Assembly: GCF_001646865.1 (NCBI RefSeq)
Contig: NZ_LRRB01000001.1
Span: forward strand, 1 to 64,000
Direction of reading: 5' to 3'
Origin: Aldersonia kunmingensis
Lineage (GTDB): Bacteria; Actinomycetota; Actinomycetes; Mycobacteriales; Mycobacteriaceae
Length of the DNA: 64,000 nt
Below, one piece after another: positions 1-64,000 of the stretch; within the stretch, counting starts at the first letter, position 1, and each line of letters begins with the position of its first letter. Made by a program: the position numbers and the translations under genes. The notes under the pieces are model-generated. The model had not been told where the DNA came from and ran no database searches. It saw only the letters and a program-made list of their open reading frames with translations.

Positions 1-1050
1 CGCGCGCGCCATCCCCGGGCGCAATACGCGGCTAACCCAGCGGTTTGCGGCCTCGTCCGCCGGCAGGTCGCGGTCTTCGCGGCGGCCCACGTAGGCCTCG
101 TAGGCGAACAGGTCACCGAGCAGGATGGTGGCCTGACCTTCGCCCACGTCGAGTCCGGTGAGTTCGCGCAGGCGGTGCGCGTGATAGCGCCGATCGCCGA
201 CCGCGATGTCGAGGCGTAATCGTCCGGAGCCCTCCTCCACCGGCTGTAACGCAACCTCGTCGACTGCATAGCCCAGTTCGTTCAGCCGACGAATCGTGCC
301 CTCGACACGGTATCGATCGCCGAAGCCAAACTCCGGCTCGTCATGCAGTAGGCGCCACAGTTCGGTGTACCGATCGCCTATTCCTTTCGCCTCGGCCAGC
401 AGCGTGCCGAACAGTTCGGGTGGCCGGTCGAGCCCGCTGGCGAGGTCGATCATGCCCATCCCGACGTTCTCGACCAGAATCTCGAGATCGAGGTCGCGCT
501 GCCCTTTGCTCAGCTCCGGATGGACCTCACTGGTTTCGGCATCGACCAGCCAGGCCTGCAGGGTCTGCCCGTCCCGGGAGAACAGGGTGTTCGCCAGCGA
601 GCAATCACCCCAGAACACTCCGTGCCGGTGCAACTCGACGAGCAGTACGGCCATTGCGTCCAGCAGCCGGGCGCGGTGCCTGGGCTGATCGGGCGGGAGG
701 CGCTTGAACAGCCGGCGGTACTGCCAGGACCCCCTCAGATAGTGCGTCACCAGGATCGCGGTGTCGTGCTCGTGCTGGATGACCAAGCCGGCCGGCCGGA
801 CCGCGGGCAACGCCATGTCCTCCAGCCGCCGCAGTACCGCGTACTCCTTCTGCGCGATCCTGGGTGGCAGTTCCTTGAGCGCCCACAACAGCCCGTCCGC
901 CTCGGCGAATTTGACCAGATGGCGGCTCGGGCCGACCGGGACATCGCGCAGCGCGACCTCCGGGACCGACCAGTCGGCGAGCGGTCGATCCCAGGGCAGT
1001 GTGAGCAGCTCCGGGGTGGCGGCGCGAAGGCGAAGTTCCGGCGTGCGCAT
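1..1050 (-). CDS. DUF4032 / kinase-like protein, 3' end outside the window
   Basis: Translating the minus strand from the ATG at 1050 gives an open frame of 350 residues that leaves the window without a stop. A kinase-like catalytic loop is visible (HGVFWGDCSLANTLF, H-x4-G-D-x4-N) and is followed by WLVDAETSE, where D-A-E takes the place of the usual DFG. The part after about residue 230 (HRLRELTGLDVGEGQATILL) looks like the DUF4032 domain. Such proteins are often found beside sugar ABC transporters in actinobacteria, but their substrate is not known to me. It starts 14 bases after the stop of the ABC ATPase gene, so it is probably the last gene of the importer operon. The kinase fold is inferred from motifs only. 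Confidence 0.75.
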   Translation of the reverse strand, partial: MRTPELRLRAATPELLTLPWDRPLADWSVPEVALRDVPVGPSRHLVKFAEADGLLWALKELPPRIAQKEYAVLRRLEDMALPAVRPAGLVIQHEHDTAILVTHYLRGSWQYRRLFKRLPPDQPRHRARLLDAMAVLLVELHRHGVFWGDCSLANTLFSRDGQTLQAWLVDAETSEVHPELSKGQRDLDLEILVENVGMGMIDLASGLDRPPELFGTLLAEAKGIGDRYTELWRLLHDEPEFGFGDRYRVEGTIRRLNELGYAVDEVALQPVEEGSGRLRLDIAVGDRRYHAHRLRELTGLDVGEGQATILLGDLFAYEAYVGRREDRDLPADEAANRWVSRVLRPGMARA

Positions 1051-1064
1051 CGCGCACCCAGCGA

Positions 1065-2294
1065 TCAGCCGGGTTGCTGGGCGGGCTCGGCCCCTGTGCG
1101 ATGCCTGCCCCCGTCGTCCCCGTCATCGAGATCCACGCGGGTGAGGTTGTCGCCGGTCTTCGGGTCGAACAGATGCAGGCGACTCGGATCGAGCCACAGT
1201 GATGCCTTGTCGCCGTCCCGCACCCGGCTCATCGGGTCGAGTTCCACGCACATCTGGGTGCGCATCTGCTCGCTGTCGAGTTCGCTCGCGAGTTCGGCGA
1301 GCTTGCCGGAGATTTCGGGCGGTGCCTCGTACGGCACGAATGCGTACTGCTCGTTGCCGAGCCACTCGGTCACATCCACGGTGACTTCGAAGATCACGCC
1401 GCGGTCCTTCTTGCCGGCATCGACCAGATGGGCGTCCTCGAAGCTGCCGGGCCGGATTCCGGCGATCAACAGCGATTGGTCTCCAACGGCGGAGCGCCAC
1501 TCGTCGCGCAATGGAATGTCCACAAATGGCAGTTCGAGCTTGTCGTCCTTGATGACGGCGGGCACGAAGTTCATCGGCGGAGATCCGATGAAACCAGCGA
1601 CGAACAGATTGACCGGCTGCTCGTACAGCTCGCGCGGGCTCGCAACCTGTTGCAGAAGACCACGTTTGAGCACCGCCACGCGGTCTCCAAGTGTCATGGC
1701 CTCGGTCTGGTCGTGGGTGACGTAGACCGTCGTCACGCCGAGCCTGCGTTGCAGACGAAGAATCTCGGTGCGCATCTGGCCGCGCAGTTTCGCGTCGAGG
1801 TTCGACAGGGGCTCATCGAACAGGAACGCATCCGCCTGGCGGACGATCGCGCGCCCCATCGCAACACGCTGACGCTGGCCGCCGGAGAGTTGCGAAGGCT
1901 TGCGGTCGAGGTGCTCCTGCAATTCGAGCGTGTCGGAGGCATCGGTTACGAGCTTGCGGATCTCTTCCTCGGAGTGCTTGCCCTGCAAGCGAAGCGGGAA
2001 GGCGATGTTCTCGAACACGCTGAGGTGCGGATACAGCGCGTAGTTCTGGAACACCATGGCCAGGTTCCGTTGGCGAGGTGCCATGTCGTTGACCCGCTTG
2101 CCTCCGATGACGATGTCTCCGGAGGTGGTGTCCTCGAGCCCGACGATCATCCGCAGCAGGGTGGATTTGCCGCAGCCCGAAGGTCCGACCAGGATCATGA
2201 ACTCGCCGTCGGCGATGTCGAGGCTCACATCGTTCACGGCGGGGAAGCCGTCGCCGTAGCGCTTGACGATGTTCTTGACGGTGATCTCAGCCAT
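1065..2294 (-). CDS. sugC: Trehalose/sugar ABC transporter ATP-binding protein, SugC-like
   Basis: This 409-residue ATPase would energise uptake through the two permeases encoded upstream. Walker A (GPSGCGKST), the Q-loop region (MVFQNYALYPHLSV), the ABC signature (LSGGQRQRVAMGRA) and Walker B (AFLFDEPLSNLD) are all present. A C-terminal regulatory region of about 170 residues follows, as in the MalK/UgpC/SugC group. The last 20 residues are acidic and then low-complexity. The start ATG lies 4 bases after the permease stop, consistent with one operon. The call as a trehalose importer rests on the LpqY-like binding protein and gene order lpqY-sugA-sugB-sugC, known from mycobacteria. Another disaccharide cannot be excluded. 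Confidence 0.9.
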   Translation of the reverse strand: MAEITVKNIVKRYGDGFPAVNDVSLDIADGEFMILVGPSGCGKSTLLRMIVGLEDTTSGDIVIGGKRVNDMAPRQRNLAMVFQNYALYPHLSVFENIAFPLRLQGKHSEEEIRKLVTDASDTLELQEHLDRKPSQLSGGQRQRVAMGRAIVRQADAFLFDEPLSNLDAKLRGQMRTEILRLQRRLGVTTVYVTHDQTEAMTLGDRVAVLKRGLLQQVASPRELYEQPVNLFVAGFIGSPPMNFVPAVIKDDKLELPFVDIPLRDEWRSAVGDQSLLIAGIRPGSFEDAHLVDAGKKDRGVIFEVTVDVTEWLGNEQYAFVPYEAPPEISGKLAELASELDSEQMRTQMCVELDPMSRVRDGDKASLWLDPSRLHLFDPKTGDNLTRVDLDDGDDGGRHRTGAEPAQQPG

Positions 2295-2297
2295 GGC

Positions 2298-3122
2298 TCA
2301 TCCCTTCACAGCTCCGGAGGTCAGGCCGGCGACGATCCGGCGCTGGAACAGCAGCACCAGAATGACGACGGGGATCGTGACGACGACCGACGCGGCCATC
2401 ACGTAGGGCACGGCGGATTCGAACTGCGACGCGCCCTGGAAGAACGCCAGCGCGGCGGGCACGGTTCGTGCGTTGTCCGTCGAGGTCAGCGAGATGGAGA
2501 ACAGGAAGTCGTTCCAGCAGAAGAAGAACGTCAGGATCGCGGTGGTGAACACACCCGGCGCGGCCAAGGGCACGATCACCTTGCGGAACGCCTGCCACGC
2601 CGTAGCGCCGTCCACCTGTGCGGCCTGCTCCATCTCCCACGGGATCTGCCTGAAGAATGCCGACATCGTCCAGATCGACAGCGGCAGAGCGAATGTCAGA
2701 TACGGAATGATCAGGCCGATCCAGGTGTCGTAGATGCCGATGCTGCGCCACATGTTGAACAGCGGGCCGACCAGCGCAGCCTGAGGGAACATCGCGATGC
2801 CGAGCGCGAGGGACAACAGCAGCCGCTTGCCGGGGAACTCGAGCCGCGCAATCGCGTACGCGGCGAACATGGCGATGATCACCGAAAGCAGCGTGGCGAT
2901 TAGCGAAATGCCGATCGAGTTGATCAGCGCCCGGGTAAACAGCGACTGGCTGAATACCTCGGTGAAATTGTCGAACGACCACGACGTCGGCAGGAACTGC
3001 GGTTTGCCCGAGACGATGTCGGACGGCGGCTTGAACGACAGGCTGATCATCCAGAGCATCGGGAAGAAGCTGTAAATGACGACGAGGATCCCGGCCACCG
3101 TCCACCAGCGACTTTGTTTCAT
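2298..3122 (-). CDS. sugB: Sugar ABC transporter permease, SugB-like
   Basis: This 274-residue inner-membrane permease has about six hydrophobic segments. The EAA-type loop that contacts the ATPase reads EQAAQVDGATAWQAFRKVI, followed by the PLAAPG turn typical of MalG/SugB permeases. I chose ATG 3122, which overlaps the upstream stop as TGATG and has an AGGGGTGAG ribosome site. A GTG one codon earlier is possible. It pairs with the permease immediately upstream and with the ATPase immediately downstream to form the translocation pore. Confidence 0.9.
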   Translation of the reverse strand: MKQSRWWTVAGILVVIYSFFPMLWMISLSFKPPSDIVSGKPQFLPTSWSFDNFTEVFSQSLFTRALINSIGISLIATLLSVIIAMFAAYAIARLEFPGKRLLLSLALGIAMFPQAALVGPLFNMWRSIGIYDTWIGLIIPYLTFALPLSIWTMSAFFRQIPWEMEQAAQVDGATAWQAFRKVIVPLAAPGVFTTAILTFFFCWNDFLFSISLTSTDNARTVPAALAFFQGASQFESAVPYVMAASVVVTIPVVILVLLFQRRIVAGLTSGAVKG

Positions 3123-4060
3123 CACTCACCCCTGACCTGGGAGAGATCGGTTTTGAAGCCCTTCACGAATATCCACGCGATGGCAACGACCGTGAGGAAC
3201 AGGAGTACCGAAATCGCCGAGCCCATACCGAGATTGACCAGCGTGACGTTTTGCCGGTAGGCCAGGAAGGAGATCGTCTCGGTGTTGTTCGAGCCGCCGG
3301 TCATGATGAACGGGTTGTCGAAGATGCGCCACGCGTCCAGGGTGCGGAACAGCAGCGCAACCATGATGGCGGCCTTCATATTCGGCAACGTGATCTTGTA
3401 AAGGCGCTGCCAGGCGGTGGCGCCGTCGACCTTCGCCGCCTCCTGCATGTCCTCGGGCACCTGCACCAGCCCGGCGAGCAGCAGCAGCGAGATAAACGGC
3501 GTCGTCTTCCAGATTTCGGACAAGCAGATGACGAAGATCGCCGACCATCGGTCACCGAACCAGTTGAAATCTTCCAACCCGAACCACTGGTTCACGAAGC
3601 CGGAATCGATCGCGAAGGCGTAGCGCCAGATGAACGCCGAGACTACGGTGACGATGCCGTAAGGAATGAGGATCGCGGTGCGAACCGAGCTGCGGCCCCG
3701 GATGATCCGTAACATCACGAATGCGAAGACGAAGCCGAGCAGCAGTTCGATCGCGACGGTCACCACGGTGATCACTGCGGTGGTGACGAAGTCGTTCCAC
3801 CACACCGGATCCGTGAGGACGACCCAGTAGTTGCTCAGGCCGACGAATTCGCGCCCCTCGGGGTCGGTGAGCCGGTAGTTGTACAGCGACAGCACAACCG
3901 CGTAGATCAGCGGGTAGGCGGTCACCAGGATCATCACGATGAACGACGGGGCCGAGAGGTACAGGCCGAGGCGACGCTCGCCCTTGACCCGGTCCGAGAC
4001 CACCTTCGGCGGCTTCGGTGGTGGCGCCGCCGCTTCGGGGCGCGTATCGATGGCGGTCAC
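3122..4060 (-). CDS. sugA: Sugar ABC transporter permease, SugA-like
   Basis: This 312-residue permease is of the MalF/SugA type. A proline-rich cytoplasmic N-terminus (about 30 residues) is followed by about six membrane segments. The EAA loop reads EAAKVDGATAWQRLYKITLP. The start is GTG 4060, preceded by GGAGAGGAG with a 6-base gap. Its stop overlaps the start of the second permease. The binding-protein gene ends 28 bases upstream, so the four transporter genes look co-transcribed. By analogy with LpqY-SugABC it would recycle trehalose released during mycolate transfer. The substrate is inferred, not seen. Confidence 0.9.
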   Translation of the reverse strand: MTAIDTRPEAAAPPPKPPKVVSDRVKGERRLGLYLSAPSFIVMILVTAYPLIYAVVLSLYNYRLTDPEGREFVGLSNYWVVLTDPVWWNDFVTTAVITVVTVAIELLLGFVFAFVMLRIIRGRSSVRTAILIPYGIVTVVSAFIWRYAFAIDSGFVNQWFGLEDFNWFGDRWSAIFVICLSEIWKTTPFISLLLLAGLVQVPEDMQEAAKVDGATAWQRLYKITLPNMKAAIMVALLFRTLDAWRIFDNPFIMTGGSNNTETISFLAYRQNVTLVNLGMGSAISVLLFLTVVAIAWIFVKGFKTDLSQVRGE

Positions 4061-4088
4061 CCGACACTCCTCTCCTGCGAATTGTCGC

Positions 4089-5384
4089 TCATAGCAGGCG
4101 CTTTCCGCTCAGCACGTCGGCCATGAAGCTGTCCGTCTCCGCCGGTGTGCTCGGTCCGACCGAGTTCGCCGGGTGCCAGGTGTTGATGACAGAACCCGCC
4201 ACGTCGACGTAGAACGGCGTAATCGGCCGCGGTCCGCCCTGTGCGATCGACTCGCGGATCAGGTCCGCGAAGGGGTACTCCTCGCGAACACGCGGATCGT
4301 CGTAACTCGCGGAGAACGGCGAGGGCTCGCCCTCATCGAGCATGTACTGCGTGGCCTTCTCCACCGAGGTCGCGCATTCGGCCAATTGCACTGCCAGATC
4401 GGGGTGTTTCGAGTACGCGCCGATCGCCATGTTGGCGCCACCGAGTGGCGGACCGCTCTCCCGGTCCGCGGACACCCGCGGGTAACGAGCCCAGCCGATG
4501 TCGTCGACGACCGACTGGTTCAGCGTGCCTTCCTCGACCGCAGTCCGGGCCGCGGCGTAGATGTACGGCCAGTTCGTCATGAACATGCCGTTGTCGCCCT
4601 GGAAAACGGCCCGGGCCTGTTCCTCCATGGCGGTTGTCAGATCCGATGGTGCCGCGGACGAACGTGCCAGGTTGCCGACGATTTCGGCGGCCTTGTCACC
4701 GGCGGGGCCTGCCATGCTCGGGACGGCGTCCTTGCCCGCCTCCGGATCGGTCAGGATCTGTCCGCCTCCCGACAGCACAAGTGCGTTGATCCAGACCATG
4801 AATCCCTCGTACCGGGCGCCCGGCACGGAAATCTTCTTGCCCGCATCGACTGCGGCCTTCTGCATCACGTCCCACGTGAAGGTCGGACTGTTCGGATCCA
4901 ACCCGGCCTGGGCGACGAGCGACTTGCGGTACCACAGCAATTGCGCGTTCGACTTGATCGGCGTCGCGTAGAGCGTGTCCTTCCAGATTCCCGTCTCGAT
5001 GGGGGCGGGAAGCATGCCCGCGGTGAGTCGCACGGTCTCCTCGGCCGTGTAGGGGCGAAGGAACCCGGCGTTGGCGAACTCAGCGGTGTAGATGATGTCG
5101 AGGCTCATCGCGTCGATCGACGAATCCTTGGCGGCGAGGCGGCGAACCAACTGTTCGCGCTGCTGGGTCGCGTCCGTCGGCAGCGTCTGGATGGAGACCT
5201 TGTACGCGCCGTTCGATGCGTCCGCGCACTGTTGGGCGCGGGTTGCCTGACCGCCGTTGTCAGGATTGATGTACCAATTCAGGGTGGGAGGCCCCGAGTC
5301 GTCGCTGCAGCCCGAAAGTGCAATACAGCCGACCATCGCGGCGGTGAGACCGAGGATCGAGCCCACCCGGCTGGACCTGAACAT
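4089..5384 (-). CDS. lpqY: Extracellular solute-binding lipoprotein, LpqY-like
   Basis: This 431-residue lipoprotein would capture the sugar outside the membrane. A short basic N-terminus and hydrophobic stretch lead to the lipobox ALSGC, with Cys26 as the predicted acylation site. The mature part has family-1 binding-protein features (WYINPDNGG near the N-terminus, LDIIYTAEFANAGFLRP, LLWYRKSLV), which I recognise from mycobacterial LpqY. Two ATGs lie close together at 5390 and 5384. The ribosome site AAGGGAGG is 2 bases from the first and 8 from the second, so I chose 5384. It heads the importer operon. Confidence 0.88.
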   Translation of the reverse strand: MFRSSRVGSILGLTAAMVGCIALSGCSDDSGPPTLNWYINPDNGGQATRAQQCADASNGAYKVSIQTLPTDATQQREQLVRRLAAKDSSIDAMSLDIIYTAEFANAGFLRPYTAEETVRLTAGMLPAPIETGIWKDTLYATPIKSNAQLLWYRKSLVAQAGLDPNSPTFTWDVMQKAAVDAGKKISVPGARYEGFMVWINALVLSGGGQILTDPEAGKDAVPSMAGPAGDKAAEIVGNLARSSAAPSDLTTAMEEQARAVFQGDNGMFMTNWPYIYAAARTAVEEGTLNQSVVDDIGWARYPRVSADRESGPPLGGANMAIGAYSKHPDLAVQLAECATSVEKATQYMLDEGEPSPFSASYDDPRVREEYPFADLIRESIAQGGPRPITPFYVDVAGSVINTWHPANSVGPSTPAETDSFMADVLSGKRLL

Positions 5385-5427
5385 AGCCATTGCCTCCCTT
5401 GTTCGCCGATACGCGGGGGCGTCTAGA

Positions 5428-5447
5428 GCCATATGGAGCTATATGGC
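5428..5447. promoter_or_regulatory. Perfect inverted repeat between the importer operon and a tetR gene
   Basis: GCCATAT-N6-ATATGGC is a perfect 7-bp dyad with a 6-bp spacer. It lies 44 bases upstream of the lpqY start and 135 bases upstream of the divergent tetR start, a usual position for an operator. Which regulator binds it is unknown. The adjacent TetR protein is the obvious candidate. Confidence 0.6.
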
Positions 5448-5581
5448 GCAAGTCTGGCACAAGTCATTGTCCGATCGAGGGATTCGGCAATGCTCGTGGC
5501 CGAGACGTAGCCCCGTCGCGACCAGTGATCCACCGGGAGGTTGATAATGCGATACCGGCACTCTGGGCAACGGAGGTAAGC

Positions 5582-6250
5582 GTGGGAATTGCCGACGCAT
5601 CGCGGCGACGGGAAGTTGCCGCACCGCGGCGGGAAGATACTGCCGCACCGCGGCGACGACTCGAACCGGACGAGCGACGCGCACAGATTCTGGAATGTGC
5701 GATTGATATGTTCGGCGACCGTCCGTATGCGGCCGTGTCGACTGCGGACCTGGCCCAGCAGGCCGGGGTCACGCGCGGGCTGATCAACCATTACTTCGGC
5801 ACCAAGCGCGATCTGTACCTGGCGGTAGTGCGACGAATGGTCGATGTGCCGCCGTTCGACCGCATCACGTTGCCGAGCGGGACCGTGCGCGAGCGGGCCG
5901 CGGCCGGCGTCGACTGGTTGCTTGGCGTGATCGAGGAACACGGCAGCACCTGGGTGGCGGTGACTGGTTCGGAGGGCGTCGGCGACGATCCCGAGGTGCA
6001 GCGGATCCTCGATGAAGCCGACGAGGCGGCAGCCGAGCGGGTGCTGGTGCTGCTCGGACTCACCGGGACGGACAACGAGGCCGAGTTGCTTGCCATGGTG
6101 CGGGCGTTCGGCGGAATCGTAAAGGCGGCCAACCGGGAATGGATCACCCGCGCCACACTGACCCGCGAGCAGGTGCAGATGCTGTTGACCGATCTGCTGG
6201 TCACATTGGTCACCGAGACGTTCCCGCGGTTGCGCGGGACACGCGCCTGA
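5582..6250 (+). CDS. TetR family transcriptional regulator, divergent from the sugar importer
   Basis: This protein has 222 residues. A short Arg/Ala-rich N-terminus containing a repeated AAPRR segment precedes a TetR helix-turn-helix (ILECAIDMFGDRPYAAVSTA, then DLAQQAGVTRGLINHYFGTK). The ligand-binding C-terminus is not specifically recognisable. The start GTG 5582 has a GGAGG site 5 bases upstream. A longer open frame from 5390 has no comparable ribosome site. Its position opposite lpqY, with a palindrome in the gap, suggests it may control the importer or itself. No ligand is inferable. Confidence 0.85.
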   Translation: MGIADASRRREVAAPRREDTAAPRRRLEPDERRAQILECAIDMFGDRPYAAVSTADLAQQAGVTRGLINHYFGTKRDLYLAVVRRMVDVPPFDRITLPSGTVRERAAAGVDWLLGVIEEHGSTWVAVTGSEGVGDDPEVQRILDEADEAAAERVLVLLGLTGTDNEAELLAMVRAFGGIVKAANREWITRATLTREQVQMLLTDLLVTLVTETFPRLRGTRA

Positions 6251-6336
6251 ATGCCGTCGTCACACGCCGCACGCGGGGCCCCGTGAGGGGTACGGCATAC
6301 TCCTTGAGACACGGTGATTGAGGGAGCGAGAGGTCG

Positions 6337-6894
6337 ATGTCACGCATCGTCAGTCGAGAGCAGTACTTCGACGCGGCACTCGGAATTCTCGCGGACACCG
6401 GGTTCAAGGGACTCAATATTGGTCGCCTGTGCGAGGCGCTCGGCGTGACCAGCGGATCGTTCTACCACCATTTCACTAGCTGGGGTGACTTCGTCGACGC
6501 CTTCCTGCACTCGTGGGAGAGCGGCCAGGCCAGTGTGCTGCGGGAGCTGGACTTCGGCCGCGGCAGCTGGATCGCGGACATCGCCGCGCTGCGTCAGCTC
6601 ACGGAGAGCCTCAATCAGGGAGCCGAGGCCGCGATCAGGGCGTGGAGCGCGAACGAAGAGACCGTGCGAGAGGTGCAGACCCGGGTCGACGACCTTCGGC
6701 GGGGGACCGTGCAGAAGGCGATTCGTCAGGTGGTTCCCGACGACGAAACCGCGGGCGTGTTGACCACGTTCGGGATGGCGATGCTGATCGGCTACCAGCA
6801 GCTGTCGGGAGATTCGCGGCCGTCGATGGCAAGGCTGCTCGACGAGTACGTTCGCCTCATCGATTCACATCACCGCGCCGAAGTGCAGGCCTGA
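6337..6894 (+). CDS. TetR family transcriptional regulator
   Basis: This 185-residue protein has an N-terminal TetR domain: QYFDAALGILADTGFKGLNI, then LCEALGVTSGSFYHHFTSWG with the recognition helix. It differs clearly from the TetR gene just upstream, so the two are not a recent duplication. The ATG is preceded by GAGGGAGCGAGAGG. It ends 18 bases before the convergent channel gene. Its targets are unknown. Confidence 0.85.
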   Translation: MSRIVSREQYFDAALGILADTGFKGLNIGRLCEALGVTSGSFYHHFTSWGDFVDAFLHSWESGQASVLRELDFGRGSWIADIAALRQLTESLNQGAEAAIRAWSANEETVREVQTRVDDLRRGTVQKAIRQVVPDDETAGVLTTFGMAMLIGYQQLSGDSRPSMARLLDEYVRLIDSHHRAEVQA

Positions 6895-6912
6895 CCACCG
6901 CGCTGCGACGAA

Positions 6913-7869
6913 TCAGTTCTGGGTGCCGTTCGCGCTCCGATTGTTGGCAAGAACCGACTGGTAGGGCGCGTGAATACCGGCCGCATCGAACGCGGCGAGA
7001 ATGTCGCGGTTGAGGCGGCGCTGCACAGCCCACTGCTTCCCGGGCCGGACCCGCACGGTGAGCCGCAGCATGACACCCTCGGCGGTCACCTTGTTCACGC
7101 CGAGCAACTCCGGCGGTTCCAGCACGTCGGCGCTCAGGGCATCACTGCCGGCGGTCTCCTCGGCGGCGCGCAGCGCCACTTCGCAGGCCTCCTGAATGTT
7201 GCTGGAATGCGAGATTGGCAGGTCGAGGACGGCGACCGCGTAACCCTGACTCATATTGCCAACGCGCACGATTTCGCCGTTGCGGCAGTACCAGAGCGTG
7301 CCGTTGAGATCGCGAACGGTCGTCACTCGCAGTCCCACCGATTCGACGGTGCCGACCGCGTCGCCCAGGTCCACCACGTCACCGACGCCGTACTGATCCT
7401 CGAGCAGCATGAAGATACCCGTGATGAAATCGCGGACCAGGTTCTGCGCGCCGAAACCGAGTGCGACACCGACGATGCCCGCCGATGCGATGAACGGCGC
7501 GACGTTCACGCCGAGGATCCCGAGGACCTGCAGCACGCACCACGTCAGTACGACGATCGACACCGTCGACTTGAGCACCGAGCCGATGGTTTGGGCGCGC
7601 TGCGCGCGGCGAGCGGGCGCGAGCACCGCCGCTGCAGCCTTGTCGGTCGCATTGCCGCCGCGAATACGCGCGGTGCGCTCCTGTAACGGCCGCAACAGTG
7701 CCGGGCGATCGCCGTCTTTCGCCGGTTGCGTCATGCGATCGATCATCTTGTGCGCCACCAGGCGCAGTACGAACGCGATGACGAGGTACACCGCGATCTC
7801 GATCGGCTTGTGAATCAGCCAGTCGCGGTTGGTCTCGGTCAGTTCGAAGGCAAGCAGCTCAGTACTCAT
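6913..7869 (-). CDS. Mechanosensitive ion channel, MscS family
   Basis: This 318-residue membrane protein probably opens under membrane tension during osmotic downshock. It has an N-terminal hydrophobic segment (about residues 25-42), a basic loop with PARRAQRAQT, and the MscS pore helix and beta domain. The family signature is clear: IVGVALGFGAQNLVRDFITG, then FMLLEDQYGVGDVVDLGDAVGTVE. It has the three-helix size typical of a minimal MscS (E. coli MscS is 286 residues). It is transcribed from the gap at 7870-8125. Confidence 0.9.
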   Translation of the reverse strand: MSTELLAFELTETNRDWLIHKPIEIAVYLVIAFVLRLVAHKMIDRMTQPAKDGDRPALLRPLQERTARIRGGNATDKAAAAVLAPARRAQRAQTIGSVLKSTVSIVVLTWCVLQVLGILGVNVAPFIASAGIVGVALGFGAQNLVRDFITGIFMLLEDQYGVGDVVDLGDAVGTVESVGLRVTTVRDLNGTLWYCRNGEIVRVGNMSQGYAVAVLDLPISHSSNIQEACEVALRAAEETAGSDALSADVLEPPELLGVNKVTAEGVMLRLTVRVRPGKQWAVQRRLNRDILAAFDAAGIHAPYQSVLANNRSANGTQN

Positions 7870-8001
7870 CCGCCGCGAGTTTACTTATCCCTGAACGGGT
7901 TTCAACCTTCACCGGGTGATCGCGCTCACGTTTGAAATCGCGCGGGTCCGGGGACGGGCGGCTGGGCGAATGCGCCCACGATGTGGGATTGCTCCCAAGC
8001 C

Positions 8002-8079
8002 GTGAACGGAAGTTCAGTTGCGCTCAGCGGAGTGAACGGAAGCGTTCGCTCCGTCTAACGCAACAAATCTTCCGTTCAC
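8002..8079. repeat. Nested direct and inverted repeats between ligC and the channel gene
   Basis: GTGAACGGAAG occurs at 8002-8012 and 8032-8042, and its exact complement CTTCCGTTCAC at 8069-8079. ATGTGGG also recurs at 7981, 8081 and 8099. Together with the hairpin at 8028-8053 this makes the 256-base gap (7870-8125) unusually structured. No gene is visible in it. Confidence 0.6.
8028..8053 (-). terminator. Hairpin downstream of the DNA ligase gene
   Basis: CGGAGTGAACG and CGTTCGCTCCG pair at 10 of 11 positions around a 4-base loop, about 75 bases beyond the ligase stop. There is no T tract, so intrinsic termination is uncertain. Confidence 0.4.
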
Positions 8080-8125
8080 AATGTGGGACAGGTTCAGCAT
8101 GTGGGGTCCGGCCCGATCGTCCGCC

Positions 8126-9211
8126 CTACTCGGAGGCCCCGGCGAGTTCGGTGAACAGCGTCGCGAGCTCAGCCGGTGCGACCTCCTCGAGCTGCGCATA
8201 GGTGCACGACTCCGGTGTGCGGTCGGGCCGGAACCGCACCAGCCGGCCACCGTGCCGGAAGCGTCCCGCCTGCACGTGCTCGTAGCGGACCTCGGCAACG
8301 AGTTCGATACGCAACGGCTCCCACGACAAGTCCTTACCGGCGCTCCAGCGGCTCATCCCGCCCGGCATCCGACCGGTCGCCTCCGCCTGGGCTTCGGCCC
8401 ATTTCCGCCACGGATGCTCGTCGAGGGCACGTTCGCGCAAAGGCGCGAGTTCGTCGACCAGCTCGGTCCGGCGCTTCGCGGTGAAGCTCGCCGCGACCCC
8501 GACATGATGCAGGTCGCCTTCGTCGTCATAGAGTCCGAGCAGCAACGAACCGACGCCCTTGCCGTCCTTGTGCCAGCGGAACCCGGAGATGACGCAGTCC
8601 GCGGTTCGCTCGTGCTTGACCTTGATCATCACGCGCTTGTCCTGCAGATACGGCAGGTCGGTCGCCTTCACCATGACCCCGTCGAACCCGGCGCCCTCGA
8701 ACCGGGTGAACCAGTCGTGCGCCACGTCCGGGTCGGTGGTCAACGGCGTCAGGTGCACCCGCGCGAGCCGGTCGTCGAGGATGCCCTCGAGCAGCTCCCG
8801 ACGGCGCGAGAACGGTTCGCCGGTGAGATCGTCGTCGCCGAGCGCGAGCAGGTCGAACGCGACGAAGCTCGCGGGTGTCTCGGCGGCGAGCTTGTTGACC
8901 CGCGACGCGGCCGGGTGCAGCCGGTTCTGCAGGGCGTCGAAGTCCAGTCCGGTGCCCGTGACGAGCACGATTTCGCCGTCCACCACCGCCTTGTCCGGTA
9001 GCGCCTCGGCGAGTAGTTCGACCAGCTCGGGGAAGTAGCGGGTGAGCGGGCGGTCGTTTCGGGAGCCGAGTTCGAGCGTGTCGCCATCGCGGAAGACGAT
9101 GCAGCGAAAGCCGTCCCACTTGGGCTCGTACGCCAACCCGGGGTCTCGGGGGAGAGTGCCCGATGCCTTCGCCAGCATCGGTTTGACCGGGGGCGAAACG
9201 GGCAGGTCCAC
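8126..9211 (-). CDS. ligC: ATP-dependent DNA ligase, LigC-like
   Basis: This 361-residue enzyme would seal nicks through a ligase-AMP intermediate. Motif I, EPKWDGFR, contains the adenylated lysine. VVDGEIV (motif III), FDGVMVKA (motif IV) and MIKVKHERTADCV (motif V) follow in order. An OB-fold C-terminus ends the protein. The length matches mycobacterial LigC (about 358 residues) rather than the multi-domain LigB or LigD. The start is GTG 9211. LigC-type enzymes are accessory ligases linked to repair. No Ku or LigD partner is seen here. It is divergent from the secreted esterase gene. Confidence 0.88.
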   Translation of the reverse strand: MDLPVSPPVKPMLAKASGTLPRDPGLAYEPKWDGFRCIVFRDGDTLELGSRNDRPLTRYFPELVELLAEALPDKAVVDGEIVLVTGTGLDFDALQNRLHPAASRVNKLAAETPASFVAFDLLALGDDDLTGEPFSRRRELLEGILDDRLARVHLTPLTTDPDVAHDWFTRFEGAGFDGVMVKATDLPYLQDKRVMIKVKHERTADCVISGFRWHKDGKGVGSLLLGLYDDEGDLHHVGVAASFTAKRRTELVDELAPLRERALDEHPWRKWAEAQAEATGRMPGGMSRWSAGKDLSWEPLRIELVAEVRYEHVQAGRFRHGGRLVRFRPDRTPESCTYAQLEEVAPAELATLFTELAGASE

Positions 9212-9327
9212 GGGATGTCACTCTACGGCGACCGTGTGGTGACGGGTCGGTTCCGATTCGACCGCTTCCCATTTCGACGTGGTGTTGGTGGGGTTACTGT
9301 GCAACCAGTTTCGACTGGGAGTCTCCT

Positions 9328-10344
9328 ATGCGCGGTCTCGTAACGGTGGTCCTCGCCCTCCTTCTGCTGCTCACTGCGCCGCAGGCCGTGGCCCAGCCCG
9401 GTAGCGCGGGGCTGGGCAGTGGCGGCAGCTCCGGGTCATTGGGGGGCCCGCCCCCGCCAAGCAACGGGCCCACCGAACTGCTCAGCCGAACCCCGCTTTC
9501 CCCGACCCGTACCGCCCTGTGGATCCGGTCCGGCGCGATGCAACGCGATATCGCGGTACAGGTCTTGCACCCGACCAGTGGCGCCGCGCGGCCGAGCTTC
9601 TACCTGCTCGACGGGCTCGATCCCGGCGTTGGGCAAAGCACGTGGACCAATGCGACGGACGCGGAGCGGTTCTTCGCAGGCAAGAACGTGAACGTGGTGC
9701 TCCCGATCGGGGGTATCGCCGGGTATTACACGGACTGGACGTGGCCTGATCCGGTGCTCGGCAACTACAAGTGGGAAACGTTCCTCACCCGCGAGCTACC
9801 GCCGATCATCAACCGCGAGTTCCGAGGCAACGGCGTGAACGCCATCGGCGGGCTGTCGATGGGTGGCCATGCCGCATTCGCACTCGCCACCCGCAATCCG
9901 TGGTTGTACCGAGCGGTGGCGGGGTACAGCGCATGCCCGGACAACTTCTTCGCGCAATTCCCGATGTTGGCGTCGATCGCGTTCCGCGGCGCGAACCCGG
10001 GGAACATGTGGGGCCTGCCCGGCGATCCGCAGTGGGCAGCGCACGATCCGGCGGCCAATGTCGGCGCATTGCGCGGCAAGGCGATCTACCTGTGGACCGG
10101 CAACGGTGTTCCCGGCCCGCACGAGTTCGAGCTGAAACCGCAACTGCCCGAGGCGATCTTCCTCGGAGGCCCGATCGAGGCCTACGTTTTGTCCTGTGTC
10201 GCGGCCTTCGCACAGCGCCTTGGCTTTGCGCGTATCCCAGCGCGGGTGGTGTACCGCCCAACAGGCACGCACTCCTGGCCGTATTGGCAGGATGCCTTGC
10301 ACGACTCGTGGGGAACTATCGGACCCGCCATCGGCGCGCGCTAG
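9328..10344 (+). CDS. Secreted alpha/beta-hydrolase esterase, antigen-85/mycolyltransferase-like
   Basis: This 338-residue exported protein has a signal peptide (MRGLVTVVLALLLLLTAPQ, cleavage after AVAQ probable) and a Gly/Ser/Pro linker. The antigen-85 type fold follows, with the nucleophile elbow GLSMGG (Ser about residue 177) and a C-terminal catalytic His in TGTHSWPYW. The family transfers mycolates between trehalose esters and the cell wall. That fits the trehalose importer in the same window, since recycling of the released trehalose is its known mycobacterial role. It could instead be a general esterase. The ribosome site GGGAG precedes ATG 9328. Confidence 0.8.
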   Translation: MRGLVTVVLALLLLLTAPQAVAQPGSAGLGSGGSSGSLGGPPPPSNGPTELLSRTPLSPTRTALWIRSGAMQRDIAVQVLHPTSGAARPSFYLLDGLDPGVGQSTWTNATDAERFFAGKNVNVVLPIGGIAGYYTDWTWPDPVLGNYKWETFLTRELPPIINREFRGNGVNAIGGLSMGGHAAFALATRNPWLYRAVAGYSACPDNFFAQFPMLASIAFRGANPGNMWGLPGDPQWAAHDPAANVGALRGKAIYLWTGNGVPGPHEFELKPQLPEAIFLGGPIEAYVLSCVAAFAQRLGFARIPARVVYRPTGTHSWPYWQDALHDSWGTIGPAIGAR

Positions 10345-10401
10345 CCCGCAGGCCCGCGGGGTACATTCGCGACAAACCGATGTCCGCGACAGGGAGCCAC
10401 C

Positions 10402-12495
10402 GTGACCACCGACCTTCCGTTCGATTCCCTCTACCGCCACGGGTTCGCCCGCGTCGCGGTCGCGGTGCCGAGGGTCCGGGTCGCCGACCCCACGTACAAC
10501 GCGGAGCGCACGATTGCGCTCGCGCGCCGGGCCGCCGACGAGGGCGCGATCCTGGTTGTGTTCCCGGAGTTGGGTATCTCGTCCTACACGGCCGATGACC
10601 TGTTCCATCAGGACGCACTGCAGGACGGTGTTGACGAGGCGCTGGCGCGGATAGTCGAGGAGAGCCGCGACATCTCCGCTGTGCTGCTCGTCGGAGCGCC
10701 GATGCGTGTCGAGGGGAAGCTTTTCAACTGTGCGATCGCGGTGCACAACGGTCAGGTGCTTGGCGCGGTGCCCAAGAGTTACCTGCCGACCTATCGGGAG
10801 TACTACGAGAAGCGTCAGTTCGCCGCCGCGCGTGAGGTACTCGTCGAGTACGTCACCATCGCCGGTCAGCGCGTCCCATTCGGCAGCGAGTTGCTGTTCG
10901 CGGCGACGAACCTCCCCGGGTTCGTGATGCATATCGAAATCTGCGAGGACGGTTGGGTGCCGGTGCCGCCCAGTGGTTTCGGTGCGCTCGCCGGCGCGAC
11001 CGTGCTCGTCAACCTGTCAGCCAGCAACAGCGTTATCGGTAAGGCCGACTACCGAAGGCAACTGTGCGGCGGCCATTCGGCGCGGTTCATCGCCGCCTAC
11101 CTGTATTCGGCTGCGGGCAATGGCGAATCGACCACCGACCTCGCGTGGGACGGGCAGGCGGTGATCTGTGAAAACGGTGATCTGCTCGCCGAGGGAGACC
11201 GATTCACCGACGAGGAGCAGGTGCTGTTCACCGATCTCGATCTGCAGCGCATCGCCGCAGACCGGTTGCGCACCAACAGTTTCGCCGACAATGTGCACGA
11301 TCACCGCGAGCGGTTGTCGCGTTTCCGCCGTATCGAAATGGAACTGCCGATCCCGACCGGCCCGATGCCACTGCACCGCACGATAGAACGGTTCCCGTAT
11401 GTTCCGGCCGACCCGGCGACCAGGCACGAGCGCTGTGCCGAGGTGCACCACATTCAGGTGGCCGGCCTGGCAACTCGCCTGCAAGCCACGGGAATGCAGC
11501 ATCTGGTGATCGGCATTTCCGGCGGTCTGGACTCCACGCAGGCGCTGGTCGTCGCGGCGAAGACAATGGACCGCCTCGGGTTGCCGCGCTCGAATGTGCT
11601 GGCCTACACCATGCCCGGATTCGCGACGAGTTCGCGGACGCTCAATGACGCACGGCGGCTGATGGCCGCGCTCGGCACCACCGCCAGCGAGATCGACATC
11701 AAGCCGTCGTCGTTGCAGATGCTGCGCGACCTCGGGCATCCGGCCGCCGACGGGGAGGCCGTGTACGACATCGCCTATGAGAACGTGCAGGCCGGCGAAC
11801 GCACGTCGCACCTGTTCCGGCTCGCGAACCAGCACAACGCCCTCGTTGTCGGCACCGGCGATCTCAGCGAATTGGCTTTGGGCTGGTGCACTTTCGGCGT
11901 TGGCGACCACATGTCGCACTACAACGTCAACGGCTCGGTGCCAAAGTCGCTGATCCGCTACCTCATCCTGTGGTCGGTCGAGACCGGAGAATTCGGTGCG
12001 GAGGCGGACGCCGTACTGCGGTCGATCCTGACCACCGAGATCTCGCCCGAACTCGTGCCGAGCACCGACGGCAACGGCGACGAGCCGGCCCAGAGCTCGG
12101 AGGCCAAGGTCGGTCCCTACGAGCTGCAGGACTTCCACCTCTACTACCTGCTGCGCTTCGGTTACCGGCCGAGCCGGATCGCGTTCATGGCGCAGCACGC
12201 CTGGGGTGACGCGACCACCGGCCGCTGGCCGGAACTGACGCCGGACGACAAGCGCAATGCCTACGACCTGCCGACCATCAAGTACTGGCTCGGCGAGTTC
12301 CTGCGCCGGTTCGTGCAGACCAGTCAGTTCAAGCGGTCCACGCTGCCCAACGGGCCCAAGGTCGGTTCCGGTGGATCGCTGTCGCCGCGCGGCGACTGGC
12401 GTGCGCCCAGCGATGCCTCGGCCCGCGCGTGGCTGGACGAGTTGGACCGCAATGTTCCGGTCGAGGCAGCGGCGCCGATTGTCGCCCGGACCTAA
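10402..12495 (+). CDS. nadE: Glutamine-dependent NAD(+) synthetase
   Basis: This 697-residue two-domain enzyme converts deamido-NAD to NAD using glutamine. The N-terminal nitrilase-type glutaminase domain (about 1-300) shows the Glu in [10 protein letters not shown], the Lys in [10 protein letters not shown] and the nucleophile Cys in [10 protein letters not shown]. The C-terminal synthetase domain (from about 340) has the PP-loop motif [12 protein letters not shown] and later [16 protein letters not shown]. The length fits the actinobacterial long form. The start is GTG 10402 after AGGGAG. It is a housekeeping gene with no obvious operon partner. Confidence 0.96.
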
Positions 12496-12636
12496 GGTCA
12501 CGGTTTCGCATCTTTCGCTGTGAACTCTGGGTCCGGGGAACCCTGTTCGGCACGATCCGGGTGTCGGCGACGCTCACCACGATCGACGGTCGTCCGGTCG
12601 AGGTCGCCAGGGTCCGAGCCGGAGTCAGGAGTGGGC

Positions 12637-13878
12637 ATGAAGCTCGACGAAATCGATCTCTACAACCCCGACACGTTCGTGCGCAGCGTGCCGCACGAGA
12701 TGTTCGCGACCCTGCGCCGAGAGGCCCCGGTCTACCGCCACCTGGACGCCTTCGGCAAACCGTTCTGGTGCGTCACGCGGCACGAGGACATCGTCAAGAT
12801 CAACCGGGACACCGAGACGTTCTCGTCCTGGCAGGGCGCGGTCTACATCGATGAGCTCGCGCCCGAGGACCTCGTCGGTCAGCAGCTGATGATGCTCAAC
12901 ATGGACCCGCCGCAGCACACCAACCTGCGCAAGATCGTCAACAAGGGCTTCACGCCGCGGCGGATCGGGGAGTTGCAGGAGATCCTCGCCCGCAGGGCTA
13001 CGACCATCGTCGACGGCGTGATCGAGCGAGGCGAGTGCGATTTCGTGGTCGACGTGGCCGCGGAACTCCCACTGCAGGCGATCGCGGAATTCATCGGGAT
13101 CCCGCAGGAGGATCGCAAGCTGATCTTCGACCTGACGAATCAGATGATTGGCAACTCGGACCCGGAGTTCCACGCCGCCGAGGGGCAGGAGCGTGAGGCA
13201 GCGGAGCAGATGTTCGCCTACAGCCAGGCGATGTTCTCCGACCGGCACCGCAATCCGCGTGACGACATCGCCACCGCGCTGATTCAGGCCGATGTCGACG
13301 GCGACAAGCTCGACGAGCTGGATTTCAACATGTTCTTCATGCTCCTCGCGGTGGCGGGCAACGAGACCACCCGCAACGCCATCTCGCATACGCAGCTGGC
13401 GCTGATGGAACATCCCGAGCAGCGCCGCAAGGTGCTCGACGACCCGTCGAAGCTCGACGGACTCATCGAGGAGGGGCTGCGCTGGGCCACGCCGGTGATG
13501 CAGTTCCGCCGTACCGCGACGGTGGATACGGTGATTCGCGACGTCGATATCGCGGCCGGGGACCGCGTGGTGATCTGGCATATGTCGGGGAATCGCGACG
13601 AGAGCGTCTTCGACGACCCCTACACCTTCGATATCGATCGGGAGCACAACGACCATTTGCACCAGCACATCGCGTTTGGCGGCGGCGGTCACCACTACTG
13701 TCTGGGCGCCAACCTCGCGCGGGCCGAGATGCGAGTGATGCTGCGGGAGATACTGACTCGCATGCCGGATATGGAACAGGTCGCCCCGGCGCAACGCCTG
13801 CGGTCCAACTTCATCAACGGCATCAAGCACATGCCGGTGAAGTTCACCCCGGCTGCGGCGCGCGACAACGCGGCCTGA
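12637..13878 (+). CDS. Cytochrome P450, CYP125/124/142-like
   Basis: This 413-residue haem monooxygenase has the I-helix oxygen-activation motif AGNETTRNAI, the K-helix ExxR in EEGLRWATPV, and the haem-binding loop AFGGGGHHYCLGANLAR containing the axial Cys. Sequence style (FNMFFMLLAVAGNETT, NDHLHQHIAFGGGGHHYC) resembles actinobacterial P450s of the CYP124/125/142 sterol and lipid omega-hydroxylase group. The subfamily is a guess. I chose ATG 12637, with AGGAG 5 bases upstream. An open frame beginning at 12520 carries an implausible N-terminal tail. No ferredoxin gene is adjacent. It is convergent with the SulP gene. Confidence 0.9.
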   Translation: MKLDEIDLYNPDTFVRSVPHEMFATLRREAPVYRHLDAFGKPFWCVTRHEDIVKINRDTETFSSWQGAVYIDELAPEDLVGQQLMMLNMDPPQHTNLRKIVNKGFTPRRIGELQEILARRATTIVDGVIERGECDFVVDVAAELPLQAIAEFIGIPQEDRKLIFDLTNQMIGNSDPEFHAAEGQEREAAEQMFAYSQAMFSDRHRNPRDDIATALIQADVDGDKLDELDFNMFFMLLAVAGNETTRNAISHTQLALMEHPEQRRKVLDDPSKLDGLIEEGLRWATPVMQFRRTATVDTVIRDVDIAAGDRVVIWHMSGNRDESVFDDPYTFDIDREHNDHLHQHIAFGGGGHHYCLGANLARAEMRVMLREILTRMPDMEQVAPAQRLRSNFINGIKHMPVKFTPAAARDNAA

Positions 13879-13887
13879 GGCGGGCGG

Positions 13888-15606
13888 TTAGCGCGCGGGA
13901 CCGAGTTCGGGCCCGTCGTCGACATCCTCGATGTCGCCGCGGAATTCGCCGGTGAGCGCGTCCACCGCGGCACCCACGGTGGGCGCGAACCGCTCGGGCC
14001 CGAATCGGTCGCCCTGCCCGTAGCGGCGCAGCTGATCCTTCACCGGGCCCTTCATCTCGGCGAGGATCAGCGTGATTCCGCGTGATTGCAGGAAATCGTC
14101 GAGTTCGATGAGTTCGTCCAGCGCGGTCGAATCGATGTCGGTAACGGGCTCGGCCGCGAGGATCACCGTGCGCACGCTGGAATCGGCCTTGGCGACCACG
14201 TTGCGGACGTAATCGTCGAAGATGCCGCCGTTGGCGAAGAACAGGGGGGCGTCGAAGCGCACGATGACGATGCCCGGAATCCGTTCGGCTTCGGGGTGCC
14301 GCGACCGGTCGTGGTAGCCGCGCACGCCGGGGCGGCGGCCCAATTCCGCACGATAGGGCCGCCACGCCTGCTTGATGAACGCGATGAAGGACAACCCGAT
14401 CGCGATCACGATGCCCTCGAGCACGCCGATGGACGCGACGCCGATGAACGCCGCGATCGACAGCCAACCTTCCATTCGGTCAACCCGCAGGAGATGCACG
14501 ACGCTCTTCACGTCGATGAGTGCGGTCGCGGCGACGATCACCACCGCCGCGAGCGTCGACGACGGCAGGTACTGGGTGACGCCCGGCGCGATCAGAACGA
14601 ACGCCACGATGAGCACCGCGCCGACCACGCCGACGAGTTGGGTTCGGCCACCGGCCTGTTCGGCAACCGGGGTGCGCGACGATGATGCGGAGATCGGGAA
14701 GCCGCCGAGCAGGCCGCCGCCGATATTCGCCGCGCCGATCGCGCCCATTTCCTGGCTGCCGTTCACCGTCTGACCGTGGCGGGCGGCGAATGTGCGTGAC
14801 AGCACGCCGGTATCGGCGAACGCGATGAGGGCGATGCCGAAGGCGGGTGCGACGAGCGACCCGACGTCGGACCACGTGACCCCGGACAGCGCCGGTGCGG
14901 GCAGTCCTTGCGGGAGCGCGCCGACCACCGGAATGTCGTCGTCCCAGCCGGTTACGGCGACGAACACAATCGCACCGACGACGGCAACCAGCACGCCGGG
15001 GATCGGGCTGCGAATGACCTTGAGCAGCACGATGACCGCCAGTGAGATGGCACCGATCGCGAACGCGCGGGTATCGGTGTCGCCGTCGATGATCCCGCGG
15101 TAGACCCCGCCGGCTTCCTCGCGCAATGAGTCGGCGTCGACCGAGAACCCGAGCAGCTTCGGCAGCTGACCGATGATCACCGTCAGCGCGATTCCGTTGA
15201 GGTAACCGATCCGGATCGGCTTGGACAGCAGGTCGGTGACGAATCCGAGGCGCAAGAGTCCGCCGATAACAAGGATCGCGCCGACCATGATGGCGAGTAC
15301 CCCGGCCAGTGCGACCGCCTCATCCGAACCCGCTACTGCCATCGGCAGAATCGCCGCCGCGATGATCGGCGCGAGTGAGGAATCTGGCCCGAGCACCAGG
15401 ATCTTCGATGGGCCGACCAATGCGTAGACCAGCAGCGGGATGACGGTCGCATACAAGCCCGTTTCGACCGGCAGGCCCGCGGCCTCGGCGTAGCCCATGC
15501 CAGCGGGAATCAGCAGCGCGGTGAGCACCACACCCGCGACGAGATCGTTGCGCAGCCAGGCCTTCTGGTACTCCCGCGCGACCTCGATTCCAGGCAGCCA
15601 GCGCAT
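13888..15606 (-). CDS. SulP family anion transporter with STAS domain
   Basis: This 572-residue integral membrane protein is probably a sulfate or other anion permease. The transmembrane region begins with the SulP signature (LIPAGMGYAEAAGLPVETGL, then YATVIPLLVYALVGPS) and has 10-14 hydrophobic segments. A cytoplasmic STAS domain follows from about residue 440 (IVIVRFDAPLFFANGG, DIDSTALDELIELDDFL). Start ATG 15606 has CAGGGGG four bases upstream. SulP proteins also carry bicarbonate or dicarboxylates, and nothing here settles the substrate. It diverges from the P-type ATPase gene. Confidence 0.9.
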   Translation of the reverse strand: MRWLPGIEVAREYQKAWLRNDLVAGVVLTALLIPAGMGYAEAAGLPVETGLYATVIPLLVYALVGPSKILVLGPDSSLAPIIAAAILPMAVAGSDEAVALAGVLAIMVGAILVIGGLLRLGFVTDLLSKPIRIGYLNGIALTVIIGQLPKLLGFSVDADSLREEAGGVYRGIIDGDTDTRAFAIGAISLAVIVLLKVIRSPIPGVLVAVVGAIVFVAVTGWDDDIPVVGALPQGLPAPALSGVTWSDVGSLVAPAFGIALIAFADTGVLSRTFAARHGQTVNGSQEMGAIGAANIGGGLLGGFPISASSSRTPVAEQAGGRTQLVGVVGAVLIVAFVLIAPGVTQYLPSSTLAAVVIVAATALIDVKSVVHLLRVDRMEGWLSIAAFIGVASIGVLEGIVIAIGLSFIAFIKQAWRPYRAELGRRPGVRGYHDRSRHPEAERIPGIVIVRFDAPLFFANGGIFDDYVRNVVAKADSSVRTVILAAEPVTDIDSTALDELIELDDFLQSRGITLILAEMKGPVKDQLRRYGQGDRFGPERFAPTVGAAVDALTGEFRGDIEDVDDGPELGPAR

Positions 15607-15766
15607 ACAACCCCCTGCAGGTCGATGGGGGCAACGCGGCGGTCGCCGGCGCCGAGTTGCGACCGCCGAATGGTACCGCCGCCGCACGACCAAGGTCGGT
15701 TTTGCGAACTCTTCGTGATGGAAGCATTCCCGGGCAGGAAGGGTCGTCCGCTGTCATGCTGAGCAC

Positions 15767-18508
15767 GTGGACGAGAAACCGCGGTGGCACGCTCTCGATA
15801 CCGAAGCCGTTTTGACGGCGCTCGCATCCGACCGCAGCCGCGGACTTGCGGGTAACGAACCGTCCGCGCGCCGGCAACGATACGGCCCGAACGAGATTGC
15901 CTCGGAGCCCGCGCCATCACGATGGGCGATCGCGGCCTTGCAATTCAAAGACCCGATGAACCTCATGCTGGTAGCGGTCACGGTTGTCAGCCTGATCATC
16001 GGCGAGGTATCGACCGCACTCGTCGTCGCCGCACTGGTCGTGGTGAACATCGTGCTCGGCACGAGGCAGGAGATGACCGCGCGAGCCAGCGTCGATGCGC
16101 TGGCGAAGATGCAGACCCCGCAGGCACGAGTGGTTCGCGACAGCACGCTGATTCAGATCGATGCGACCGAACTGGTGCCAGGCGACATCATCGAACTCGA
16201 GGCCGGCGACGTCGTCCCCGCCGACGGCCGGTTGCTGCGTTCGGCCACGCTGGAGACCCAGGAAGCCGCGTTGACCGGGGAGAGTCTCCCGATCGCAAAG
16301 GATCCCGCGACTCTGCCCGACGTCGATGTCACCCTCGGCGACCGCAGCAACATGCTGTTCCAGAACACCTCGGTCACCCGTGGTACGGCCGGCATGGTGG
16401 TTACCGAGACCGGTATGAACACCCAGATGGGCCGGATCGCCTCGATGCTGTCCGCGGTGCCACCGGGTAAGTCGCCGCTGCAGCGCGAGCTGAACTCTCT
16501 GACCAGGGTGCTCGGCATCGTTGCCTGGACCGCGGTCGCCATCATTGTGATCATCGGCCTGCTGCGCGGGCAGAGCCTGACATCGGTGTTGCTGCTCGGT
16601 ATCTCCATGGCCATCGCCGCGATTCCCACCGGCCTGCCGACGTTCGTCCAGGCGATGCTCGCCTACGGTGCGCGGTCGCTTGCGGACGCCAAAGCTGTGG
16701 TGAAGAACCTCACCGACGTCGAGACGCTCGGCGCGACCAGCGCGATCAACTCCGATAAGACCGGCACCCTCACGATGAACCAGATGACTGTGCGGTCGCT
16801 GTACTTCCGCGGCCAGTGGTTCACCGTCGAGGGGGAGGGCTACCGCAAGACGGGAACCATCTCCCACGCCGCGGGGGAGTCGACACCGGACTTCACGATG
16901 CTCGCGTACGGGCTGTGCCTCGACAGCGATGCGACCGTGTCCGACGCGCAGGACATCGTGGGTGACCCGACCGAAGCCGCGCTGGTGGTGCTGGCCGCGA
17001 AGATGGGGGTCGACGCTCCACTCACGCGCCGGACCTACCCGCGCGTCGCCGAGGTGCCGTTCGACTCCGCGTACAAATTCATGGCGACCTTCCACCACCT
17101 GCCGGTCAGCGACGAGGAGCGGTTCGTCGAACTGGTCAAGGGTGGTCCGGATGTTGTGCTGGCGCGCTGTACGCACGCGCTTCGGCCCGACGGCGAGACG
17201 ATCCCGCTCGCCGATGTGCAGGATGCGATCACGACGGCGAACCGCGAGATGTCCGAGAAGGGTTTGCGAGTACTGGCTTTCGCGGCCCGGCTACTCGATG
17301 GGCGGGAAACTGCCGTGCAGGCCGATCCGATGTCGTTCGTCGACGAGCTGGTCTTCGTCGGCATGGTCGGCATCATCGACCCGCTGCGGCCACAGGCGGT
17401 CGACGCGGTGCGAACCGCGCATCGCGCCGGCATCGACGTTCGGATGATCACCGGGGACCACGCCATCACCGCGGGCGCGATCGGCGCCGAACTCGGCCTC
17501 GGGCCAGGCGCGATCAGCGGTGCGGAATTGCAGGCGATGACCGACGAACAGGTCTCGGCGGCGCTGCCGCAACTGCACGTATTCGGCCGCGTCACACCGC
17601 AGGACAAGCTGCGCTTGGCCGACATCATGCAGCGGGACGGCTCGATCGTCGCGATGACCGGCGATGCGGTGAACGACGCCGCTGCGCTCAAGAAGGCCGA
17701 TATCGGTGTGGCCATGGGCTCCGGCAGCGAGGTCACCAAACAGGCCGGCAAGCTCATCCTCACCGACGACAACTTCGGCACGCTGATCACGGCAATCGAG
17801 TTGGGCCGCAGCATCTACGACAAGATCTTGTCCTACATCCGCTATCAGATGGCCAAGCTCTTCGCGCTGGTGCTGCTGTTCCTCGTCGCGAGCATCTTCA
17901 ACATCAACGGCGGTGTCGCGCTCACGCCGCTGATGGTGCTGTTCCAGAACTTCTTCGTCACGCTGTTCTGCGTTGCCGTCATCATGCTCGACCCACCGCC
18001 GCCGAATCTGATGGACAAGGCACCGCGAGATCCGAAGCTACCGATCGCCAACCGGAGATCGCTGGTGCAGTGGATTCTCTACGGCGTGCTGCAGTTCGCC
18101 GTCACCATCGCCGCGATGGCGACCGCGCCGGGCGAACTGAGCACGGAGGTGGCGACCGTGCCGATGACGATGGGATTCGTCGTACTCGCCTTCGCCTCGA
18201 TCCTGGCCGGCCTGGTGATGCGCCGCGACCCCGATTCCGGCCTGGAGGCACCGATTATCAAGGCGATCGGGATCCTGTCGGTTGCGGTCGTCGTCACCGT
18301 GCTCGCGGTGGAACTGCCCTTCATGCAGGAATTGCTGATGACGACCTCCCTCACCGGCGACCAGTGGCTGGCCTGCATCGGCTGGTCGGCGATCGTGCCG
18401 ATCGTCGTCGAGGCGGAGAAGTGGTTTCGCCGGCACCGCAGCCGGAAATCCATCCCAGTGGCACGGTTGTCCACCGCCGACGCGGTCGTCCCCGCGTGGG
18501 CGCGGTAA
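15767..18508 (+). CDS. P-type (P2-like) cation-transporting ATPase
   Basis: This 913-residue membrane pump has a cation-ATPase N-terminal domain, the actuator motif LTGESLPI, the phosphorylation site SDKTGTLT, and the hinge MTGDAVNDAAALKKADIG. A C-terminal block of about six membrane helices follows. The order matches P2 ATPases such as calcium pumps and mycobacterial CtpF. Two family positions are altered: the membrane motif usually IPEGLP reads IPTGLP, removing an acidic ion ligand, and the hinge GDGVND reads GDAVND. Calcium specificity should therefore not be assumed. The start GTG 15767 is supported by GGAAGGG about 30 bases upstream only, so it is somewhat uncertain. Confidence 0.9.
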   Translation: MDEKPRWHALDTEAVLTALASDRSRGLAGNEPSARRQRYGPNEIASEPAPSRWAIAALQFKDPMNLMLVAVTVVSLIIGEVSTALVVAALVVVNIVLGTRQEMTARASVDALAKMQTPQARVVRDSTLIQIDATELVPGDIIELEAGDVVPADGRLLRSATLETQEAALTGESLPIAKDPATLPDVDVTLGDRSNMLFQNTSVTRGTAGMVVTETGMNTQMGRIASMLSAVPPGKSPLQRELNSLTRVLGIVAWTAVAIIVIIGLLRGQSLTSVLLLGISMAIAAIPTGLPTFVQAMLAYGARSLADAKAVVKNLTDVETLGATSAINSDKTGTLTMNQMTVRSLYFRGQWFTVEGEGYRKTGTISHAAGESTPDFTMLAYGLCLDSDATVSDAQDIVGDPTEAALVVLAAKMGVDAPLTRRTYPRVAEVPFDSAYKFMATFHHLPVSDEERFVELVKGGPDVVLARCTHALRPDGETIPLADVQDAITTANREMSEKGLRVLAFAARLLDGRETAVQADPMSFVDELVFVGMVGIIDPLRPQAVDAVRTAHRAGIDVRMITGDHAITAGAIGAELGLGPGAISGAELQAMTDEQVSAALPQLHVFGRVTPQDKLRLADIMQRDGSIVAMTGDAVNDAAALKKADIGVAMGSGSEVTKQAGKLILTDDNFGTLITAIELGRSIYDKILSYIRYQMAKLFALVLLFLVASIFNINGGVALTPLMVLFQNFFVTLFCVAVIMLDPPPPNLMDKAPRDPKLPIANRRSLVQWILYGVLQFAVTIAAMATAPGELSTEVATVPMTMGFVVLAFASILAGLVMRRDPDSGLEAPIIKAIGILSVAVVVTVLAVELPFMQELLMTTSLTGDQWLACIGWSAIVPIVVEAEKWFRRHRSRKSIPVARLSTADAVVPAWAR

Positions 18509-18637
18509 CCCGGGAAGTGCCGATGTCCGCGCACCGGGGGCAGTAGGCTCTTCCACAGCACATGTAAGGGCGTTTACCCTGGTCAGTGTCCTGATCGGTC
18601 GGCGGTGGACCGATCCCTATCCGGATCGAGGTGCCGG

Positions 18638-19066
18638 ATGAGAATCTCGGACGTGCTACGGCACAAGGGCTCCGCGGTATGCACGGTCGCCCCCTACACC
18701 CCGATGCTCGATCTGCTCGGGTTGTTGAACGACCGCAACATCGGTGCGGTGGTTATCTGCGAAGGCGACAACGTCGTCGGCATCGTGTCCGAGCGCGACG
18801 TCGTGCACGGTCTGAAAGATCGTGGCGCCGGTCTGCTCGGTCTCGCTGCGGGCGACATCATGACGCGGGCAGTGCTGTTCTGCGATCCAGCCGACACTGT
18901 CGACAGCCTCGCCGAAACGATGACCGAGCGGCGTATCCGGCATGTCCCGGTGCTCGACAATGGCCGTCTCGCGGGGATTGTCAGCATCGGTGATGTCGTG
19001 AAGAGCAGGATCACGCAGCTCGAGAACGACCGGGAACAGCTCGAGTCGTACATCGCCCGGGGCTGA
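18638..19066 (+). CDS. CBS-domain protein
   Basis: This 142-residue protein consists of two CBS repeats. The first runs through VVICEGDNVVGIVSERDVVH, the second through RRIRHVPVLDN and LAGIVSIGDVVK. Paired CBS repeats bind adenosine nucleotides as small regulatory modules. I placed the start at ATG 18638, just after a GAGGTGCC site, because the reading frame upstream lacks conserved features. The gene may be co-transcribed with the P-type ATPase gene 130 bases upstream, but a separate promoter is equally possible. Confidence 0.85.
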   Translation: MRISDVLRHKGSAVCTVAPYTPMLDLLGLLNDRNIGAVVICEGDNVVGIVSERDVVHGLKDRGAGLLGLAAGDIMTRAVLFCDPADTVDSLAETMTERRIRHVPVLDNGRLAGIVSIGDVVKSRITQLENDREQLESYIARG

Positions 19067-19103
19067 TGCTGGCGCGAGCTCCGTTCGCGGACATACTGAT
19101 TTG

Positions 19104-19430
19104 ATGCGACCCGACTCGGACAGCCATATCGTCACCGTGTTCCGCAGCCGCCTGCGCCCAGACGCGGAGGCAAATGGGTACTTCGCGACGGCCAAGGTGA
19201 TCCTGGAGCGCGCCCAGGCCATGCCCGGATTCCTCTCCTACAAGGTCTTCACCGCCGATGACGGGGAACGCGTGTCGATCGTCGAGTTCGACTCGACGGA
19301 ACACCACAACGCCTGGCGTGACGATCCCGAGCATCGCGAGGCGCAGCAGCGTGGACGGAGGGATTTCTACACCGAATACTCCATCTCGGTGACCCGGCGT
19401 TATCACCATCGCAGTTTCCGCGCGGACTGA
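19104..19430 (+). CDS. Antibiotic biosynthesis monooxygenase (ABM)-fold small protein
   Basis: This 108-residue single-domain protein reads as an ABM ferredoxin-like fold. It has an N-terminal beta strand (HIVTVFRSRLRPDA), a central PGFLSYKVFTADDGERVSIVEF and a helix with HHNAWRDDPEHREAQQRG. The PGF(L)-S motif and the W-x-x-x-x-x-H helix are typical. Members range from quinol monooxygenases to haem-degrading enzymes, and the pocket residues do not identify one. ATG 19104 is preferred over an overlapping TTG at 19101. Confidence 0.75.
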   Translation: MRPDSDSHIVTVFRSRLRPDAEANGYFATAKVILERAQAMPGFLSYKVFTADDGERVSIVEFDSTEHHNAWRDDPEHREAQQRGRRDFYTEYSISVTRRYHHRSFRAD

Positions 19431-19522
19431 TCACTGCGGCAACGGGTTGTGTCGGTACGATCTGACAACGGCAGTTTGCAATTTGTGGCGTGAAGGACTT
19501 CTCACTTGCGGGCTGAAGGTTG

Positions 19523-20857
19523 ATGATAGGAGGCATGGCACTCCACTATCAGCACCTCGCTGAGCGGGTCCTCAGCCAGCGTGAACTGCAGCCCAATCTA
19601 TACGGCAGCATCGATTTCGAAGCGGTTCCCTATCGCCTGACCGTCGATGCGAGGGATGAATCCACCCTGCCGGGCTGGCTCGCAAAGCGAGAGCCGATCC
19701 TCCAGGACGCTCGTGTATTGGAGTTGATCAGCACGGCCACGATGCTCGGCGATGTCGTCGCCGATCCGTACGCGGCACTGGAACCGCAGTATGGGACGAA
19801 GACGCTGGTCAGCATGCTGAAACAAGCGTGCAGTGAGGGCGTCGATGCGGTACCGGGCGCACCGCCCGAGTTGCGCGCCTTCATCGCAGCGATGGAGGCC
19901 ACGCCCGAGTGGGTCGATATGGAGCTAGTGGAGGAGGGCGCTCGCCTGATGCGTCCGGGCGCGGCGTTCCTCGCCCCCTTCGCGACCCGCGGCGCATTTC
20001 TGGCGACGTTCACCAACACCTATGCCGCGCTCCCGATGGCTCTTACTGGAGCGCTCTCGGGTAAGCGCGCGGCGCGGCGCATCAACGAAACCTCGAACTT
20101 CTTCACGGTCACGACTCTGCCCGGCGCGCTCGAACGCTACGGGCTCGGCTTCGAAGCCGCCGCGATGGTGCGGCTGATGCACTCGATGGTGCGGTTCCAC
20201 GCCCTCACCCGACCGGGCGCGTGGGATTCCGAGGTTTACGGGATTCCGATTCCGCAAGTCGACCAGATGCCCGCCGGGCTGCTCAATATGTACGTCATCG
20301 CCTTGGGAGCATTGCGAAAGGGAAAAACGAACTTCTCCCGGCGCGAGCGCGCGATGCTCGAAATCGGCCGATACCGCTGCTTCCTCCTCGGACTGCCCGA
20401 GGAACTGCTTCCCACCAGCGCCGAAGACATCGTCCAGGTCTTCCATGCCCGCGCCGCGACATTGCGTGCCGGCTTCGACGACGCGACCTGTGGTGCGCTG
20501 GTCCGCTCCACCATGGAGGCGTACCTGCGGCCCGAGGAGACCTGGTTCGATCGCGCCGCCGACAGCGTCGAGCGCAGTTGGAGCAAGTTCACCTTTGTTC
20601 GGGCATTCGTCAACGGAGACCGGGGGAAGGGTGCGGCAATGGGTGTGCACCTGACCAACACCGATGTCGCAAAGGTTGCCGCTACGGCGCCGTTCATCCT
20701 CGGCCGGTTCGCGCTCGTCGAGGGTGCGTCACGGGTTCCGGTGATCCAAAATCCGGTCGACGACTACACCATCCGCATGATCCACAAGCGCCTCAAGACG
20801 TACGGCAATCCCGAATTCACAACGGATGCAAAGACTTACGCCCGGGCCAGCGCGTAG
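19523..20857 (+). CDS. Oxygenase MpaB/Lcp family protein (DUF2236)
   Basis: This 444-residue protein is related to the haem-dependent latex-clearing and mycophenolate MpaB family. Family features include MVRLMHSMVRFHAL followed by WDSEVYGIPIPQVDQ, and FRRER-like SRRERAMLEIGRY. Conserved histidines (MH and FHAL) could bind haem. No signal peptide is visible, so it is probably cytoplasmic, unlike secreted Lcp. The start is ambiguous: ATG 19523 has GAAGG three bases upstream, while ATG 19535 follows AGGAGG by only one base. The physiological substrate is unknown. Confidence 0.75.
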   Translation: MIGGMALHYQHLAERVLSQRELQPNLYGSIDFEAVPYRLTVDARDESTLPGWLAKREPILQDARVLELISTATMLGDVVADPYAALEPQYGTKTLVSMLKQACSEGVDAVPGAPPELRAFIAAMEATPEWVDMELVEEGARLMRPGAAFLAPFATRGAFLATFTNTYAALPMALTGALSGKRAARRINETSNFFTVTTLPGALERYGLGFEAAAMVRLMHSMVRFHALTRPGAWDSEVYGIPIPQVDQMPAGLLNMYVIALGALRKGKTNFSRRERAMLEIGRYRCFLLGLPEELLPTSAEDIVQVFHARAATLRAGFDDATCGALVRSTMEAYLRPEETWFDRAADSVERSWSKFTFVRAFVNGDRGKGAAMGVHLTNTDVAKVAATAPFILGRFALVEGASRVPVIQNPVDDYTIRMIHKRLKTYGNPEFTTDAKTYARASA

Positions 20858-20872
20858 GGGCTCGACACCTGG

Positions 20873-20890
20873 CTCACTGCGGTGAGTTTT
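20873..20890 (+). terminator. Weak hairpin with T run after the MpaB-like gene
   Basis: CTCAC-TGCG-GTGAG followed immediately by TTTT starts 16 bases beyond the stop codon. The 5-bp stem is short, so this is a weak intrinsic terminator at best. Confidence 0.4.
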
Positions 20891-21006
20891 CTCCATCCAG
20901 CGCCACAGTTATCGCGTACGCCGTTGACGCGAGGGTTTCATATCCGCGCATAGCGCTTGGTGAAATTCGGCTGACCAGGTGTGGTCGGCGGGCGTAGCCT
21001 CGCGGC

Positions 21007-21573
21007 GTGGCAGTGGGAATCGAGGACTTGAAACGTTCGAGCGATGCCGTGGGTGCCGTAATCGCCCGCATCGACGAGAACCAGTGGGATTTGCCGACAC
21101 CCTGTACGGAATGGAATGTGCGGGACCTCGTGAGTCATTTGGTGTTCGGTAATCGCGTATTCGTGGCGCGGCTCTCCGGCGACGAAATGCCCGACCGGCA
21201 TGCCGATCAGCTCGGTGACGATGCCGCGGCCGCGTATGTCGATACGGCCGCTGACCTGCTGGACGCGCTGCGGCCGGAGGGCGTATTGGAACGCAGGTAC
21301 CCCGGCCCGCTTGGAGTGATCACGGGCCTCGAGACGTTGCAGATCCGGCTCTACGATCTGCTGGCACACGGCTGGGATCTCGAGCAGGCAACCGGCCTAC
21401 CCGTTGACCTTCCCGAAGACGCCGCGGCCGAGTCGCTGGAGTTCGTCCGCGGGCAGTTGGCGACCGCGCCACGCACCGGGAGATTCGCCGAGCCGCAGCT
21501 CGTCCCCGATACAGCTCCGGCGATCGACCGGCTCGCCGCGTTCCTGGGCCGCCAGCCGAAGGTCGATCAATAG
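21007..21573 (+). CDS. TIGR03086-type metal-binding protein (DinB/mycothiol-dependent isomerase fold)
   Basis: This 188-residue helical protein has the family opening seen in TIGR03086 proteins (QWDLPTPCTEWNVRDLVSHL), with the first His of the metal site in SHLVFGN. A second histidine-bearing segment reads RLYDLLAHGWDLEQATG. The fold is shared with mycothiol-dependent maleylpyruvate isomerase and DinB proteins. Mycothiol is the actinobacterial thiol, consistent with the proposed host. The exact reaction is unknown. The start GTG 21007 lacks a strong ribosome site. Confidence 0.8.
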   Translation: MAVGIEDLKRSSDAVGAVIARIDENQWDLPTPCTEWNVRDLVSHLVFGNRVFVARLSGDEMPDRHADQLGDDAAAAYVDTAADLLDALRPEGVLERRYPGPLGVITGLETLQIRLYDLLAHGWDLEQATGLPVDLPEDAAAESLEFVRGQLATAPRTGRFAEPQLVPDTAPAIDRLAAFLGRQPKVDQ

Positions 21574-21590
21574 CGCTGTGCTTCAGCGGG

Positions 21591-23177
21591 TTATCCGGTG
21601 CGCGATCGGTTCCTCGCTTCGAGCACGGCCATCGCGGCGTTGTGGCCGCCGATACCGCTCACTGCGCCGCCGCGCACCGCGCCTGACCCGCACAACAGGA
21701 TGCCGTCGTATCCCGAGTCGACGCCCCACCCCCTCGCGGGGGTGCCGAGATCGGCATCGTCCTCGGCGAACGGCCAGGCCAGCGGGCCGTGGAAGATATT
21801 GCCGCCCGGCATATTGAGCGCCTGTTCGATGTCGAGCGTGGTCTTGGTCTCGATGCAGGGCTTGCCTTGCGCATCGGTGAGAACGACATCCTCGATCGGC
21901 TCGGCGAGCACCGAGTTCACCGAGTCGAGGACCGCCCTTTCCATGCGGGCGCGCTGGCCATCGTTGGTCGCCGCGGTGACCAGGCGATCCGGGACGTGCA
22001 GGCCGAATACCGTAAGCGTATGGGCACCTGCGGCATTCAGCTCGTCGCCGAGGATGGATGGGTCGGTGATCGAATGACAGTAGATCTCGCAGGGCATGGG
22101 CGCCGGTAACTGTCCTGCCGCGGCTGTCTGGTACGCCTGCTCGAGCTGGGTGAAGGACTCGTTTATATGTAGCGTCCCGCCGAACGCGGCGGCCGGGTCG
22201 AGGCTCGAATCTCGCAGCGCTGGGAGGCGCCCGAGCAACAGGTTCACCTTCACCTGACAACCTTCGGGCCGGGTGGACGGCCGCGTCTCGGCCATCAGGC
22301 GGGCGAGCACGTGTGGTGCCACGTTGACGAGGACGTGGTGCGCTGCCACACGTCGCTCGGCGCCGTTATGGGTGTAGTGCACGACTGCGCCCGGTTCGAT
22401 GGCGGTCACCTCGGCGCCGGTGTGGATCTCGGCGCCCGAGGCAGCGGCCGCCCTGGCGAGCTGGTCGGTGACGGTGCCCATGCCGCCGACGGGCACGTCC
22501 CAATCGCCGGTTCCGCCGCCGATGACGTGGTACAGAAAGCAGCGGTTCTGGACCAGGTTCGCCTCGTGTGCGGCGGCGAACGTGCCGATCAGCCCATCCG
22601 TGAGGACAACGCCGCGCACCAGGTCGTCGGTAAGACGGCCGGTGACGAATTCCCCGAGAGGGCGCTCGAACAGCGCGCTCCACAACTCGTCGTCGCCGAG
22701 CCGAGCCCGCGTTTCGCTGCGAGTGCGCAACGGCTCGGTCATGGACGGCCAGAGCGTGGCTGCGACCCGTCCCGTGTCCGCATAGAGCTCGGCAAACGCG
22801 GCGGCATCGCGCCCCGCGCCGATGCGTTGGAACGAGGCGTGGGTCACTTCGGGATCGCCGCGATCGATGAGCAGTCCGCGCCCGTTCCCGGCGGGAACGG
22901 GCGTATAGGAGGAATACCGCCGACGTACGAACCGCAGGTCGAGTCCGAGGTCGTCGATGATGCGCCGGGGCAGCAAGCTCACCAGGTAGGAGTAGCGCGA
23001 CAGTCGAGCGTCGCGCCCGACGAACGGGCGCGCACTGACCGCTGCGCCTCCGATCGTGTTCAGCCGCTCGAGGACGACGACCGATAGGCCCGCCCTGGCG
23101 AGATACGCGGCGGCGGTGAGGCCGTTGTGCCCGCCCCCGACAACAACCACGTCACGGGTACCGGTGTAGCCGGCCAT
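21591..23177 (-). CDS. FAD-dependent oxidoreductase, phytoene-desaturase/PYROXD2-like
   Basis: This 528-residue flavoprotein opens with a dinucleotide-binding fold (VVVGGGHNGLTAAAYLA, then VVVLERLNTIGGAA). It ends with a C-terminal FAD motif containing DGILLCGSGAVRGGAVSGIG. The overall pattern is that of the CrtI-like group that includes PYROXD2. No carotenoid genes are nearby, so a role in carotenoid synthesis is not supported. The C-terminus faces the TIGR03086 gene with a 17-base gap. ATG 23177 is the only reasonable start. Confidence 0.88.
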   Translation of the reverse strand: MAGYTGTRDVVVVGGGHNGLTAAAYLARAGLSVVVLERLNTIGGAAVSARPFVGRDARLSRYSYLVSLLPRRIIDDLGLDLRFVRRRYSSYTPVPAGNGRGLLIDRGDPEVTHASFQRIGAGRDAAAFAELYADTGRVAATLWPSMTEPLRTRSETRARLGDDELWSALFERPLGEFVTGRLTDDLVRGVVLTDGLIGTFAAAHEANLVQNRCFLYHVIGGGTGDWDVPVGGMGTVTDQLARAAAASGAEIHTGAEVTAIEPGAVVHYTHNGAERRVAAHHVLVNVAPHVLARLMAETRPSTRPEGCQVKVNLLLGRLPALRDSSLDPAAAFGGTLHINESFTQLEQAYQTAAAGQLPAPMPCEIYCHSITDPSILGDELNAAGAHTLTVFGLHVPDRLVTAATNDGQRARMERAVLDSVNSVLAEPIEDVVLTDAQGKPCIETKTTLDIEQALNMPGGNIFHGPLAWPFAEDDADLGTPARGWGVDSGYDGILLCGSGAVRGGAVSGIGGHNAAMAVLEARNRSRTG

Positions 23178-23480
23178 GGAATCATCGTGTCATTCACAAG
23201 AGATATTGGCGACGGCAGTGGTAAGCACATGGCCACCCGAACGTTTCCACAAGCCACGAGAGCTGGACCGATCTCGGGTCGGACGTGCTGCCGAGCCTGT
23301 GTACTGGATGGGTGGCATGGCAGTAAACGCCGGGATCGAGCGACTGGTATCCGGTTCGGCATCATCGCCGTAGATACGTGGCAGAAGCGGTCGTCCCGAT
23401 ACGATGCATTGCTCGCGGCAAAGGCCGAAATTGTCGGCTCCGGCTGAATATTGAGCAGCCTGCTCCGGGGCGGGTTCTAG
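23178..23480. other. Gap upstream of the flavoprotein gene
   Basis: No supportable gene is seen. A plus-strand open frame of 106 codons (23127-23447) overlaps the flavoprotein 5' end, lacks a ribosome site and matches no family I know. The stretch lies at the boundary between the conserved left part and the insertion-sequence remnants. Confidence 0.5.
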
Positions 23481-23945
23481 TCAACGTCGCAACGCGGACC
23501 GTTTCTCCGATCGTAGTAGAGCGGTGAACAGCTCTGCTGGGCACCGGTTCTGAAGGACGAGCCGCGGCCGGAAGTTGAGCTCGTTCTCCACGGCCAGCAG
23601 ATGCTCCGGAGTGTGGATACTGAGGTTGGTTCCCTTCGGGAAGTAGTCGCGCAGCAAGCCAGTGTTCTCGTTCGAGCCGCGTTGCCATGGGGACCGAGAG
23701 TCACAGAAGTAGACCGGCACGCCCAACGATTGCGTGATTGTGGTGTGGCGGGCCATTTCTGTGCCCTGATCCCAGGTGATCGAGCGCAGCAGCGTCGCCG
23801 GCAGATCGCTCATCCGTTCGCACAACGCGGTGTGCAGGGTCTCGCCGTCGCGCGAGGGAAGGTGCAGGAGCCGGACCGTGCGGGTCTGGCGCTCGACGAG
23901 GGTGCCGATCGCAGATGCCTGATCCTTGCCGATTATCAAGTCCCC
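23481..23945 (-). pseudogene. IS30-family transposase, C-terminal remnant
   Basis: About 155 residues of the IS30 catalytic core remain: GDLIIGKDQASAIGTLVERQ with the first catalytic Asp, TWDQGTEMARH with the second, and SPWQRGSNENTGLLRDYFPK with the catalytic Glu. The N-terminal DNA-binding half is missing, because upstream of GDLI the sequence no longer resembles the family. One residue is lost in the usual ENTNGLLRDYF motif. No terminal inverted repeats are obvious, so it is a dead fragment. Confidence 0.85.
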
Positions 23946-24192
23946 TTCCTTACGTTGGAGCGGTGGGCGGAATCCGGGCCGGACGGAGGTCTGGATCGCT
24001 CTCCTTGGGACAGCGGGTATGGCTGAGGTCTCCCTGCCGCTCGACGGCTCACTGGGAATGGCCGCCCGCTGTCCTGCTGTCAGCTCGACCGCTCATTGAG
24101 ACTCGCGCACAGATCGTTGGGTAAGGACGTGCCGGCGTGGCTGACAGACAAGGAACGCCCACTCGTAAGGACGACGACCTGTAGGGGACTAC

Positions 24193-24345
24193 GTGAGCGG
24201 ACTGTGGGCGGGGATCGATGCGGGGAAGCGGGCCCATCACTGCGTGGTGCTGAATGCGGCCGGCACTGCGGTCTTCTCCCAGAGGAGCGACAACGACGAG
24301 AGCGCCCTGCTTGACCGAGCAATTACATTCTTGGAGGCACGGTTT
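24193..24345 (+). pseudogene. IS110-family transposase, N-terminal remnant
   Basis: Starting with GTG 24193, about 50 codons match the IS110 DEDD transposase N-terminus: LWAGIDAGKRAHHCVVLN carries the first acidic residue, followed by NDESALLDRAITFLEA. The similarity then stops. The C-terminal part of an IS110 transposase, in the same orientation, is found about 1 kb downstream beyond a glutamine amidotransferase gene. The two pieces may come from one element. Confidence 0.8.
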
Positions 24346-24415
24346 CGCTGCAGCGGGTCGTTAGATTTCAGAGTTCTCTTGAAGCTGCGGGCAGGTTTGC
24401 TGTCGCCACTTCCGA

Positions 24416-25183
24416 TCACGATCTGTTTCCGTGCTTAAGCGGTCGCCGGTACCGTTCGACGAAGTTTCGCAGGATGATCGGGGGAGAGACCACCGATCGT
24501 TGTCGCGCATCGGCTTTCAGTGTTTCTGCGGTCTCGGGGTCAAAGTAGCCGTGACCGCTGTACGCGTCGATCCGGGTGCACAGCCCGTCGACGTCCAGTT
24601 CTGGATGGAACTGCGTCGCATATGCGTTGCGTCCCACTCGAAACGCCTGCACCGGGCACGCCGTCGACGACGCCAGAGGAACCGCGCCGCGCGGCAACTC
24701 GGTCACGGCCTCCTTGTGTCCGCCGTAGGCATCGAACTCGCGAGGCATGCCGGTGAACAAGTGATCTTCAGCGCCCGCGTCGGTGAGACTGACGGTGACT
24801 GCGCCCACCGGCTCGCTGTAGGTCGCATCGATACGTGCACCGATCGCGGCGCCGAGCGTCCCCACGCCGTAGCAGCAACCCAGAAACGGGAAGTCCTGCT
24901 CGATAGTGGCGCCGATCAGGCCGACCAGCTCGCGTTCCACCCGCAGCTGGGTGGGACTCTTCTGATCATCGCTGACGTTGTATGGCCCGCCGCCGAGCAC
25001 GATGCCGGACCAGTCGCCGAGCTCGATGGGACCCAGTTCCTGATCGGTGAGGACGATACGCCGCAGACCCGCGTCGTCGAGGTCGGCGAAGCGCATGATC
25101 GCGGCATACTCGTCGTCTGCTGCCACTTCGTCCTCGCGGATGCTGAGCAGCAGAAACGGGGCATGATCGGTGTTCGTACCCAA
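24416..25183 (-). CDS. Class I glutamine amidotransferase domain protein
   Basis: This 255-residue protein is related to the glutaminase domain of GMP synthase. The nucleophile elbow is FLGCCYGVG and the catalytic His-Glu pair lies in QFHPELDVDG. VLGGGPYNV forms the expected oxyanion strand. It is a stand-alone amidotransferase of the YfeJ/gamma-glutamyl-hydrolase type rather than a full GMP synthase. The start TTG 25183 is chosen because GGGAAGGG lies 6 bases upstream. It sits between two halves of an IS110 transposase and appears intact, so it may have arrived with, or been captured by, mobile-element activity. Confidence 0.85.
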   Translation of the reverse strand: MGTNTDHAPFLLLSIREDEVAADDEYAAIMRFADLDDAGLRRIVLTDQELGPIELGDWSGIVLGGGPYNVSDDQKSPTQLRVERELVGLIGATIEQDFPFLGCCYGVGTLGAAIGARIDATYSEPVGAVTVSLTDAGAEDHLFTGMPREFDAYGGHKEAVTELPRGAVPLASSTACPVQAFRVGRNAYATQFHPELDVDGLCTRIDAYSGHGYFDPETAETLKADARQRSVVSPPIILRNFVERYRRPLKHGNRS

Positions 25184-25360
25184 CGGATGCCCTTCCCATC
25201 GGTGCCGAATGGGACATTACCGATCGGGTCGGGCAGATTGGTTGAACTCGAGGATTCGCCCGGGGCTGGCCGGTATGAGGAGGCTGGGGCCTCGCCACAT
25301 GTGAACGTGGGTTGCCGTCAGGAATCAGGACCTGGCCGGTAGAGCCACAGATGTGGATGG

Positions 25361-25735
25361 CTCGCGGTCGAGATCGGGGATTGGGACCGGTCGACCGGTC
25401 GTTCGATCGGCGCCTACCTCGGTCTCGTCCCGACGGAGTATTTCTCGGGCGCCTCCCGCTCGCAGGGCCCCATCACCAAGACCGGCAACAGCCATGCCCA
25501 CCGGCTGCTGATCGAGGCGGCCTGGCATCACCGCCAGCCCTATCGCCCCGGCACCGATCTGCGTCGCCGTTGGGACGCCGCCAGCCCGGCGGCACGGGCT
25601 CGCGGTCAGGCAGCAAACCGGCGGCCGCACCGACGGTGGCAGAACTTCGAGGCCCGCAAGAAGCGTCCCGTGGTGGCCAACCCCGCCATCGCCCGGGAAC
25701 TGGCCGGCTGGTGCTGGTCTTTTGCCGGTGCTCGA
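25361..25735 (+). pseudogene. IS110-family transposase, C-terminal remnant
   Basis: The frame with codons in phase with 25361 shows the IS116/IS110/IS902 C-terminal domain. AVEIGDWDRSTGRSIGAYLG is followed by LVPTEYFSGASRSQG, ITKTGNSHAHRLLIEAAWHH and a final RELAGWCWSFAG. The catalytic Ser lies in the EYFSGAS region. A stop at 25340-25342 closes the frame upstream, so no N-terminal domain is attached. It is non-functional alone. Confidence 0.85.
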
Positions 25736-26036
25736 CACCTGAGACCGGCACATAACCGTCCGAACGAACCGAGCCGATGGCGGCAGCGCCTGGGAGCGAC
25801 CGGCGAACGCCCTATGAGCAATTCGTTTGTCCTGCAATCCAGTAACGCTCGACTCTAGACCTGCGGTCCGCTCCAGCAGAAGAGTCCGTTCCTGCGGTGA
25901 CCAACCCGCGCATATCAGACTTAACGACGCGTCGATCACGACACGCTCGCCGCCCGCGAAGTCTCGTTCGGTCAAACGGAAGCGGCGTTCCCGGCGACGG
26001 CCGAGGACGCCGCTTCCCCTGCCCACTTGACAAACT
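25736..26036. other. Gap after the IS110 remnant
   Basis: No gene is supported. The sequence probably contains the right flank of the IS110 element, but no terminus could be fixed. It ends at the start of similarity to the degraded acyl-CoA ligase. Confidence 0.5.
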
Positions 26037-27040
26037 TCACTCCATATCAGGCGTGCGTTCGTGGTGCCGCTCGCGCAGCACGCCCTTCAAGAACTTGCCG
26101 CTCGGATTCTTCGGAAGATCGGAAGTAAACGCGATGGATTTCGGAATCTTTTAAGGCGCGAGCCGCGTCCGGCAATGGGTGGTGATCGCGTGTGTGTCGA
26201 TCGCGGCACCGTCGGCGATGACGACGGTCGTTGCGACGGCCTCGATCCAGCGGTCGTCCGGAACGCCATACACCCCGACCTCATGGATTTCGGGTAGCTC
26301 GTACAGCACCCCTTCGACTTCCCGCGTCGCGACGTTCTCGCCGCCCGTCTTCATCATGTCCTTCTTGCGATCGACGACCCACAGGAATCCGTCCGAGTCG
26401 AAGTAGCCCAGATCGTCGGAATGGAACCATCCGCCGGCGAATGCTTCCGCGGTCGTCTCCGGCAGGTTGTCGTAGCCGAGGGTGGCGTGCGGCCTGCGGT
26501 GCACGATTTCACCGACAGTTCCGCCGGGAAGCGGCGCGTCGTCGCCGACGATCGCGGTCTCGACATTGATGCCGCCCGGCCTGCACAGCCCGGCCGCTCA
26601 TCCTGTTCCGACGGCGGGAACACTGTGGCGAGCGAGCCCATCTCGGTCTGCCCGTTGAAGTTACACAGCTCCAGCGCTGGGAAGCGCTGACGGAGTTGGC
26701 GCAGTACCTCGACGGGAAGCGCAGACGCCCGTAATAGCCCTTCCGCAACGACGGGATGGTGCGACTGTCGCCTTCCAACTCATGCAGCAACGCGATCCAT
26801 ACAGTGGGAGGGCAGAAGAGGTTGGTCGCGCCATAGCGCTCGACGGCAGCGAGGATCGCGGCGGGATCGGGTCGGTCGAGAATGATGCTGGTCGCGCCGA
26901 GGTAGATGTCGGTGATGAGAAAGTTGTCGAGCTGCGCGCAGTGGTACAGCGGCAGCGATGAACTTCGATATCTTCGACGACCAACGCCGCGGGCGTGCAG
27001 TCGGCGAGGAGGTAGGCGATCTCATCCGCGGTCAGCATGA
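26037..27040 (-). pseudogene. Degenerate copy of the acyl-CoA ligase at 29213-30778
   Basis: On the minus strand, pieces of translation match the intact ligase closely but fall in different frames. MLTADEIAYLLADCTPAALV opens it; KKDMMKTGGENVATREVEGV and DDRWIEAVATTVVIADGAA are visible later. A stop after HCRTRLAP is followed, out of frame, by KIPKSIAFTSDLPKNPSGKF. The N-terminal 100 residues and about 80 residues after VVED are missing. Several frameshifts make it clearly dead. It is the first of four consecutive fragments homologous to genes at 29.2-37.4 kb. Confidence 0.88.
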
Positions 27041-27172
27041 ATTGATCGATACGCCGATCGGGGCGTGGGTCGTGTCAACTACTTTGGAGCGCAAGGCAAT
27101 CCAATGATCCGAGCCGTACAGCTGCTGCCCGAACGAGCCCCGCATCGACGATGCCGCACCGAGCAACACCGC
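27041..27172 (-). pseudogene. Fragment of the LuxR regulator (C-terminal third)
   Basis: The translated fragment LLGAASSMRGSFGQQLYGSD followed by HWIALRSKVVDTTHAPIG matches the intact regulator at about 34796-34920 (LLGAASSMWGSFGQQLYGSE). Similarity ends abruptly on both sides. Relative to the neighbouring ligase fragment it has the opposite arrangement to the intact locus, so the segment was rearranged as well as truncated. Confidence 0.8.
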
Positions 27173-27262
27173 CGACGGGCAGGGGCCATCATCGACTCCG
27201 TCGATGTGGACGTCCGCGAGCTGCAGTCGCTCGAGAATGCGGTTGCACAGGGCATCTCCGCC
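27170..27262 (+). pseudogene. Chimeric fragment: LuxR N-terminus joined to SDR interior
   Basis: RRAGAIIDSVDVDVREL corresponds to RRVGTITDSVDADVREL in the N-terminal part of the LuxR regulator (about 32750-32800). It runs directly into QSLENAVAQGIS, which matches DLQSLENVVAEGIA of the SDR at 35297-36133. The shared DVRxL stretch may be where recombination joined the two. Confidence 0.65.
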
Positions 27263-27560
27263 TTCGTAGACGTATGCCTGCGCCGCGCAGTACAGCGCTT
27301 CGTCGCGTGCGAAGTCGTGCCGGAACAGGTCCGAATCGCCAACACCGTGGGATATCCGGGCCGGACCTTGTTGGCGACGATGCCCGCGATCTCCTGGAGT
27401 GCGCGTTCGGCGAGGCTCAACGCGACCGGCGCATGGCCGCCGACGCCATGCCGAGCAACCCGAGCTGGTAAACCGGTTCCGGGCGAGCGGGTGTGGTCGA
27501 GAAGGTCTCCATGGTGTGCCGGTCAGGCACGAAGCAGTTCTCCACCGCACGGAGTGAGGT
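27263..27560 (-). pseudogene. Fragment of the flavin monooxygenase-like gene
   Basis: Translations in two frames match the intact gene at 36172-37365. VENCFVPDRHTMETFSTTPA and PEPVYQLGLLGM are in one frame, LAERALQEIAGIVANKVRPG in another. A frameshift lies near 27420 and both ends are missing. Nucleotide similarity to 36440-36740 is evident by eye. Confidence 0.85.
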
Positions 27561-27604
27561 TCGCGACATCTCCGAACGACCTGCTTTCCTCGCCGCGCAC
27601 GCTA

Positions 27605-27643
27605 TTGACAAAAGATGTTTTTACGTAAAGACTTCTTTTTGTT
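27605..27643 (+). promoter_or_regulatory. Promoter/operator of the arsR gene
   Basis: TTGACA at 27605-27610 is a good -35 match, but no clear -10 lies at the right distance. The AT-rich segment centres on the perfect palindrome TTTACGTAAA (27620-27629), flanked by AAAAGA and TCTTTT arms. It directly abuts the ATG at 27644, so the regulator probably represses itself. The transcript may have little or no leader. Confidence 0.5.
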
Positions 27644-28201
27644 ATGAGGGACGTTGTCTACCTCGATCAGATCGAGCAGGCCGAGGCCCTGCTCAAGCCG
27701 CAGCGGATCGAAGTGTTGCGGCAGCTCGCCGAACCCCGGTCGTGCACCGAGGTTGCGGTCGAGCTCGACCAGACCCCGCAGCGGGTCTACTACCACGTGA
27801 AGGTGCTACTGACGGCCGGCCTGGTTCGTCAGGTGGCCGAACGTCGGGTGCGCGGGATCACCGAGGGGATCTACCAGGCGGCCGGGCGGTCGTACTGGCT
27901 GTCACCGAGCTTGGTGGGCCGAATCGGGTTGCGGCAGAAGCGCGATCGGCTGAGCCTGGGCTACCTGCTGGACCTGATGGAGGACGTGCAGGCCGACATC
28001 GCCGCGCTCGACCTCACCAGGCCCGACCTGCCCTCGATAGGCGTATCCGGGGAGATCAGGGTGCGCCCGGAGCAGCGCGCGGCGTTCCTCGAAGAGTTGC
28101 AGCAGACATTGCAGGACCTGTTCACCCGCTACGGCGGTGCCGATGGCGACGCATTCCGCATGGCCGTCGCCTGCTATCCGAAGGGAGATTCAAATGATTG
28201 A
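27644..28201 (+). CDS. ArsR-family winged-helix regulator
   Basis: This 185-residue protein has an N-terminal ArsR/HTH_20 domain: LLKPQRIEVLRQLAEPRSCT, then VELDQTPQRVYYHVKVL containing the recognition helix, and the wing GLVRQVAERRVRGI. The C-terminal half is helical and of unknown ligand. No metal-binding CxC motif is seen, so it is not a metal sensor of the classic type. It overlaps the next gene by 8 bases. ArsR-SRPBCC pairs are common, and the regulator usually controls the SRPBCC partner. Confidence 0.85.
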   Translation: MRDVVYLDQIEQAEALLKPQRIEVLRQLAEPRSCTEVAVELDQTPQRVYYHVKVLLTAGLVRQVAERRVRGITEGIYQAAGRSYWLSPSLVGRIGLRQKRDRLSLGYLLDLMEDVQADIAALDLTRPDLPSIGVSGEIRVRPEQRAAFLEELQQTLQDLFTRYGGADGDAFRMAVACYPKGDSND

Positions 28202-29081
28202 GCCTGATCTGCGCGTACGCGCGGTTGTACCAGCTTCATTGAAGGTCACCTACGAGGCACTTACCGACCCGGTCGCGCTGCGCGTGTGGCTGGCCGAGCA
28301 CGCCGAGGTCGACCTGCCCGGCAAGTACGAGTTCTGGGGCCGGTTCACGCCCGATGGCGCAGAACCGCACCAGCGCGTGCTGCACGTGGACGATCGCAGC
28401 ATCCGATTCGCCTGGACCGTGGAGGGAGTCGAGACCACATCGCAGTTCGAATTGGATGAGGACGAGGACGGCACCCTGGTCACGCTGAGCCAGACCGACC
28501 TGCCCAGCTTTGAAGACGTTCTGGCCGACAAGGCCGGTGCTCGTGGCACGTTGTCGACGTTCTGGTCGTTGGCGATCGTCAACCTCGCCGACTATCTGGC
28601 TGGCCGCGAGTTGACCCCGAAGTGCGATTTCACCTCGAACGAATTGCGGACGGCGGTCGTCATCGACGCGACGCCGGACGAGGTGTTCGATTCGATGACC
28701 CGGCCGGAGCACTTCCACCGGTGGTTCGGCGCCAAGGTGGACATCGAGCCTTGGGTAGGTGGCCGTTTTGCGATGGGCGGGTTCGAGATGGACCCGGGGG
28801 GAACCAAGTTCGTCGAGTTCGAGCCGGGCCGCAAGGCGACTATGCGGTATGCCGATGGCGTGACCGACAGCTGGGAGTTGGAAGGCTCGGAGGGAAAGAC
28901 TCGACTGACCCTGGTGACGAGCGGGTTCGACCCCGACAATCCGCCTTACGCGGGCTTCATCGGCTGGCTGAGTGGCCTCGCCGAATTGCGGCGCTACCAC
29001 GAGCTCCCGCAGTGGCGCTCGATCTGGCGCCAGATCGAGGTCGCCGGGATACCCGAGGGCATGTTCACCGTCGACCAGTGA
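28194..29081 (+). CDS. Tandem SRPBCC (AHSA1-like) domain protein
   Basis: This 295-residue protein has two hydrophobic-pocket domains of the Bet v1/AHSA1 superfamily. The first (about 1-140) has VVPASLKVTYEALTDPVALR and the second (about 155-290) has VVIDATPDEVFDSMTRPEHF with WVGGRFAMGG. ATG 28194 overlaps the ArsR stop and is preceded by AAGGGAG, indicating coupled translation. Such proteins bind lipophilic ligands or act as stress-related chaperone-like factors. No specific ligand can be inferred. Confidence 0.85.
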   Translation: MIEPDLRVRAVVPASLKVTYEALTDPVALRVWLAEHAEVDLPGKYEFWGRFTPDGAEPHQRVLHVDDRSIRFAWTVEGVETTSQFELDEDEDGTLVTLSQTDLPSFEDVLADKAGARGTLSTFWSLAIVNLADYLAGRELTPKCDFTSNELRTAVVIDATPDEVFDSMTRPEHFHRWFGAKVDIEPWVGGRFAMGGFEMDPGGTKFVEFEPGRKATMRYADGVTDSWELEGSEGKTRLTLVTSGFDPDNPPYAGFIGWLSGLAELRRYHELPQWRSIWRQIEVAGIPEGMFTVDQ

Positions 29082-29110
29082 GCTGAGCTCCACACGCATG
29101 CAGTGAGTCG

Positions 29111-29185
29111 GCGCGGATCGTGCTCGCAGGTGACGCCGTCGTTGTCACGGTCCAGCGTCGGGGCGTAGCCCGGATCGCCGCGGTG
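29111..29185 (-). pseudogene. Excalibur calcium-binding domain remnant
   Basis: On the minus strand RGDPGYAPTLDRDNDGVTCE matches the C-terminal domain of the intact Excalibur protein at 63274-63495 (RGDPGYAPRLDRDNDGIACE). The signal peptide and N-terminal half are absent and no proper stop follows. It is probably a truncated duplicate left in the 131-base gap. Confidence 0.75.
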
Positions 29186-29212
29186 CCGGTTCGCTTGGAA
29201 TGCCGCGGCGCG

Positions 29213-30778
29213 CTAGTGCGTACGTTCGTTGTGGCGCTCGCGCAGTACACGCTTCAGAATCTTGCCGCTGGGATTTCTCGGAAGCTCGGAGGCGAAGGCG
29301 ATGGACTTCGGGATCTTGTACGACGCGAGCCTCGTCCGGCAGTGGGTGTCGATTGCGCGTGAGTCGAGCGCCGCACCATCGGCGACCACAACGGTCGCCG
29401 CGACGGCCTCGATCCAGCGGTCGTCGGGAACGCCGTAAACCGCGGCTTCACGGATTTCGGGTAGCTCGTAGAGCACCTCTTCGACTTCCCGCGTCGCGAC
29501 GTTCTCGCCGCCCGTTTTCACCATGTCCTTCTTGCGATCGACAACCCACAGGAATCCGTCCGAATCGAAGTAGCCGAGATCGCCGGAGTGGAACCACTCG
29601 CCGGCGAACGCCTCCGCGGTCCTCTCGGGCAGGTTGTAATAGCCGAGGGTCACTTGGGGGCTGCGGTGCACGATCTCGCCGACCGTTCCGTCGGGAAGTG
29701 GATTGTTGTCGTCGTCGACGATCGAGGTCTCGACATTCAGCGCTGCTCGGCCCGCGCAGCCTGGCCTCCGGTCCTGTTCGGACGGCGGCAATACCGTGGC
29801 AAGTGAACCCATCTCGGTCTGTCCGTAGAAGTTCCACAGCTCCAGAGCAGGGAAGCGTTGGCGCAGTTGACGCAGCACCTCGACGGGGAGCGCGGAAGCG
29901 CCGTAGTAGCCCTTGCGCAGCGAGGCGAATGTGCGACCGTCGCCTTCCAGCTCCCGCAGCAAAGCAATCCAGACGGTCGGAGGGCAGAAGAGGTTGGTCG
30001 CGCCGTGGCGTTCGATGGCTGCGAGAAGCGCTGCAGGATCGGGCCGATCGAGAATGATGCTCGTGGCGCCGAGGTAGATGTCGGTAATGAGGAAGTTGTC
30101 GAGCTGTGCGCAGTGATACAGCGGGAGCGCGTGAACTTCGACGTCGGCCTCGGCCATGCCCCCCGACACGATGCAACTCGTGTACTGCCACATCAGCGTT
30201 CGGCTCGAGTGCATCGCTCCCTTCGGACGCGATTCCGTTCCGGACGTGTACATGATGCGAATGAGCGCGTCGTCGTCGACCTTGACCTCGGGTGCGGCGC
30301 CGGTGGACACCGTCAAAGCCTCGTCGAAGTTCGTCCAACCAGTGGGCGTCGAATTAGATAGCGGCAGAACATAGTTCGTTGTGGAAGTGGTTCCAGCGGA
30401 CTGGATTGCCTGATCTGCCGTCGAGCACAGTGCATCCTCGACCACCAACGTTGCGGGTGTGCAGTCGGCAAGGATGTAGGCAATCTCCTCGGCTGTCAGC
30501 ATGAAATTGATCGGGACACCGATGACGCCGATCCTTGCGGCGCCGAAGATCGCGACCGGGTACTGCCAGCAGTTGTGCGACAGGATCGCGAGCCGATCGC
30601 CCGGCCTGAGTCCCGATGCCCACAGTTGTGCCGCGAATGCATCGATCGCCCGGTCGAGTTCGGCGAACGTCAGCACGGTGTCGCGGTGTATCAGGGCCGT
30701 CCGGTCGGGCACGCGGGCGGCCGTTCGACGCGGAATGTCGCCGAGCGCGTGAGACCTCGCGCGTTGCTCCTCCGTCAT
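29213..30778 (-). CDS. Acyl-CoA synthetase (AMP-forming), FadD-like
   Basis: This 521-residue enzyme activates a carboxylate to its CoA thioester through an acyl-adenylate. The P-loop motif is YTSGTESRPKGAMHS, the A5-type motif NFYGQTEMG, the hinge YFDSDGFLWVVDRKKD, and the C-terminal catalytic Lys lies in RNPSGKILKR. The true start is ATG 30778, overlapping the flavin reductase stop as ATGA. Open frame upstream of this is read-through. It is the last gene of a four-gene operon and has a dead copy at 26037-27040. The substrate is probably a ring-cleavage or side-chain acid, by context only. Confidence 0.92.
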   Translation of the reverse strand: MTEEQRARSHALGDIPRRTAARVPDRTALIHRDTVLTFAELDRAIDAFAAQLWASGLRPGDRLAILSHNCWQYPVAIFGAARIGVIGVPINFMLTAEEIAYILADCTPATLVVEDALCSTADQAIQSAGTTSTTNYVLPLSNSTPTGWTNFDEALTVSTGAAPEVKVDDDALIRIMYTSGTESRPKGAMHSSRTLMWQYTSCIVSGGMAEADVEVHALPLYHCAQLDNFLITDIYLGATSIILDRPDPAALLAAIERHGATNLFCPPTVWIALLRELEGDGRTFASLRKGYYGASALPVEVLRQLRQRFPALELWNFYGQTEMGSLATVLPPSEQDRRPGCAGRAALNVETSIVDDDNNPLPDGTVGEIVHRSPQVTLGYYNLPERTAEAFAGEWFHSGDLGYFDSDGFLWVVDRKKDMVKTGGENVATREVEEVLYELPEIREAAVYGVPDDRWIEAVAATVVVADGAALDSRAIDTHCRTRLASYKIPKSIAFASELPRNPSGKILKRVLRERHNERTH

Positions 30779-31293
30779 CGCGCGCCGGCCGTTTGCAGCG
30801 CGCTGTGTGGTACGTGCGTACCGAAACCGCGGCGGTGATAGGTCAGGGGGTCCTGGTCGGTGGACGTCTCGACGGCACGCACCCGGCCCAGCAGGATCCG
30901 ATGGTCGCCACCGGACACGATCTCGGCAACGTCGCACGCGATCCAGATCGAGGCACCCGACACGTGGGGGAGTCCGTCGCGGCGCACCCACTCGACGCCG
31001 TCGAACTTCGCAGCGCCCTTGCCAGCAAGGCGGAACGCAATGTCGGTTTGCTCCGATGCCAGTACGTTCACGCCGAATCGCTTCGTCCCCTCGATCAAGC
31101 CGAGGCACTCGGACGTGTTCGCCAGTGCGACGGCGAGCAGATGCGGTTCCATGGACAGCGACATAATCGCGCTGACCGTCGTGCCATGTGGCCGGTCGCC
31201 GTCCATGGCGGTGATCACGGTGACCGGGGCGCACAGATGCGCCATCGCCTCTTTGAACTCGGTGCCGAGCCTGTCCAGGTTTTCCTGCATCAT
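30775..31293 (-). CDS. Flavin reductase, HpaC/HsaB-like
   Basis: This 172-residue protein belongs to the flavin reductase-like (FMN-binding split barrel) family. CAPVTVITAMDGDRPHGTTV, SAIMSLSMEPHLLAVALA and the terminal YHRRGFGTH are family hallmarks. It would supply reduced flavin to an oxygenase. The monooxygenase-like protein at 36172-37365 is the natural partner, although it lies in a different operon about 5 kb away. The start ATG 31293 follows the upstream stop by 2 bases. Confidence 0.88.
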   Translation of the reverse strand: MMQENLDRLGTEFKEAMAHLCAPVTVITAMDGDRPHGTTVSAIMSLSMEPHLLAVALANTSECLGLIEGTKRFGVNVLASEQTDIAFRLAGKGAAKFDGVEWVRRDGLPHVSGASIWIACDVAEIVSGGDHRILLGRVRAVETSTDQDPLTYHRRGFGTHVPHSALQTAGAR

Positions 31294-31295
31294 CG

Positions 31296-31928
31296 TCACG
31301 GCTTTCTGGAAATTGCGTCGCGAAAAACGACGTCGGAGAAACGGATGGTGGGCAGCAACAACGTCTTCGCCTCGTCCATGCCGACAATCCCGCAGGGGTC
31401 CTGCTCGGAGACCAACGCGCAGAAGGCGAGGGACCGCGAGGCATCCCCGCAGAGATCGGCCACTTTCGCAAGGACATTCGGCCGGGATAGCGACCCGCAT
31501 GCGGGATCGGCGAGGACGGGTACCACGTGTCCGGGCCTGGTGAGTTCGGTGCCACTCGCGGAGCGATCCGCGAGTACGCGAAGCGTGGCCGCACGGTCGT
31601 GCCCGGAGATGCCGGTCGTGATCCCGGCCGACGCGTCGACGGCTACGCGCATCGACCCCGAGTAGTCGTCGTCGCCGTCCGCGATCCACGACGCCGGCGG
31701 CAGATCCAGTCGCCGGCACGTATCGACATCGACTGTGGTGCAGATGAATCCGGAGCCCAGCCGGACCATCGCGCCAATCGAGGCCGCGGTGGCGGTTGAT
31801 GCGAGCGCGACGATGTCGCATCCGGTGCCGGACACGTCGTCGATCACGACGGCGACGCCGCCCGCCCGCAACGCGTCGAGCGCGTCACTCGCGGACGTCG
31901 GTTGCGGGGGTGCGTACGCGATGGTCAT
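31296..31928 (-). CDS. Divergent RibB (3,4-dihydroxy-2-butanone-4-phosphate synthase)-like protein
   Basis: This 210-residue protein aligns by motif with RibB: ALRAGGVAVVIDD, IGAMVRLGSGFICTTV, MRVAVDASAGITTGISGHDR and ELTRPGHVVPVL. Two catalytic elements are lost. The acidic magnesium motif DDEDRENEGD reads DDVSGTGCDI, and the GHTEAA histidine region reads SRPNVLAKVA. It therefore probably does not make the riboflavin precursor in the standard way. It is embedded in a flavin-monooxygenase operon, next to the flavin reductase. A changed or scaffolding function is possible. Confidence 0.78.
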   Translation of the reverse strand: MTIAYAPPQPTSASDALDALRAGGVAVVIDDVSGTGCDIVALASTATAASIGAMVRLGSGFICTTVDVDTCRRLDLPPASWIADGDDDYSGSMRVAVDASAGITTGISGHDRAATLRVLADRSASGTELTRPGHVVPVLADPACGSLSRPNVLAKVADLCGDASRSLAFCALVSEQDPCGIVGMDEAKTLLLPTIRFSDVVFRDAISRKP

Positions 31929-31944
31929 GGTCGCTGCCCGCCGG

Positions 31945-32340
31945 TCATGCCGTGATGCCGGTCTTGGCCCAGAACCGCTCGAACGACGACGGCACGACGT
32001 CCGCGCCGTGCGTGACCTTGCCGTCGACGAAGCGGTGAGCCATCACCATCGTGATCTCGAGTTCGTCGTCGCCAAGGCGGCGATACGCGCGCACCTTGGC
32101 GGTGACCAGTTCGTCGTCCACGACGTCGACATCGACCACTTCGTTGCGCGACTCGTCGAGCTTGGCGAGCACGCCGAACGCCTCTAGGAACTCGGCCTTC
32201 GTGTACAGGCGCTGGGTGCCCTCGAGCGTGAATCCTGCCCACGTCATCGCGTCGTCGTAGAGGGTGACCAGCGGAACCGGATCGCCGGCATCCGCGGCGG
32301 CGAATGCGGACTTCAGTGCGTCGGCGTTCTGCTGGGTCAT
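31945..32340 (-). CDS. SnoaL/NTF2-like protein
   Basis: This 131-residue protein has a cone-shaped NTF2-like fold: an N-terminal helix ALKSAFAAADAGDPVPLVTL, the strand LYDDAMTWAGF and a terminal AHRFVDGKVTHGAD. Enzymes of this fold include hydratases, isomerases and cyclases in catabolic pathways. ATG 32340 is clearly the start, with GGAGGAG 6 bases upstream. It is the first gene of the operon and is divergent from the LuxR regulator gene. Confidence 0.8.
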   Translation of the reverse strand: MTQQNADALKSAFAAADAGDPVPLVTLYDDAMTWAGFTLEGTQRLYTKAEFLEAFGVLAKLDESRNEVVDVDVVDDELVTAKVRAYRRLGDDELEITMVMAHRFVDGKVTHGADVVPSSFERFWAKTGITA

Positions 32341-32411
32341 CGTTGTCTCCTCCGGATCGGATGTGGTGCCCATCACTGTCGTCCGTCGCGTGCGATGGGA
32401 TAACCGTCCGA

Positions 32412-32429
32412 CTACGTGATCTGGTACGG
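32412..32429. promoter_or_regulatory. Candidate operator, first copy of the CTACGTG repeat
   Basis: CTACGTGATCTG at 32412-32423 matches 11 of 12 bases of CTACGTGGTCTG at 37465-37476 and is followed by a degenerate second unit (GTACGG). It lies in the 268-base gap between the SnoaL operon and the LuxR gene. The rest of that gap holds no visible gene. Confidence 0.55.
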
Positions 32430-32608
32430 ACTTGGGGCGCAAGGCGCCCTCCGGCCATCTATACTGGTAAACGCCATTAACGTGGCACGGCGATCCGCGT
32501 ATTCGCGTGATCGCGATCGCGAGATGACACATCTTGACCCCCGGCGTTGCGGGGCGGTTTCAACCGAGCGCACAGTGGTACCCGTCTCATCGCGGCGACG
32601 GGAGAACG

Positions 32609-35287
32609 ATGAACGCTGACGAATGGTCCGAGATCCATCGGTGTCATCGCAACGGCGAATCCATCAAAGGGATCGCCCAGCGGCTCGGCATGTCGCGAAA
32701 CACGGTCCGCCGAGCGCTCGCGCACGAGGAACCACCTCAGGACCACCGGCGACGGGTCGGGACCATCACCGACTCCGTCGACGCGGATGTCCGTGAGCTC
32801 CTCGTCGAGAACCCCGATATCTCCATAGCGGAGGTGGGCAGGCGTGTCGGCTGGGAGCGGTCCCGCACGATGCTCGCACGCAAAGTCAACGAGGTCCGGT
32901 CCGAAGTGGAATCGGCGCGCAAGCAATCGGAGCGCGTGGCAGCGGGTATCCCGTCGCCGGCCACCAGTTTCGTCGGACGCCGCGCAGAGTTACGTGAGGT
33001 GCGGCGGCTGCTCGGTGACCATCGCCTCGTCAGCGTCGTCGGGCCCGGCGGAATCGGAAAGACGAGGCTCGCTGTGCAGGCCGCCTACGACTTCCGCCGG
33101 GCGTTTCCTGACGGCGTGCGGTTCGTCGAGTTCGCTTCCGTGCGCACCCCGGACCTACTCGCGCAGGTGGTGTGCGACGGTCTCGCGTTGGAGAACCGTG
33201 ATTCGCACGATCGTTCGCCGGAGGAGACCCTCGTCGACTACCTCGAACATCGCCGAATGCTGCTGGTGCTGGACAACTGTGAGCACGTCGTCGACGCCGC
33301 GGCCGAGTTGGTGGCGCGGTTACTCGAGCACACCTCGGCACTGCGGATCATCGCCACGACACGTGAATTCCTTTCGGTGCCAGGCGAGTACGTCTTTGCG
33401 ATGCCCTCGCTGCCGACCCGGGACGAGACCGGTTCCGGCGCGGCCGATCTGTTCGCGCAGCGCGCCGCCGCAGTGCTGTCGGGATTCGAGCTGACGGACG
33501 CGAACTCCGCGGCGATCGAACGGATCTGTGAACGGTTGGACGGCCTGCCGCTCGCCATCGAACTGGCGTGCGCGCGGCTCACCGTGCTGTCCATCGACGA
33601 TCTGTCCGACCTGCTCGACCAGCGACTCTCGGTGCTGACAGGAAGTGCGCGGGTGCGATCGCCGCGACAGCGGAGTCTGCACGCCACCGTCGAATGGAGC
33701 TACGAGCTGTGCTCGGTCGACGAGCGAACGCTGTGGACGAGGCTGTCGGTATTCGCCGACGGGTTCACGCTTCCTATGGCGATCGCGGTGTGCGCCGACG
33801 AGGACCTTGCGGCCGAGTCGATCATGGACTCGCTGGCGGCGCTGGTCGCCAAATCGGTCGTCCAGAGGGGCGATTCGGACGAGCACGCGCGATTCCGCAT
33901 GCTCGAGTCGATCCGCGAGTACGGGTCCAGCAAGCTCACGCTGGACCAGCAGCGTGGGCTTCAGTCGCAGTTACTGCGTTGGTGCGCCGACCTGATCCGG
34001 ACCACCGCCTCGGGGTGGTACGGCCCCGACCAATTTCGCTACGCGCGTGCAGTGCGGGACAACCGCGGCAACATCCGCGCGGCGCTGGACGCGGCGATGT
34101 CCGAGCCACACCGCGACACCGACGCGCACTTGGCGGCGGAAGCGCTCGGTTCGGCCATGTTCCTGTGGTCCTGCGGAATATCAGTCCGTGAGCACCGGAT
34201 GTGGCTGACCAGGGCGCTCGAACTCCCGGCGATCCTGGGTGAGACGAAACGGCAGATCCTCGGCGTCCTGGCGCTCATTCAGATCCTGCAGGGCGATCGC
34301 GAGTCTGCCGATTTCGCGCTGCAACGCATTCGTGCCATCGCACGCGAAGACGGCGATGCGGGAGCGGCGGCGTTCGTCGCACACCTGAGTGGACTTCGGC
34401 ATATGTTTTCCGGCGACCTCGCTGCCGCGCGGACGGAGATGGACGAAGCGGCGAACCGGTACCGCATCGGGGGTGCGGGTGCGGATCTCGTTGCCACGCT
34501 GCGCATTCACCAGGGCATGCTGCTGAGCGCGGCCTTCGAGGTGGGCGCGGCCGAGGAGCACTTCACGGCCGTTCACGCGCAGTCGTCGGCCGTGGGGGAG
34601 TTGTGGTTCCGGTCGTTTGCGGCGTACGGGCTGGGCTTGGTCGCGCTGCTGCAGAAGGACTTCGTCCGCGCACGCGACCTCGCCATGGAGGGACTGAGCA
34701 TCCAGCGGTCGTTCGGTGACGTCGTCGGCACGACACTCATGACGGACCTGCTTGGATGGGCTCTGGCGGAACTGGATTCGGCGACTCGCGCTGCGGTGTT
34801 GCTCGGGGCGGCATCATCGATGTGGGGCTCGTTCGGGCAGCAGCTGTACGGGTCCGAGCATTGGATTGCTCTGCGCTCCAAGGCGGTTGACACCGCACGC
34901 GCCCGGATCGGCGGTACCGCGTTCGACCGGTCGTGGGAGAAGGGACGCTCCATGTCGGCGGCGGAGCTGTTCGATTACATCTTCACCGGTCCGAAGTCGG
35001 ACCGGGCTTCTGGTGACGAGCGCCACGGGTTCACTGGTGCCGAGCATCATGCCGACGAGATTCTGACCCCGCGTGAGCGTGAGGTCGCCGACCTTGTGGT
35101 CGCCGGCCTCACGAACAAGCAGATCGCGGAAAAGCTTGTGCTGTCGACCCGTACCGTCGAAGGTCACGTCGAGCATGTGCTGCGCAAGCTCGGTGTTCAG
35201 AGGCGTGTCGAGCTCGTCGCCGCGGCAATACACGGTGGAACGGTGCCGTCCGGGAGTGAGAAGCATCCCGGACGGCACCGAGTCTGA
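32609..35287 (+). CDS. LuxR-family ATPase regulator with an extra N-terminal helix-turn-helix
   Basis: This 892-residue regulator has four parts. An N-terminal helix-turn-helix like that of IS21 transposases (IHRCHRNGESIKGIAQRLGM, SRNTVRRAL) is followed by an AfsR/NB-ARC type ATPase with P-loop GPGGIGKT at residues 145-152. A helical repeat region and a C-terminal LuxR domain (LTPREREVADLVVAGLTNKQ) complete it. Start ATG 32609 has GGGAG 4 bases upstream. It lies between two catabolic operons that carry the same upstream repeat and is likely their regulator. A piece of it is duplicated in the scar at 27 kb. Confidence 0.9.
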   Translation: MNADEWSEIHRCHRNGESIKGIAQRLGMSRNTVRRALAHEEPPQDHRRRVGTITDSVDADVRELLVENPDISIAEVGRRVGWERSRTMLARKVNEVRSEVESARKQSERVAAGIPSPATSFVGRRAELREVRRLLGDHRLVSVVGPGGIGKTRLAVQAAYDFRRAFPDGVRFVEFASVRTPDLLAQVVCDGLALENRDSHDRSPEETLVDYLEHRRMLLVLDNCEHVVDAAAELVARLLEHTSALRIIATTREFLSVPGEYVFAMPSLPTRDETGSGAADLFAQRAAAVLSGFELTDANSAAIERICERLDGLPLAIELACARLTVLSIDDLSDLLDQRLSVLTGSARVRSPRQRSLHATVEWSYELCSVDERTLWTRLSVFADGFTLPMAIAVCADEDLAAESIMDSLAALVAKSVVQRGDSDEHARFRMLESIREYGSSKLTLDQQRGLQSQLLRWCADLIRTTASGWYGPDQFRYARAVRDNRGNIRAALDAAMSEPHRDTDAHLAAEALGSAMFLWSCGISVREHRMWLTRALELPAILGETKRQILGVLALIQILQGDRESADFALQRIRAIAREDGDAGAAAFVAHLSGLRHMFSGDLAAARTEMDEAANRYRIGGAGADLVATLRIHQGMLLSAAFEVGAAEEHFTAVHAQSSAVGELWFRSFAAYGLGLVALLQKDFVRARDLAMEGLSIQRSFGDVVGTTLMTDLLGWALAELDSATRAAVLLGAASSMWGSFGQQLYGSEHWIALRSKAVDTARARIGGTAFDRSWEKGRSMSAAELFDYIFTGPKSDRASGDERHGFTGAEHHADEILTPREREVADLVVAGLTNKQIAEKLVLSTRTVEGHVEHVLRKLGVQRRVELVAAAIHGGTVPSGSEKHPGRHRV
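35241..35280. terminator. Bidirectional hairpin between luxR and the SDR gene
   Basis: A perfect 15-bp stem (35241-35255 with 35266-35280; CGGTGCCGTCCGGGA and its complement) with a 10-base loop overlaps the last codons of the LuxR gene and lies 17 bases from the end of the convergent SDR gene. It probably ends transcripts from both sides. Confidence 0.7.
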
Positions 35288-35296
35288 TCAGGGCCG

Positions 35297-36133
35297 TCAG
35301 ACCTTGGACAGCGCGCCCGCGTCGATCGGTAGCGCGATCCCGGTGACGTGTCGTGCCGCGTCCGAGGCGAGCCACACCACCGCGTTCGAGATGTCGACCG
35401 GGTCTAGCCACGGGATCGGCAGGACGTTCATTCCGGTCTGGCAGGCCTCGCGGAAATCCTCATGCGTCGGATTCTCGAGGTCGGGGCGGAAGAGCTTGTA
35501 CATCGCCTCATGATCGATCATGTCGGTGAGTACAGAGGTCGGATGGATCGAGTTGCACCGAATCCGATACTGCCCAAGCTCATTCGACGCGGTCCGTGCC
35601 AGGCCGGTGACACCGTGCTTGGCCGCAACGTAGTGAGCAAAGTTCGGGAAGCCCTGCAGGCCGCCGGTCGAGCTGATCAGGACGATGGAGCCCCCGTCGC
35701 CCTGTTCGATGAGCGTCGGAATCGTCGCGCGCATGGTCTTCCAGACGCCCGTGAGATTGATGTCGATCATCTCCGACCACTGCGTTTCGCTGAGTTCGTG
35801 CAGTGGGGCAGAAGAGAAGATCCCGGCGTTGGCGACGACGGTGTCGAGCCGTCCGAGTTCTGCGATGCCCTCCGCCACGACGTTCTCGAGCGATTGCAGG
35901 TCACGAACATCGGCGACCGCGGTGTGGATGCGCCTGCCGGTCTTCTCGACAAGGCGCGCAGTCTCGTCGAGATCTTCGATACGGCTGCCGTGATAGCTGG
36001 TGGTCGCGAGGTCGGCGCAGATATCCAGCGCGATGACGTCGGCACCTTCCTCTGCGAGCCGCACTGCATGCGAACGTCCCTGTCCGCGGGCGGCTCCGGT
36101 GACGAGAGCGACCTTGCCTTCCAATTGGCCCAT
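35297..36133 (-). CDS. SDR-family oxidoreductase, mycofactocin-coupled type
   Basis: This 278-residue dehydrogenase has the cofactor motif GAARGQGRS, NAG in VVANAGIF, the catalytic Ser in LISSTGG and the YxxxK pair in YVAAK. An insertion after the second strand (ALDICADLATTSYHGSRIED) is typical of the mycofactocin-coupled SDR subfamily, which keeps its nicotinamide bound and passes electrons to mycofactocin. ATG 36133 was chosen because AAAGGTG precedes it and the sequence further upstream belongs to the neighbouring gap. It is co-directional with the monooxygenase gene 38 bases upstream and probably oxidises an alcohol in the same pathway. Confidence 0.88.
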   Translation of the reverse strand: MGQLEGKVALVTGAARGQGRSHAVRLAEEGADVIALDICADLATTSYHGSRIEDLDETARLVEKTGRRIHTAVADVRDLQSLENVVAEGIAELGRLDTVVANAGIFSSAPLHELSETQWSEMIDINLTGVWKTMRATIPTLIEQGDGGSIVLISSTGGLQGFPNFAHYVAAKHGVTGLARTASNELGQYRIRCNSIHPTSVLTDMIDHEAMYKLFRPDLENPTHEDFREACQTGMNVLPIPWLDPVDISNAVVWLASDAARHVTGIALPIDAGALSKV

Positions 36134-36171
36134 GTCAGAACACCTTTCAGTTTGGGAGAAATCGGGAACGA

Positions 36172-37365
36172 TCAGGAGCGGGTGTAGGACGGCGCGATCG
36201 CGGCCGCGGCTTCGACCAGCGTCATCCGATCCACGAGTGCGTGCTGCGTCGCGACAGCGGCGTCGCGGACGAGACGCCCGAGTGCGCTCGGTGTGCGGAC
36301 GGTAGCGCTGCCGGCCCAACGGTGGGCGAACATGACGACGTCACCGGCGACTTCCTGTGCCCACGTGGCGGCCTGGCGCATGCGCGCCCGCTGTTCATCG
36401 GTGATCGTGTCGCCGGCGGCGGCAGTGGCTTCGGCATCGCCGTACACCTCGTAGACGTATGCCCGCGCCGCGCGGTACAGCGCCTCGTGGCGGGCGAAGT
36501 CGTGCCGGAACAGGTCCGAGTCGCCCACAACCGTGGGATATCCGGGCCGCACCTTCTTCTCGACGATGCCCGCGATCTCTTGGAGTGCACGTTCGGCGAG
36601 TCCCAACGCGACCGGTGCGTGCCCGCCGACGCCGATGCCGAGCAACCCGAGCTGGTACACCGGTTCCGGGCGGACGGGCGTGGTGGAGAAGGTCTCCATC
36701 GCGTGCCGATCCGGCACGAAGCAGTTCTCGACCTTGTAGTCGTACGAGCCGGTTCCGACCATGCCCATCACGTTCCAGTTCCCAAGGAACTCGACCTCGG
36801 AGCGCGGCACGAAACCGATCCTGCAATCCGGCGTTCCCGCCTCGTCCACGATGGGGTTCCCGGCTTCGTCGTGCACGACGAAGCCGACGCCGATCCACGA
36901 TGCATGCGCTGAGCCACTGGCGAATTGGAATCGCCCGGTCACGTTGAAGCCGCCCTCCACCCGAGTTGCCGAGCCGGTCGGCACGACCATTCCCGCGGTG
37001 ATGCCCGGGTTGGGACCGTCGAAGATCTCACGGGCACCGGTCTCGCCCATGAATCCCACGGCGACGCCGGTGCTGCACGAATTGGCCATGAATGCCCAGC
37101 CGGTGGATCCGTCTGCGCGAGAGATCTCCTGGATCACCTTGAACGCGCTGACGATGTCGAGGCCCGCGCCGCCGTACTCCTGCGGAACCAGAATCCAGAA
37201 CAAGCCTGCGTCGGCAAGCGCCTCGTACACCGGCCGGGTGATCGTGGCGGCCTCTTCGATCGAGTTCGCCTCCGTCTCGATCACTTTCGCGGCGGCGCGT
37301 GCGCGCTCGAGAAACTCCGCACCGCGGTCGATGGTCTGCACCGGTCGCTCTGCCGTAATGGTCAT
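36172..37365 (-). CDS. Acyl-CoA-dehydrogenase-fold flavin monooxygenase, HsaA/HpaB-like oxygenase component
   Basis: This 397-residue protein has the acyl-CoA dehydrogenase fold but reads like group-D monooxygenases. It has the N-terminal IETEANSIEEAATITRPVYE, then GLFWILVPQEYGGAGLD and the DGSTGWAFM stretch, and lacks a recognisable catalytic Glu in the C-terminal part. In this group reduced flavin is provided by a separate reductase, as encoded at 30775-31293. Start ATG 37365 has GGGAAGG 6 bases upstream. Upstream lie two tandem CTACGTGGTC units. A dead fragment of it is present at 27263-27560. A true acyl-CoA dehydrogenase is the alternative. Confidence 0.82.
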   Translation of the reverse strand: MTITAERPVQTIDRGAEFLERARAAAKVIETEANSIEEAATITRPVYEALADAGLFWILVPQEYGGAGLDIVSAFKVIQEISRADGSTGWAFMANSCSTGVAVGFMGETGAREIFDGPNPGITAGMVVPTGSATRVEGGFNVTGRFQFASGSAHASWIGVGFVVHDEAGNPIVDEAGTPDCRIGFVPRSEVEFLGNWNVMGMVGTGSYDYKVENCFVPDRHAMETFSTTPVRPEPVYQLGLLGIGVGGHAPVALGLAERALQEIAGIVEKKVRPGYPTVVGDSDLFRHDFARHEALYRAARAYVYEVYGDAEATAAAGDTITDEQRARMRQAATWAQEVAGDVVMFAHRWAGSATVRTPSALGRLVRDAAVATQHALVDRMTLVEAAAAIAPSYTRS

Positions 37366-37452
37366 GTTGGGCCTTCCCGTTCCGACCTGCCGAAGCAGGG
37401 ATATGACACGAGTCACACTGGCCGACCGAGGGGTGGTCCCAGAACGGGGTTA

Positions 37453-37476
37453 CTACGTGGTCCGCTACGTGGTCTG
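37453..37476. promoter_or_regulatory. Candidate operator, tandem CTACGTGGTC repeat
   Basis: CTACGTGGTCCG and CTACGTGGTCTG lie head to tail (11 of 12 bases identical), 88 bases upstream of the monooxygenase ATG. A related unit occurs at 32412-32429, upstream of the flavin reductase operon, pointing to common regulation. Confidence 0.6.
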
Positions 37477-37556
37477 GCGTCGCCGCGGGTCGGGGGCAGG
37501 TTTCGGTCCGGATGAGTTCACGGTGGCGAGTGATGCCGCGCGCGCGGACATACCGG

Positions 37557-38135
37557 TCAGACGCTGATGCCGTTGGTGAGTAGGGCGGCTAGTTCGCGGT
37601 ATGCCTCTGCGTCATCGAGGCCGGTGTAAGCGCGGACGCCGCCCTGCTGGATGCGCACCATCATCGTCGCGGCCACGTCGGCGGCAAATGCCGCGTGCAC
37701 GCCGCGAAAGACGCCCGCGGCGACACCGTCGGTGATCAATTCCTGCACGCGGCCTGCGGCGATGTGGGTGTTGCGTTCGTATACGTCGCGCGCTGGCGCG
37801 AATGCGTGCAGGTCGGCCATGAAGCGCTCGGACGCCACCGACAGCACCCGGCCGACGGCGGTGAGGTAGGCATCGATCCGTTCGCGGGGTCCGGTGACCT
37901 CGGCGATCTCGGCCTCGACCGCGTTCGTGGCGCGCTTGAAGAAGTGCACGGTCGCGGCCGTGACCAGTTGTTCCTTGCTGCCTGCGAGGGTGTAGAGCGT
38001 GGACTTGGAGCATTTGAGGCGAGCCGCGATCGCGTCGAGCGTCAGGTTCGCGAAACCCTCGGAAAGGAACAGTTCGACGAGGGCATCGAATAGTTCGGTA
38101 CGTCGGGCGGTCGCGAACGACGAGCTGGCCTCCAT
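37557..38135 (-). CDS. TetR family transcriptional regulator
   Basis: This 192-residue protein has the N-terminal TetR DNA-binding domain: ELFDALVELFLSEGFANLTL, then AIAARLKCSKSTLYTLAGSK with the recognition helix. Its C-terminus (QELITDGVAAGVFRGVHAAF) is of the common lipid-responsive type. It diverges from the acyl-CoA dehydrogenase gene, and four CAGTACTG palindromes fill the gap. The simplest reading is a repressor of both genes responding to an acyl-CoA or related ligand. Confidence 0.9.
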   Translation of the reverse strand: MEASSSFATARRTELFDALVELFLSEGFANLTLDAIAARLKCSKSTLYTLAGSKEQLVTAATVHFFKRATNAVEAEIAEVTGPRERIDAYLTAVGRVLSVASERFMADLHAFAPARDVYERNTHIAAGRVQELITDGVAAGVFRGVHAAFAADVAATMMVRIQQGGVRAYTGLDDAEAYRELAALLTNGISV

Positions 38136-38143
38136 ACGAGTGA

Positions 38144-38208
38144 CAGTACTGCCGGACTGCTTGCAGTACTGGCACCTCGACAGTACTGTCGCTTGCAGTT
38201 CAGTACTG
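38144..38208. promoter_or_regulatory. Four-copy CAGTACTG operator array
   Basis: The 8-bp palindrome CAGTACTG occurs at 38144, 38164, 38181 and 38201. Start-to-start spacings are 20, 17 and 20 bp, giving two pairs of two half-turn-spaced sites. It fills most of the 102-base gap between a divergent tetR and an acyl-CoA dehydrogenase gene. This is strong evidence for a TetR operator. Confidence 0.8.
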
Positions 38209-38237
38209 CCTTACGCGTCATCTGCGAGGAGAGCCCT

Positions 38238-39377
38238 GTGGCCGTCGACCGACTCTTGCCCACCGACGAGGCGCGAGATCTCATCCAACTCACGCGCGAC
38301 GTCGCCGATAAGGTGCTGGCGCCGATCGTCGATCACCACGAGAAGGCCGAGACGTATCCCGACGGCGTGTTCGCCACGCTGGGGGAGGCGGGGTTGCTGA
38401 GCCTGCCGTACCCGGAGGAGTGGGGCGGCGGCGGTCAGCCGTACGAGGTCTACCTGCAGGTGCTCGAGGAGATCGCTGCCCGTTGGGCCGCGGTCGCCGT
38501 GGCGGTCAGCGTGCACAGCCTCGCCTGCCACCCGCTCATGGCGTTCGGCACCGAGGAGCAGAAGCAGAAGTGGCTACCGGACATGCTGGGCGGTTACACG
38601 ATCGGCGCCTACAGTCTTTCCGAGCCGCAGGCCGGATCGGACGCCGCGGCACTCGCGTGCAAGGCCATCGCGACGGATGATGGCTACCGCATCACCGGCT
38701 CAAAGGCATGGATCACCCACGGCGGCGTGGCGGACTTCTACAACCTCTTCGCCCGCACCGGTGAAGGTTCCAAGGGCATTTCGTGCTTCCTGGTCCCCAA
38801 GGACACCGAGGGCTTGAGCTTTGGCAAACCCGAGGAGAAGATGGGCCTGCACGCCGTGCCGACCACCTCCGCCCACTACGACGACGCGTTCGTCCCGACG
38901 GAACGTCGCCTCGGCGGCGAGGGGCAGGGCCTGCAGATCGCGTTCAGCGCCTTGGATTCCGGCCGCCTCGGCATCGCCGCGGTCGCCGTCGGCATCGCCC
39001 AGGCCGCGCTCGACGAGGCCGTCGCGTACGCGCAGGAGCGCACCGCGTTCGGTCGCAAGATCATCGATCATCAGGGCCTCGGCTTCCTGCTTGCCGACAT
39101 GGCCGCAGCCGTCGACTCGGCACGCGCCACCTACCTCGACGCGGCCCGCCGCCGCGACGCGGGCCTGCCTTACTCCCGCAACGCCTCGGTGGCCAAGCTC
39201 GTAGCGACCGACGCCGCGATGAAGGTGACGACCGACGCCGTCCAAGTGTTCGGTGGTTACGGCTACACCCGCGATTTCCGCGTTGAGCGCTACATGCGCG
39301 AGGCGAAGATCACCCAAATCTTCGAGGGCACCAACCAAATTCAGCGCCTCGTCATCAGCCGCCACCTCGCCGGCTGA
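38238..39377 (+). CDS. Acyl-CoA dehydrogenase (FadE-like)
   Basis: This 379-residue flavoenzyme introduces a double bond alpha-beta to the CoA thioester. Family motifs are clear: YSLSEPQAGSDAAAL, KAWITHGGVADFYN, RTAFGRKIIDHQ, QVFGGYGYTRDFRVERYMRE and IFEGTNQIQRLVISR with the expected catalytic Glu. GTG 38238 is chosen because GAGGAG lies 7 bases before it and the length then matches the family (about 380). The 15 codons upstream fall within the operator array. Control by the divergent TetR is likely. Confidence 0.93.
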   Translation: MAVDRLLPTDEARDLIQLTRDVADKVLAPIVDHHEKAETYPDGVFATLGEAGLLSLPYPEEWGGGGQPYEVYLQVLEEIAARWAAVAVAVSVHSLACHPLMAFGTEEQKQKWLPDMLGGYTIGAYSLSEPQAGSDAAALACKAIATDDGYRITGSKAWITHGGVADFYNLFARTGEGSKGISCFLVPKDTEGLSFGKPEEKMGLHAVPTTSAHYDDAFVPTERRLGGEGQGLQIAFSALDSGRLGIAAVAVGIAQAALDEAVAYAQERTAFGRKIIDHQGLGFLLADMAAAVDSARATYLDAARRRDAGLPYSRNASVAKLVATDAAMKVTTDAVQVFGGYGYTRDFRVERYMREAKITQIFEGTNQIQRLVISRHLAG

Positions 39378-39440
39378 CAGGTTCGCCGAGTTTTCGTACT
39401 CGGGAGCAAGTTCTGCACCCGTCTGATGGTGCTCCCGGGT

Positions 39441-39500
39441 GCGAATTGTGTTCGTGGGGCCAAAACTTCGCCCATTCGAACACAATTTGCACCCGTTTGA
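39441..39500. repeat. 60-bp repeat with internal hairpin, copy 1
   Basis: It is 56 of 60 bases identical to 39590-39649. Within each copy AATTGTGTTCG and its exact complement CGAACACAATT pair across a 22-base loop (39444-39454 with 39477-39487). The 273-base gap 39378-39650 contains no gene and consists largely of these and related degenerate units ending in TTGCACCCGT. Confidence 0.8.
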
Positions 39501-39589
39501 TCGTCCTCATGAATGCAAAACTTCCCAACGGGGCCGAAATTTCGCACCCGCACGGAAGGTTTGCACCCGCGAAGACACCGCAAACGAGA

Positions 39590-39649
39590 GCGAATTGTGT
39601 TCGTGGGGACGAAACTTCGCCCATTCGAACACAATTTGCACTCGTTTGG
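39590..39649. repeat. 60-bp repeat with internal hairpin, copy 2
   Basis: This is the second copy of the element at 39441-39500, starting 149 bases downstream. Its hairpin arms lie at 39593-39603 and 39626-39636. It ends one base before the stop codon of the convergent kinase gene, so it may help end transcription there. Confidence 0.8.
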
Positions 39650-39650
39650 A

Positions 39651-42600
39651 TCAGTTGGCTAGACCCCACTCGGGCCGGGATTGTTGCACCAAAGCGCTGA
39701 CCGATGGGCCGGCGTCGAGGGGAGGCCTCATGAGGCCGGCGTGGGCGCACTGATCGAGAAGGGGACCAAGGGTTCGCTCGGCTTGTTCCGTATCTCCCAT
39801 GCGGGCAAGACATTCCACGACAAGTAAGCGAGCGTACAGCGCGGCTCGGGTTCGGATGGTCTCTGAAATCGAGTCGGCGAGCGACCGGGCCCGCTCGTAG
39901 GCGGCCTGATGCGCGGCGACGGTATTGGTTGCGAGAAGAGTCCGGATCTCGCCGTCTTCTACCAGCTCGAGTGTCAGTCTGGCGATACCGTCTAAGTCCG
40001 CGTCGAATCCTTCAGGTTGTCTGATAGCACCTCCGGCAGAGCCGATTCCGGTTCGGATTCGTTCGTTGTCGATGCGTGCCTGCAGGCGTTGGAGGCCGAA
40101 CTTCTGGGCCAGGCGCTGTCCCTCGTCGAGGCGATGCGCGGCGGCGTCGGGTTGGTCGAGCAGAACCTTGACGCGCGCCCCGGTCGCGTAGGTCGCGAGC
40201 ATGAAGTCAACGCCACCGCCCTCGGCGCCGAGGAGGAGGCTTTCATTGAGATATCGATCCGCTTCACTGATGTGGCCCTGTTCGTAGCGCACATCGCCGA
40301 TAAGTGCGCTGGCCAATCGCCCGCTGTAGGCATGTTCATCGCCAACGGAGATGGCCATATTCAAGGCATCCCGGAGGCATTCCTCGGCTGCGGCGATGTC
40401 GAGTTGTTCGCGGTAGGCGATTGCCTCCATGCACGCGCCGTAGATCGCGCCGAACCGTCCGGTGGTTCGGGCGTAATACGGTTGCGCCCATCGTTGCCAC
40501 CGTCGGGCATCGTCGAAGTCGAACCGGTGTATCGCGCGGAACGACGCCAGCACCGATGCCCCGCATATCACCAGCGGTCCGAGGCTGTCGGTGCGCGCGG
40601 TACACCGATCGATCGCTTCGTCGAGGCGGTCGACGCGGTCGTCGAAGAAGTCGATGCTCGACTGCACCATCGATACTTCGGCTCTCCGGTCGGCGATTTC
40701 TCCTTCTACGGTCAGGTCGTTGATCGCGTTGTCGGCGAGCGCGAGCGCATCTGCCGCGGCGCGTGGGTGGCGGAGAATCGAATGCGTCCATGCCAGGGCG
40801 ATCTGGAGACCTGGTCGGCGTGCAGCGAGTTGATCCGGAAGCTTGGCGGCCAGACCGAGGAGGTCGCTCAGTTGCGACTTTTCGAGCATGGTGATCGCGT
40901 GCTGTTCGACGTTGTCCACCGCGGCGGTCGCGTCGCCCGCCGACAGATGATGCCCGACGGCGGAGCGCAGGTCGCGGTGCTGCACAAACCATTGGGCCGC
41001 GATTCGGTGCAGTTCGATAATGCGATCGGGATCGTTGCGCTCCATGCGGCGGCACAGAAGTTCCGCGAATAGGTGGTGATAGCGGAACCATTCGCCGTCC
41101 TGGTCCATCCTGGTTAGGAACAGGTCGCGACTTTCGACCTCCTCGAGCAGCGCCTGGCTGCCGGAATGGCCGGTGAGAGCTCTGGCCAAGCTTCCGCAGA
41201 TTCGCTCGGTCACCGATGTCGCGGTGACGAAGTCGAGCAACTCGGGTTCGAGATTGTCGAGCACATTCTCACCCAGGTACTCGTCGATCGCGCGGGTTCG
41301 TCCGGCCATGCGTTGAATCAATGAGTGCGGATCGGGGTGGTCACGCAAGGTCAGCAAGGCCAGTTGTAATGCCGCGGCCCAACCGTCGGTGGATTCCTCG
41401 AGGGTGGCGACGTCGGCCTCACCCAGGTGGAACTCAGTGGTGTCAGCGAGGAGCTCCTGAGATTCTGCAAGATCGAATCGTAGTGCTGTGGAATCGATTT
41501 CGGTCATCTCACGCCGGAGCAACAGCTTGTTCAAGGGCAGCCCCAGCCTGTTTCGGCTGGTGACTATGAATCGCAAATGGTCGCAGCCGCGTACGAGCAG
41601 GTAGTCCAGGACAGCTCGGGTTGCCTGGTTGGTCACGCGATGCCAGTCGTCTATGACGACAACCAATTCCTGGTCGGCCAGATGTAGCCGGTTGATCAGC
41701 GTCACCAACACGTAGTGCTCGAGATCGTCGCCGTGCGTCTCTAGCTCGCGGGCCAATCCCTGTGCGATGGAGGGATATTCGAATCCGATGGCTTCCAGAA
41801 GATGTTCCAGGAACCACGCCGGCGTGTCGTCGTCATCATCGATCGTCAGCCAGACAGACGCGACGCCTTCGCGGCTGAGGGCTTCGGTCTGCTGGGCTGC
41901 AAGTGTGCTCTTGCCGAACCCGGCAGGCCCATGGATGAGTACTAGCCGCTGCCGATGGCTGCGCTCGAGTTGATCGAGTAATCGCGTCCGGGGGACGGTG
42001 GCGTTGACGTGGATCGGCGGTCGGTACTTGCCGGTGACAGTCGGAGGTAATGACACCTCCCGCGCGGTGGGGCGTCGAAGGTAGGCAGTGCCCGCGGTTC
42101 TCCGCTCATCGCCCTCACGCCCATCACCGGCGCCGTTTTGCGGTTGGGAGCGAAGCGGCATGTCCGCGACGGATAACCGCAGCCGGATTCCAGCGTCCCG
42201 CAACGCCGCACCGAAAGCGGCGGCGGAGTGTGGACGTTCCTCGGGCGAGCGTGCCATTGCCTGCTCGATCAGCGTGCTGAATTCATCGGGGACGCCCCGC
42301 CCGCGCAGATCCGGCAAGGCTTCGGTGCTGATGCGCAGGAGTTGCGCGACCACGGCTTCGCCTTGTCGCCGTGCGAACGCGGCCTCCCCGTTGAGCGCGG
42401 TGAACAGGGTCGCACCCAGCCCGTAAACATCCGAAGCGACGGAGGCGGGACGGCCTTCGACGAGTTCGGGCGCGATGTACGCCGGCGAGCCGACGATCAG
42501 CCCGTGTGCCTCGTGCAGGTCGCCGGAAACCCGGGCGATCCCGAAGTCGGTGAGTTGTGGTGCACCGTATTCGGTGATGAGGATGTTCGCGGGTTTTACA

Positions 42601-43055
42601 TCCCTGTGAAGCACGCCTGCCTGGTGCGCGGTCTCGAGTGCGCCGGACATCATGATGCCGAGATCGAGCACTTCGGACACGGGCAGGGCGCCGGTGCTCT
42701 GGATCCGCGCCTCGAGTGAGTCCTCGGGGTGGAACGGCATCACGATGTATGGGCGGCCGGTGAACGTCACCCCGGCCTGCAGCACATGCATGATGTTCGG
42801 ATGGCCGGACAGTCGTCCCATGGCCTGCTGCTCGCGAAGAAAGCGTGTTCGCTCGAGTTCGCCTGGGTCCTCGGTCAGCACCTTGATCGCGACCACGCGA
42901 TCGAGCATGGGCTGGCGGCAGCGATAGATCGTGCCGAAGCCGCCACTGCCGACAACTACCGGATCGTCGAAGCCCTCGGCGCCAAGCTCGGCGACGATTC
43001 CAGAAGCCAGGCCGTCTTGTGTCGGCTCCGGCTGAGCGGAAGAACCCTCGGACAT
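39651..43055 (-). CDS. pknK: PknK-like serine/threonine kinase-MalT-type ATPase regulator
   Basis: This 1134-residue protein has a eukaryotic-type kinase domain at about 30-290, with GSGGFGTIYRC, VAIKVL, the catalytic loop HRDVKPANIL and DFGIAR. A MalT/STAND ATPase follows, with P-loop GPAGFGKSTLAAQQ and VVVIDDWHR, then a long TPR-like helical region. No C-terminal LuxR helix-turn-helix is found. The domain order matches mycobacterial PknK, known to affect transcription through partner regulators. Start ATG 43055 has AAAGGTGG 4 bases upstream. It is divergent from the phosphohistidine cluster and probably its signal input. Confidence 0.9.
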   Translation of the reverse strand: MSEGSSAQPEPTQDGLASGIVAELGAEGFDDPVVVGSGGFGTIYRCRQPMLDRVVAIKVLTEDPGELERTRFLREQQAMGRLSGHPNIMHVLQAGVTFTGRPYIVMPFHPEDSLEARIQSTGALPVSEVLDLGIMMSGALETAHQAGVLHRDVKPANILITEYGAPQLTDFGIARVSGDLHEAHGLIVGSPAYIAPELVEGRPASVASDVYGLGATLFTALNGEAAFARRQGEAVVAQLLRISTEALPDLRGRGVPDEFSTLIEQAMARSPEERPHSAAAFGAALRDAGIRLRLSVADMPLRSQPQNGAGDGREGDERRTAGTAYLRRPTAREVSLPPTVTGKYRPPIHVNATVPRTRLLDQLERSHRQRLVLIHGPAGFGKSTLAAQQTEALSREGVASVWLTIDDDDDTPAWFLEHLLEAIGFEYPSIAQGLARELETHGDDLEHYVLVTLINRLHLADQELVVVIDDWHRVTNQATRAVLDYLLVRGCDHLRFIVTSRNRLGLPLNKLLLRREMTEIDSTALRFDLAESQELLADTTEFHLGEADVATLEESTDGWAAALQLALLTLRDHPDPHSLIQRMAGRTRAIDEYLGENVLDNLEPELLDFVTATSVTERICGSLARALTGHSGSQALLEEVESRDLFLTRMDQDGEWFRYHHLFAELLCRRMERNDPDRIIELHRIAAQWFVQHRDLRSAVGHHLSAGDATAAVDNVEQHAITMLEKSQLSDLLGLAAKLPDQLAARRPGLQIALAWTHSILRHPRAAADALALADNAINDLTVEGEIADRRAEVSMVQSSIDFFDDRVDRLDEAIDRCTARTDSLGPLVICGASVLASFRAIHRFDFDDARRWQRWAQPYYARTTGRFGAIYGACMEAIAYREQLDIAAAEECLRDALNMAISVGDEHAYSGRLASALIGDVRYEQGHISEADRYLNESLLLGAEGGGVDFMLATYATGARVKVLLDQPDAAAHRLDEGQRLAQKFGLQRLQARIDNERIRTGIGSAGGAIRQPEGFDADLDGIARLTLELVEDGEIRTLLATNTVAAHQAAYERARSLADSISETIRTRAALYARLLVVECLARMGDTEQAERTLGPLLDQCAHAGLMRPPLDAGPSVSALVQQSRPEWGLAN

Positions 43056-43154
43056 CAGGCCACCTTTGTCCTGGGAATTATCTCAGAGATGTGATGCCCC
43101 GCGGTGGGCCGTCGATAACGGTGCGCACGGATTAATTGTGACCCAGATCAACAC

Positions 43155-43197
43155 TGTCCCCCAAAGTGGACTAGGTCACGCCACCTCCGGTTCCTAG
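43155..43197. promoter_or_regulatory. Conserved cluster upstream element, copy A
   Basis: This 43-bp element matches 48505-48547 at 34 positions. Shared blocks are TGTCCCCCAA, GTGGACT, GGTCAC, CACC and CTAG in identical spacing. It includes a dyad GTCC-N8-GGAC (43156-43171). It lies 66 bases upstream of the first gene of the cluster and about 100 bases from the pknK start. The rest of the 208-base gap has no gene. Confidence 0.75.
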
Positions 43198-43263
43198 CGT
43201 TCAACCAGCGCGAACATGCGTGTTCGAACGAACCACGCCCGGCGCGGGCGGAACGGAGCAGTG

Positions 43264-43644
43264 ATGAGCGAAGACCTGATCGCGGTCGGAACCGGTGTCA
43301 ATCTCTTCTCGGCAGGTGAGGTGCGAGGGGTCGCCCGTTGGTTCAACGACACATCCGACGTGCTGTCGATCGACGATGACGATCTCGAGGAGACCATCGC
43401 GTTCGTCAGCAAAGGCGGAATGACGTTCCTTTCGCCGATCCTGCCCGACCTGCGCGCGATCGTCTGCACGGCCGGCAGCCGGGAATCGCACCTGGCAATC
43501 CTGTCTCGCGAATCCGACGTGCCGTGTGTGCTCGCCGCCGAGTTGACCGGATCGGTCTCCGACGGCGACACCGTCGTCCTTCACCTGTCCGACGCCGAGA
43601 CGGCGCGGGTTGCGGTCGCGGCCACGGGGGCGGTGTCGGCATGA
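43264..43644 (+). CDS. Stand-alone phosphohistidine swivel domain protein
   Basis: This 126-residue protein is made almost entirely of a PEP-utilising-enzyme mobile domain. GGMTFLSPILPDLRAIVC replaces the GGxTSHxA approach strand, and the segment RESHLAILSRESDVPCVLAA holds His76 at the position of the phosphorylated histidine. The family motif TSHAAIVARE has become ESHLAILSRE. The C-terminus SVSDGDTVVLHL resembles the usual DGxxVTVD closing strand. ATG 43264 has GGAG upstream. It overlaps the next gene by ATGA and should be a phosphoryl carrier between a kinase-type donor and an acceptor protein. Confidence 0.82.
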   Translation: MSEDLIAVGTGVNLFSAGEVRGVARWFNDTSDVLSIDDDDLEETIAFVSKGGMTFLSPILPDLRAIVCTAGSRESHLAILSRESDVPCVLAAELTGSVSDGDTVVLHLSDAETARVAVAATGAVSA

Positions 43645-44837
43645 CGGCCCAGCTCTCCGCGCCCGCAAATCTGACGGCGCTCTACACCGATCCGGACTAC
43701 GAACCCACCCTCGACGAGTGGAACTGGCTGGTGCATGTCGCCGGCGCAGCCTACAAATCCGAACTCTCCGCCCGCACGGTGTTCGAGTCGGAACTGTTCG
43801 GGATGAACACCTACATCCTGATGTCGATGATGGAGGATTACCTGCGCGTTCCCGAGCGCATTCGCACCATTCGGAAGCACGCGACGCCGACCGAGCTCGT
43901 GCGCAAGGCTCTGCCCATCGGCAACAAGCGCAGCTTCATCAACCTTGCGGCGACGCCGCTGCACTACCTCACCGGCCGCGAGCTGTTCGTCGATCTCGGT
44001 GAGAACGAGTTGTCCGAGGGCCTCGAGGATCAGCTCGAGGTGCTGAGGTTCTGGCGTGAGGCGACGATCGCGATGCGAACAGACAACGTGCTGTTCAACA
44101 TGGATGCCGAGCCCGCCAATAGTTCCCACGTCGCCGGAAGCGACCTGCTGAATGAGATTCGGGCGCACCTCGTCCCCGCCGACGACAGTGTCAAGGCTGG
44201 GATCCGGAAGTTCGGTGCACGGCTGACGGCGTACGCGTTCCTGGAGAACTGCGACGCGCGTACGGCGGTGTGCGACACCGGCCCTTACCAGCTCGAGGAC
44301 GGGACCTTCCTCGCCCTGCGCGAAACGTGCGCGGACGGTGACGGCGACTTCCCGTGGGTCGACGGCATCCGAGAGACCCTGCCCTACCACCACTTCGTCA
44401 TCGCCCACCGGCTGCCGGCCACCGTGAAGATGGACAACAACGTTTGGGGCACAGCCTGGTTCACCCCGAGCGACTATCAGGCCGACATCATCGAGACCCG
44501 CGTCTTCTGTACCGACGGTGGAGATCTGCGCCCGCTTGATTCCGACGAGGTCGCCGAGGCGACCAACGCAATTCGCAAAGCGCACCGCGCGCTGTACCAG
44601 CGCCTGGTCGAGACCGAACCCGAGCAGCGCAACCTGTACGCGACCCAGATGTACGCGTGGAAGCTCAAAGCATGGGCACGCCTCGCCGGCTGCTATGACG
44701 AAATCGATTGGGCCATCACACCGCGCATCGCGGAATCCTTCGAGAAATTCAGCGACCCCGATCTCGCGCTCCAACTGATCGGCGGCGTTTTCGTTCCCCA
44801 AGATCGCGACGGATGCTTCCGTCCGCTGGGAGGCTAG
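43641..44837 (+). CDS. Unrecognised family U protein, member 1
   Basis: This 398-residue protein matches no family I know. It is paralogous to the C-terminal part of the next protein and to the product of 49369-50943. Shared features are ESELFGMNTYILMSMMEDY, the LTGRELF block, NCDARTAVCDTGPY, DFPWVDGI and NNVWGTAW. The common core motif is C-(D/E)-x-R-x(6)-GPY. No signal peptide is visible. Overlap with the swivel gene and the fusion found in member 2 indicate a physical partnership. I infer it binds the substrate that receives, or the phosphate donated by, the swivel histidine. Confidence 0.75.
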   Translation: MTAQLSAPANLTALYTDPDYEPTLDEWNWLVHVAGAAYKSELSARTVFESELFGMNTYILMSMMEDYLRVPERIRTIRKHATPTELVRKALPIGNKRSFINLAATPLHYLTGRELFVDLGENELSEGLEDQLEVLRFWREATIAMRTDNVLFNMDAEPANSSHVAGSDLLNEIRAHLVPADDSVKAGIRKFGARLTAYAFLENCDARTAVCDTGPYQLEDGTFLALRETCADGDGDFPWVDGIRETLPYHHFVIAHRLPATVKMDNNVWGTAWFTPSDYQADIIETRVFCTDGGDLRPLDSDEVAEATNAIRKAHRALYQRLVETEPEQRNLYATQMYAWKLKAWARLAGCYDEIDWAITPRIAESFEKFSDPDLALQLIGGVFVPQDRDGCFRPLGG

Positions 44838-44839
44838 AC

Positions 44840-46471
44840 ATGTCCATTCTTGGAAAAGGGTTGCCGTCCTACGCGTTTGCGCCAGTGACGGGAACGGTTC
44901 GGCACTTCCGCTCACCCGACGATGTCATCGACTCCCTCGACACCGACCTCGAATCGACGATCGCGCTCGTGGCCTCCGGAGGGACAACCTTCCTTTCGCC
45001 CATTCTGGGTCGGCTGGGCGGGATCGTCTGCCTGGATGGAACCCTCCGGTCCCACCTCGCGATTGTCTCGCGTGAATTCGAGGTTCCCTGCCTGGTCGGC
45101 ACCGAATTGGCCGAGGACATCGACGACGGAACCGAGATCACCCTCCGCGTCGAGGCCTCGACCGGGATCGTCTCGTCGCCCGAAGAGGCAGCTGAACTGC
45201 CTGCATCGGCGGATGTGAGCGCAGCGTGGTGGGACTACATCGGGCGAGTCGGAGACGAGATCGCGGTCAAGGACTTCGATGTAAAGGTCTCGGCCGAGGC
45301 GCTCGAGGCGTTGATCGCCGAGGAACTCACCGACGACCGTCTCGACGAGCTCGTCCAGCACATGGGCCGGGCGATGAAGCCGGAACTGACGCGCCGCTCC
45401 GGCTTCACGTCCGAGTTGTTCCCGATGCTGCCGTACATGTCGTTGTCGGTCATCGAGGACTTCTACACCTATGCCGATCGGGTACGGGCGATCGATGCTG
45501 TCGTTCCGGCCGAGGCGCTGGGGCGGATGCTGCGGGAAGGGCCGAACAAGATCAGCCCGCTGTGGATCTGGATGATCGGTTACCACTACCTGTGCGGGCG
45601 CGAATGCCTGATCAATATGGGTGAGATCGCGCCGGGCGACCACCGTGAGGACATCCGCACCGTCGTGGACTTCTGGCGGCGGCTCACCCTGGCGCACCGC
45701 GGCGACGGCACACTCGACTACAAGGACGCCGGCTTCACGAACCGTTACCTGCCGACCGAGACCGTCGACGCGTTGTCCAGTGCATCAATCGCTCTCGACA
45801 AGGATGCGGCGAAGAATCTCAAGCGGCTCAATGCCACCGTGTCGGGCTACTCGTTCCTCTACTTCTGCGACTCCCGGGTCGGGATCTGCGACTCGGGTCC
45901 CTATTCGCGACAGTCGGGGACGGGCAACCGGCAGACGATAGTGCGCGACTATCTGTCCCTCGGGCCCAGTTCGTGGGCATATCCATGGGCAGCCGATCTC
46001 GAGCCGCCGTTCACGGGACTCACGATGGTCCTGACCTTCGACCGGTCGAAGTTCACGGAGTTCGAGATCAACGACTGGGGAACGACATTCACCGAGCCGG
46101 ACCAACTTCTCGCTGCCGTGGACGAGGCCGCGGTATACGGCTACCTTGCCGACGGCACACGCAAGCTCATCGCGCCGGAGCAATGGTCGGCGGTCGCAGC
46201 GGAGCTGAGTCGGTCTCACATGAAGCTGTACCAACGATTCGCGGCGATGGACCGGAGCGAGCGAATCATGGCCGCGACGACCATGTACACCTCGGGGCTT
46301 CGGCCGTTCGCTGCCTATGCCGGCGCGACGGATCGCGTCGACTGGTCGATGTCCCCGAAAACCCTTGCGCTCTATCCCGATCCGTTCAATGACGACGACA
46401 AGGCCGCCGCGATATTCGGTGGTGCGCTGGTGGCGAATGAGCTGCCCGGATCGTTCTCGCCCATTCGCTGA
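44840..46471 (+). CDS. Fusion of phosphohistidine swivel domain and family U, member 2
   Basis: This protein has 543 residues. Residues 1-115 are a mobile domain: GGTTFLSPILGRLGGIVC and LRSHLAIVSREFEVPCLVG with His72. From about 130 the family U part follows, with TSELFPMLPYMSLSVIEDFY, LCGRECLINMGEI, FCDSRVGICDSGPYS, YPWAADL and NDWGTTF. The fusion is the best evidence that the two domain types work together. It begins two bases after the previous stop with GGGAGG as ribosome site. It is longer in the linker than members 1 and 3. Function is inferred as in member 1. Confidence 0.8.
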   Translation: MSILGKGLPSYAFAPVTGTVRHFRSPDDVIDSLDTDLESTIALVASGGTTFLSPILGRLGGIVCLDGTLRSHLAIVSREFEVPCLVGTELAEDIDDGTEITLRVEASTGIVSSPEEAAELPASADVSAAWWDYIGRVGDEIAVKDFDVKVSAEALEALIAEELTDDRLDELVQHMGRAMKPELTRRSGFTSELFPMLPYMSLSVIEDFYTYADRVRAIDAVVPAEALGRMLREGPNKISPLWIWMIGYHYLCGRECLINMGEIAPGDHREDIRTVVDFWRRLTLAHRGDGTLDYKDAGFTNRYLPTETVDALSSASIALDKDAAKNLKRLNATVSGYSFLYFCDSRVGICDSGPYSRQSGTGNRQTIVRDYLSLGPSSWAYPWAADLEPPFTGLTMVLTFDRSKFTEFEINDWGTTFTEPDQLLAAVDEAAVYGYLADGTRKLIAPEQWSAVAAELSRSHMKLYQRFAAMDRSERIMAATTMYTSGLRPFAAYAGATDRVDWSMSPKTLALYPDPFNDDDKAAAIFGGALVANELPGSFSPIR

Positions 46472-46495
46472 GCCTGCGTGAAAGGAGGCGCTGAC

Positions 46496-47641
46496 ATGCG
46501 CCAAGCAATGCAGAAACTTTTGAACGCCGACGAACTGCTGAGTCATCAGACACCGGAGACGTTCGCGACGATCAGTCAGGCCGATACGTCCTGGACCGAA
46601 AAGCTGTGGGCATCGCTGTTCGCTCGCGACGGATCGATTCAGGTCGACATCGGTCTCGGCAAGTACCACAACCGCAACGTGATAGATATGTTCGCCGGGG
46701 TTTCGCGGGGGAAGGAGCAGTTGACCGTCCGCGCGAGCCGGCAGCTCGATCTCGACACCGAGCGCGTCGGTGTCGGCCCGCTCGACTACGAGATCATCGA
46801 GCCGCTCCGCAAAGTCCGCTGGGTCCTTCAGGAAAACGATGTGGTACCTCTGCGTTTCGACCTCACCATCACCGGCGTGCTGCCGCCGTTTCTCGAACAG
46901 AAGGATGCGCAACGCGAGCCGCACGGTTTCCGCGTGCAATCCGATCTCCTCCGGTACCACCAGGCGTCGACCATCAGCGGTGAAATCTGGCTTGACGGCG
47001 AGCGGATCGAGGTTCGCGACGAGGAATGGTTCGGCTTCCGCGACCATTCCTGGGGTGTGCGCATGGATGTCGGTGAGGTCGCGCCGGACGTCTACAAGCC
47101 GCAGCGGCTCGATGGCGACTTCATTCTCACCTGGAGCCCAATGTGGTTGCAGCGCCCGGACGGAACGAGCTACGAGATTCACCACTACCTGCAGTCGGTG
47201 GACGGTGAAGTGACCTACTTCTCGGGCTTCGAGAACCTTCCCGACGGCACCCAACGCCCATTACTGGGGATGCGGGACGAGCTGAAGTACGACCCGGTCA
47301 ACCGGCGTCTGCTCGGTGGAAAGCTGACCTTCGACGCGGGCTGGGGAGAGACCCGGACGATCGAGATCGAACCGGTCAGCGACACCGGGTTCCATCTCGG
47401 CACCGGTCTGTACTTCGGATTCAAGGGCCATCGGCACGGGCAGTGGCACGGGCCCTCGCATCTCGATGGCGAGCGGTATTCCGATGTGGCGGAACCGAAT
47501 ACGGCGCGCGAGGTCCACCAGTTGCGTGACTGCGTGATTCGCGTTCGCGAGGGCGATGCAGTTGGCTACGGCATCTTCGAGTCGATGGTGATCGGCGATC
47601 ATCCCCGCTACGGATTGTCGAAGGAATCGTCCTTCCTCTGA
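46496..47641 (+). CDS. Conserved hypothetical protein, possibly DUF7064/AttH-CrtC lipocalin-like
   Basis: This 381-residue protein is rich in beta strands, aromatic residues and glycines. WFGFRDHSWGVRMDVGEVAP and FGFKGHRHGQWHGPSHLDGE are typical of DUF7064-like proteins and distantly of the AttH/CrtC two-barrel lipocalins, which bind or hydrate hydrophobic molecules. That relationship is a tentative judgement. ATG 46496 has AAAGGAGG about 6 bases upstream. It is the last gene of the first operon and ends just before a strong hairpin. Confidence 0.6.
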   Translation: MRQAMQKLLNADELLSHQTPETFATISQADTSWTEKLWASLFARDGSIQVDIGLGKYHNRNVIDMFAGVSRGKEQLTVRASRQLDLDTERVGVGPLDYEIIEPLRKVRWVLQENDVVPLRFDLTITGVLPPFLEQKDAQREPHGFRVQSDLLRYHQASTISGEIWLDGERIEVRDEEWFGFRDHSWGVRMDVGEVAPDVYKPQRLDGDFILTWSPMWLQRPDGTSYEIHHYLQSVDGEVTYFSGFENLPDGTQRPLLGMRDELKYDPVNRRLLGGKLTFDAGWGETRTIEIEPVSDTGFHLGTGLYFGFKGHRHGQWHGPSHLDGERYSDVAEPNTAREVHQLRDCVIRVREGDAVGYGIFESMVIGDHPRYGLSKESSFL

Positions 47642-47652
47642 CCGGAGTGTGA

Positions 47653-47689
47653 AATGGGACCGCGGACAACATTTGTCCGCGGTCCCATT
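47653..47689. terminator. Perfect 17-bp hairpin between convergent operon and luxR
   Basis: AATGGGACCGCGGACAA and its exact complement (47653-47669 with 47673-47689) enclose a 3-base loop. It lies 11 bases past one stop and 9 bases before the end of the convergent LuxR gene. No T run follows on the plus strand. It probably serves both directions. Confidence 0.75.
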
Positions 47690-47698
47690 GCTGTGTGG

Positions 47699-48529
47699 CT
47701 AGATGCGTTGTGCCCGAGCGAGCAACGCCAGCTCCATCCGGGATTGGCAGCCGGTGATCGTGAGGATTCGGGTGACGTACTTCTTCACGCTGTCCTCGGC
47801 GAGGGAGAGGATCTCCGCGATCTGAGCGTTCGACAATCCGTCGGCGACCAACGCAACGACCTGTCGTTGGCGTGCGGAGAGCTTGGTCAACGCCGCCTGC
47901 GGCCTCGATGCGGGAAGCCCACGGACCATCGCCGACATCTGCCGGCTGAGCAACCGCAGCGTGGCAGCCTCGGCAGTGCCGATCTTGCCGGGTTCCGGGT
48001 CGAACATCCCGAGCAGCGCGGTGTGGCCCGCACTCAATTCGAGGCGTATCGCGGCAGCGGTCTCCATGTGCCACGTGGAGTGGAGAAAGTAGCGGATGTA
48101 CGCATCGGCCGTGGGGGGCAACCGGCCCATGGATTGGAGCTCGTCCAGCGTTGACACACCGCTCGCGACGAGCTGACGCATAGCGACCGGGGTGCCGAAG
48201 ATGTCGTAGCGCGCCCACCGATCCTGGTACTCGGGCAGCATCTTGGCGGTCTTGCCGGCCGTCAGCGGCGCGGAGTCCTCGAACACCGTATGGAACGTCG
48301 GACCGGCGAAGAAGGACACATGCCGCAGCGCGAAATGCTCGCTGATCGCGTCGACGGCTCGTTCCTTGAAATCTGGAAGGCACGCGGCGTCGACGCACTG
48401 TTCGAGGATGTCGAAGGCGCGCTCGTAGTCGGCCTTGTCGAGGCCGGCGTTGCGTGGGGCTCGGGTTCGAGACGAAGACCTTGCGGTTCCGGAGTTCTCG
48501 GAAGTGTCCCCCAACGTGGACTGGGTCAC
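47699..48529 (-). CDS. LuxR-type response regulator between the two cluster operons
   Basis: This 276-residue protein has a C-terminal LuxR helix-turn-helix (LSARQRQVVALVADGLSNAQ, IAEILSLAEDSVKKYVTRIL). Its N-terminal part (from DYERAFDILEQCVDAACLPD) resembles a GAF or autoinducer-type sensing domain, and no receiver aspartate is obvious. I chose GTG 48529, the last sensible start before implausible sequence. Its first codons lie inside the conserved 43-bp element. It probably controls both operons. A start further downstream cannot be excluded as no ribosome site is convincing. Confidence 0.8.
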   Translation of the reverse strand: MTQSTLGDTSENSGTARSSSRTRAPRNAGLDKADYERAFDILEQCVDAACLPDFKERAVDAISEHFALRHVSFFAGPTFHTVFEDSAPLTAGKTAKMLPEYQDRWARYDIFGTPVAMRQLVASGVSTLDELQSMGRLPPTADAYIRYFLHSTWHMETAAAIRLELSAGHTALLGMFDPEPGKIGTAEAATLRLLSRQMSAMVRGLPASRPQAALTKLSARQRQVVALVADGLSNAQIAEILSLAEDSVKKYVTRILTITGCQSRMELALLARAQRI

Positions 48530-48547
48530 ATCACCGACAGTAACTAG
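48505..48547. promoter_or_regulatory. Conserved cluster upstream element, copy B
   Basis: This is the second copy of the 43-bp element at 43155-43197, with the same block order and spacing and the dyad GTCC-N8-GGAC at 48506-48521. It lies 102 bases upstream of the second operon and overlaps the start of the LuxR gene, so binding could also affect that gene. Confidence 0.75.
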
Positions 48548-48649
48548 CTTTAGCTCACATCGCAAAGAAGCCGGACATAAAAGGCCTGGTAAAGGCTTAT
48601 TTCTCTGGCGTGGGCGGCGTGCGCCGCTCCCGAAATCGAGTGAGGTGAC

Positions 48650-49363
48650 ATGTCCGACTCCGTTACATCCCCGAAGTGGGGAACGACCGAGATGCTGCCC
48701 CTGCCGGGCCGATTCAACACGGCCGTGCGGTCGGTGGCCGCGCAGCGGTTCGCCGCGGCAGGCGAGCAGTGGAAGAGCGTCGTATTCGATCGCGAGTTCG
48801 ATCTCTTCGCCGTCGAGGACGCGCGGGCCATCGAACAGGCTGCGCTCGACTCCGGCTACCGGTTCGAATATTCGGCGACGGTCTCGCTCGAATCCGAGCC
48901 GGACAAGTACAAGCGCGCCGACCGCGAGGCGCAGGCGTTCGCTGAGGAACTGGACTCGGACGGTCGCCGTCGTGCGGGTGTCGGCGACAACGTCATCAGA
49001 AAGTCCGAAACGGTCATCGGACCGGTCGCCCTCATCTCCACCATCGAGCACGTCATGGACTTCCTCACCGAGGGAATCCCACCGGGCACCATCGCCGTGA
49101 TCGACGACTCCGGCGGCACCCTGACGGCACCGATCATCGAGGGATTTGCCGGCGTCATCTGCCTCGGCGGCACCGTGCGATCGCACCTGGGCATCCTCGC
49201 CCGTGAGTACGACGTCCCCACGCTGATGAACTGCCGGATCGACGGGCTCCAGAACGGCGCCCTGGTCGAGATCGAGGTCACCGCGGCGCCGCCGGCGGCA
49301 GACGCATACGAGACGGGCGACACCGGGCATGCCCGGATCTGGCTGATCGAGAACGAGGGCTGA
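48650..49363 (+). CDS. Phosphohistidine swivel protein with N-terminal extension
   Basis: This protein has 237 residues. The first 100 form an unfamiliar domain rich in charged residues (FNTAVRSVAAQRFAAAGEQW). From about 110 a mobile domain follows: IPPGTIAVIDDSGGTLTAP, then VRSHLGILAREYDVPTLMNC with His179 in the phospho-acceptor position. ATG 48650 is preceded by GTGAGGTGAC. It leads the second operon, six bases before family U member 3, repeating the swivel-then-U gene order of the first operon. Confidence 0.8.
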   Translation: MSDSVTSPKWGTTEMLPLPGRFNTAVRSVAAQRFAAAGEQWKSVVFDREFDLFAVEDARAIEQAALDSGYRFEYSATVSLESEPDKYKRADREAQAFAEELDSDGRRRAGVGDNVIRKSETVIGPVALISTIEHVMDFLTEGIPPGTIAVIDDSGGTLTAPIIEGFAGVICLGGTVRSHLGILAREYDVPTLMNCRIDGLQNGALVEIEVTAAPPAADAYETGDTGHARIWLIENEG

Positions 49364-49368
49364 GACCA

Positions 49369-50943
49369 ATGGCGAACCTGAACTACCGCACCCTGCTGGA
49401 CACCAACAATTACCTGCGGAACCTGTCCGACACCACGTACTGGCTGTGCATAACGCGCACCGTGCAGGAGTCGAAGCTGTTCCCGATGAACCCGTACATG
49501 CTGGTGAGCTACCTCAACAGCTTCTACCGGCTGCCCACGTTGTTGCGCGAGATCGATGCGGCGACCCCGGCCGAGGAACTTGGCGACCGGGCCCGCGAGG
49601 TCAGCCTGAAGGTGGACACCGTGAACGCGGCGTGGGGTATGCCCGCGTTCTACCTCATCGGCCGCGAGATGCTGATGAATTGGGGCCTGCTGCGGCCGAC
49701 CGACGCGGTCGACGACGTCGTTGATGTGCTCGACTTCTCCAAGCGTTTCAATCTGGCGTACCACCGCAACGACGGGCACCTGACGAACAAGGAATTCGGC
49801 GACCGCAGCCAGTTCCTGCCCGAACGAACCCTGCAGGTTTTCGAGTCGGACCTGCACGGCGTGGTTCCCGGTGACCGGTTGCATACTGCCGCAACCAAAC
49901 TGGTTGCCCAGCTGTCCCAGTACGCGTTCCTCGCACACTGCGAGTGCCGGATCGGCCTGCACAACAGCGGCCCCTACAACTTCGGTGCCAACCGCCAGAT
50001 GATAATGCGGGACTTCTTCGACCTCACCGAGGGCGACTACCCGTGGCTCGACGGCATCGCGACCCAGTTGCCGTTCAACAACCTCACGATCCCAATCGTG
50101 TTCAAGGGCACCAACTTCCATCTCATGGACGACTGGGCGTCGTTCGAGGCCGAGCCCGGATACAACGCCGCCAACATCGAAGCAGTCGGCATGTACACCT
50201 CCGACGCGCTGACCGACGGCTACATCCCGGTCGGCATGGAGAACGCCGAGGTCCTCGCCGACACCATGGAGCAATACCGGGAGATCCTCAACGAGGCGAC
50301 GACCGACCTGTGGAAGCGGATCGCGAACTGGTCGCGCGAGCAGATGATCGACGCAGGCGCCCTGGTGTACTCCTCGGTCGCCAAGGACTTCGCGCATCTC
50401 GCGGGAACCTACCGCCAGGACGACTGGTTCCAGGTCGACGAGCGAGTGCAGCGGTTCAAGCCACTGCTCAACGACGAATACGGCCGCGACAATCTCGGCG
50501 AGATGGTCGGTCTGCTCGGTCTACCGCATCAGGCGAGCAACGAATACAGCATGGCCCGCTACTCGAGCGTGAACCGCAACATGCTCACCGGCATTCCGTA
50601 CTCGGTGCTTACCGACGACGACTATGCCGCGACCGCGGGCAATCAGTTTGCCGGCTCATCGAGCCTGCCCGGGAAGACCGGCCTGTGGACCACCAGCGCA
50701 GGGCGGATCGATATCGACGAATACAACCAGCGCGCACAGGGATTCACCCCCGCCGTACTCGAGGGAGGCAACCGCTACCTCGACGAGGAATGGGTGAAGT
50801 GGAACCACGGCACTGCCCAGGCGGACGAGCTGTACCGACTCGCACAGCGCGGTTCGCGCAACCTCGACGGCCGCGGTTCCGGACTGCGTCGAGCCGATCT
50901 GCCGTCTGCCGAAAGCAAGGGCAACGACGATGCAGATCGGTGA
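49369..50943 (+). CDS. Unrecognised family U protein, member 3
   Basis: This 524-residue protein is homologous over its first 300 residues to members 1 and 2. ESKLFPMNPYMLVSYLNSFY, LIGREMLMNWGLL, HCECRIGLHNSGPYN, YPWLDGI and MDDWASF align with the shared motifs. The cysteine after the Arg in members 1 and 2 is His here. Residues beyond about 350, with SVLTDDDYAATAGNQFAGSS, have no counterpart. It overlaps the ligase gene by 14 bases. The function is unknown and the pairing with a swivel protein is conserved. Confidence 0.75.
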   Translation: MANLNYRTLLDTNNYLRNLSDTTYWLCITRTVQESKLFPMNPYMLVSYLNSFYRLPTLLREIDAATPAEELGDRAREVSLKVDTVNAAWGMPAFYLIGREMLMNWGLLRPTDAVDDVVDVLDFSKRFNLAYHRNDGHLTNKEFGDRSQFLPERTLQVFESDLHGVVPGDRLHTAATKLVAQLSQYAFLAHCECRIGLHNSGPYNFGANRQMIMRDFFDLTEGDYPWLDGIATQLPFNNLTIPIVFKGTNFHLMDDWASFEAEPGYNAANIEAVGMYTSDALTDGYIPVGMENAEVLADTMEQYREILNEATTDLWKRIANWSREQMIDAGALVYSSVAKDFAHLAGTYRQDDWFQVDERVQRFKPLLNDEYGRDNLGEMVGLLGLPHQASNEYSMARYSSVNRNMLTGIPYSVLTDDDYAATAGNQFAGSSSLPGKTGLWTTSAGRIDIDEYNQRAQGFTPAVLEGGNRYLDEEWVKWNHGTAQADELYRLAQRGSRNLDGRGSGLRRADLPSAESKGNDDADR

Positions 50944-52399
50944 CCTGATCCGCCGCGCGGGGCGCCAATTCGGTTCAGCCCCCGCACTTGTCGACGGTGA
51001 CCGGGTGGTGAGCTTCGCCGAATTCGACGAACTCACCGACCGGCTCGGCCACGCGCTGCTGGCGCGTGGCCTCGCCGCCGGCGATCGAGTCGCGGTCCTC
51101 ATGCCCAACGGCATCGACGGGGTCGTCGTGTACTACGCGCTGGCAAAAGCTGGCCTGGTCCGGGTTCCGCTGAACGTCCGCGAGACCGCCCATGAGCACG
51201 CCTACAAGATCGACGACTCGCAGGCGCGAGCGCTGGTCTACGCGGGGGAGCCGCCCGCGCAGGTCGAGGTGATGATCACCGCGGACGAGTTGCCCGGCCT
51301 TATCGCCGGCGCACCCGACGGGCCGTGCGACGTTCGCCGGGACCCGGATGCGCCGTTGCGCCTCGCGTACACCGGTGGCACCACCGGCAAGCCCAAGGCG
51401 GTTGTCCTCACCACCCGCAGCGAGCTCGCCGAGGTGGACAACTTCCTGGTCGATCTGCTGCCCAACCTGCGGCCGGATTCGGTGATGTTGCACGCTGCGC
51501 CGATCACCCACGGCAGTGGAGCGTTCTTCCTTCCGCACCTGGTCAAGGGCGCGCCGAACGTCATCGTGTCGAAGTTCTCGCCGGCCGCGTTTCTCGAAGC
51601 CGCACAGAAGCACAGGGCCACATCGACATTCATGGTGCCAACGATGATCGCCATGTTGCTCGAGGATCCCGCGACCGCATCGGCGGACCTTGCGCTCGAG
51701 CGGCTCTGCTACGGCGGCGCACCGATCGCGACCACCGTCTTGCAGCGCGGAATCGATATTCTCGGTCCGGTCTTCGCCCAGTTGTACGGCCAGGCCGAGG
51801 CGCCGCTTGCGATCACGTGCCTGCAGCCGTGGGAGCACACCCCGGAACGACTCACCTCGGCCGGCAAGCCCTACACCTTCGTCGAGGTGCAGGTCCGAGA
51901 CATCGATGGCACAGTGCTCGGATCCGGGGGAGTGGGCGAGGTGCTGACCCGCGGCCCGCACACGATGGATCGGTACTGGCGTCGACCCGAGGCCACCGCC
52001 GAGACGATCGAGCCGGACGGCTGGCTGCACACCGGTGACATCGGCCGGTGGGACGACGACGGATACCTGCACCTGCTCGACCGCAGGCACGACGTCATCA
52101 TCTCGGGCGGTTTCAACGTCTACCCGCGTGAGGTCGAGGACGCGCTCCTGACCCATCCCGCCGTCGTCGAGGCCGCCGTCGTGGGCCTGCCGGACGACAA
52201 GTGGGGCGAACGCGTCGCCGCCGCCGTCGTCACCCGCTTCGACGCAGCGCCCGACGAAATCCTCGATTTCTGCTCCGATCGCCTGGCCGGCTTCAAAAGG
52301 CCACGGTCGCTGGAGATTTGGCCGAACATCCCCACCAGTCCGGTCGGGAAGTCCCTGCGCCGCGAAGTACGTGACCGCATGGTCGCGGCGCGGGCGTGA
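50930..52399 (+). CDS. AMP-forming acyl-CoA synthetase
   Basis: This 489-residue ligase has the adenylation P-loop YTGGTTGKPKAVVLT, motif LYGQAEAP, the hinge RWDDDGYLHLLDRRHD and the catalytic C-terminal Lys in SPVGKSLRRE. It is shorter than typical FadD proteins, close to 4-coumarate-ligase-like or cyclohexanecarboxylate-type enzymes. In the proposed pathway it would activate the acid made by carboxylation. Its position between the swivel/U genes and the PPDK-like gene ties CoA activation to the phosphoryl-transfer proteins. Confidence 0.92.
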   Translation: MQIGDLIRRAGRQFGSAPALVDGDRVVSFAEFDELTDRLGHALLARGLAAGDRVAVLMPNGIDGVVVYYALAKAGLVRVPLNVRETAHEHAYKIDDSQARALVYAGEPPAQVEVMITADELPGLIAGAPDGPCDVRRDPDAPLRLAYTGGTTGKPKAVVLTTRSELAEVDNFLVDLLPNLRPDSVMLHAAPITHGSGAFFLPHLVKGAPNVIVSKFSPAAFLEAAQKHRATSTFMVPTMIAMLLEDPATASADLALERLCYGGAPIATTVLQRGIDILGPVFAQLYGQAEAPLAITCLQPWEHTPERLTSAGKPYTFVEVQVRDIDGTVLGSGGVGEVLTRGPHTMDRYWRRPEATAETIEPDGWLHTGDIGRWDDDGYLHLLDRRHDVIISGGFNVYPREVEDALLTHPAVVEAAVVGLPDDKWGERVAAAVVTRFDAAPDEILDFCSDRLAGFKRPRSLEIWPNIPTSPVGKSLRREVRDRMVAARA

Positions 52400-52422
52400 C
52401 CCCGACACCGAAAGGACCCATC

Positions 52423-53031
52423 ATGCTCGACACCTACGAACTCACCGTTCACACGCTGACTCTGCGCCAGCTCGGATCCGCGGAACAGCTCGCCGACATC
52501 AACGCGCTCCCGGTCGCCGACGTCGAGGAGGCCCTGGAAAAGGCGGCAGCCAATGGCGCGGTGGTGAACGCCCGCGGGAACTTCATGATCAGCCCCGACG
52601 GCCGCAAGTTCCTCGAGGACGTCTACACGCGAGCGTTCGATCCCATTCGCTCGAATCCCGCGATCACCGCGGCGATGGACGCGTTCGAGACCGGTGTGAA
52701 CAAGCAGGTACTCGCGTTGACGACCGATTGGCAGACCATCGAGGTCGACGGCGCCCGCGTGAGCAACGACCATGCCGACGCCGACTATGACGCCAAGATC
52801 GTCGAGAAGCTCGGCCGCGTGCACGAGAAGACGCAGAAGGTGTTGCGTCCGTTGGCCGAGGAGGACCAGTTGGTCGATCGGTTCCTCGACCGCATCGGTG
52901 CCGCACTGGTCCGTGCCGAGGGCGGCGACACCGACTACGTCAGCGGCGTCCGCGTCGACTCCGTCCACACCGTGTGGTTCCAGATGCACGAGCACATCCT
53001 CCGCCTCACCGGACGGGAGCGTCCCGAATGA
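52423..53031 (+). CDS. Small helical protein with winged-helix-like N-terminus
   Basis: This 202-residue protein matches no named family I recognise. Residues 1-70 (TLRQLGSAEQLADINALPVA, VEEALEKAAANGAVVNARGN) look like a winged helix. The remainder is helical (NKQVLALTTDWQTIEVDG, LGRVHEKTQKVLRPLAEEDQ). It overlaps the PPDK-like gene as ATGA, so a subunit or regulator of that protein is likely. ATG 52423 follows AAAGGACC. Confidence 0.7.
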   Translation: MLDTYELTVHTLTLRQLGSAEQLADINALPVADVEEALEKAAANGAVVNARGNFMISPDGRKFLEDVYTRAFDPIRSNPAITAAMDAFETGVNKQVLALTTDWQTIEVDGARVSNDHADADYDAKIVEKLGRVHEKTQKVLRPLAEEDQLVDRFLDRIGAALVRAEGGDTDYVSGVRVDSVHTVWFQMHEHILRLTGRERPE

Positions 53032-54767
53032 GCACCGCTACCGGATTCCGCTGGCTCGTCATCCCCGACGAGAACACGGCCGAGCCGAGCCGCGACCTCG
53101 TTGGCGGCAAGGCGTGGAGCCTGTGGCGCATGCGGTCGCTCGGCCTGCGGGTGCCGCCGGCCTTCGTCGTCACCACCGATGCCTGCGCGGCCTACTTTGC
53201 CAACGGCGGTCTGCCCGAAGGTCTGGCCGACGAACTGGAGACCGGAATCCGTTTGCTGGAGAGCCAACTCGGTCGCACCTTCGGCGGGACCCGACGGCCC
53301 CTGCTCGTATCGGTACGATCCGGAGCAGCGATAAGCATGCCCGGCATGATGGACACCATCCTCGACCTCGGCTGTAACGACGAGGTCGAAACGGCGCTGG
53401 CGGCCGAGAGCGGGGACCCCGAGTTTGCCGCCGAGGTGCACCGCCGATTCACCGGCTTCTACGGCCGCCTCGTGCTGGGTTGCACCGAGGATCTCGAGGA
53501 TCTGCCCGATACCGCATCGGTCCGGGCCGCGATTTCGGCCGATACCGGGGACAGCGTCCCCGCCGATCCGTGGGCGCAGCTGCGTTCCGCTGTCGCCGCG
53601 GTTTTCCAGTCGAGTCGGTCCCGGCGGGCCATTGCCTACCGCAAGCACTACGGGATCCCCGAGGATCTGGGGACGGCGGTCACGATTCAGGCGATGGTGT
53701 TCGGCAACCTCGACGATGACTCCGGCACCGGGGTGCTGTTCACCCGCAACCCGGTCGACGGTACTCGCGAGCCCTACGGTGAGTACCTGCAGCGCGGGCA
53801 GGGCGAGGACGTTGTGTCGGGCCGGGTCACACCGAAACCGTTGTCCGACTTGGAAAGTCGCTGGCCCTCCGTACATGCGGAACTACTCGCAGCGGCCGAG
53901 TGCCTCGACCGCGAGGGCCGTGACGCACAGGATATCGAGTTCACCGTGCAGAGCGGCGAGTTGTTCCTGCTGCAGTCCCGCGCGGCGAAGCGCACCGCCC
54001 GCGCCGCGGTGCGTATCGCAGTCGAACTTGTCGATGAAGGCGTCCTCCAACCCGACGAGGCACTGAGCCGGGTCACCGCCGAGCAGATCCGGACCTTGCT
54101 TCGGCCGGAGATTGCCGCCGGTGCTGCCGACGGCGCGGAGGTTCTCGTGTCCGGCGTTGCCGCCAGCCCGGGTGTTGCCACCGGAGTCGTAGTTGACACT
54201 CCCGAAGCGGCACAGGCGAATCCGGGATGCATTCTGGTCCGCAAGTCCACCAGTCCGGACGACGTGCACGGCATGATTGCCGCCGCCGCAGTCGTCACCG
54301 AGCAGGGTGGCGCCACCTCACATGCGGCCGTAGTCAGCCGGGCACTCGACACTCCCTGCATCGTCGGTTGCGGCAGTGGCACCGTCGAGAGTCTGGTCGG
54401 TCGCGTCGTCACCGTCGATGCGACCACCGGCAACGTCTACGCCGGGGAACTGCCGACCTCGGCCGTCGACGAGAGCGAGGACGAGGACCTGCGCCGCCTC
54501 ACCGAATGGGCCGAGTGCCGCGCACCGCTCCAGGTGGGGACCGCCATTGCCATCGAACCGATCTTCGACGCGGACACCGGCTCCGCGGGGGATCTCGGTG
54601 AACAACTGCCCGAGATCCCACGCGGTACCAAAACCGTTCGTGGCGCGGTGTTCTGCGCCCCGGACGGCGTGCGTGCCGCGCTCGACGCGGGCGTCGAAGC
54701 CATCGTCGCCAGCCACCGGTTGCCGGTGTTGCTTGCCGCCATCGCACACCAGAGGAGAAGCGCATGA
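53028..54767 (+). CDS. PPDK-like ATP-grasp and swivel protein lacking the PEP/pyruvate barrel
   Basis: This protein has 579 residues, against about 880 for pyruvate phosphate dikinase. The N-terminal nucleotide-binding domain is complete: LVGGKAWSLWRMRSLGLRVP, SVRSGAAISMPGMMDT, LFTRNPVDG and DIEFTVQSGELFLLQSR. The swivel domain (from about 385) has EQGGATSHAAVVSRA with His432 as the phospho-acceptor. The C-terminal TIM barrel that binds PEP or pyruvate is absent, replaced by about 100 short residues. It should make a phosphohistidine from ATP and pass phosphate to something else. Mycobacteria have a similarly short PpdK of unknown role. Confidence 0.88.
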   Translation: MSTATGFRWLVIPDENTAEPSRDLVGGKAWSLWRMRSLGLRVPPAFVVTTDACAAYFANGGLPEGLADELETGIRLLESQLGRTFGGTRRPLLVSVRSGAAISMPGMMDTILDLGCNDEVETALAAESGDPEFAAEVHRRFTGFYGRLVLGCTEDLEDLPDTASVRAAISADTGDSVPADPWAQLRSAVAAVFQSSRSRRAIAYRKHYGIPEDLGTAVTIQAMVFGNLDDDSGTGVLFTRNPVDGTREPYGEYLQRGQGEDVVSGRVTPKPLSDLESRWPSVHAELLAAAECLDREGRDAQDIEFTVQSGELFLLQSRAAKRTARAAVRIAVELVDEGVLQPDEALSRVTAEQIRTLLRPEIAAGAADGAEVLVSGVAASPGVATGVVVDTPEAAQANPGCILVRKSTSPDDVHGMIAAAAVVTEQGGATSHAAVVSRALDTPCIVGCGSGTVESLVGRVVTVDATTGNVYAGELPTSAVDESEDEDLRRLTEWAECRAPLQVGTAIAIEPIFDADTGSAGDLGEQLPEIPRGTKTVRGAVFCAPDGVRAALDAGVEAIVASHRLPVLLAAIAHQRRSA

Positions 54768-55315
54768 CGACGTCGGAGCGGGTGACCCATCGCGAGGTGC
54801 GGGAAATTCTGCGCACCTTCCAGGAGTCCGGGTGGGCCTCGATGACCCTCGAACTCGACGGGATGCGCGTCACGGTGGGCAAGGACGGGCCTCCGGCAGC
54901 GGCAGGCCAACCGGCCCTTGTGGCCTCGGCGCCTGCGCCTGCGCCACCTGCGCCCGCTGCACCAAAGGCAGTGGCTGCACCGGAGGCTCCTCAGGCGCCC
55001 GCACCGGAACCGGTCAAGGCCGAGGCTACGGTTCCGGCGGCTCCGGCCGGCGTCGTCGACACCGCCGGCGCCATCGAAGTGAAAAGTCCCACCATCGGGG
55101 CGTTCTGGGTGGCACCAAGCCCGGGCGAGCCGCCGTTCGTACAGGTCGGACAGACCGTCGAAGCGGGCCAGCAGCTGGCGATCGTCGAGGTCATGAAGCT
55201 GATGAGTCCCGTGCTCGCACCGCAGGCGGGTGAGATCGTGCAGATCTGCGCCGCGAATGCCGGCCTGGTCGAATTCGATCAGTTGCTGTTCCTGATCAGG
55301 CCGACCGATGGCTAG
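54764..55315 (+). CDS. Biotin carboxyl carrier protein
   Basis: This 183-residue protein has an N-terminal helical portion, an Ala/Pro-rich linker (about 45-90) and a biotinyl domain with the lysine motif EVMKLM (Lys145). An AccB-type thumb precedes it (GAFWVAPSPGEPPFVQVGQT). ATG 54764 overlaps the PPDK-like stop. It carries CO2 between the carboxylase and carboxyltransferase encoded next. The architecture is that of E. coli AccB rather than a fused actinobacterial AccA. Confidence 0.92.
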   Translation: MTTSERVTHREVREILRTFQESGWASMTLELDGMRVTVGKDGPPAAAGQPALVASAPAPAPPAPAAPKAVAAPEAPQAPAPEPVKAEATVPAAPAGVVDTAGAIEVKSPTIGAFWVAPSPGEPPFVQVGQTVEAGQQLAIVEVMKLMSPVLAPQAGEIVQICAANAGLVEFDQLLFLIRPTDG

Positions 55316-56717
55316 CCCGTCGACCCTGACCGTCGAGGCGCCACGTCGGACGCCACTGCGACGAGTGCTCATCGCGAACCGCGGGGAGATCGCCGTGCGA
55401 GTGATCAAAGCGTGCCGCGTCCTCGGCATTGAAACGGTCGCGGTGACGTCGATCGTCGACCGGGACGGACTCGCGGCTCGGCTGGCCGATCGCGCCCTGT
55501 GCATCGGCCCGGCGCCAGCGGGGCAGAGCTATCTGTCGATCCCGGCAGTGATCAGCGCCGCCCTCGGCGCCGGCTGCGATGCGGTGCATCCGGGTTACGG
55601 GTTCCTTTCGGAGAACCCGGAATTCGCCGCCACCTGCGTGGACGAGGGACTGATCTTCGTCGGGCCGCGCCCGGATGCGGTCGCGCAGGCCGGCGACAAG
55701 GCCCGCGCTCGTGAGCTCGCCCGCTCGGCAGGCATCCCGGTGCTGTCGGGCTCGCCGATTCTCGAATCGGTCGACGCGGCGGTCGCCGCGGCGAACGAAC
55801 TTGGCTACCCGGTCCTGGTCAAGGCCGCCGCCGGCGGCGGCGGTCGGGGCATGTCGGTGATCGAGAACGAGGCCGAACTGCGGGCGCGCTGGTCCCCGGC
55901 CGCGGCCGAGGCACAGTCCGCCTTCGGTGACGGACGGCTCTACGTCGAACGGTTCATCCGCAGCGCCAGGCACATCGAGGTTCAGGTGCTCGGCGACAAA
56001 TACGGCTCGGTCATCCACCTCGGAGAGCGGGACTGCACCCTGCAACGGCGGCACCAGAAGGTGGTGGAGGAGTCTCCGGCTCCCAACCTGCCCGAGGAAA
56101 TTCGCCAGCACATCCGCCGCAGCGGCGTTGCGTTCGCCGAGGCTCTCGGCCTCGACAGCGCCGGGACCGTCGAATTCATCTACGACGCAGACACTCACGA
56201 GTTCGCGTTTCTCGAGTTCAACGCCCGAATCCAGGTGGAGCACCCGGTGACCGAGATGGTGACCGGTGTGGACCTCGTCGTCGAGCAACTGCGTTCGGCG
56301 GCCGGTGAACCGCTTCGGCTCACCCAGGACGACATCGAACTGAGCGGGCACGCCATCGAGGTTCGGATCACCACCGAAGACCCGGCGCGCGGCTTCCTTC
56401 CGAATCCGGGAACGGTGGAGACCTGGGATCCCCCAGAGGGCGAAGGGATCCGTGTGGACAGCCACTGCGAACCCGGATACGTCGTCACCCCGTATTACGA
56501 CTCCCTGCTGGCCAAGATCGTGGCGCACGGTCCCGACCGTGACGTCGCAGCGGATCGCATGGCCGCAGCGCTTAGCCGACTGGGGGTTACCGGAGTACCC
56601 ACCACCGCCGATTTCGCCCGAGTTGCGTTGGACCATCCGGATTTCCGGGCCGGCACAGTCACGACCGACTGGATTGCCGCCCGGGGGCTCCCCGATTACC
56701 TGGAGAAGATCTCATGA
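55308..56717 (+). CDS. Biotin carboxylase
   Basis: This 469-residue ATP-grasp enzyme carboxylates biotin using bicarbonate and ATP. Motifs are RVLIANRGEIAVRVIKACR, the glycine loop GGGGRGMSV, the EHPVTEMVTGVDLV block and the metal site EFNARIQVEHP. It overlaps the carrier gene by 8 bases. Free-standing subunits for carrier, carboxylase and transferase are unlike the usual fused actinobacterial acyl-CoA carboxylases, which suggests a dedicated carboxylase complex. Confidence 0.95.
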   Translation: MASPSTLTVEAPRRTPLRRVLIANRGEIAVRVIKACRVLGIETVAVTSIVDRDGLAARLADRALCIGPAPAGQSYLSIPAVISAALGAGCDAVHPGYGFLSENPEFAATCVDEGLIFVGPRPDAVAQAGDKARARELARSAGIPVLSGSPILESVDAAVAAANELGYPVLVKAAAGGGGRGMSVIENEAELRARWSPAAAEAQSAFGDGRLYVERFIRSARHIEVQVLGDKYGSVIHLGERDCTLQRRHQKVVEESPAPNLPEEIRQHIRRSGVAFAEALGLDSAGTVEFIYDADTHEFAFLEFNARIQVEHPVTEMVTGVDLVVEQLRSAAGEPLRLTQDDIELSGHAIEVRITTEDPARGFLPNPGTVETWDPPEGEGIRVDSHCEPGYVVTPYYDSLLAKIVAHGPDRDVAADRMAAALSRLGVTGVPTTADFARVALDHPDFRAGTVTTDWIAARGLPDYLEKIS

Positions 56718-58213
56718 GTTTCCTCGACAGCGCTCCCCGCAATCCCGACGGCAGTCGGCGCAAGATCGACATCGTCGACCAGACACTGCGAGACGGCCCC
56801 CAGAGCTGGTGGGGGATGCGGCTGCGCAAGGACATGGGCCTGCCTATGGCCGGCGAGCTGGACCGCACCGGCTTCCACACGATCGACCTAGCGGGCAGCT
56901 CGATCTTCGAGGTGCTTGTGCGGCACTGCAAGGAAGATCCGTGGGATCAGCTGATCTCGCTGTCGAAGGCGATGCCGGATACGACGGTCCGGGCGGGAAC
57001 CCGCAGCAACGGCATCGTGACGTTCGGTCTCACTGCCGACAGTGTGATGGACCTGTGGGTGCAGCGACTGTGCGCACACGGCATCGGCAGTTTCTGGATC
57101 TACGACGGCCTGTTCAACATCGACAAGATCGGCCGCCTGGTCAAGACCGTGCAGGCCGAGGGCGCAAAAGCCTTGCCCTGCATCCTCTATGCGGACACGC
57201 CCTACCACACCGACGAGTACTACGCGGACCGTACCCGCGAGCTCGTCGGGCTGGGCGCGGACGGAATCGAACTCGAGGACGCGGCGGGCCTGTTGACCCC
57301 CGAGCGCACCCGCTCGCTCATCGCGGCGATCAAGGGTGCGGCCGGAGACCTGCCCGTGGAGGTGCATTTCCACAGCAACAACGCGCTCGCGCCGATGAAC
57401 TACCTCGAAGCCGTGTTCGCGGGTGCGGATCGCGTGCACAGCGCGAGCCGCCCGCTTGCCGCCGGTGTTTCGCTGCCCTCGACAGAGAACACGGTGGCGA
57501 ACCTGCGCTACGCGGGATTCGATGTGGACATTGACGACTCCCGCTTCGCCGCGGTCGAGGAGCACCTGCTCCGCGTCGCCGAGTACGACAACCTGCCCGT
57601 CGGCCAGCCGGCCGAGTTTTCCCTGTTCCAGTATCGCCACCAACTTCCCGGAGGGATGGCCGGCACGTTCAAGGCGCAGCTGAAGGACCGCGGAATGGAA
57701 GACCGTTTCGAGGAGGTCCTGGACGAAATGTCGCGGGTGCGAGAGGAACTCGGCTACCCGGTCATGGCCACGCCGTTCTCCCAGCTGGTCGGTACGCAGG
57801 CGGTGCTGAATGTCGTGACGGGATCGCGGTATTCGGTGGTGCCGGACGAGGTGATGATCTACTCGAACGGCTTCTACGGCACACCCGTCGCGCCGATGGA
57901 TCCGAACGTGCTCGACACCATCATGAGCTCGCCGAAGGCGAAGAGCTACGAGAACTGGGAGCCGCCGCAGCCGAGCCTGGACGAACTGCGGAAGAAGTTC
58001 GGTGAGTCGATCAGCGACGACGAGTTGCTGCTGCGGCTGCTGGTGCCCGAGAACGATATCGACGTCATGCGTGCGACCCCGCAGCGCAACCGCGACTTCG
58101 CCCCGACTAGCACGCAGATGCGCTACATCCGGGAACTGGTCGAGACATCCGTGGGCGCCTACCTGCACATCGAGGCGGACGACTTCTCGCTGACGCTCGA
58201 AGGCGAGCACTGA
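56714..58213 (+). CDS. Pyruvate-carboxylase-type carboxyltransferase subunit (PycB/OadA-like)
   Basis: This 499-residue HMG-lyase-type TIM barrel has VDQTLRDGPQSWWGMRLRKD (metal Asp and Gln kept), KEDPWDQL, TRSNGIV (substrate Arg region), and the metal histidines EVHFHSNNA (His218 and His220). The lysine carbamylated in pyruvate carboxylase (KDMAG) is Glu188 here (LEDAAGLLTP), and the TSQP loop reads RPLAAGVSLPSTE. The acceptor may therefore not be pyruvate. It overlaps the neighbours on both sides. It would transfer CO2 from biotin to an enolisable acceptor such as a ketone. Confidence 0.88.
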   Translation: MSFLDSAPRNPDGSRRKIDIVDQTLRDGPQSWWGMRLRKDMGLPMAGELDRTGFHTIDLAGSSIFEVLVRHCKEDPWDQLISLSKAMPDTTVRAGTRSNGIVTFGLTADSVMDLWVQRLCAHGIGSFWIYDGLFNIDKIGRLVKTVQAEGAKALPCILYADTPYHTDEYYADRTRELVGLGADGIELEDAAGLLTPERTRSLIAAIKGAAGDLPVEVHFHSNNALAPMNYLEAVFAGADRVHSASRPLAAGVSLPSTENTVANLRYAGFDVDIDDSRFAAVEEHLLRVAEYDNLPVGQPAEFSLFQYRHQLPGGMAGTFKAQLKDRGMEDRFEEVLDEMSRVREELGYPVMATPFSQLVGTQAVLNVVTGSRYSVVPDEVMIYSNGFYGTPVAPMDPNVLDTIMSSPKAKSYENWEPPQPSLDELRKKFGESISDDELLLRLLVPENDIDVMRATPQRNRDFAPTSTQMRYIRELVETSVGAYLHIEADDFSLTLEGEH

Positions 58214-58626
58214 TGAGCGAGCTGGGGGTCGGGCGGCCGACCAAACGGCGGGCCGGGTCCGCAGTCGGCGGACTGCCCGTCGCCGATTCCCGGCCGGTTC
58301 TCGACGGTGACGCGGTGCTCGGTTCGCGCTGCACGCTGTGCCGATACGCCAGCGCGCAACGGAATCTGCCGTGGTGCCCCGTGTGCTATGGCGAACTCGA
58401 GCCCGCCCGCTTCCCTCGCACCGGCAGGACCTGGTCGTCGACCGTGGTCGCGATTCCCGTTGGTACGCGCAAGCCACCGTTCGGGCTGGCGTACGTCGAC
58501 CTCGACGATGGCCCCAGAGTTCTTGTCCACCTCGACAAACCAGCGGTACTCGAACTCGGTGCACGAGTGCAGATCAGCGGGACGGACGACGGTGACCTCG
58601 TCGCCGGCGCGGAGGTGCAGCGATGA
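58213..58626 (+). CDS. DUF35 zinc-ribbon/OB-fold protein
   Basis: This 137-residue protein has an N-terminal zinc ribbon (CTLCRYASAQRNLPWCPVCY) and an OB-fold (TWSSTVVAIPVG, FGLAYVDLDDGPRVLVHL). DUF35 proteins form complexes with SCP2-type thiolases or aldolases and stabilise them. It overlaps both neighbours, the carboxyltransferase and the thiolase, with which it probably assembles. Confidence 0.9.
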   Translation: MSELGVGRPTKRRAGSAVGGLPVADSRPVLDGDAVLGSRCTLCRYASAQRNLPWCPVCYGELEPARFPRTGRTWSSTVVAIPVGTRKPPFGLAYVDLDDGPRVLVHLDKPAVLELGARVQISGTDDGDLVAGAEVQR

Positions 58627-59762
58627 AACAGGCGATGTTGTGGGGAGTCGGAACCTCGTCGTACGGCCGATTCCCCGACCAGCGGGTGGAATCACTTGCA
58701 TGGACAGCGGTGGCCGAGGCGGTCCGCGACGCCGGTATTCAGCCCGACGAAATCGACGCAATCATCGTTGGATCGGTGTTCGGGCCGCCCGGCGTTGCCA
58801 CGAGAATTCAACGCGGCCTTGGTATTCCCTCCGTGCCGATGTGGACTGTCGAGAATGCCTGCGCGAGCGGAACGGCGGCCTATCACGAGGCCGTCGAGGC
58901 GGTGCGGTACGGCCGGTTCAAGTGTGTGCTGGTGCTCGGCGTCGATCAGATGTCCACGCTGTTCTCCGGAGCCATCGTGCCCGAGGCAACCGATCCCGAA
59001 GGAGCAGCATCACTTCCGCTGCCGGGATTGTATGCGCTCCAGGCGCAGCGCTATATCGGAGAGTTTGGTGTGAGCCCAGAACAGCTCGCCGCGATCGCGG
59101 TGAAGAACAAGAGCAACGGGATGGACAATCCCCGCGCCCAGCTGCGGGACACGGTGCCGACGGTCCAGGAGGTGCTCGACTCGCGCATGATCACCGAACC
59201 CCTGACCTTCCTGCAGTGCTGCCCGACAAGTGACGGTGCCGGCGCCGCGATCGTTGGCGGCGACCGCGGCAATCGGAACGATCTGCGAATCGAGGCGTCC
59301 GCCTTGGTTTCCGGTGCGCTGTGGGATCAGCGCAGCGAGGAGGTGTGGGGATTCGCCAGCGTCGCCCGAGCCGCCGAGAAAGCGTTCGAACAGGCCGGCC
59401 GCACCCCGCAGGAAATCGACGTCCTCGAGGTGCACGACGCTTTCACCATCGGCGAAATCGTGACGCTCGAGGCACTCGGCATCGCGCCGCGCGGCAAGGG
59501 CGCCGAACTCGCGCCCTCGGGACACACCACCCGCGACGGCGTCCAGCCGGTCAACCCGAGCGGCGGACTGCTCTCCCGCGGCCATCCGCTCGGCGCGACC
59601 GGTATGGCCCAGCTCGCGGAGATCGCCTGGCAGCTGCGTGGACAAGCGGGCCCGCGGCAGGTCGCTCGGCACCGCGTCGGGCTCGTGGAGACGATGGGCG
59701 GGGGAGCGGCAGGTATGGACGGCAACGCCTGCGTTGTCACGATCCTGTCGACACAGTCGTGA
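58623..59762 (+). CDS. SCP2/lipid-transfer-type thiolase
   Basis: This 379-residue thiolase-fold enzyme has its acyl-acceptor Cys80 in VENACASGTAA. HDAFTIGEIV and NPSGGLLSRGHPLGATG supply the other catalytic loops. The usual C-terminal cysteine motif CxGGG reads MGGGAAG, with a Cys only further on (NACVV). It may be a thiolase with an altered base or a retro-aldolase as in steroid side-chain removal. The preceding DUF35 protein is the usual partner. GTGA overlap joins it to the phosphatase gene. Confidence 0.88.
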   Translation: MKQAMLWGVGTSSYGRFPDQRVESLAWTAVAEAVRDAGIQPDEIDAIIVGSVFGPPGVATRIQRGLGIPSVPMWTVENACASGTAAYHEAVEAVRYGRFKCVLVLGVDQMSTLFSGAIVPEATDPEGAASLPLPGLYALQAQRYIGEFGVSPEQLAAIAVKNKSNGMDNPRAQLRDTVPTVQEVLDSRMITEPLTFLQCCPTSDGAGAAIVGGDRGNRNDLRIEASALVSGALWDQRSEEVWGFASVARAAEKAFEQAGRTPQEIDVLEVHDAFTIGEIVTLEALGIAPRGKGAELAPSGHTTRDGVQPVNPSGGLLSRGHPLGATGMAQLAEIAWQLRGQAGPRQVARHRVGLVETMGGGAAGMDGNACVVTILSTQS

Positions 59763-60531
59763 CCGCCACCTACGCGGGGCTTCTCGGGTTCCGGGATATC
59801 GGTGGTCTCCGCACCCAGGGCGGTGGGCGAGTTCGGCGAGGAGTGCTCTTCCGCAGCGGAACGCCACAGTTCCTCGACGGCGACGCGGCACGAATACTGC
59901 TCGCCGACACCGGGATTCGGTCGACAATCGATCTTCGGCTGCCGCACGAGGTGGCGGTGGAGGGTCGAGGGCCGCTCGACCGGTTGCAAGTCCGCCACTA
60001 TCCGCACCCGTTCAGCATCGCGACATCGTTGCCGAGGATTCGGCGGTAGCGCCGATGGACGGAGACGATCCGCTCGTCGATCGGTACATGCAATACCTCG
60101 CCGAGGACGCCGCCGGCGTCGTCTCGCTGATTACTCGTCTACTGGAACCGGACACGCTCCCGGTCTTGGTGCACTGCACCGTGGGCAAGGATCGCACCGG
60201 GGTTGCGATCGCGCTGCTCCTCGACACCCTCGGAGTGCTTCGCGCGGATATCGCCGCCGACTACGCCTCGCTTCCCGATGACGTTGTCGCCTCGATGCAC
60301 CGACTGCGGCAGATGGCCTCCTACGGTGCCGCGGCAGACATCTACCCACCGGAAGCGTGGACGGCGCCCGCGGACGCGATGCAGCGCTTCCTCGCCAACG
60401 TCGACCAGCAGTACGGCGGCGCCAACTCGCTGTTGCGCGAGCACGGGGTAGGGCCGGACGCCATCCGGCGATTGACCGAATTGTTCATCGAAGACAACCA
60501 AGAGGGGAGCGCATCTCATGCGCGTCACTGA
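59759..60531 (+). pseudogene. Tyrosine/serine phosphatase, frameshifted
   Basis: The first 90 codons (GFRDIGGLRTQGGGRVRRGV, then FRSGTPQFLDGD) end at a stop at 60047-60049. The rest continues in the -1 frame: AVAPMDGDDPLVDRYMQYLA, catalytic loop VHCTVGKDRTGVAIA and a normal C-terminus. Together they make a complete protein phosphatase of the Y_phosphatase3 family (about 255 residues). One missing base around 60020-60024 (near the codons HPFSIA-DIVAEDS) would explain it. Either the gene is broken, or the base was lost in sequencing. The start GTG 59759 overlaps the thiolase stop. Confidence 0.82.
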
Positions 60532-60940
60532 AACCCGCATTATCGACGCGACGCCAGACTCAGTGTGGAAGGTCGGTGGGGACACCCCCAACGTCGCCGA
60601 TTGGATTCCCGCGCTGGAGAAGTCGCATCAGCTGGCCGATGTGCGCTACGCGACCTTCGCCAACGGTGGGGGCGAGGCGACGGAGCGAATCGTCGATCAC
60701 AATGATGCGGAGCGGAGCTACACCTACGAACTCGTCTCGGGTCCGCTGCCGTTGTCCTTCTATAAGTCGACCTTCACCGTCAACGGCCATCCGGACGGAT
60801 CAGAGGTGGTGTGGAGAGCGGAGTTCGCGGCCAGTTCCGTTGAGAGCGAAGCGGAATTGGGCGCGGCGATCGCCGACATCTATCGGTCCGCGCTGATCGA
60901 ACTTGCTGTTCGCGTCGTCGCGACCACCCTGGCGAAGTGA
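60518..60940 (+). CDS. SRPBCC/polyketide-cyclase-like protein
   Basis: This 140-residue single-domain Bet v1-fold protein begins MRVTETRIIDATPDSVWKVG, with ADWIPALEKSHQ and a terminal helix. It overlaps the phosphatase 3' end by 14 bases. The pocket may bind a lipophilic intermediate, but specific catalytic residues are not evident. GAGGGGAG lies upstream of ATG 60518. Confidence 0.8.
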   Translation: MRVTETRIIDATPDSVWKVGGDTPNVADWIPALEKSHQLADVRYATFANGGGEATERIVDHNDAERSYTYELVSGPLPLSFYKSTFTVNGHPDGSEVVWRAEFAASSVESEAELGAAIADIYRSALIELAVRVVATTLAK

Positions 60941-60949
60941 GACCGGACA

Positions 60950-62182
60950 GTGGATTTCGAGTACAGCCCTAAGGTTCGGGACCTGCAAGCACGTTTGACC
61001 GCATTCATGCAGGAACGGGTATTGCCGGCCGAGCCGATCGCAGAGAGCCAGTTGGCGACGAAACCCGACCATTGGGGAGCGCCGCCGATCGTCGCCGACC
61101 TGAAGGCGGCGGCGAAACGCGACGGGCTGTGGAATCTCTTCCTTCCTGCCCGTGAGGGCGCGGGTCCGACGAATCTCGAGTACGCGCCTCTCGCCGAACT
61201 CATGGGGTGGAGTCCGGTGATCGCGCCGGAGGTCTTCAACTGCAATCCGCCGGACACCGGCAACATGGAATTACTGCACCTCTTCGGAACCCACGAGCAG
61301 AAACAGGAATGGCTCGCGCCGCTCCTCGAGGGCGAGTTCCGCTCGTGCTTCTCGATGACCGAGCCCGATGTTGCGAGTTCGGACGCGAACAACGTGCGGC
61401 TCGAGATCGCCGATCACGGCGACGACTGGGTTCTGAACGGGCGTAAATGGTGGTCGACGGCGGCGATGCGCGATGACTGCCGGGTCGCAATGGTCATGGG
61501 CGTGACCGATCCTGATGCGCCGATAGGTAACCGGCACAGCATCGTCCTCGTCCCGATGGAAACCCCAGGTGTGAACATCGTCCGATCCACCACGGTGCTC
61601 GGGTTCGAAGACCGCCACGAGGGCGGCCACGCCGAGATCGACTTCGACAATGTTCGCGTGCCCAAGGCGAACCTCCTCGGCCCGCGCGGCAAAGGCTTCG
61701 CCGTCGCGCAGGCCCGGCTCGGGCCGGGCCGCATCCACCACTGCATGCGACTGATCGGTATGGCCGAGCGTGCGATTGCACTCATGACCGAACGCGCCCG
61801 CTCACGAATCGCCTTCGGCAAGCCACTCTCCGAGGAGGGCGTGGTTCAGGCGACCGTCGCCGGTGCCCGCATTCACCTCGACGCCGCCAGACTGCTTGTG
61901 CTGCAGGCGGCGTGGCGAATGGATGTCGAGGGAACCAAGGCGGCCCGGCACGATATCGCCGCAGCCAAGGTGATGGTGCCATTGACGGTGAAGCGAATTG
62001 TCGACGATGCGATCCAGATCTTCGGCGGCGCGGGGTTGTCACAGGACACCATCCTTCCCGTGCTGTATGCGCAGGCGAGGTACCTGCAGATCGCCGACGG
62101 CCCCGATCAGGTGCATCGGCGCGCGATTGCCCGCGCCGAATTCAACGCCACTCCGACGCTGAAAGAGGTTCGCTCGTCGTGA
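60950..62182 (+). CDS. Acyl-CoA dehydrogenase, ACAD10/11-like
   Basis: This 410-residue enzyme has the long-branch family motifs NPPDTGNMELLHLFGTHEQK, SMTEPDVASSDANNV, KWWSTAAM, RSRIAFGKPL and the ending QARYLQIADGPDQVHRR. The latter differs from classic FadE proteins and matches the ACAD10/11 type, some of which act on 4-hydroxyacyl-CoA. GTG 60950 is the likely start. Translational linkage to the next gene is by GTGA overlap. Confidence 0.92.
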   Translation: MDFEYSPKVRDLQARLTAFMQERVLPAEPIAESQLATKPDHWGAPPIVADLKAAAKRDGLWNLFLPAREGAGPTNLEYAPLAELMGWSPVIAPEVFNCNPPDTGNMELLHLFGTHEQKQEWLAPLLEGEFRSCFSMTEPDVASSDANNVRLEIADHGDDWVLNGRKWWSTAAMRDDCRVAMVMGVTDPDAPIGNRHSIVLVPMETPGVNIVRSTTVLGFEDRHEGGHAEIDFDNVRVPKANLLGPRGKGFAVAQARLGPGRIHHCMRLIGMAERAIALMTERARSRIAFGKPLSEEGVVQATVAGARIHLDAARLLVLQAAWRMDVEGTKAARHDIAAAKVMVPLTVKRIVDDAIQIFGGAGLSQDTILPVLYAQARYLQIADGPDQVHRRAIARAEFNATPTLKEVRSS

Positions 62183-63171
62183 GTCTTCCTGCCGTGCTGA
62201 AGGACCGACTGCGACTGCCGGTGGTCGCGTCGCCGATGTTCATCGTCTCGGGCCCCGAACTGGTCATCGCCCAGTCCGTCGCCGGTATCGTGGGGTCCTT
62301 CCCGTCCCTCAACGCGCGGCCCCAGCCGGTCCTTCGTGAGTGGCTCACACGCATCACGGAGGCACTTGCCAAACACGATGCCAACAATCCCGAGAACCCT
62401 GCCGCCCCATATGCAGTGAACCTGATCGTGCACAAGAGCAACGGCCGCCTCGAGGAGGACCTCGCCACGATCGTCGAGTTCGAAGTTCCCATCGTCATCA
62501 CGTCGCTCGGCGCCCGCAGCGATGTCAACAAGGCAGTCCACTCCTACGGCGGGATCGTCCTGCACGATGTCATCAATAACGCGTTCGCGAAGAAGGCGGT
62601 CGAGAAGGGCGCCGACGGCCTCATCGCCGTCGCCAGTGGTGCCGGCGGCCATGCCGGGGTTCAGTCACCGTTCGCCCTGATCCAGGAAATCCGGCAGTGG
62701 TGGGACGGACCTCTGCTGCTCTCGGGCTCGATCGCCCACGGCCGCTCGATCCTCGCCGCCCAGGCAGCCGGCGCCGACCTTGCCTATATCGGCTCCGCCT
62801 TCATCGCTGCCGACGAAGCCAACGCCGAGGCGGGATACAAGCAGATGATCATCGACTCCACCGCCGCCGACATCATTTACTCCAACTTGTTCACCGGTGT
62901 CCACGGCAACTACCTCCGCGGCAGCATCGAGTCGGCCGGCCTCGATCCGGCCAACCTCGCCCACTCGGATCCGTCCGCTATGGACTTCGGAGTCGGCGAG
63001 GGCGCCGGCAGCGACACGAACACCAAAGCCAAGCCATGGCGCGATATTTGGGGCGCCGGTCAGGGCGTCGGTGCCGTGGACGCCGTGCTGCCGGTGGCGG
63101 ATATCGTCGGGCGACTGTCCCGCGAGTACGCCGACGCGAGAACATCGCTATTGGCTGGGTACTCCCGCTGA
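62179..63171 (+). CDS. Nitronate monooxygenase/2-nitropropane dioxygenase-like flavoprotein
   Basis: This 330-residue FMN TIM-barrel protein has LPVVASPMFIVSGPELVIAQ, ASGAGGHAGVQSPFALIQEI (the GxGGHxG loop with the catalytic His) and LAYIGSAFIAADEANAEAGY. In catabolic clusters such proteins are often enoyl reductase-like or oxidase-like, so nitronate oxidation is not certain. GTG 62179 overlaps the upstream stop. It is the last gene of the 14.5-kb operon. Confidence 0.88.
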   Translation: MSLPAVLKDRLRLPVVASPMFIVSGPELVIAQSVAGIVGSFPSLNARPQPVLREWLTRITEALAKHDANNPENPAAPYAVNLIVHKSNGRLEEDLATIVEFEVPIVITSLGARSDVNKAVHSYGGIVLHDVINNAFAKKAVEKGADGLIAVASGAGGHAGVQSPFALIQEIRQWWDGPLLLSGSIAHGRSILAAQAAGADLAYIGSAFIAADEANAEAGYKQMIIDSTAADIIYSNLFTGVHGNYLRGSIESAGLDPANLAHSDPSAMDFGVGEGAGSDTNTKAKPWRDIWGAGQGVGAVDAVLPVADIVGRLSREYADARTSLLAGYSR

Positions 63172-63273
63172 CCGAAAGACCGTTTCGAGCCCGCTACCAG
63201 CGTACGACGTGATCGTCGACGTGCCGGGGAATCACGGGTTCTCCGCCTGCCGGCGCGCCTGTCGCGTTATCGA

Positions 63274-63495
63274 CTAGCGCGGATCCTGCTCGCAGGCGAT
63301 CCCGTCGTTGTCCCGGTCCAGTCTTGGGGCGTAGCCGGGATCGCCGCGGTGCAGCGGTGCGGCTCCGGCGTTCCATGCCTCGGTGCAGTTCTCGTAGCCC
63401 GCACTTGGCACCGGGGCGGCGTCGACTGTGCCCGGGATCGCTAAGGCCGCGATGGCCGCGAATCCAACTGCGAATCCTGCGATTGTTCGCTTCAT
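63274..63495 (-). CDS. Secreted Excalibur calcium-binding domain protein
   Basis: This 73-residue protein has a signal peptide (MKRTIAGFAVGFAAIAALAI, cleavage near VDAAP) and an Excalibur domain with paired cysteines and the calcium loop DRDNDGIACE. It is convergent with the operon and diverges from the monooxygenase gene. A decayed duplicate of its C-terminus is at 29111-29185. Confidence 0.85.
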   Translation of the reverse strand: MKRTIAGFAVGFAAIAALAIPGTVDAAPVPSAGYENCTEAWNAGAAPLHRGDPGYAPRLDRDNDGIACEQDPR

Positions 63496-63598
63496 CGTTA
63501 TCCCTTCTCGAGATGTCCCGACTCGAGTATCGAACCGATCGCGCCGGGCTTCGCGCGTAGTCCGGTACTCGATTCGAAGCAGCGCGCGTACTCGCTGA

Positions 63599-64000
<402 letters not shown>

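Follow-up and report, generated by a model that had tools for sequence, protein, structure and literature searches.

Family U, a protein family that has gone undescribed, recurs beside phosphohistidine swivel domains. In the window (the whole 64,000-nt stretch of Aldersonia kunmingensis DNA that was analysed), three of its members are encoded with such domains, in a cluster that also contains a barrel-less PPDK-like protein and genes for carboxylation and CoA-dependent breakdown (Table 1). We consider it likely that this cluster constitutes a multi-component small-molecule dikinase which starts a phosphorylation-dependent ketone carboxylation, in the manner of the Hpe pathway but with another acceptor family. 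Its role is probably to place a phosphate tag on a hard-to-degrade compound, followed by CO2 addition and breakdown. No published description of family U or of the module was found in the open-licence literature.

Table 1 Features of the swivel–U cluster and of the genes around it (window positions)
Feature	Position	Strand	Evidence or remark
sw1: phosphohistidine swivel as a stand-alone protein, 126 aa, His76	43264..43644	+	PF00391 35.1 bits
U1: family U member of 398 aa, putative acceptor or substrate-binding subunit	43641..44837	+	AF2 pLDDT 90.4, pTM 0.91
swU2: swivel (His72) naturally fused to a family U domain, 543 aa	44840..46471	+	PF00391 38.1 bits
Rv3169-family (DUF7064/7065-related) protein, recurring module neighbour	46478..47641	+	NF053593 387.5 bits vs. 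cut-off 150
LuxR-type regulator within the cluster, start approximate	47699..48511	-	At the same place in most orthologous loci
sw3: swivel (His179) with ~100 additional N-terminal residues	48650..49363	+	PF00391 25.3 bits
U3: family U protein, 524 aa, with C-terminal extension	49369..50943	+	U1-query match and motif
AMP-forming acyl-CoA ligase	50930..52399	+	NCBIfam PRK06187 391.7 bits, below cut-off 476
P0008: partner of the PPDK-like protein, 203 aa, weak winged-helix hint; in L047 fused to swivel-U	52423..53031	+	
P0006: PPDK-like, barrel-less, PRK05878 type; ATP-grasp and own swivel His432, presumed donor	53028..54767	+	
Biotin carboxyl carrier protein	54764..55315	+	Biotin_lipoyl 64.3 bits (Pfam)
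Biotin carboxylase	55308..56717	+	50% identity to counterpart in Hpe-like cluster L058
Carboxyltransferase, PYC_OADA type	56714..58213	+	40% identity to counterpart in Hpe-like cluster L058
OB-fold (DUF35-like) protein adjoining the thiolase	58213..58626	+	OB-fold domain-containing annotation in orthologous L045
Thiolase family protein	58623..59762	+	Thiolase_C_1 145.1 bits
Tyrosine-phosphatase-like gene, split over two frames	59762..60498	+	HMM from L045/L055

Family U in sequence and structure

The original prediction had placed an unrecognised paralogous family at U1, the C-terminal half of swU2 and U3. Searching the genome with U1 recovered exactly these three places at E ≤ 0.01, all of them in the window: U1 itself, the C-terminal part of swU2 (31% identity, E = 6.4e-47) and U3 (29% identity, E = 1.2e-30). 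All three contain the signature proposed for the family, C-(D/E)-x-R-x6-GPY, but its cysteine is not general across 34 family members, in which R113, F200, R207, G214, P215, P276 and Y338 are invariant. Family U has no Pfam or NCBIfam match over cut-off, and U1 returned nothing at E ≤ 1 from Pfam, NCBIfam (RPH models included) or the PDB sequences. Two below-cut-off Pfam matches of U3, DUF1707 (17.2 bits, E = 0.0053) and DUF4088 (12.6 bits, E = 0.097), were disregarded. Plasmid matches to U came from replicons of 0.24 to 1.8 Mb in Rhodococcus, Novosphingobium and Paraburkholderia; a phage collection searched with U1 gave no match.

Structures were modelled for U1 and the swU2 fusion. Prediction of U alone, suggested earlier as a way of exposing a known, unrelated enzyme fold, did not bring up any known fold with a meaningful score. 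Foldseek found nothing among solved PDB folds at E ≤ 0.001 (best E 1.3), and the best hits from VIA (Z 2.3 over 92 residues, aerobactin synthetase IucA) and from a viral structure library (E 0.63) were not usable; a missing match in such searches is no proof of a new fold. The alignment behind the U1 model (A1) includes an L034 row with an out-of-frame N-terminal stretch, which lies outside the U1 columns. The swU2 fusion model (pLDDT 89.6) matched the PPDK carrier domain and RPH in the PDB fold search, the latter over 114 columns.

Pairing of U with swivel domains across genomes

The three predicted swivels were recovered with their histidines at exactly the expected positions, and the PEP-utilizers model PF00391 scores above its cut-off of 23.1 bits in each (P0001, P0003 and P0004 for sw1, swU2 and sw3). 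Together with the PPDK-like protein, they make up the four swivel-bearing places found on the contig.

Swivel–U pairing is general. We examined 44 U loci, i.e. 29 comprising the window and orthologous operons, and 15 distant ones; in these, 99 of 100 U domains have a swivel on the same strand within 600 nt. In another order of the same phylum, U was found in 29 of 58 genomes, and a same-strand swivel stood within the same distance of U in all 25 loci that were located by U alone (one per genome, from 25 of the 29 U-positive genomes). U homologues thus keep the neighbourhood that the original prediction had expected of them. In a subset of 34 U–swivel pairs, drawn from 21 of the 44 loci, the carrier histidine is kept in every swivel (34/34), and the U tree agrees with the swivel tree (r = 0.876, reached by 0 of 2000 permutations, with shared species history uncorrected). 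Fusions join the same components: sw2 and U2, fused in the window, are separate genes in loci L033 and L034, and swivel, U and P0008 share a single ORF in R. opacus B4. Together, the fusions and the agreeing trees support a physical pairing of U with its swivel.

The minimal operon, swivel–U–P0008-like–PPDK-like, stands alone as such in L100–L102. Genomics supports the existence of the module; phosphotransfer between these proteins and the substrate are inferred. U itself may act as substrate binder and phosphate acceptor.

A barrel-less PPDK-like protein as candidate donor

P0006 exceeds the cut-off of NCBIfam NF004531, the PRK05878 model (770.3 vs. 456 bits), and contains the Pfam domains PPDK_N and PEP-utilizers. 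The earlier description of a barrel-less PPDK-like protein in the operon agrees with the lack of a match to the PEP/pyruvate barrel PF02896 at E ≤ 1 (Pfam) and with an alignment to solved PPDKs that ends at their residue ~538; it has to be corrected in one respect, as the protein has a swivel with a histidine of its own (His432), previously unmentioned. Besides His432, the alignment shows six ATP-site residues to be kept (K28, R97, D302, E304, Q316 and R318), whose roles we assume to be those familiar from PPDK. The same six residues are kept in 12/12 PPDK-like partners, and the own histidine in all 11 that reach it; a strict motif scan had found all four patterns in 3 of 11 proteins only, the residues themselves being kept in the alignment. 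Weak C-terminal PEP-barrel matches occur in the PPDK-like relatives of L054 and L101. PRK05878 is presumably also the family of Rv1127c (VadK), which we place in the same dikinase family as the PPDK-like protein. For the partner P0008, the winged-helix hint comes from a below-cut-off Pfam match (wHTH-PRTase_assc, E = 0.23).

A PPDK-like gene lies in the cluster at 23 of the 26 orthologous loci; the sequences of L012 and L034 stop short of its position, and in L033 none is found between P0008 and the carrier protein. Ten of the 15 distant loci have the gene. It is absent in L047 (17 kb), L050 (20 kb) and L051–L053, the contigs of the last three being short or ending near U. All seven loci L131–L137 are without a local PPDK-like gene, and in 8 of 10 genomes searched in their order (including six of the seven behind these loci) a PPDK-family match over cut-off lies elsewhere, in open frames of 510–1219 aa. 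The phosphate donor may therefore differ in L131–L137.

Genes surrounding the module

Relatives of the Rv3169-family/DUF7064 protein stand beside distant modules, too. The LuxR-type regulator is missing from L033 and L034, and is annotated as an HTH/LuxR regulator in L045 and L055. For the OB-fold protein, DUF35 is the name we presume to apply. The phosphatase HMM from L045 and L055 matches 59762–60025 and 59998–60498 in different frames; the gene is uninterrupted in these two loci and annotated as a tyrosine-protein phosphatase in orthologous operons. Phosphatase genes also occur near several other modules. In Novosphingobium (L046), a U3-like gene is accompanied by carboxylase, CoA ligase and thiolase genes as well as sw3-, P0008- and PPDK-like genes.

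Carboxyltransferase genes are found in only 4 of the 15 distant loci, with none in the stretch examined for the other 11, and carboxylation is thus not the general purpose of the module. A flavin-monooxygenase-like gene lies at 36172–37416; the HsaA model gives it 130.3 bits, far short of the cut-off of 450. Of the 39 loci examined (38 with U plus L058), only 4 contain a relative of this gene, so that it gives no more than a hint of an aromatic or cyclic substrate. Literature listings for R. oxybenzonivorans and strain P23 yielded nothing useful on the substrate.

Proposed mechanism and alternative explanations

As read from the sequences, the components, their pairing, the fusions, the conserved histidines and a homologous carboxylase are in place for the following scheme. 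The PPDK-like protein, together with P0008, would transfer phosphate from ATP to its own His432 and from there to the histidine of a carrier swivel (sw1, sw2 or sw3); alternatively, its ATP-grasp domain might phosphorylate the carrier swivel directly. The carrier would dock on its cognate U, which would hold the acceptor substrate, and a hydroxyl or enol of the latter would be phosphorylated there. The phosphorylated ketone, ketones being the putative substrate class, would then be carboxylated by the biotin enzyme (54764–58213), followed by dephosphorylation, activation by the CoA ligase and cleavage by the thiolase. A further-reaching version, to which we lend only tentative credence, takes U as a new acceptor fold and the whole as a PTS-like soluble relay for catabolism, running from ATP via the PPDK-like histidine and HPr-like swivels to the substrate on the cognate U; in L131–L137, an ordinary PPDK encoded elsewhere would be the donor.

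The same loci could also be read as a sign that the donor is something other than the PPDK-like protein and that swivel–U pairs draw on a full-length PPDK or on Enzyme I. The swivel–U pairs of L131–L137 without a local PPDK-like gene, and the PPDK-family matches elsewhere in genomes of that order, fit such a source; the frequency of PPDK-like genes within both orthologous and distant clusters argues against it, and we hold it to be quite improbable. Unlikely, in our judgement, is that the pairs are regulated enzymes in which U catalyses another reaction (isomerase, hydratase or lyase) and the swivel phosphate signals energy state. In PPDK and RPH it is the carrier swivel that delivers phosphate to the small molecule, which speaks for a substrate as the recipient, as does the presence of phosphatase genes near several modules, which fits a transient phospho-substrate, and the set of functions shared by the window operon and the Hpe pathway. 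Pointing towards regulated enzymes are the distant modules without a carboxyltransferase gene in the stretch examined, the Rv3169-family/DUF7064 neighbours, which might be the enzymes served, and the description of VadK as a regulatory histidine kinase (PMC13400623).

Finally, U might be a distant RPH/HpeH acceptor domain, and the cluster an HpeHI-type kinase cut in pieces, given the same pathway position and the homology between the carboxylases of the window and of the Hpe-like cluster. We regard this as very unlikely, though a relation at the level of the fold may exist. The NCBIfam models PRK08296 and RPH find the HpeH-like protein with up to 772 bits, whereas U1 has no NCBIfam match at E ≤ 1; hhalign assigned a probability of 0.3% to U1 against one HpeH-like sequence (entered singly, as a proxy for HpeH); and the U1 model lacks a PDB match where the swU2 fusion finds RPH. 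The donors differ as well, that of the Hpe-like cluster being of the PEP-synthase type, with no swivel among the matches listed.

Comparison with known systems

A multi-component dikinase upstream of ketone carboxylation, the reading we prefer, would place U among the few known cases where a swivel donates its phosphate to something besides pyruvate. It suggests that barrel-less PPDK-like proteins, in print via VadK, can donate to separate carrier–acceptor pairs, and predicts that phosphorylation-dependent ketone carboxylation exists in a second form, in which the kinase has another acceptor.

With PPDK and PEP synthase, the window protein shares homologous ATP-grasp and swivel domains, but not the PEP/pyruvate barrel. 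RPH is one chain with one phosphohistidine, whereas two conserved histidines are present here, one on the donor and one on the carrier. The analogy to RPH drawn in the original prediction holds for the ATP-grasp and the swivel, which in RPH carry phosphate to a small-molecule-binding domain (PMC4844700); it needs qualification for the acceptor, as U1 showed no sequence relation to the RPH models or to the HpeH-like protein. PpsAB (phenylphosphate synthase) and CreHI likewise are two-part dikinases, which phosphorylate phenols, but the alignment of their acceptor subunits to HpeH shows ~45% identity (PMC12167813).

VadK (Rv1127c) of M. tuberculosis resembles P0006 in having ATP-binding and phosphohistidine domains but no PEP barrel, in its catalytic histidine (autophosphorylation on His422) and in a small operon partner next to it, Rv1126c. 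In contrast to the donor proposed here, it is described as autophosphorylating for regulation, with energy-state signalling proposed in connection with the methylcitrate cycle, and the sections consulted mention no separate swivel gene or U-like protein (PMC13400623).

A close counterpart in function is the Hpe pathway for acetovanillone and 4-hydroxyacetophenone in Rhodococcus rhodochrous GD02, which comprises the HpeHI kinase, a carboxylase, a phosphatase, an acyl-CoA synthetase and a cleavage enzyme (PMC9618137). The window likewise encodes an ATP-grasp and a histidine swivel, a three-subunit biotin carboxylase, a (frame-split) phosphatase, an acyl-CoA synthetase and a cleavage enzyme. In the Hpe-like cluster L058, our proxy for HpeCBA, the carboxylase is homologous and a swivel kinase occupies the same place. 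The differences lie in the parts: the putative acceptor here is family U instead of an HpeH-like protein, the swivels are three in number and come as separate small proteins or one fusion, the donor is of the PPDK type with a histidine swivel of its own, the phosphatase found is tyrosine-phosphatase-like whereas HpeD is NagD-like, of the HAD type, and a thiolase takes the position of the beta-ketoacyl-CoA hydrolase.

Family U and its swivel partners

Three phosphohistidine swivels had been predicted from the sequence, each beside or fused to a member of one paralogous protein family (family U; U1 to U3), and PF00391 indeed matched above its cut-off of 23.1 bits at all three positions with the expected histidines (see table). 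A U1 search of its own 5.6-Mb genome retrieved the second (31%, E=6.4e-47) and third (29%, E=1.2e-30) members as paralogs and, beyond these, gave no further match at E<=0.01. The family is also unrecognised: U1 lacked a match at E<=1 in Pfam, NCBIfam and PDB sequences, and U3 had two Pfam matches, both far under cut-off. Alignment of 34 U members from 21 loci revealed seven invariant residues (R113, F200, R207, G214, P215, P276 and Y338 in U1 numbering). The proposed signature C-(D/E)-x-R-x6-GPY held within the window, while family-wide it reduced to a fixed R, G and P and a Y kept in 33 of 34 members.

Features of the window
Feature	Position	Profile match	Remarks
Upstream genes	29213-39377		flavin-monooxygenase-like, mycofactocin-coupled SDR, acyl-CoA dehydrogenase and CoA ligase genes
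Swivel 1 (sw1)	43264-43644	PF00391, 35.1 bits	His76
Swivel 2 (in fusion swU2)	N-terminal part of 44840-46471	PF00391, 38.1 bits	His72
Rv3169-family/DUF7064-DUF7065 protein	46478-47641
Swivel 3 (sw3)	48650-49363	PF00391, 25.3 bits	His179
P0008	52423-53031		203 aa
PPDK-like protein	53028-54767	NCBIfam PRK05878, 770.3 bits (cut-off 456)
Tyrosine-phosphatase-like gene	59762-60498		two frames, 59762-60025 and 59998-60498

Structure prediction likewise retrieved no known fold for U1 (pLDDT 90.4, pTM 0.91, from 42 alignment rows), with no Foldseek hit against the PDB at E<=0.001 (best 1.3) and a best VIA-align Z of only 2.3. For the swU2 fusion (pLDDT 89.6, pTM 0.77), the model aligned over 128 columns with the phosphoryl-carrier domain of PPDK (2fm4, E=1.8e-4, rmsd 3.3) and over 114 columns with rifampin phosphotransferase (RPH, described in an excerpt of PMC4844700; structure 5hv2, rmsd 2.7), extents that fit the swivel part alone.

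Conservation of swivel-U pairing

Across 44 loci (the window, 26 and 2 orthologous operons, and 15 distant loci, L046-L054 and L100-L105), 99 of 100 U domains had a same-strand swivel within 600 nt; in the sole exception, Novosphingobium L046, the swivel lies 8 kb off in the same cluster. Because 29 of these 44 loci are orthologous operons, a second sample matters, namely the order of genome G016, another order of the phylum. Here, 29 of 58 genomes encoded family U, and a swivel lay directly 5′ of U in 25/25 loci (one per genome, from 25 of the 29 U-positive genomes; the G016 locus, L050, is already among the distant loci), with a P0008 relative in 12 of the 25 (flanks ~1.5 kb). Otherwise U is rare (6/396 genomes in a phylum sample and 9/397 in an order sample, the window's genome included in each). 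U and swivel trees correlated at r=0.876 over 34 pairs and at r=0.884 over the 18 pairs from the window and distant loci only, values reached by 0/2000 permutations each and not corrected for species history. The carrier histidine was present in all swivels of the 34-pair subset.

The 26 orthologous loci, found by a U1 scan of genome contigs, stem from Rhodococcus/Rhodococcoides, Pseudonocardia, Amycolatopsis, Gordonia, Nocardia, Millisia, Skermania, Hoyosella, Antrihabitans and two Actinomycetota MAGs. As far as the stretches reach, the set sw1-U1-swU2-Rv3169-luxR-sw3-U3-ligase-P0008-PPDK is conserved, except that L028 and L030 lack swU2, L033 and L034 lack Rv3169 and luxR, the PPDK-like gene is missing in L033 from the interval separating P0008 and the carrier-protein gene, and the two operon halves are oppositely oriented in L028, L029, L032 and L035. 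The PPDK-like gene was found in 23 of 26 loci, the stretches of L012 and L034 stopping before its place. Since sw2 and U2 are separate genes in L033 and L034, the fusion in the window constitutes a Rosetta-stone link. In L034 (a MAG), an additional divergent pair of the sw1-U1 type (4686-6318) adjoins the normal cluster.

Among the 15 distant loci, 12 contained a P0008 relative and ten a PPDK-like gene; both were missing from L051-L053 (short contigs or contig end), and the latter also from L047 and L050. The order swivel-U-P0008-PPDK occurs in L049 and L100-L102, in L054 U comes first (U-swivel-P0008-PPDK, interrupted by a short ORF), L048 encodes U, swivel, a P0008-like protein, a DUF7065 protein and PPDK, and in Rhodococcus opacus B4 (L047) a single ORF comprises swivel, U and P0008. 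Other neighbours include DUF7064/7065 proteins, alcohol and aldehyde dehydrogenases, and phosphatases. Rv3169-family/DUF7064-DUF7065 proteins recur beside swivel-U modules in the window, L047, L048, L049, L101, L102 and L131.

The PPDK-like protein and P0008

The presumed phosphate donor lacks the barrel, as originally predicted: no PEP-barrel match was found, and solved PPDKs align to it only up to their residue ~538. K28, R97, D302, E304, Q316 and R318, ATP-site positions by the residue roles described for PPDK, were kept in all 12 aligned PPDK-like partners, and His432 of its own swivel in 11/11 reaching that position, the L046 stretch stopping short of it. As His432 is thus kept besides the carrier-swivel histidine, donor and carrier each bear a conserved histidine. 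Under a stricter motif scan, just 3 of 11 PPDK-like proteins had all four patterns. Longer PPDK-like proteins (826-851 aa) occur in L049, L054, L100, L101 and L102, those of L054 and L101 with a weak PEP-utilizers_C match.

None of seven swivel-U pairs from the G016 order (L131-L137) had a local PPDK-like gene. Ten genomes of that order, six of the seven behind these loci among them, were searched for PPDK-family genes, and 8 had a match over cut-off elsewhere in the genome; the open frames measured 510 to 1219 aa, with six of the eight at 886-923 aa.

Searched for on its own, the P0008 family was found in 27 of 296 sampled phylum genomes (own genome counted). A PPDK-like gene lay next to it in 10/24 loci (L061-L084; flanks 1.5 kb), and one of these ten, L061, is the U locus L054. 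Rv1127c of Mycobacterium tuberculosis (VadK) is presumably a PRK05878 family member. According to an excerpt of PMC13400623, VadK autophosphorylates on His422 and was more soluble with its operon partner Rv1126c. Members of the P0008 family may generally be partners of PPDK-like proteins, perhaps including VadK.

A carboxylation gene set reminiscent of the Hpe pathway

Downstream genes encode BCCP, biotin carboxylase, a carboxyltransferase of the PYC_OADA type, an OB-fold protein, a thiolase and the tyrosine-phosphatase-like protein, whose gene is uninterrupted in L045 and L055; its split in the window either stems from an error in sequencing or is a genuine lesion. In L019, L029, L045 and L055 the module is accompanied by a relative of the upstream flavin-monooxygenase-like gene, a hint at a cyclic or aromatic substrate. 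Novosphingobium L046 harbors a similar set with a single U. With L103-L105, only 4/15 distant loci contain carboxyltransferase genes, and the module therefore serves further pathways too.

Relatives of the carboxyltransferase also accompany accB/accC in Caballeronia NK8 (L057, with acetoacetate decarboxylase) and Cnuibacter (L059, with 3-oxoacid CoA-transferase and thiolase), with no kinase in the gene tables shown; these sets are possibly biotin-dependent ketone carboxylases independent of phosphorylation.

In the acetovanillone Hpe pathway, as described in an excerpt of PMC9618137, the kinase is HpeHI and the phosphorylated ketone is carboxylated by HpeCBA; HpeD serves as phosphatase, HpeE as CoA synthetase and HpeF as the cleavage enzyme. 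Such a set, Hpe-like by gene content rather than by comparison with the Hpe sequences themselves, is found on a Rhizobium leguminosarum plasmid (L058), which encodes a 603-aa PRK08296/RPH-type protein and, separately, an ATP-grasp protein, together with a HAD hydrolase and an acetoacetate-CoA ligase. The biotin carboxylase and carboxyltransferase of the window are 50% and 40% identical to those of L058, respectively; between U and the acceptor-swivel protein of L058, entered as a single sequence, hhalign gave a probability of 0.3% and hence no sign of a relation. From the gene set, the carboxylase identity and the unrelated acceptor, the window appears to encode an Hpe-like pathway in which the PPDK-like/swivel/U system takes the place of the kinase. 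In HpeHI, according to an excerpt of PMC12167813, the ATP-grasp protein is HpeI and the swivel resides in HpeH, whereas the window has a conserved histidine on both donor and carrier.
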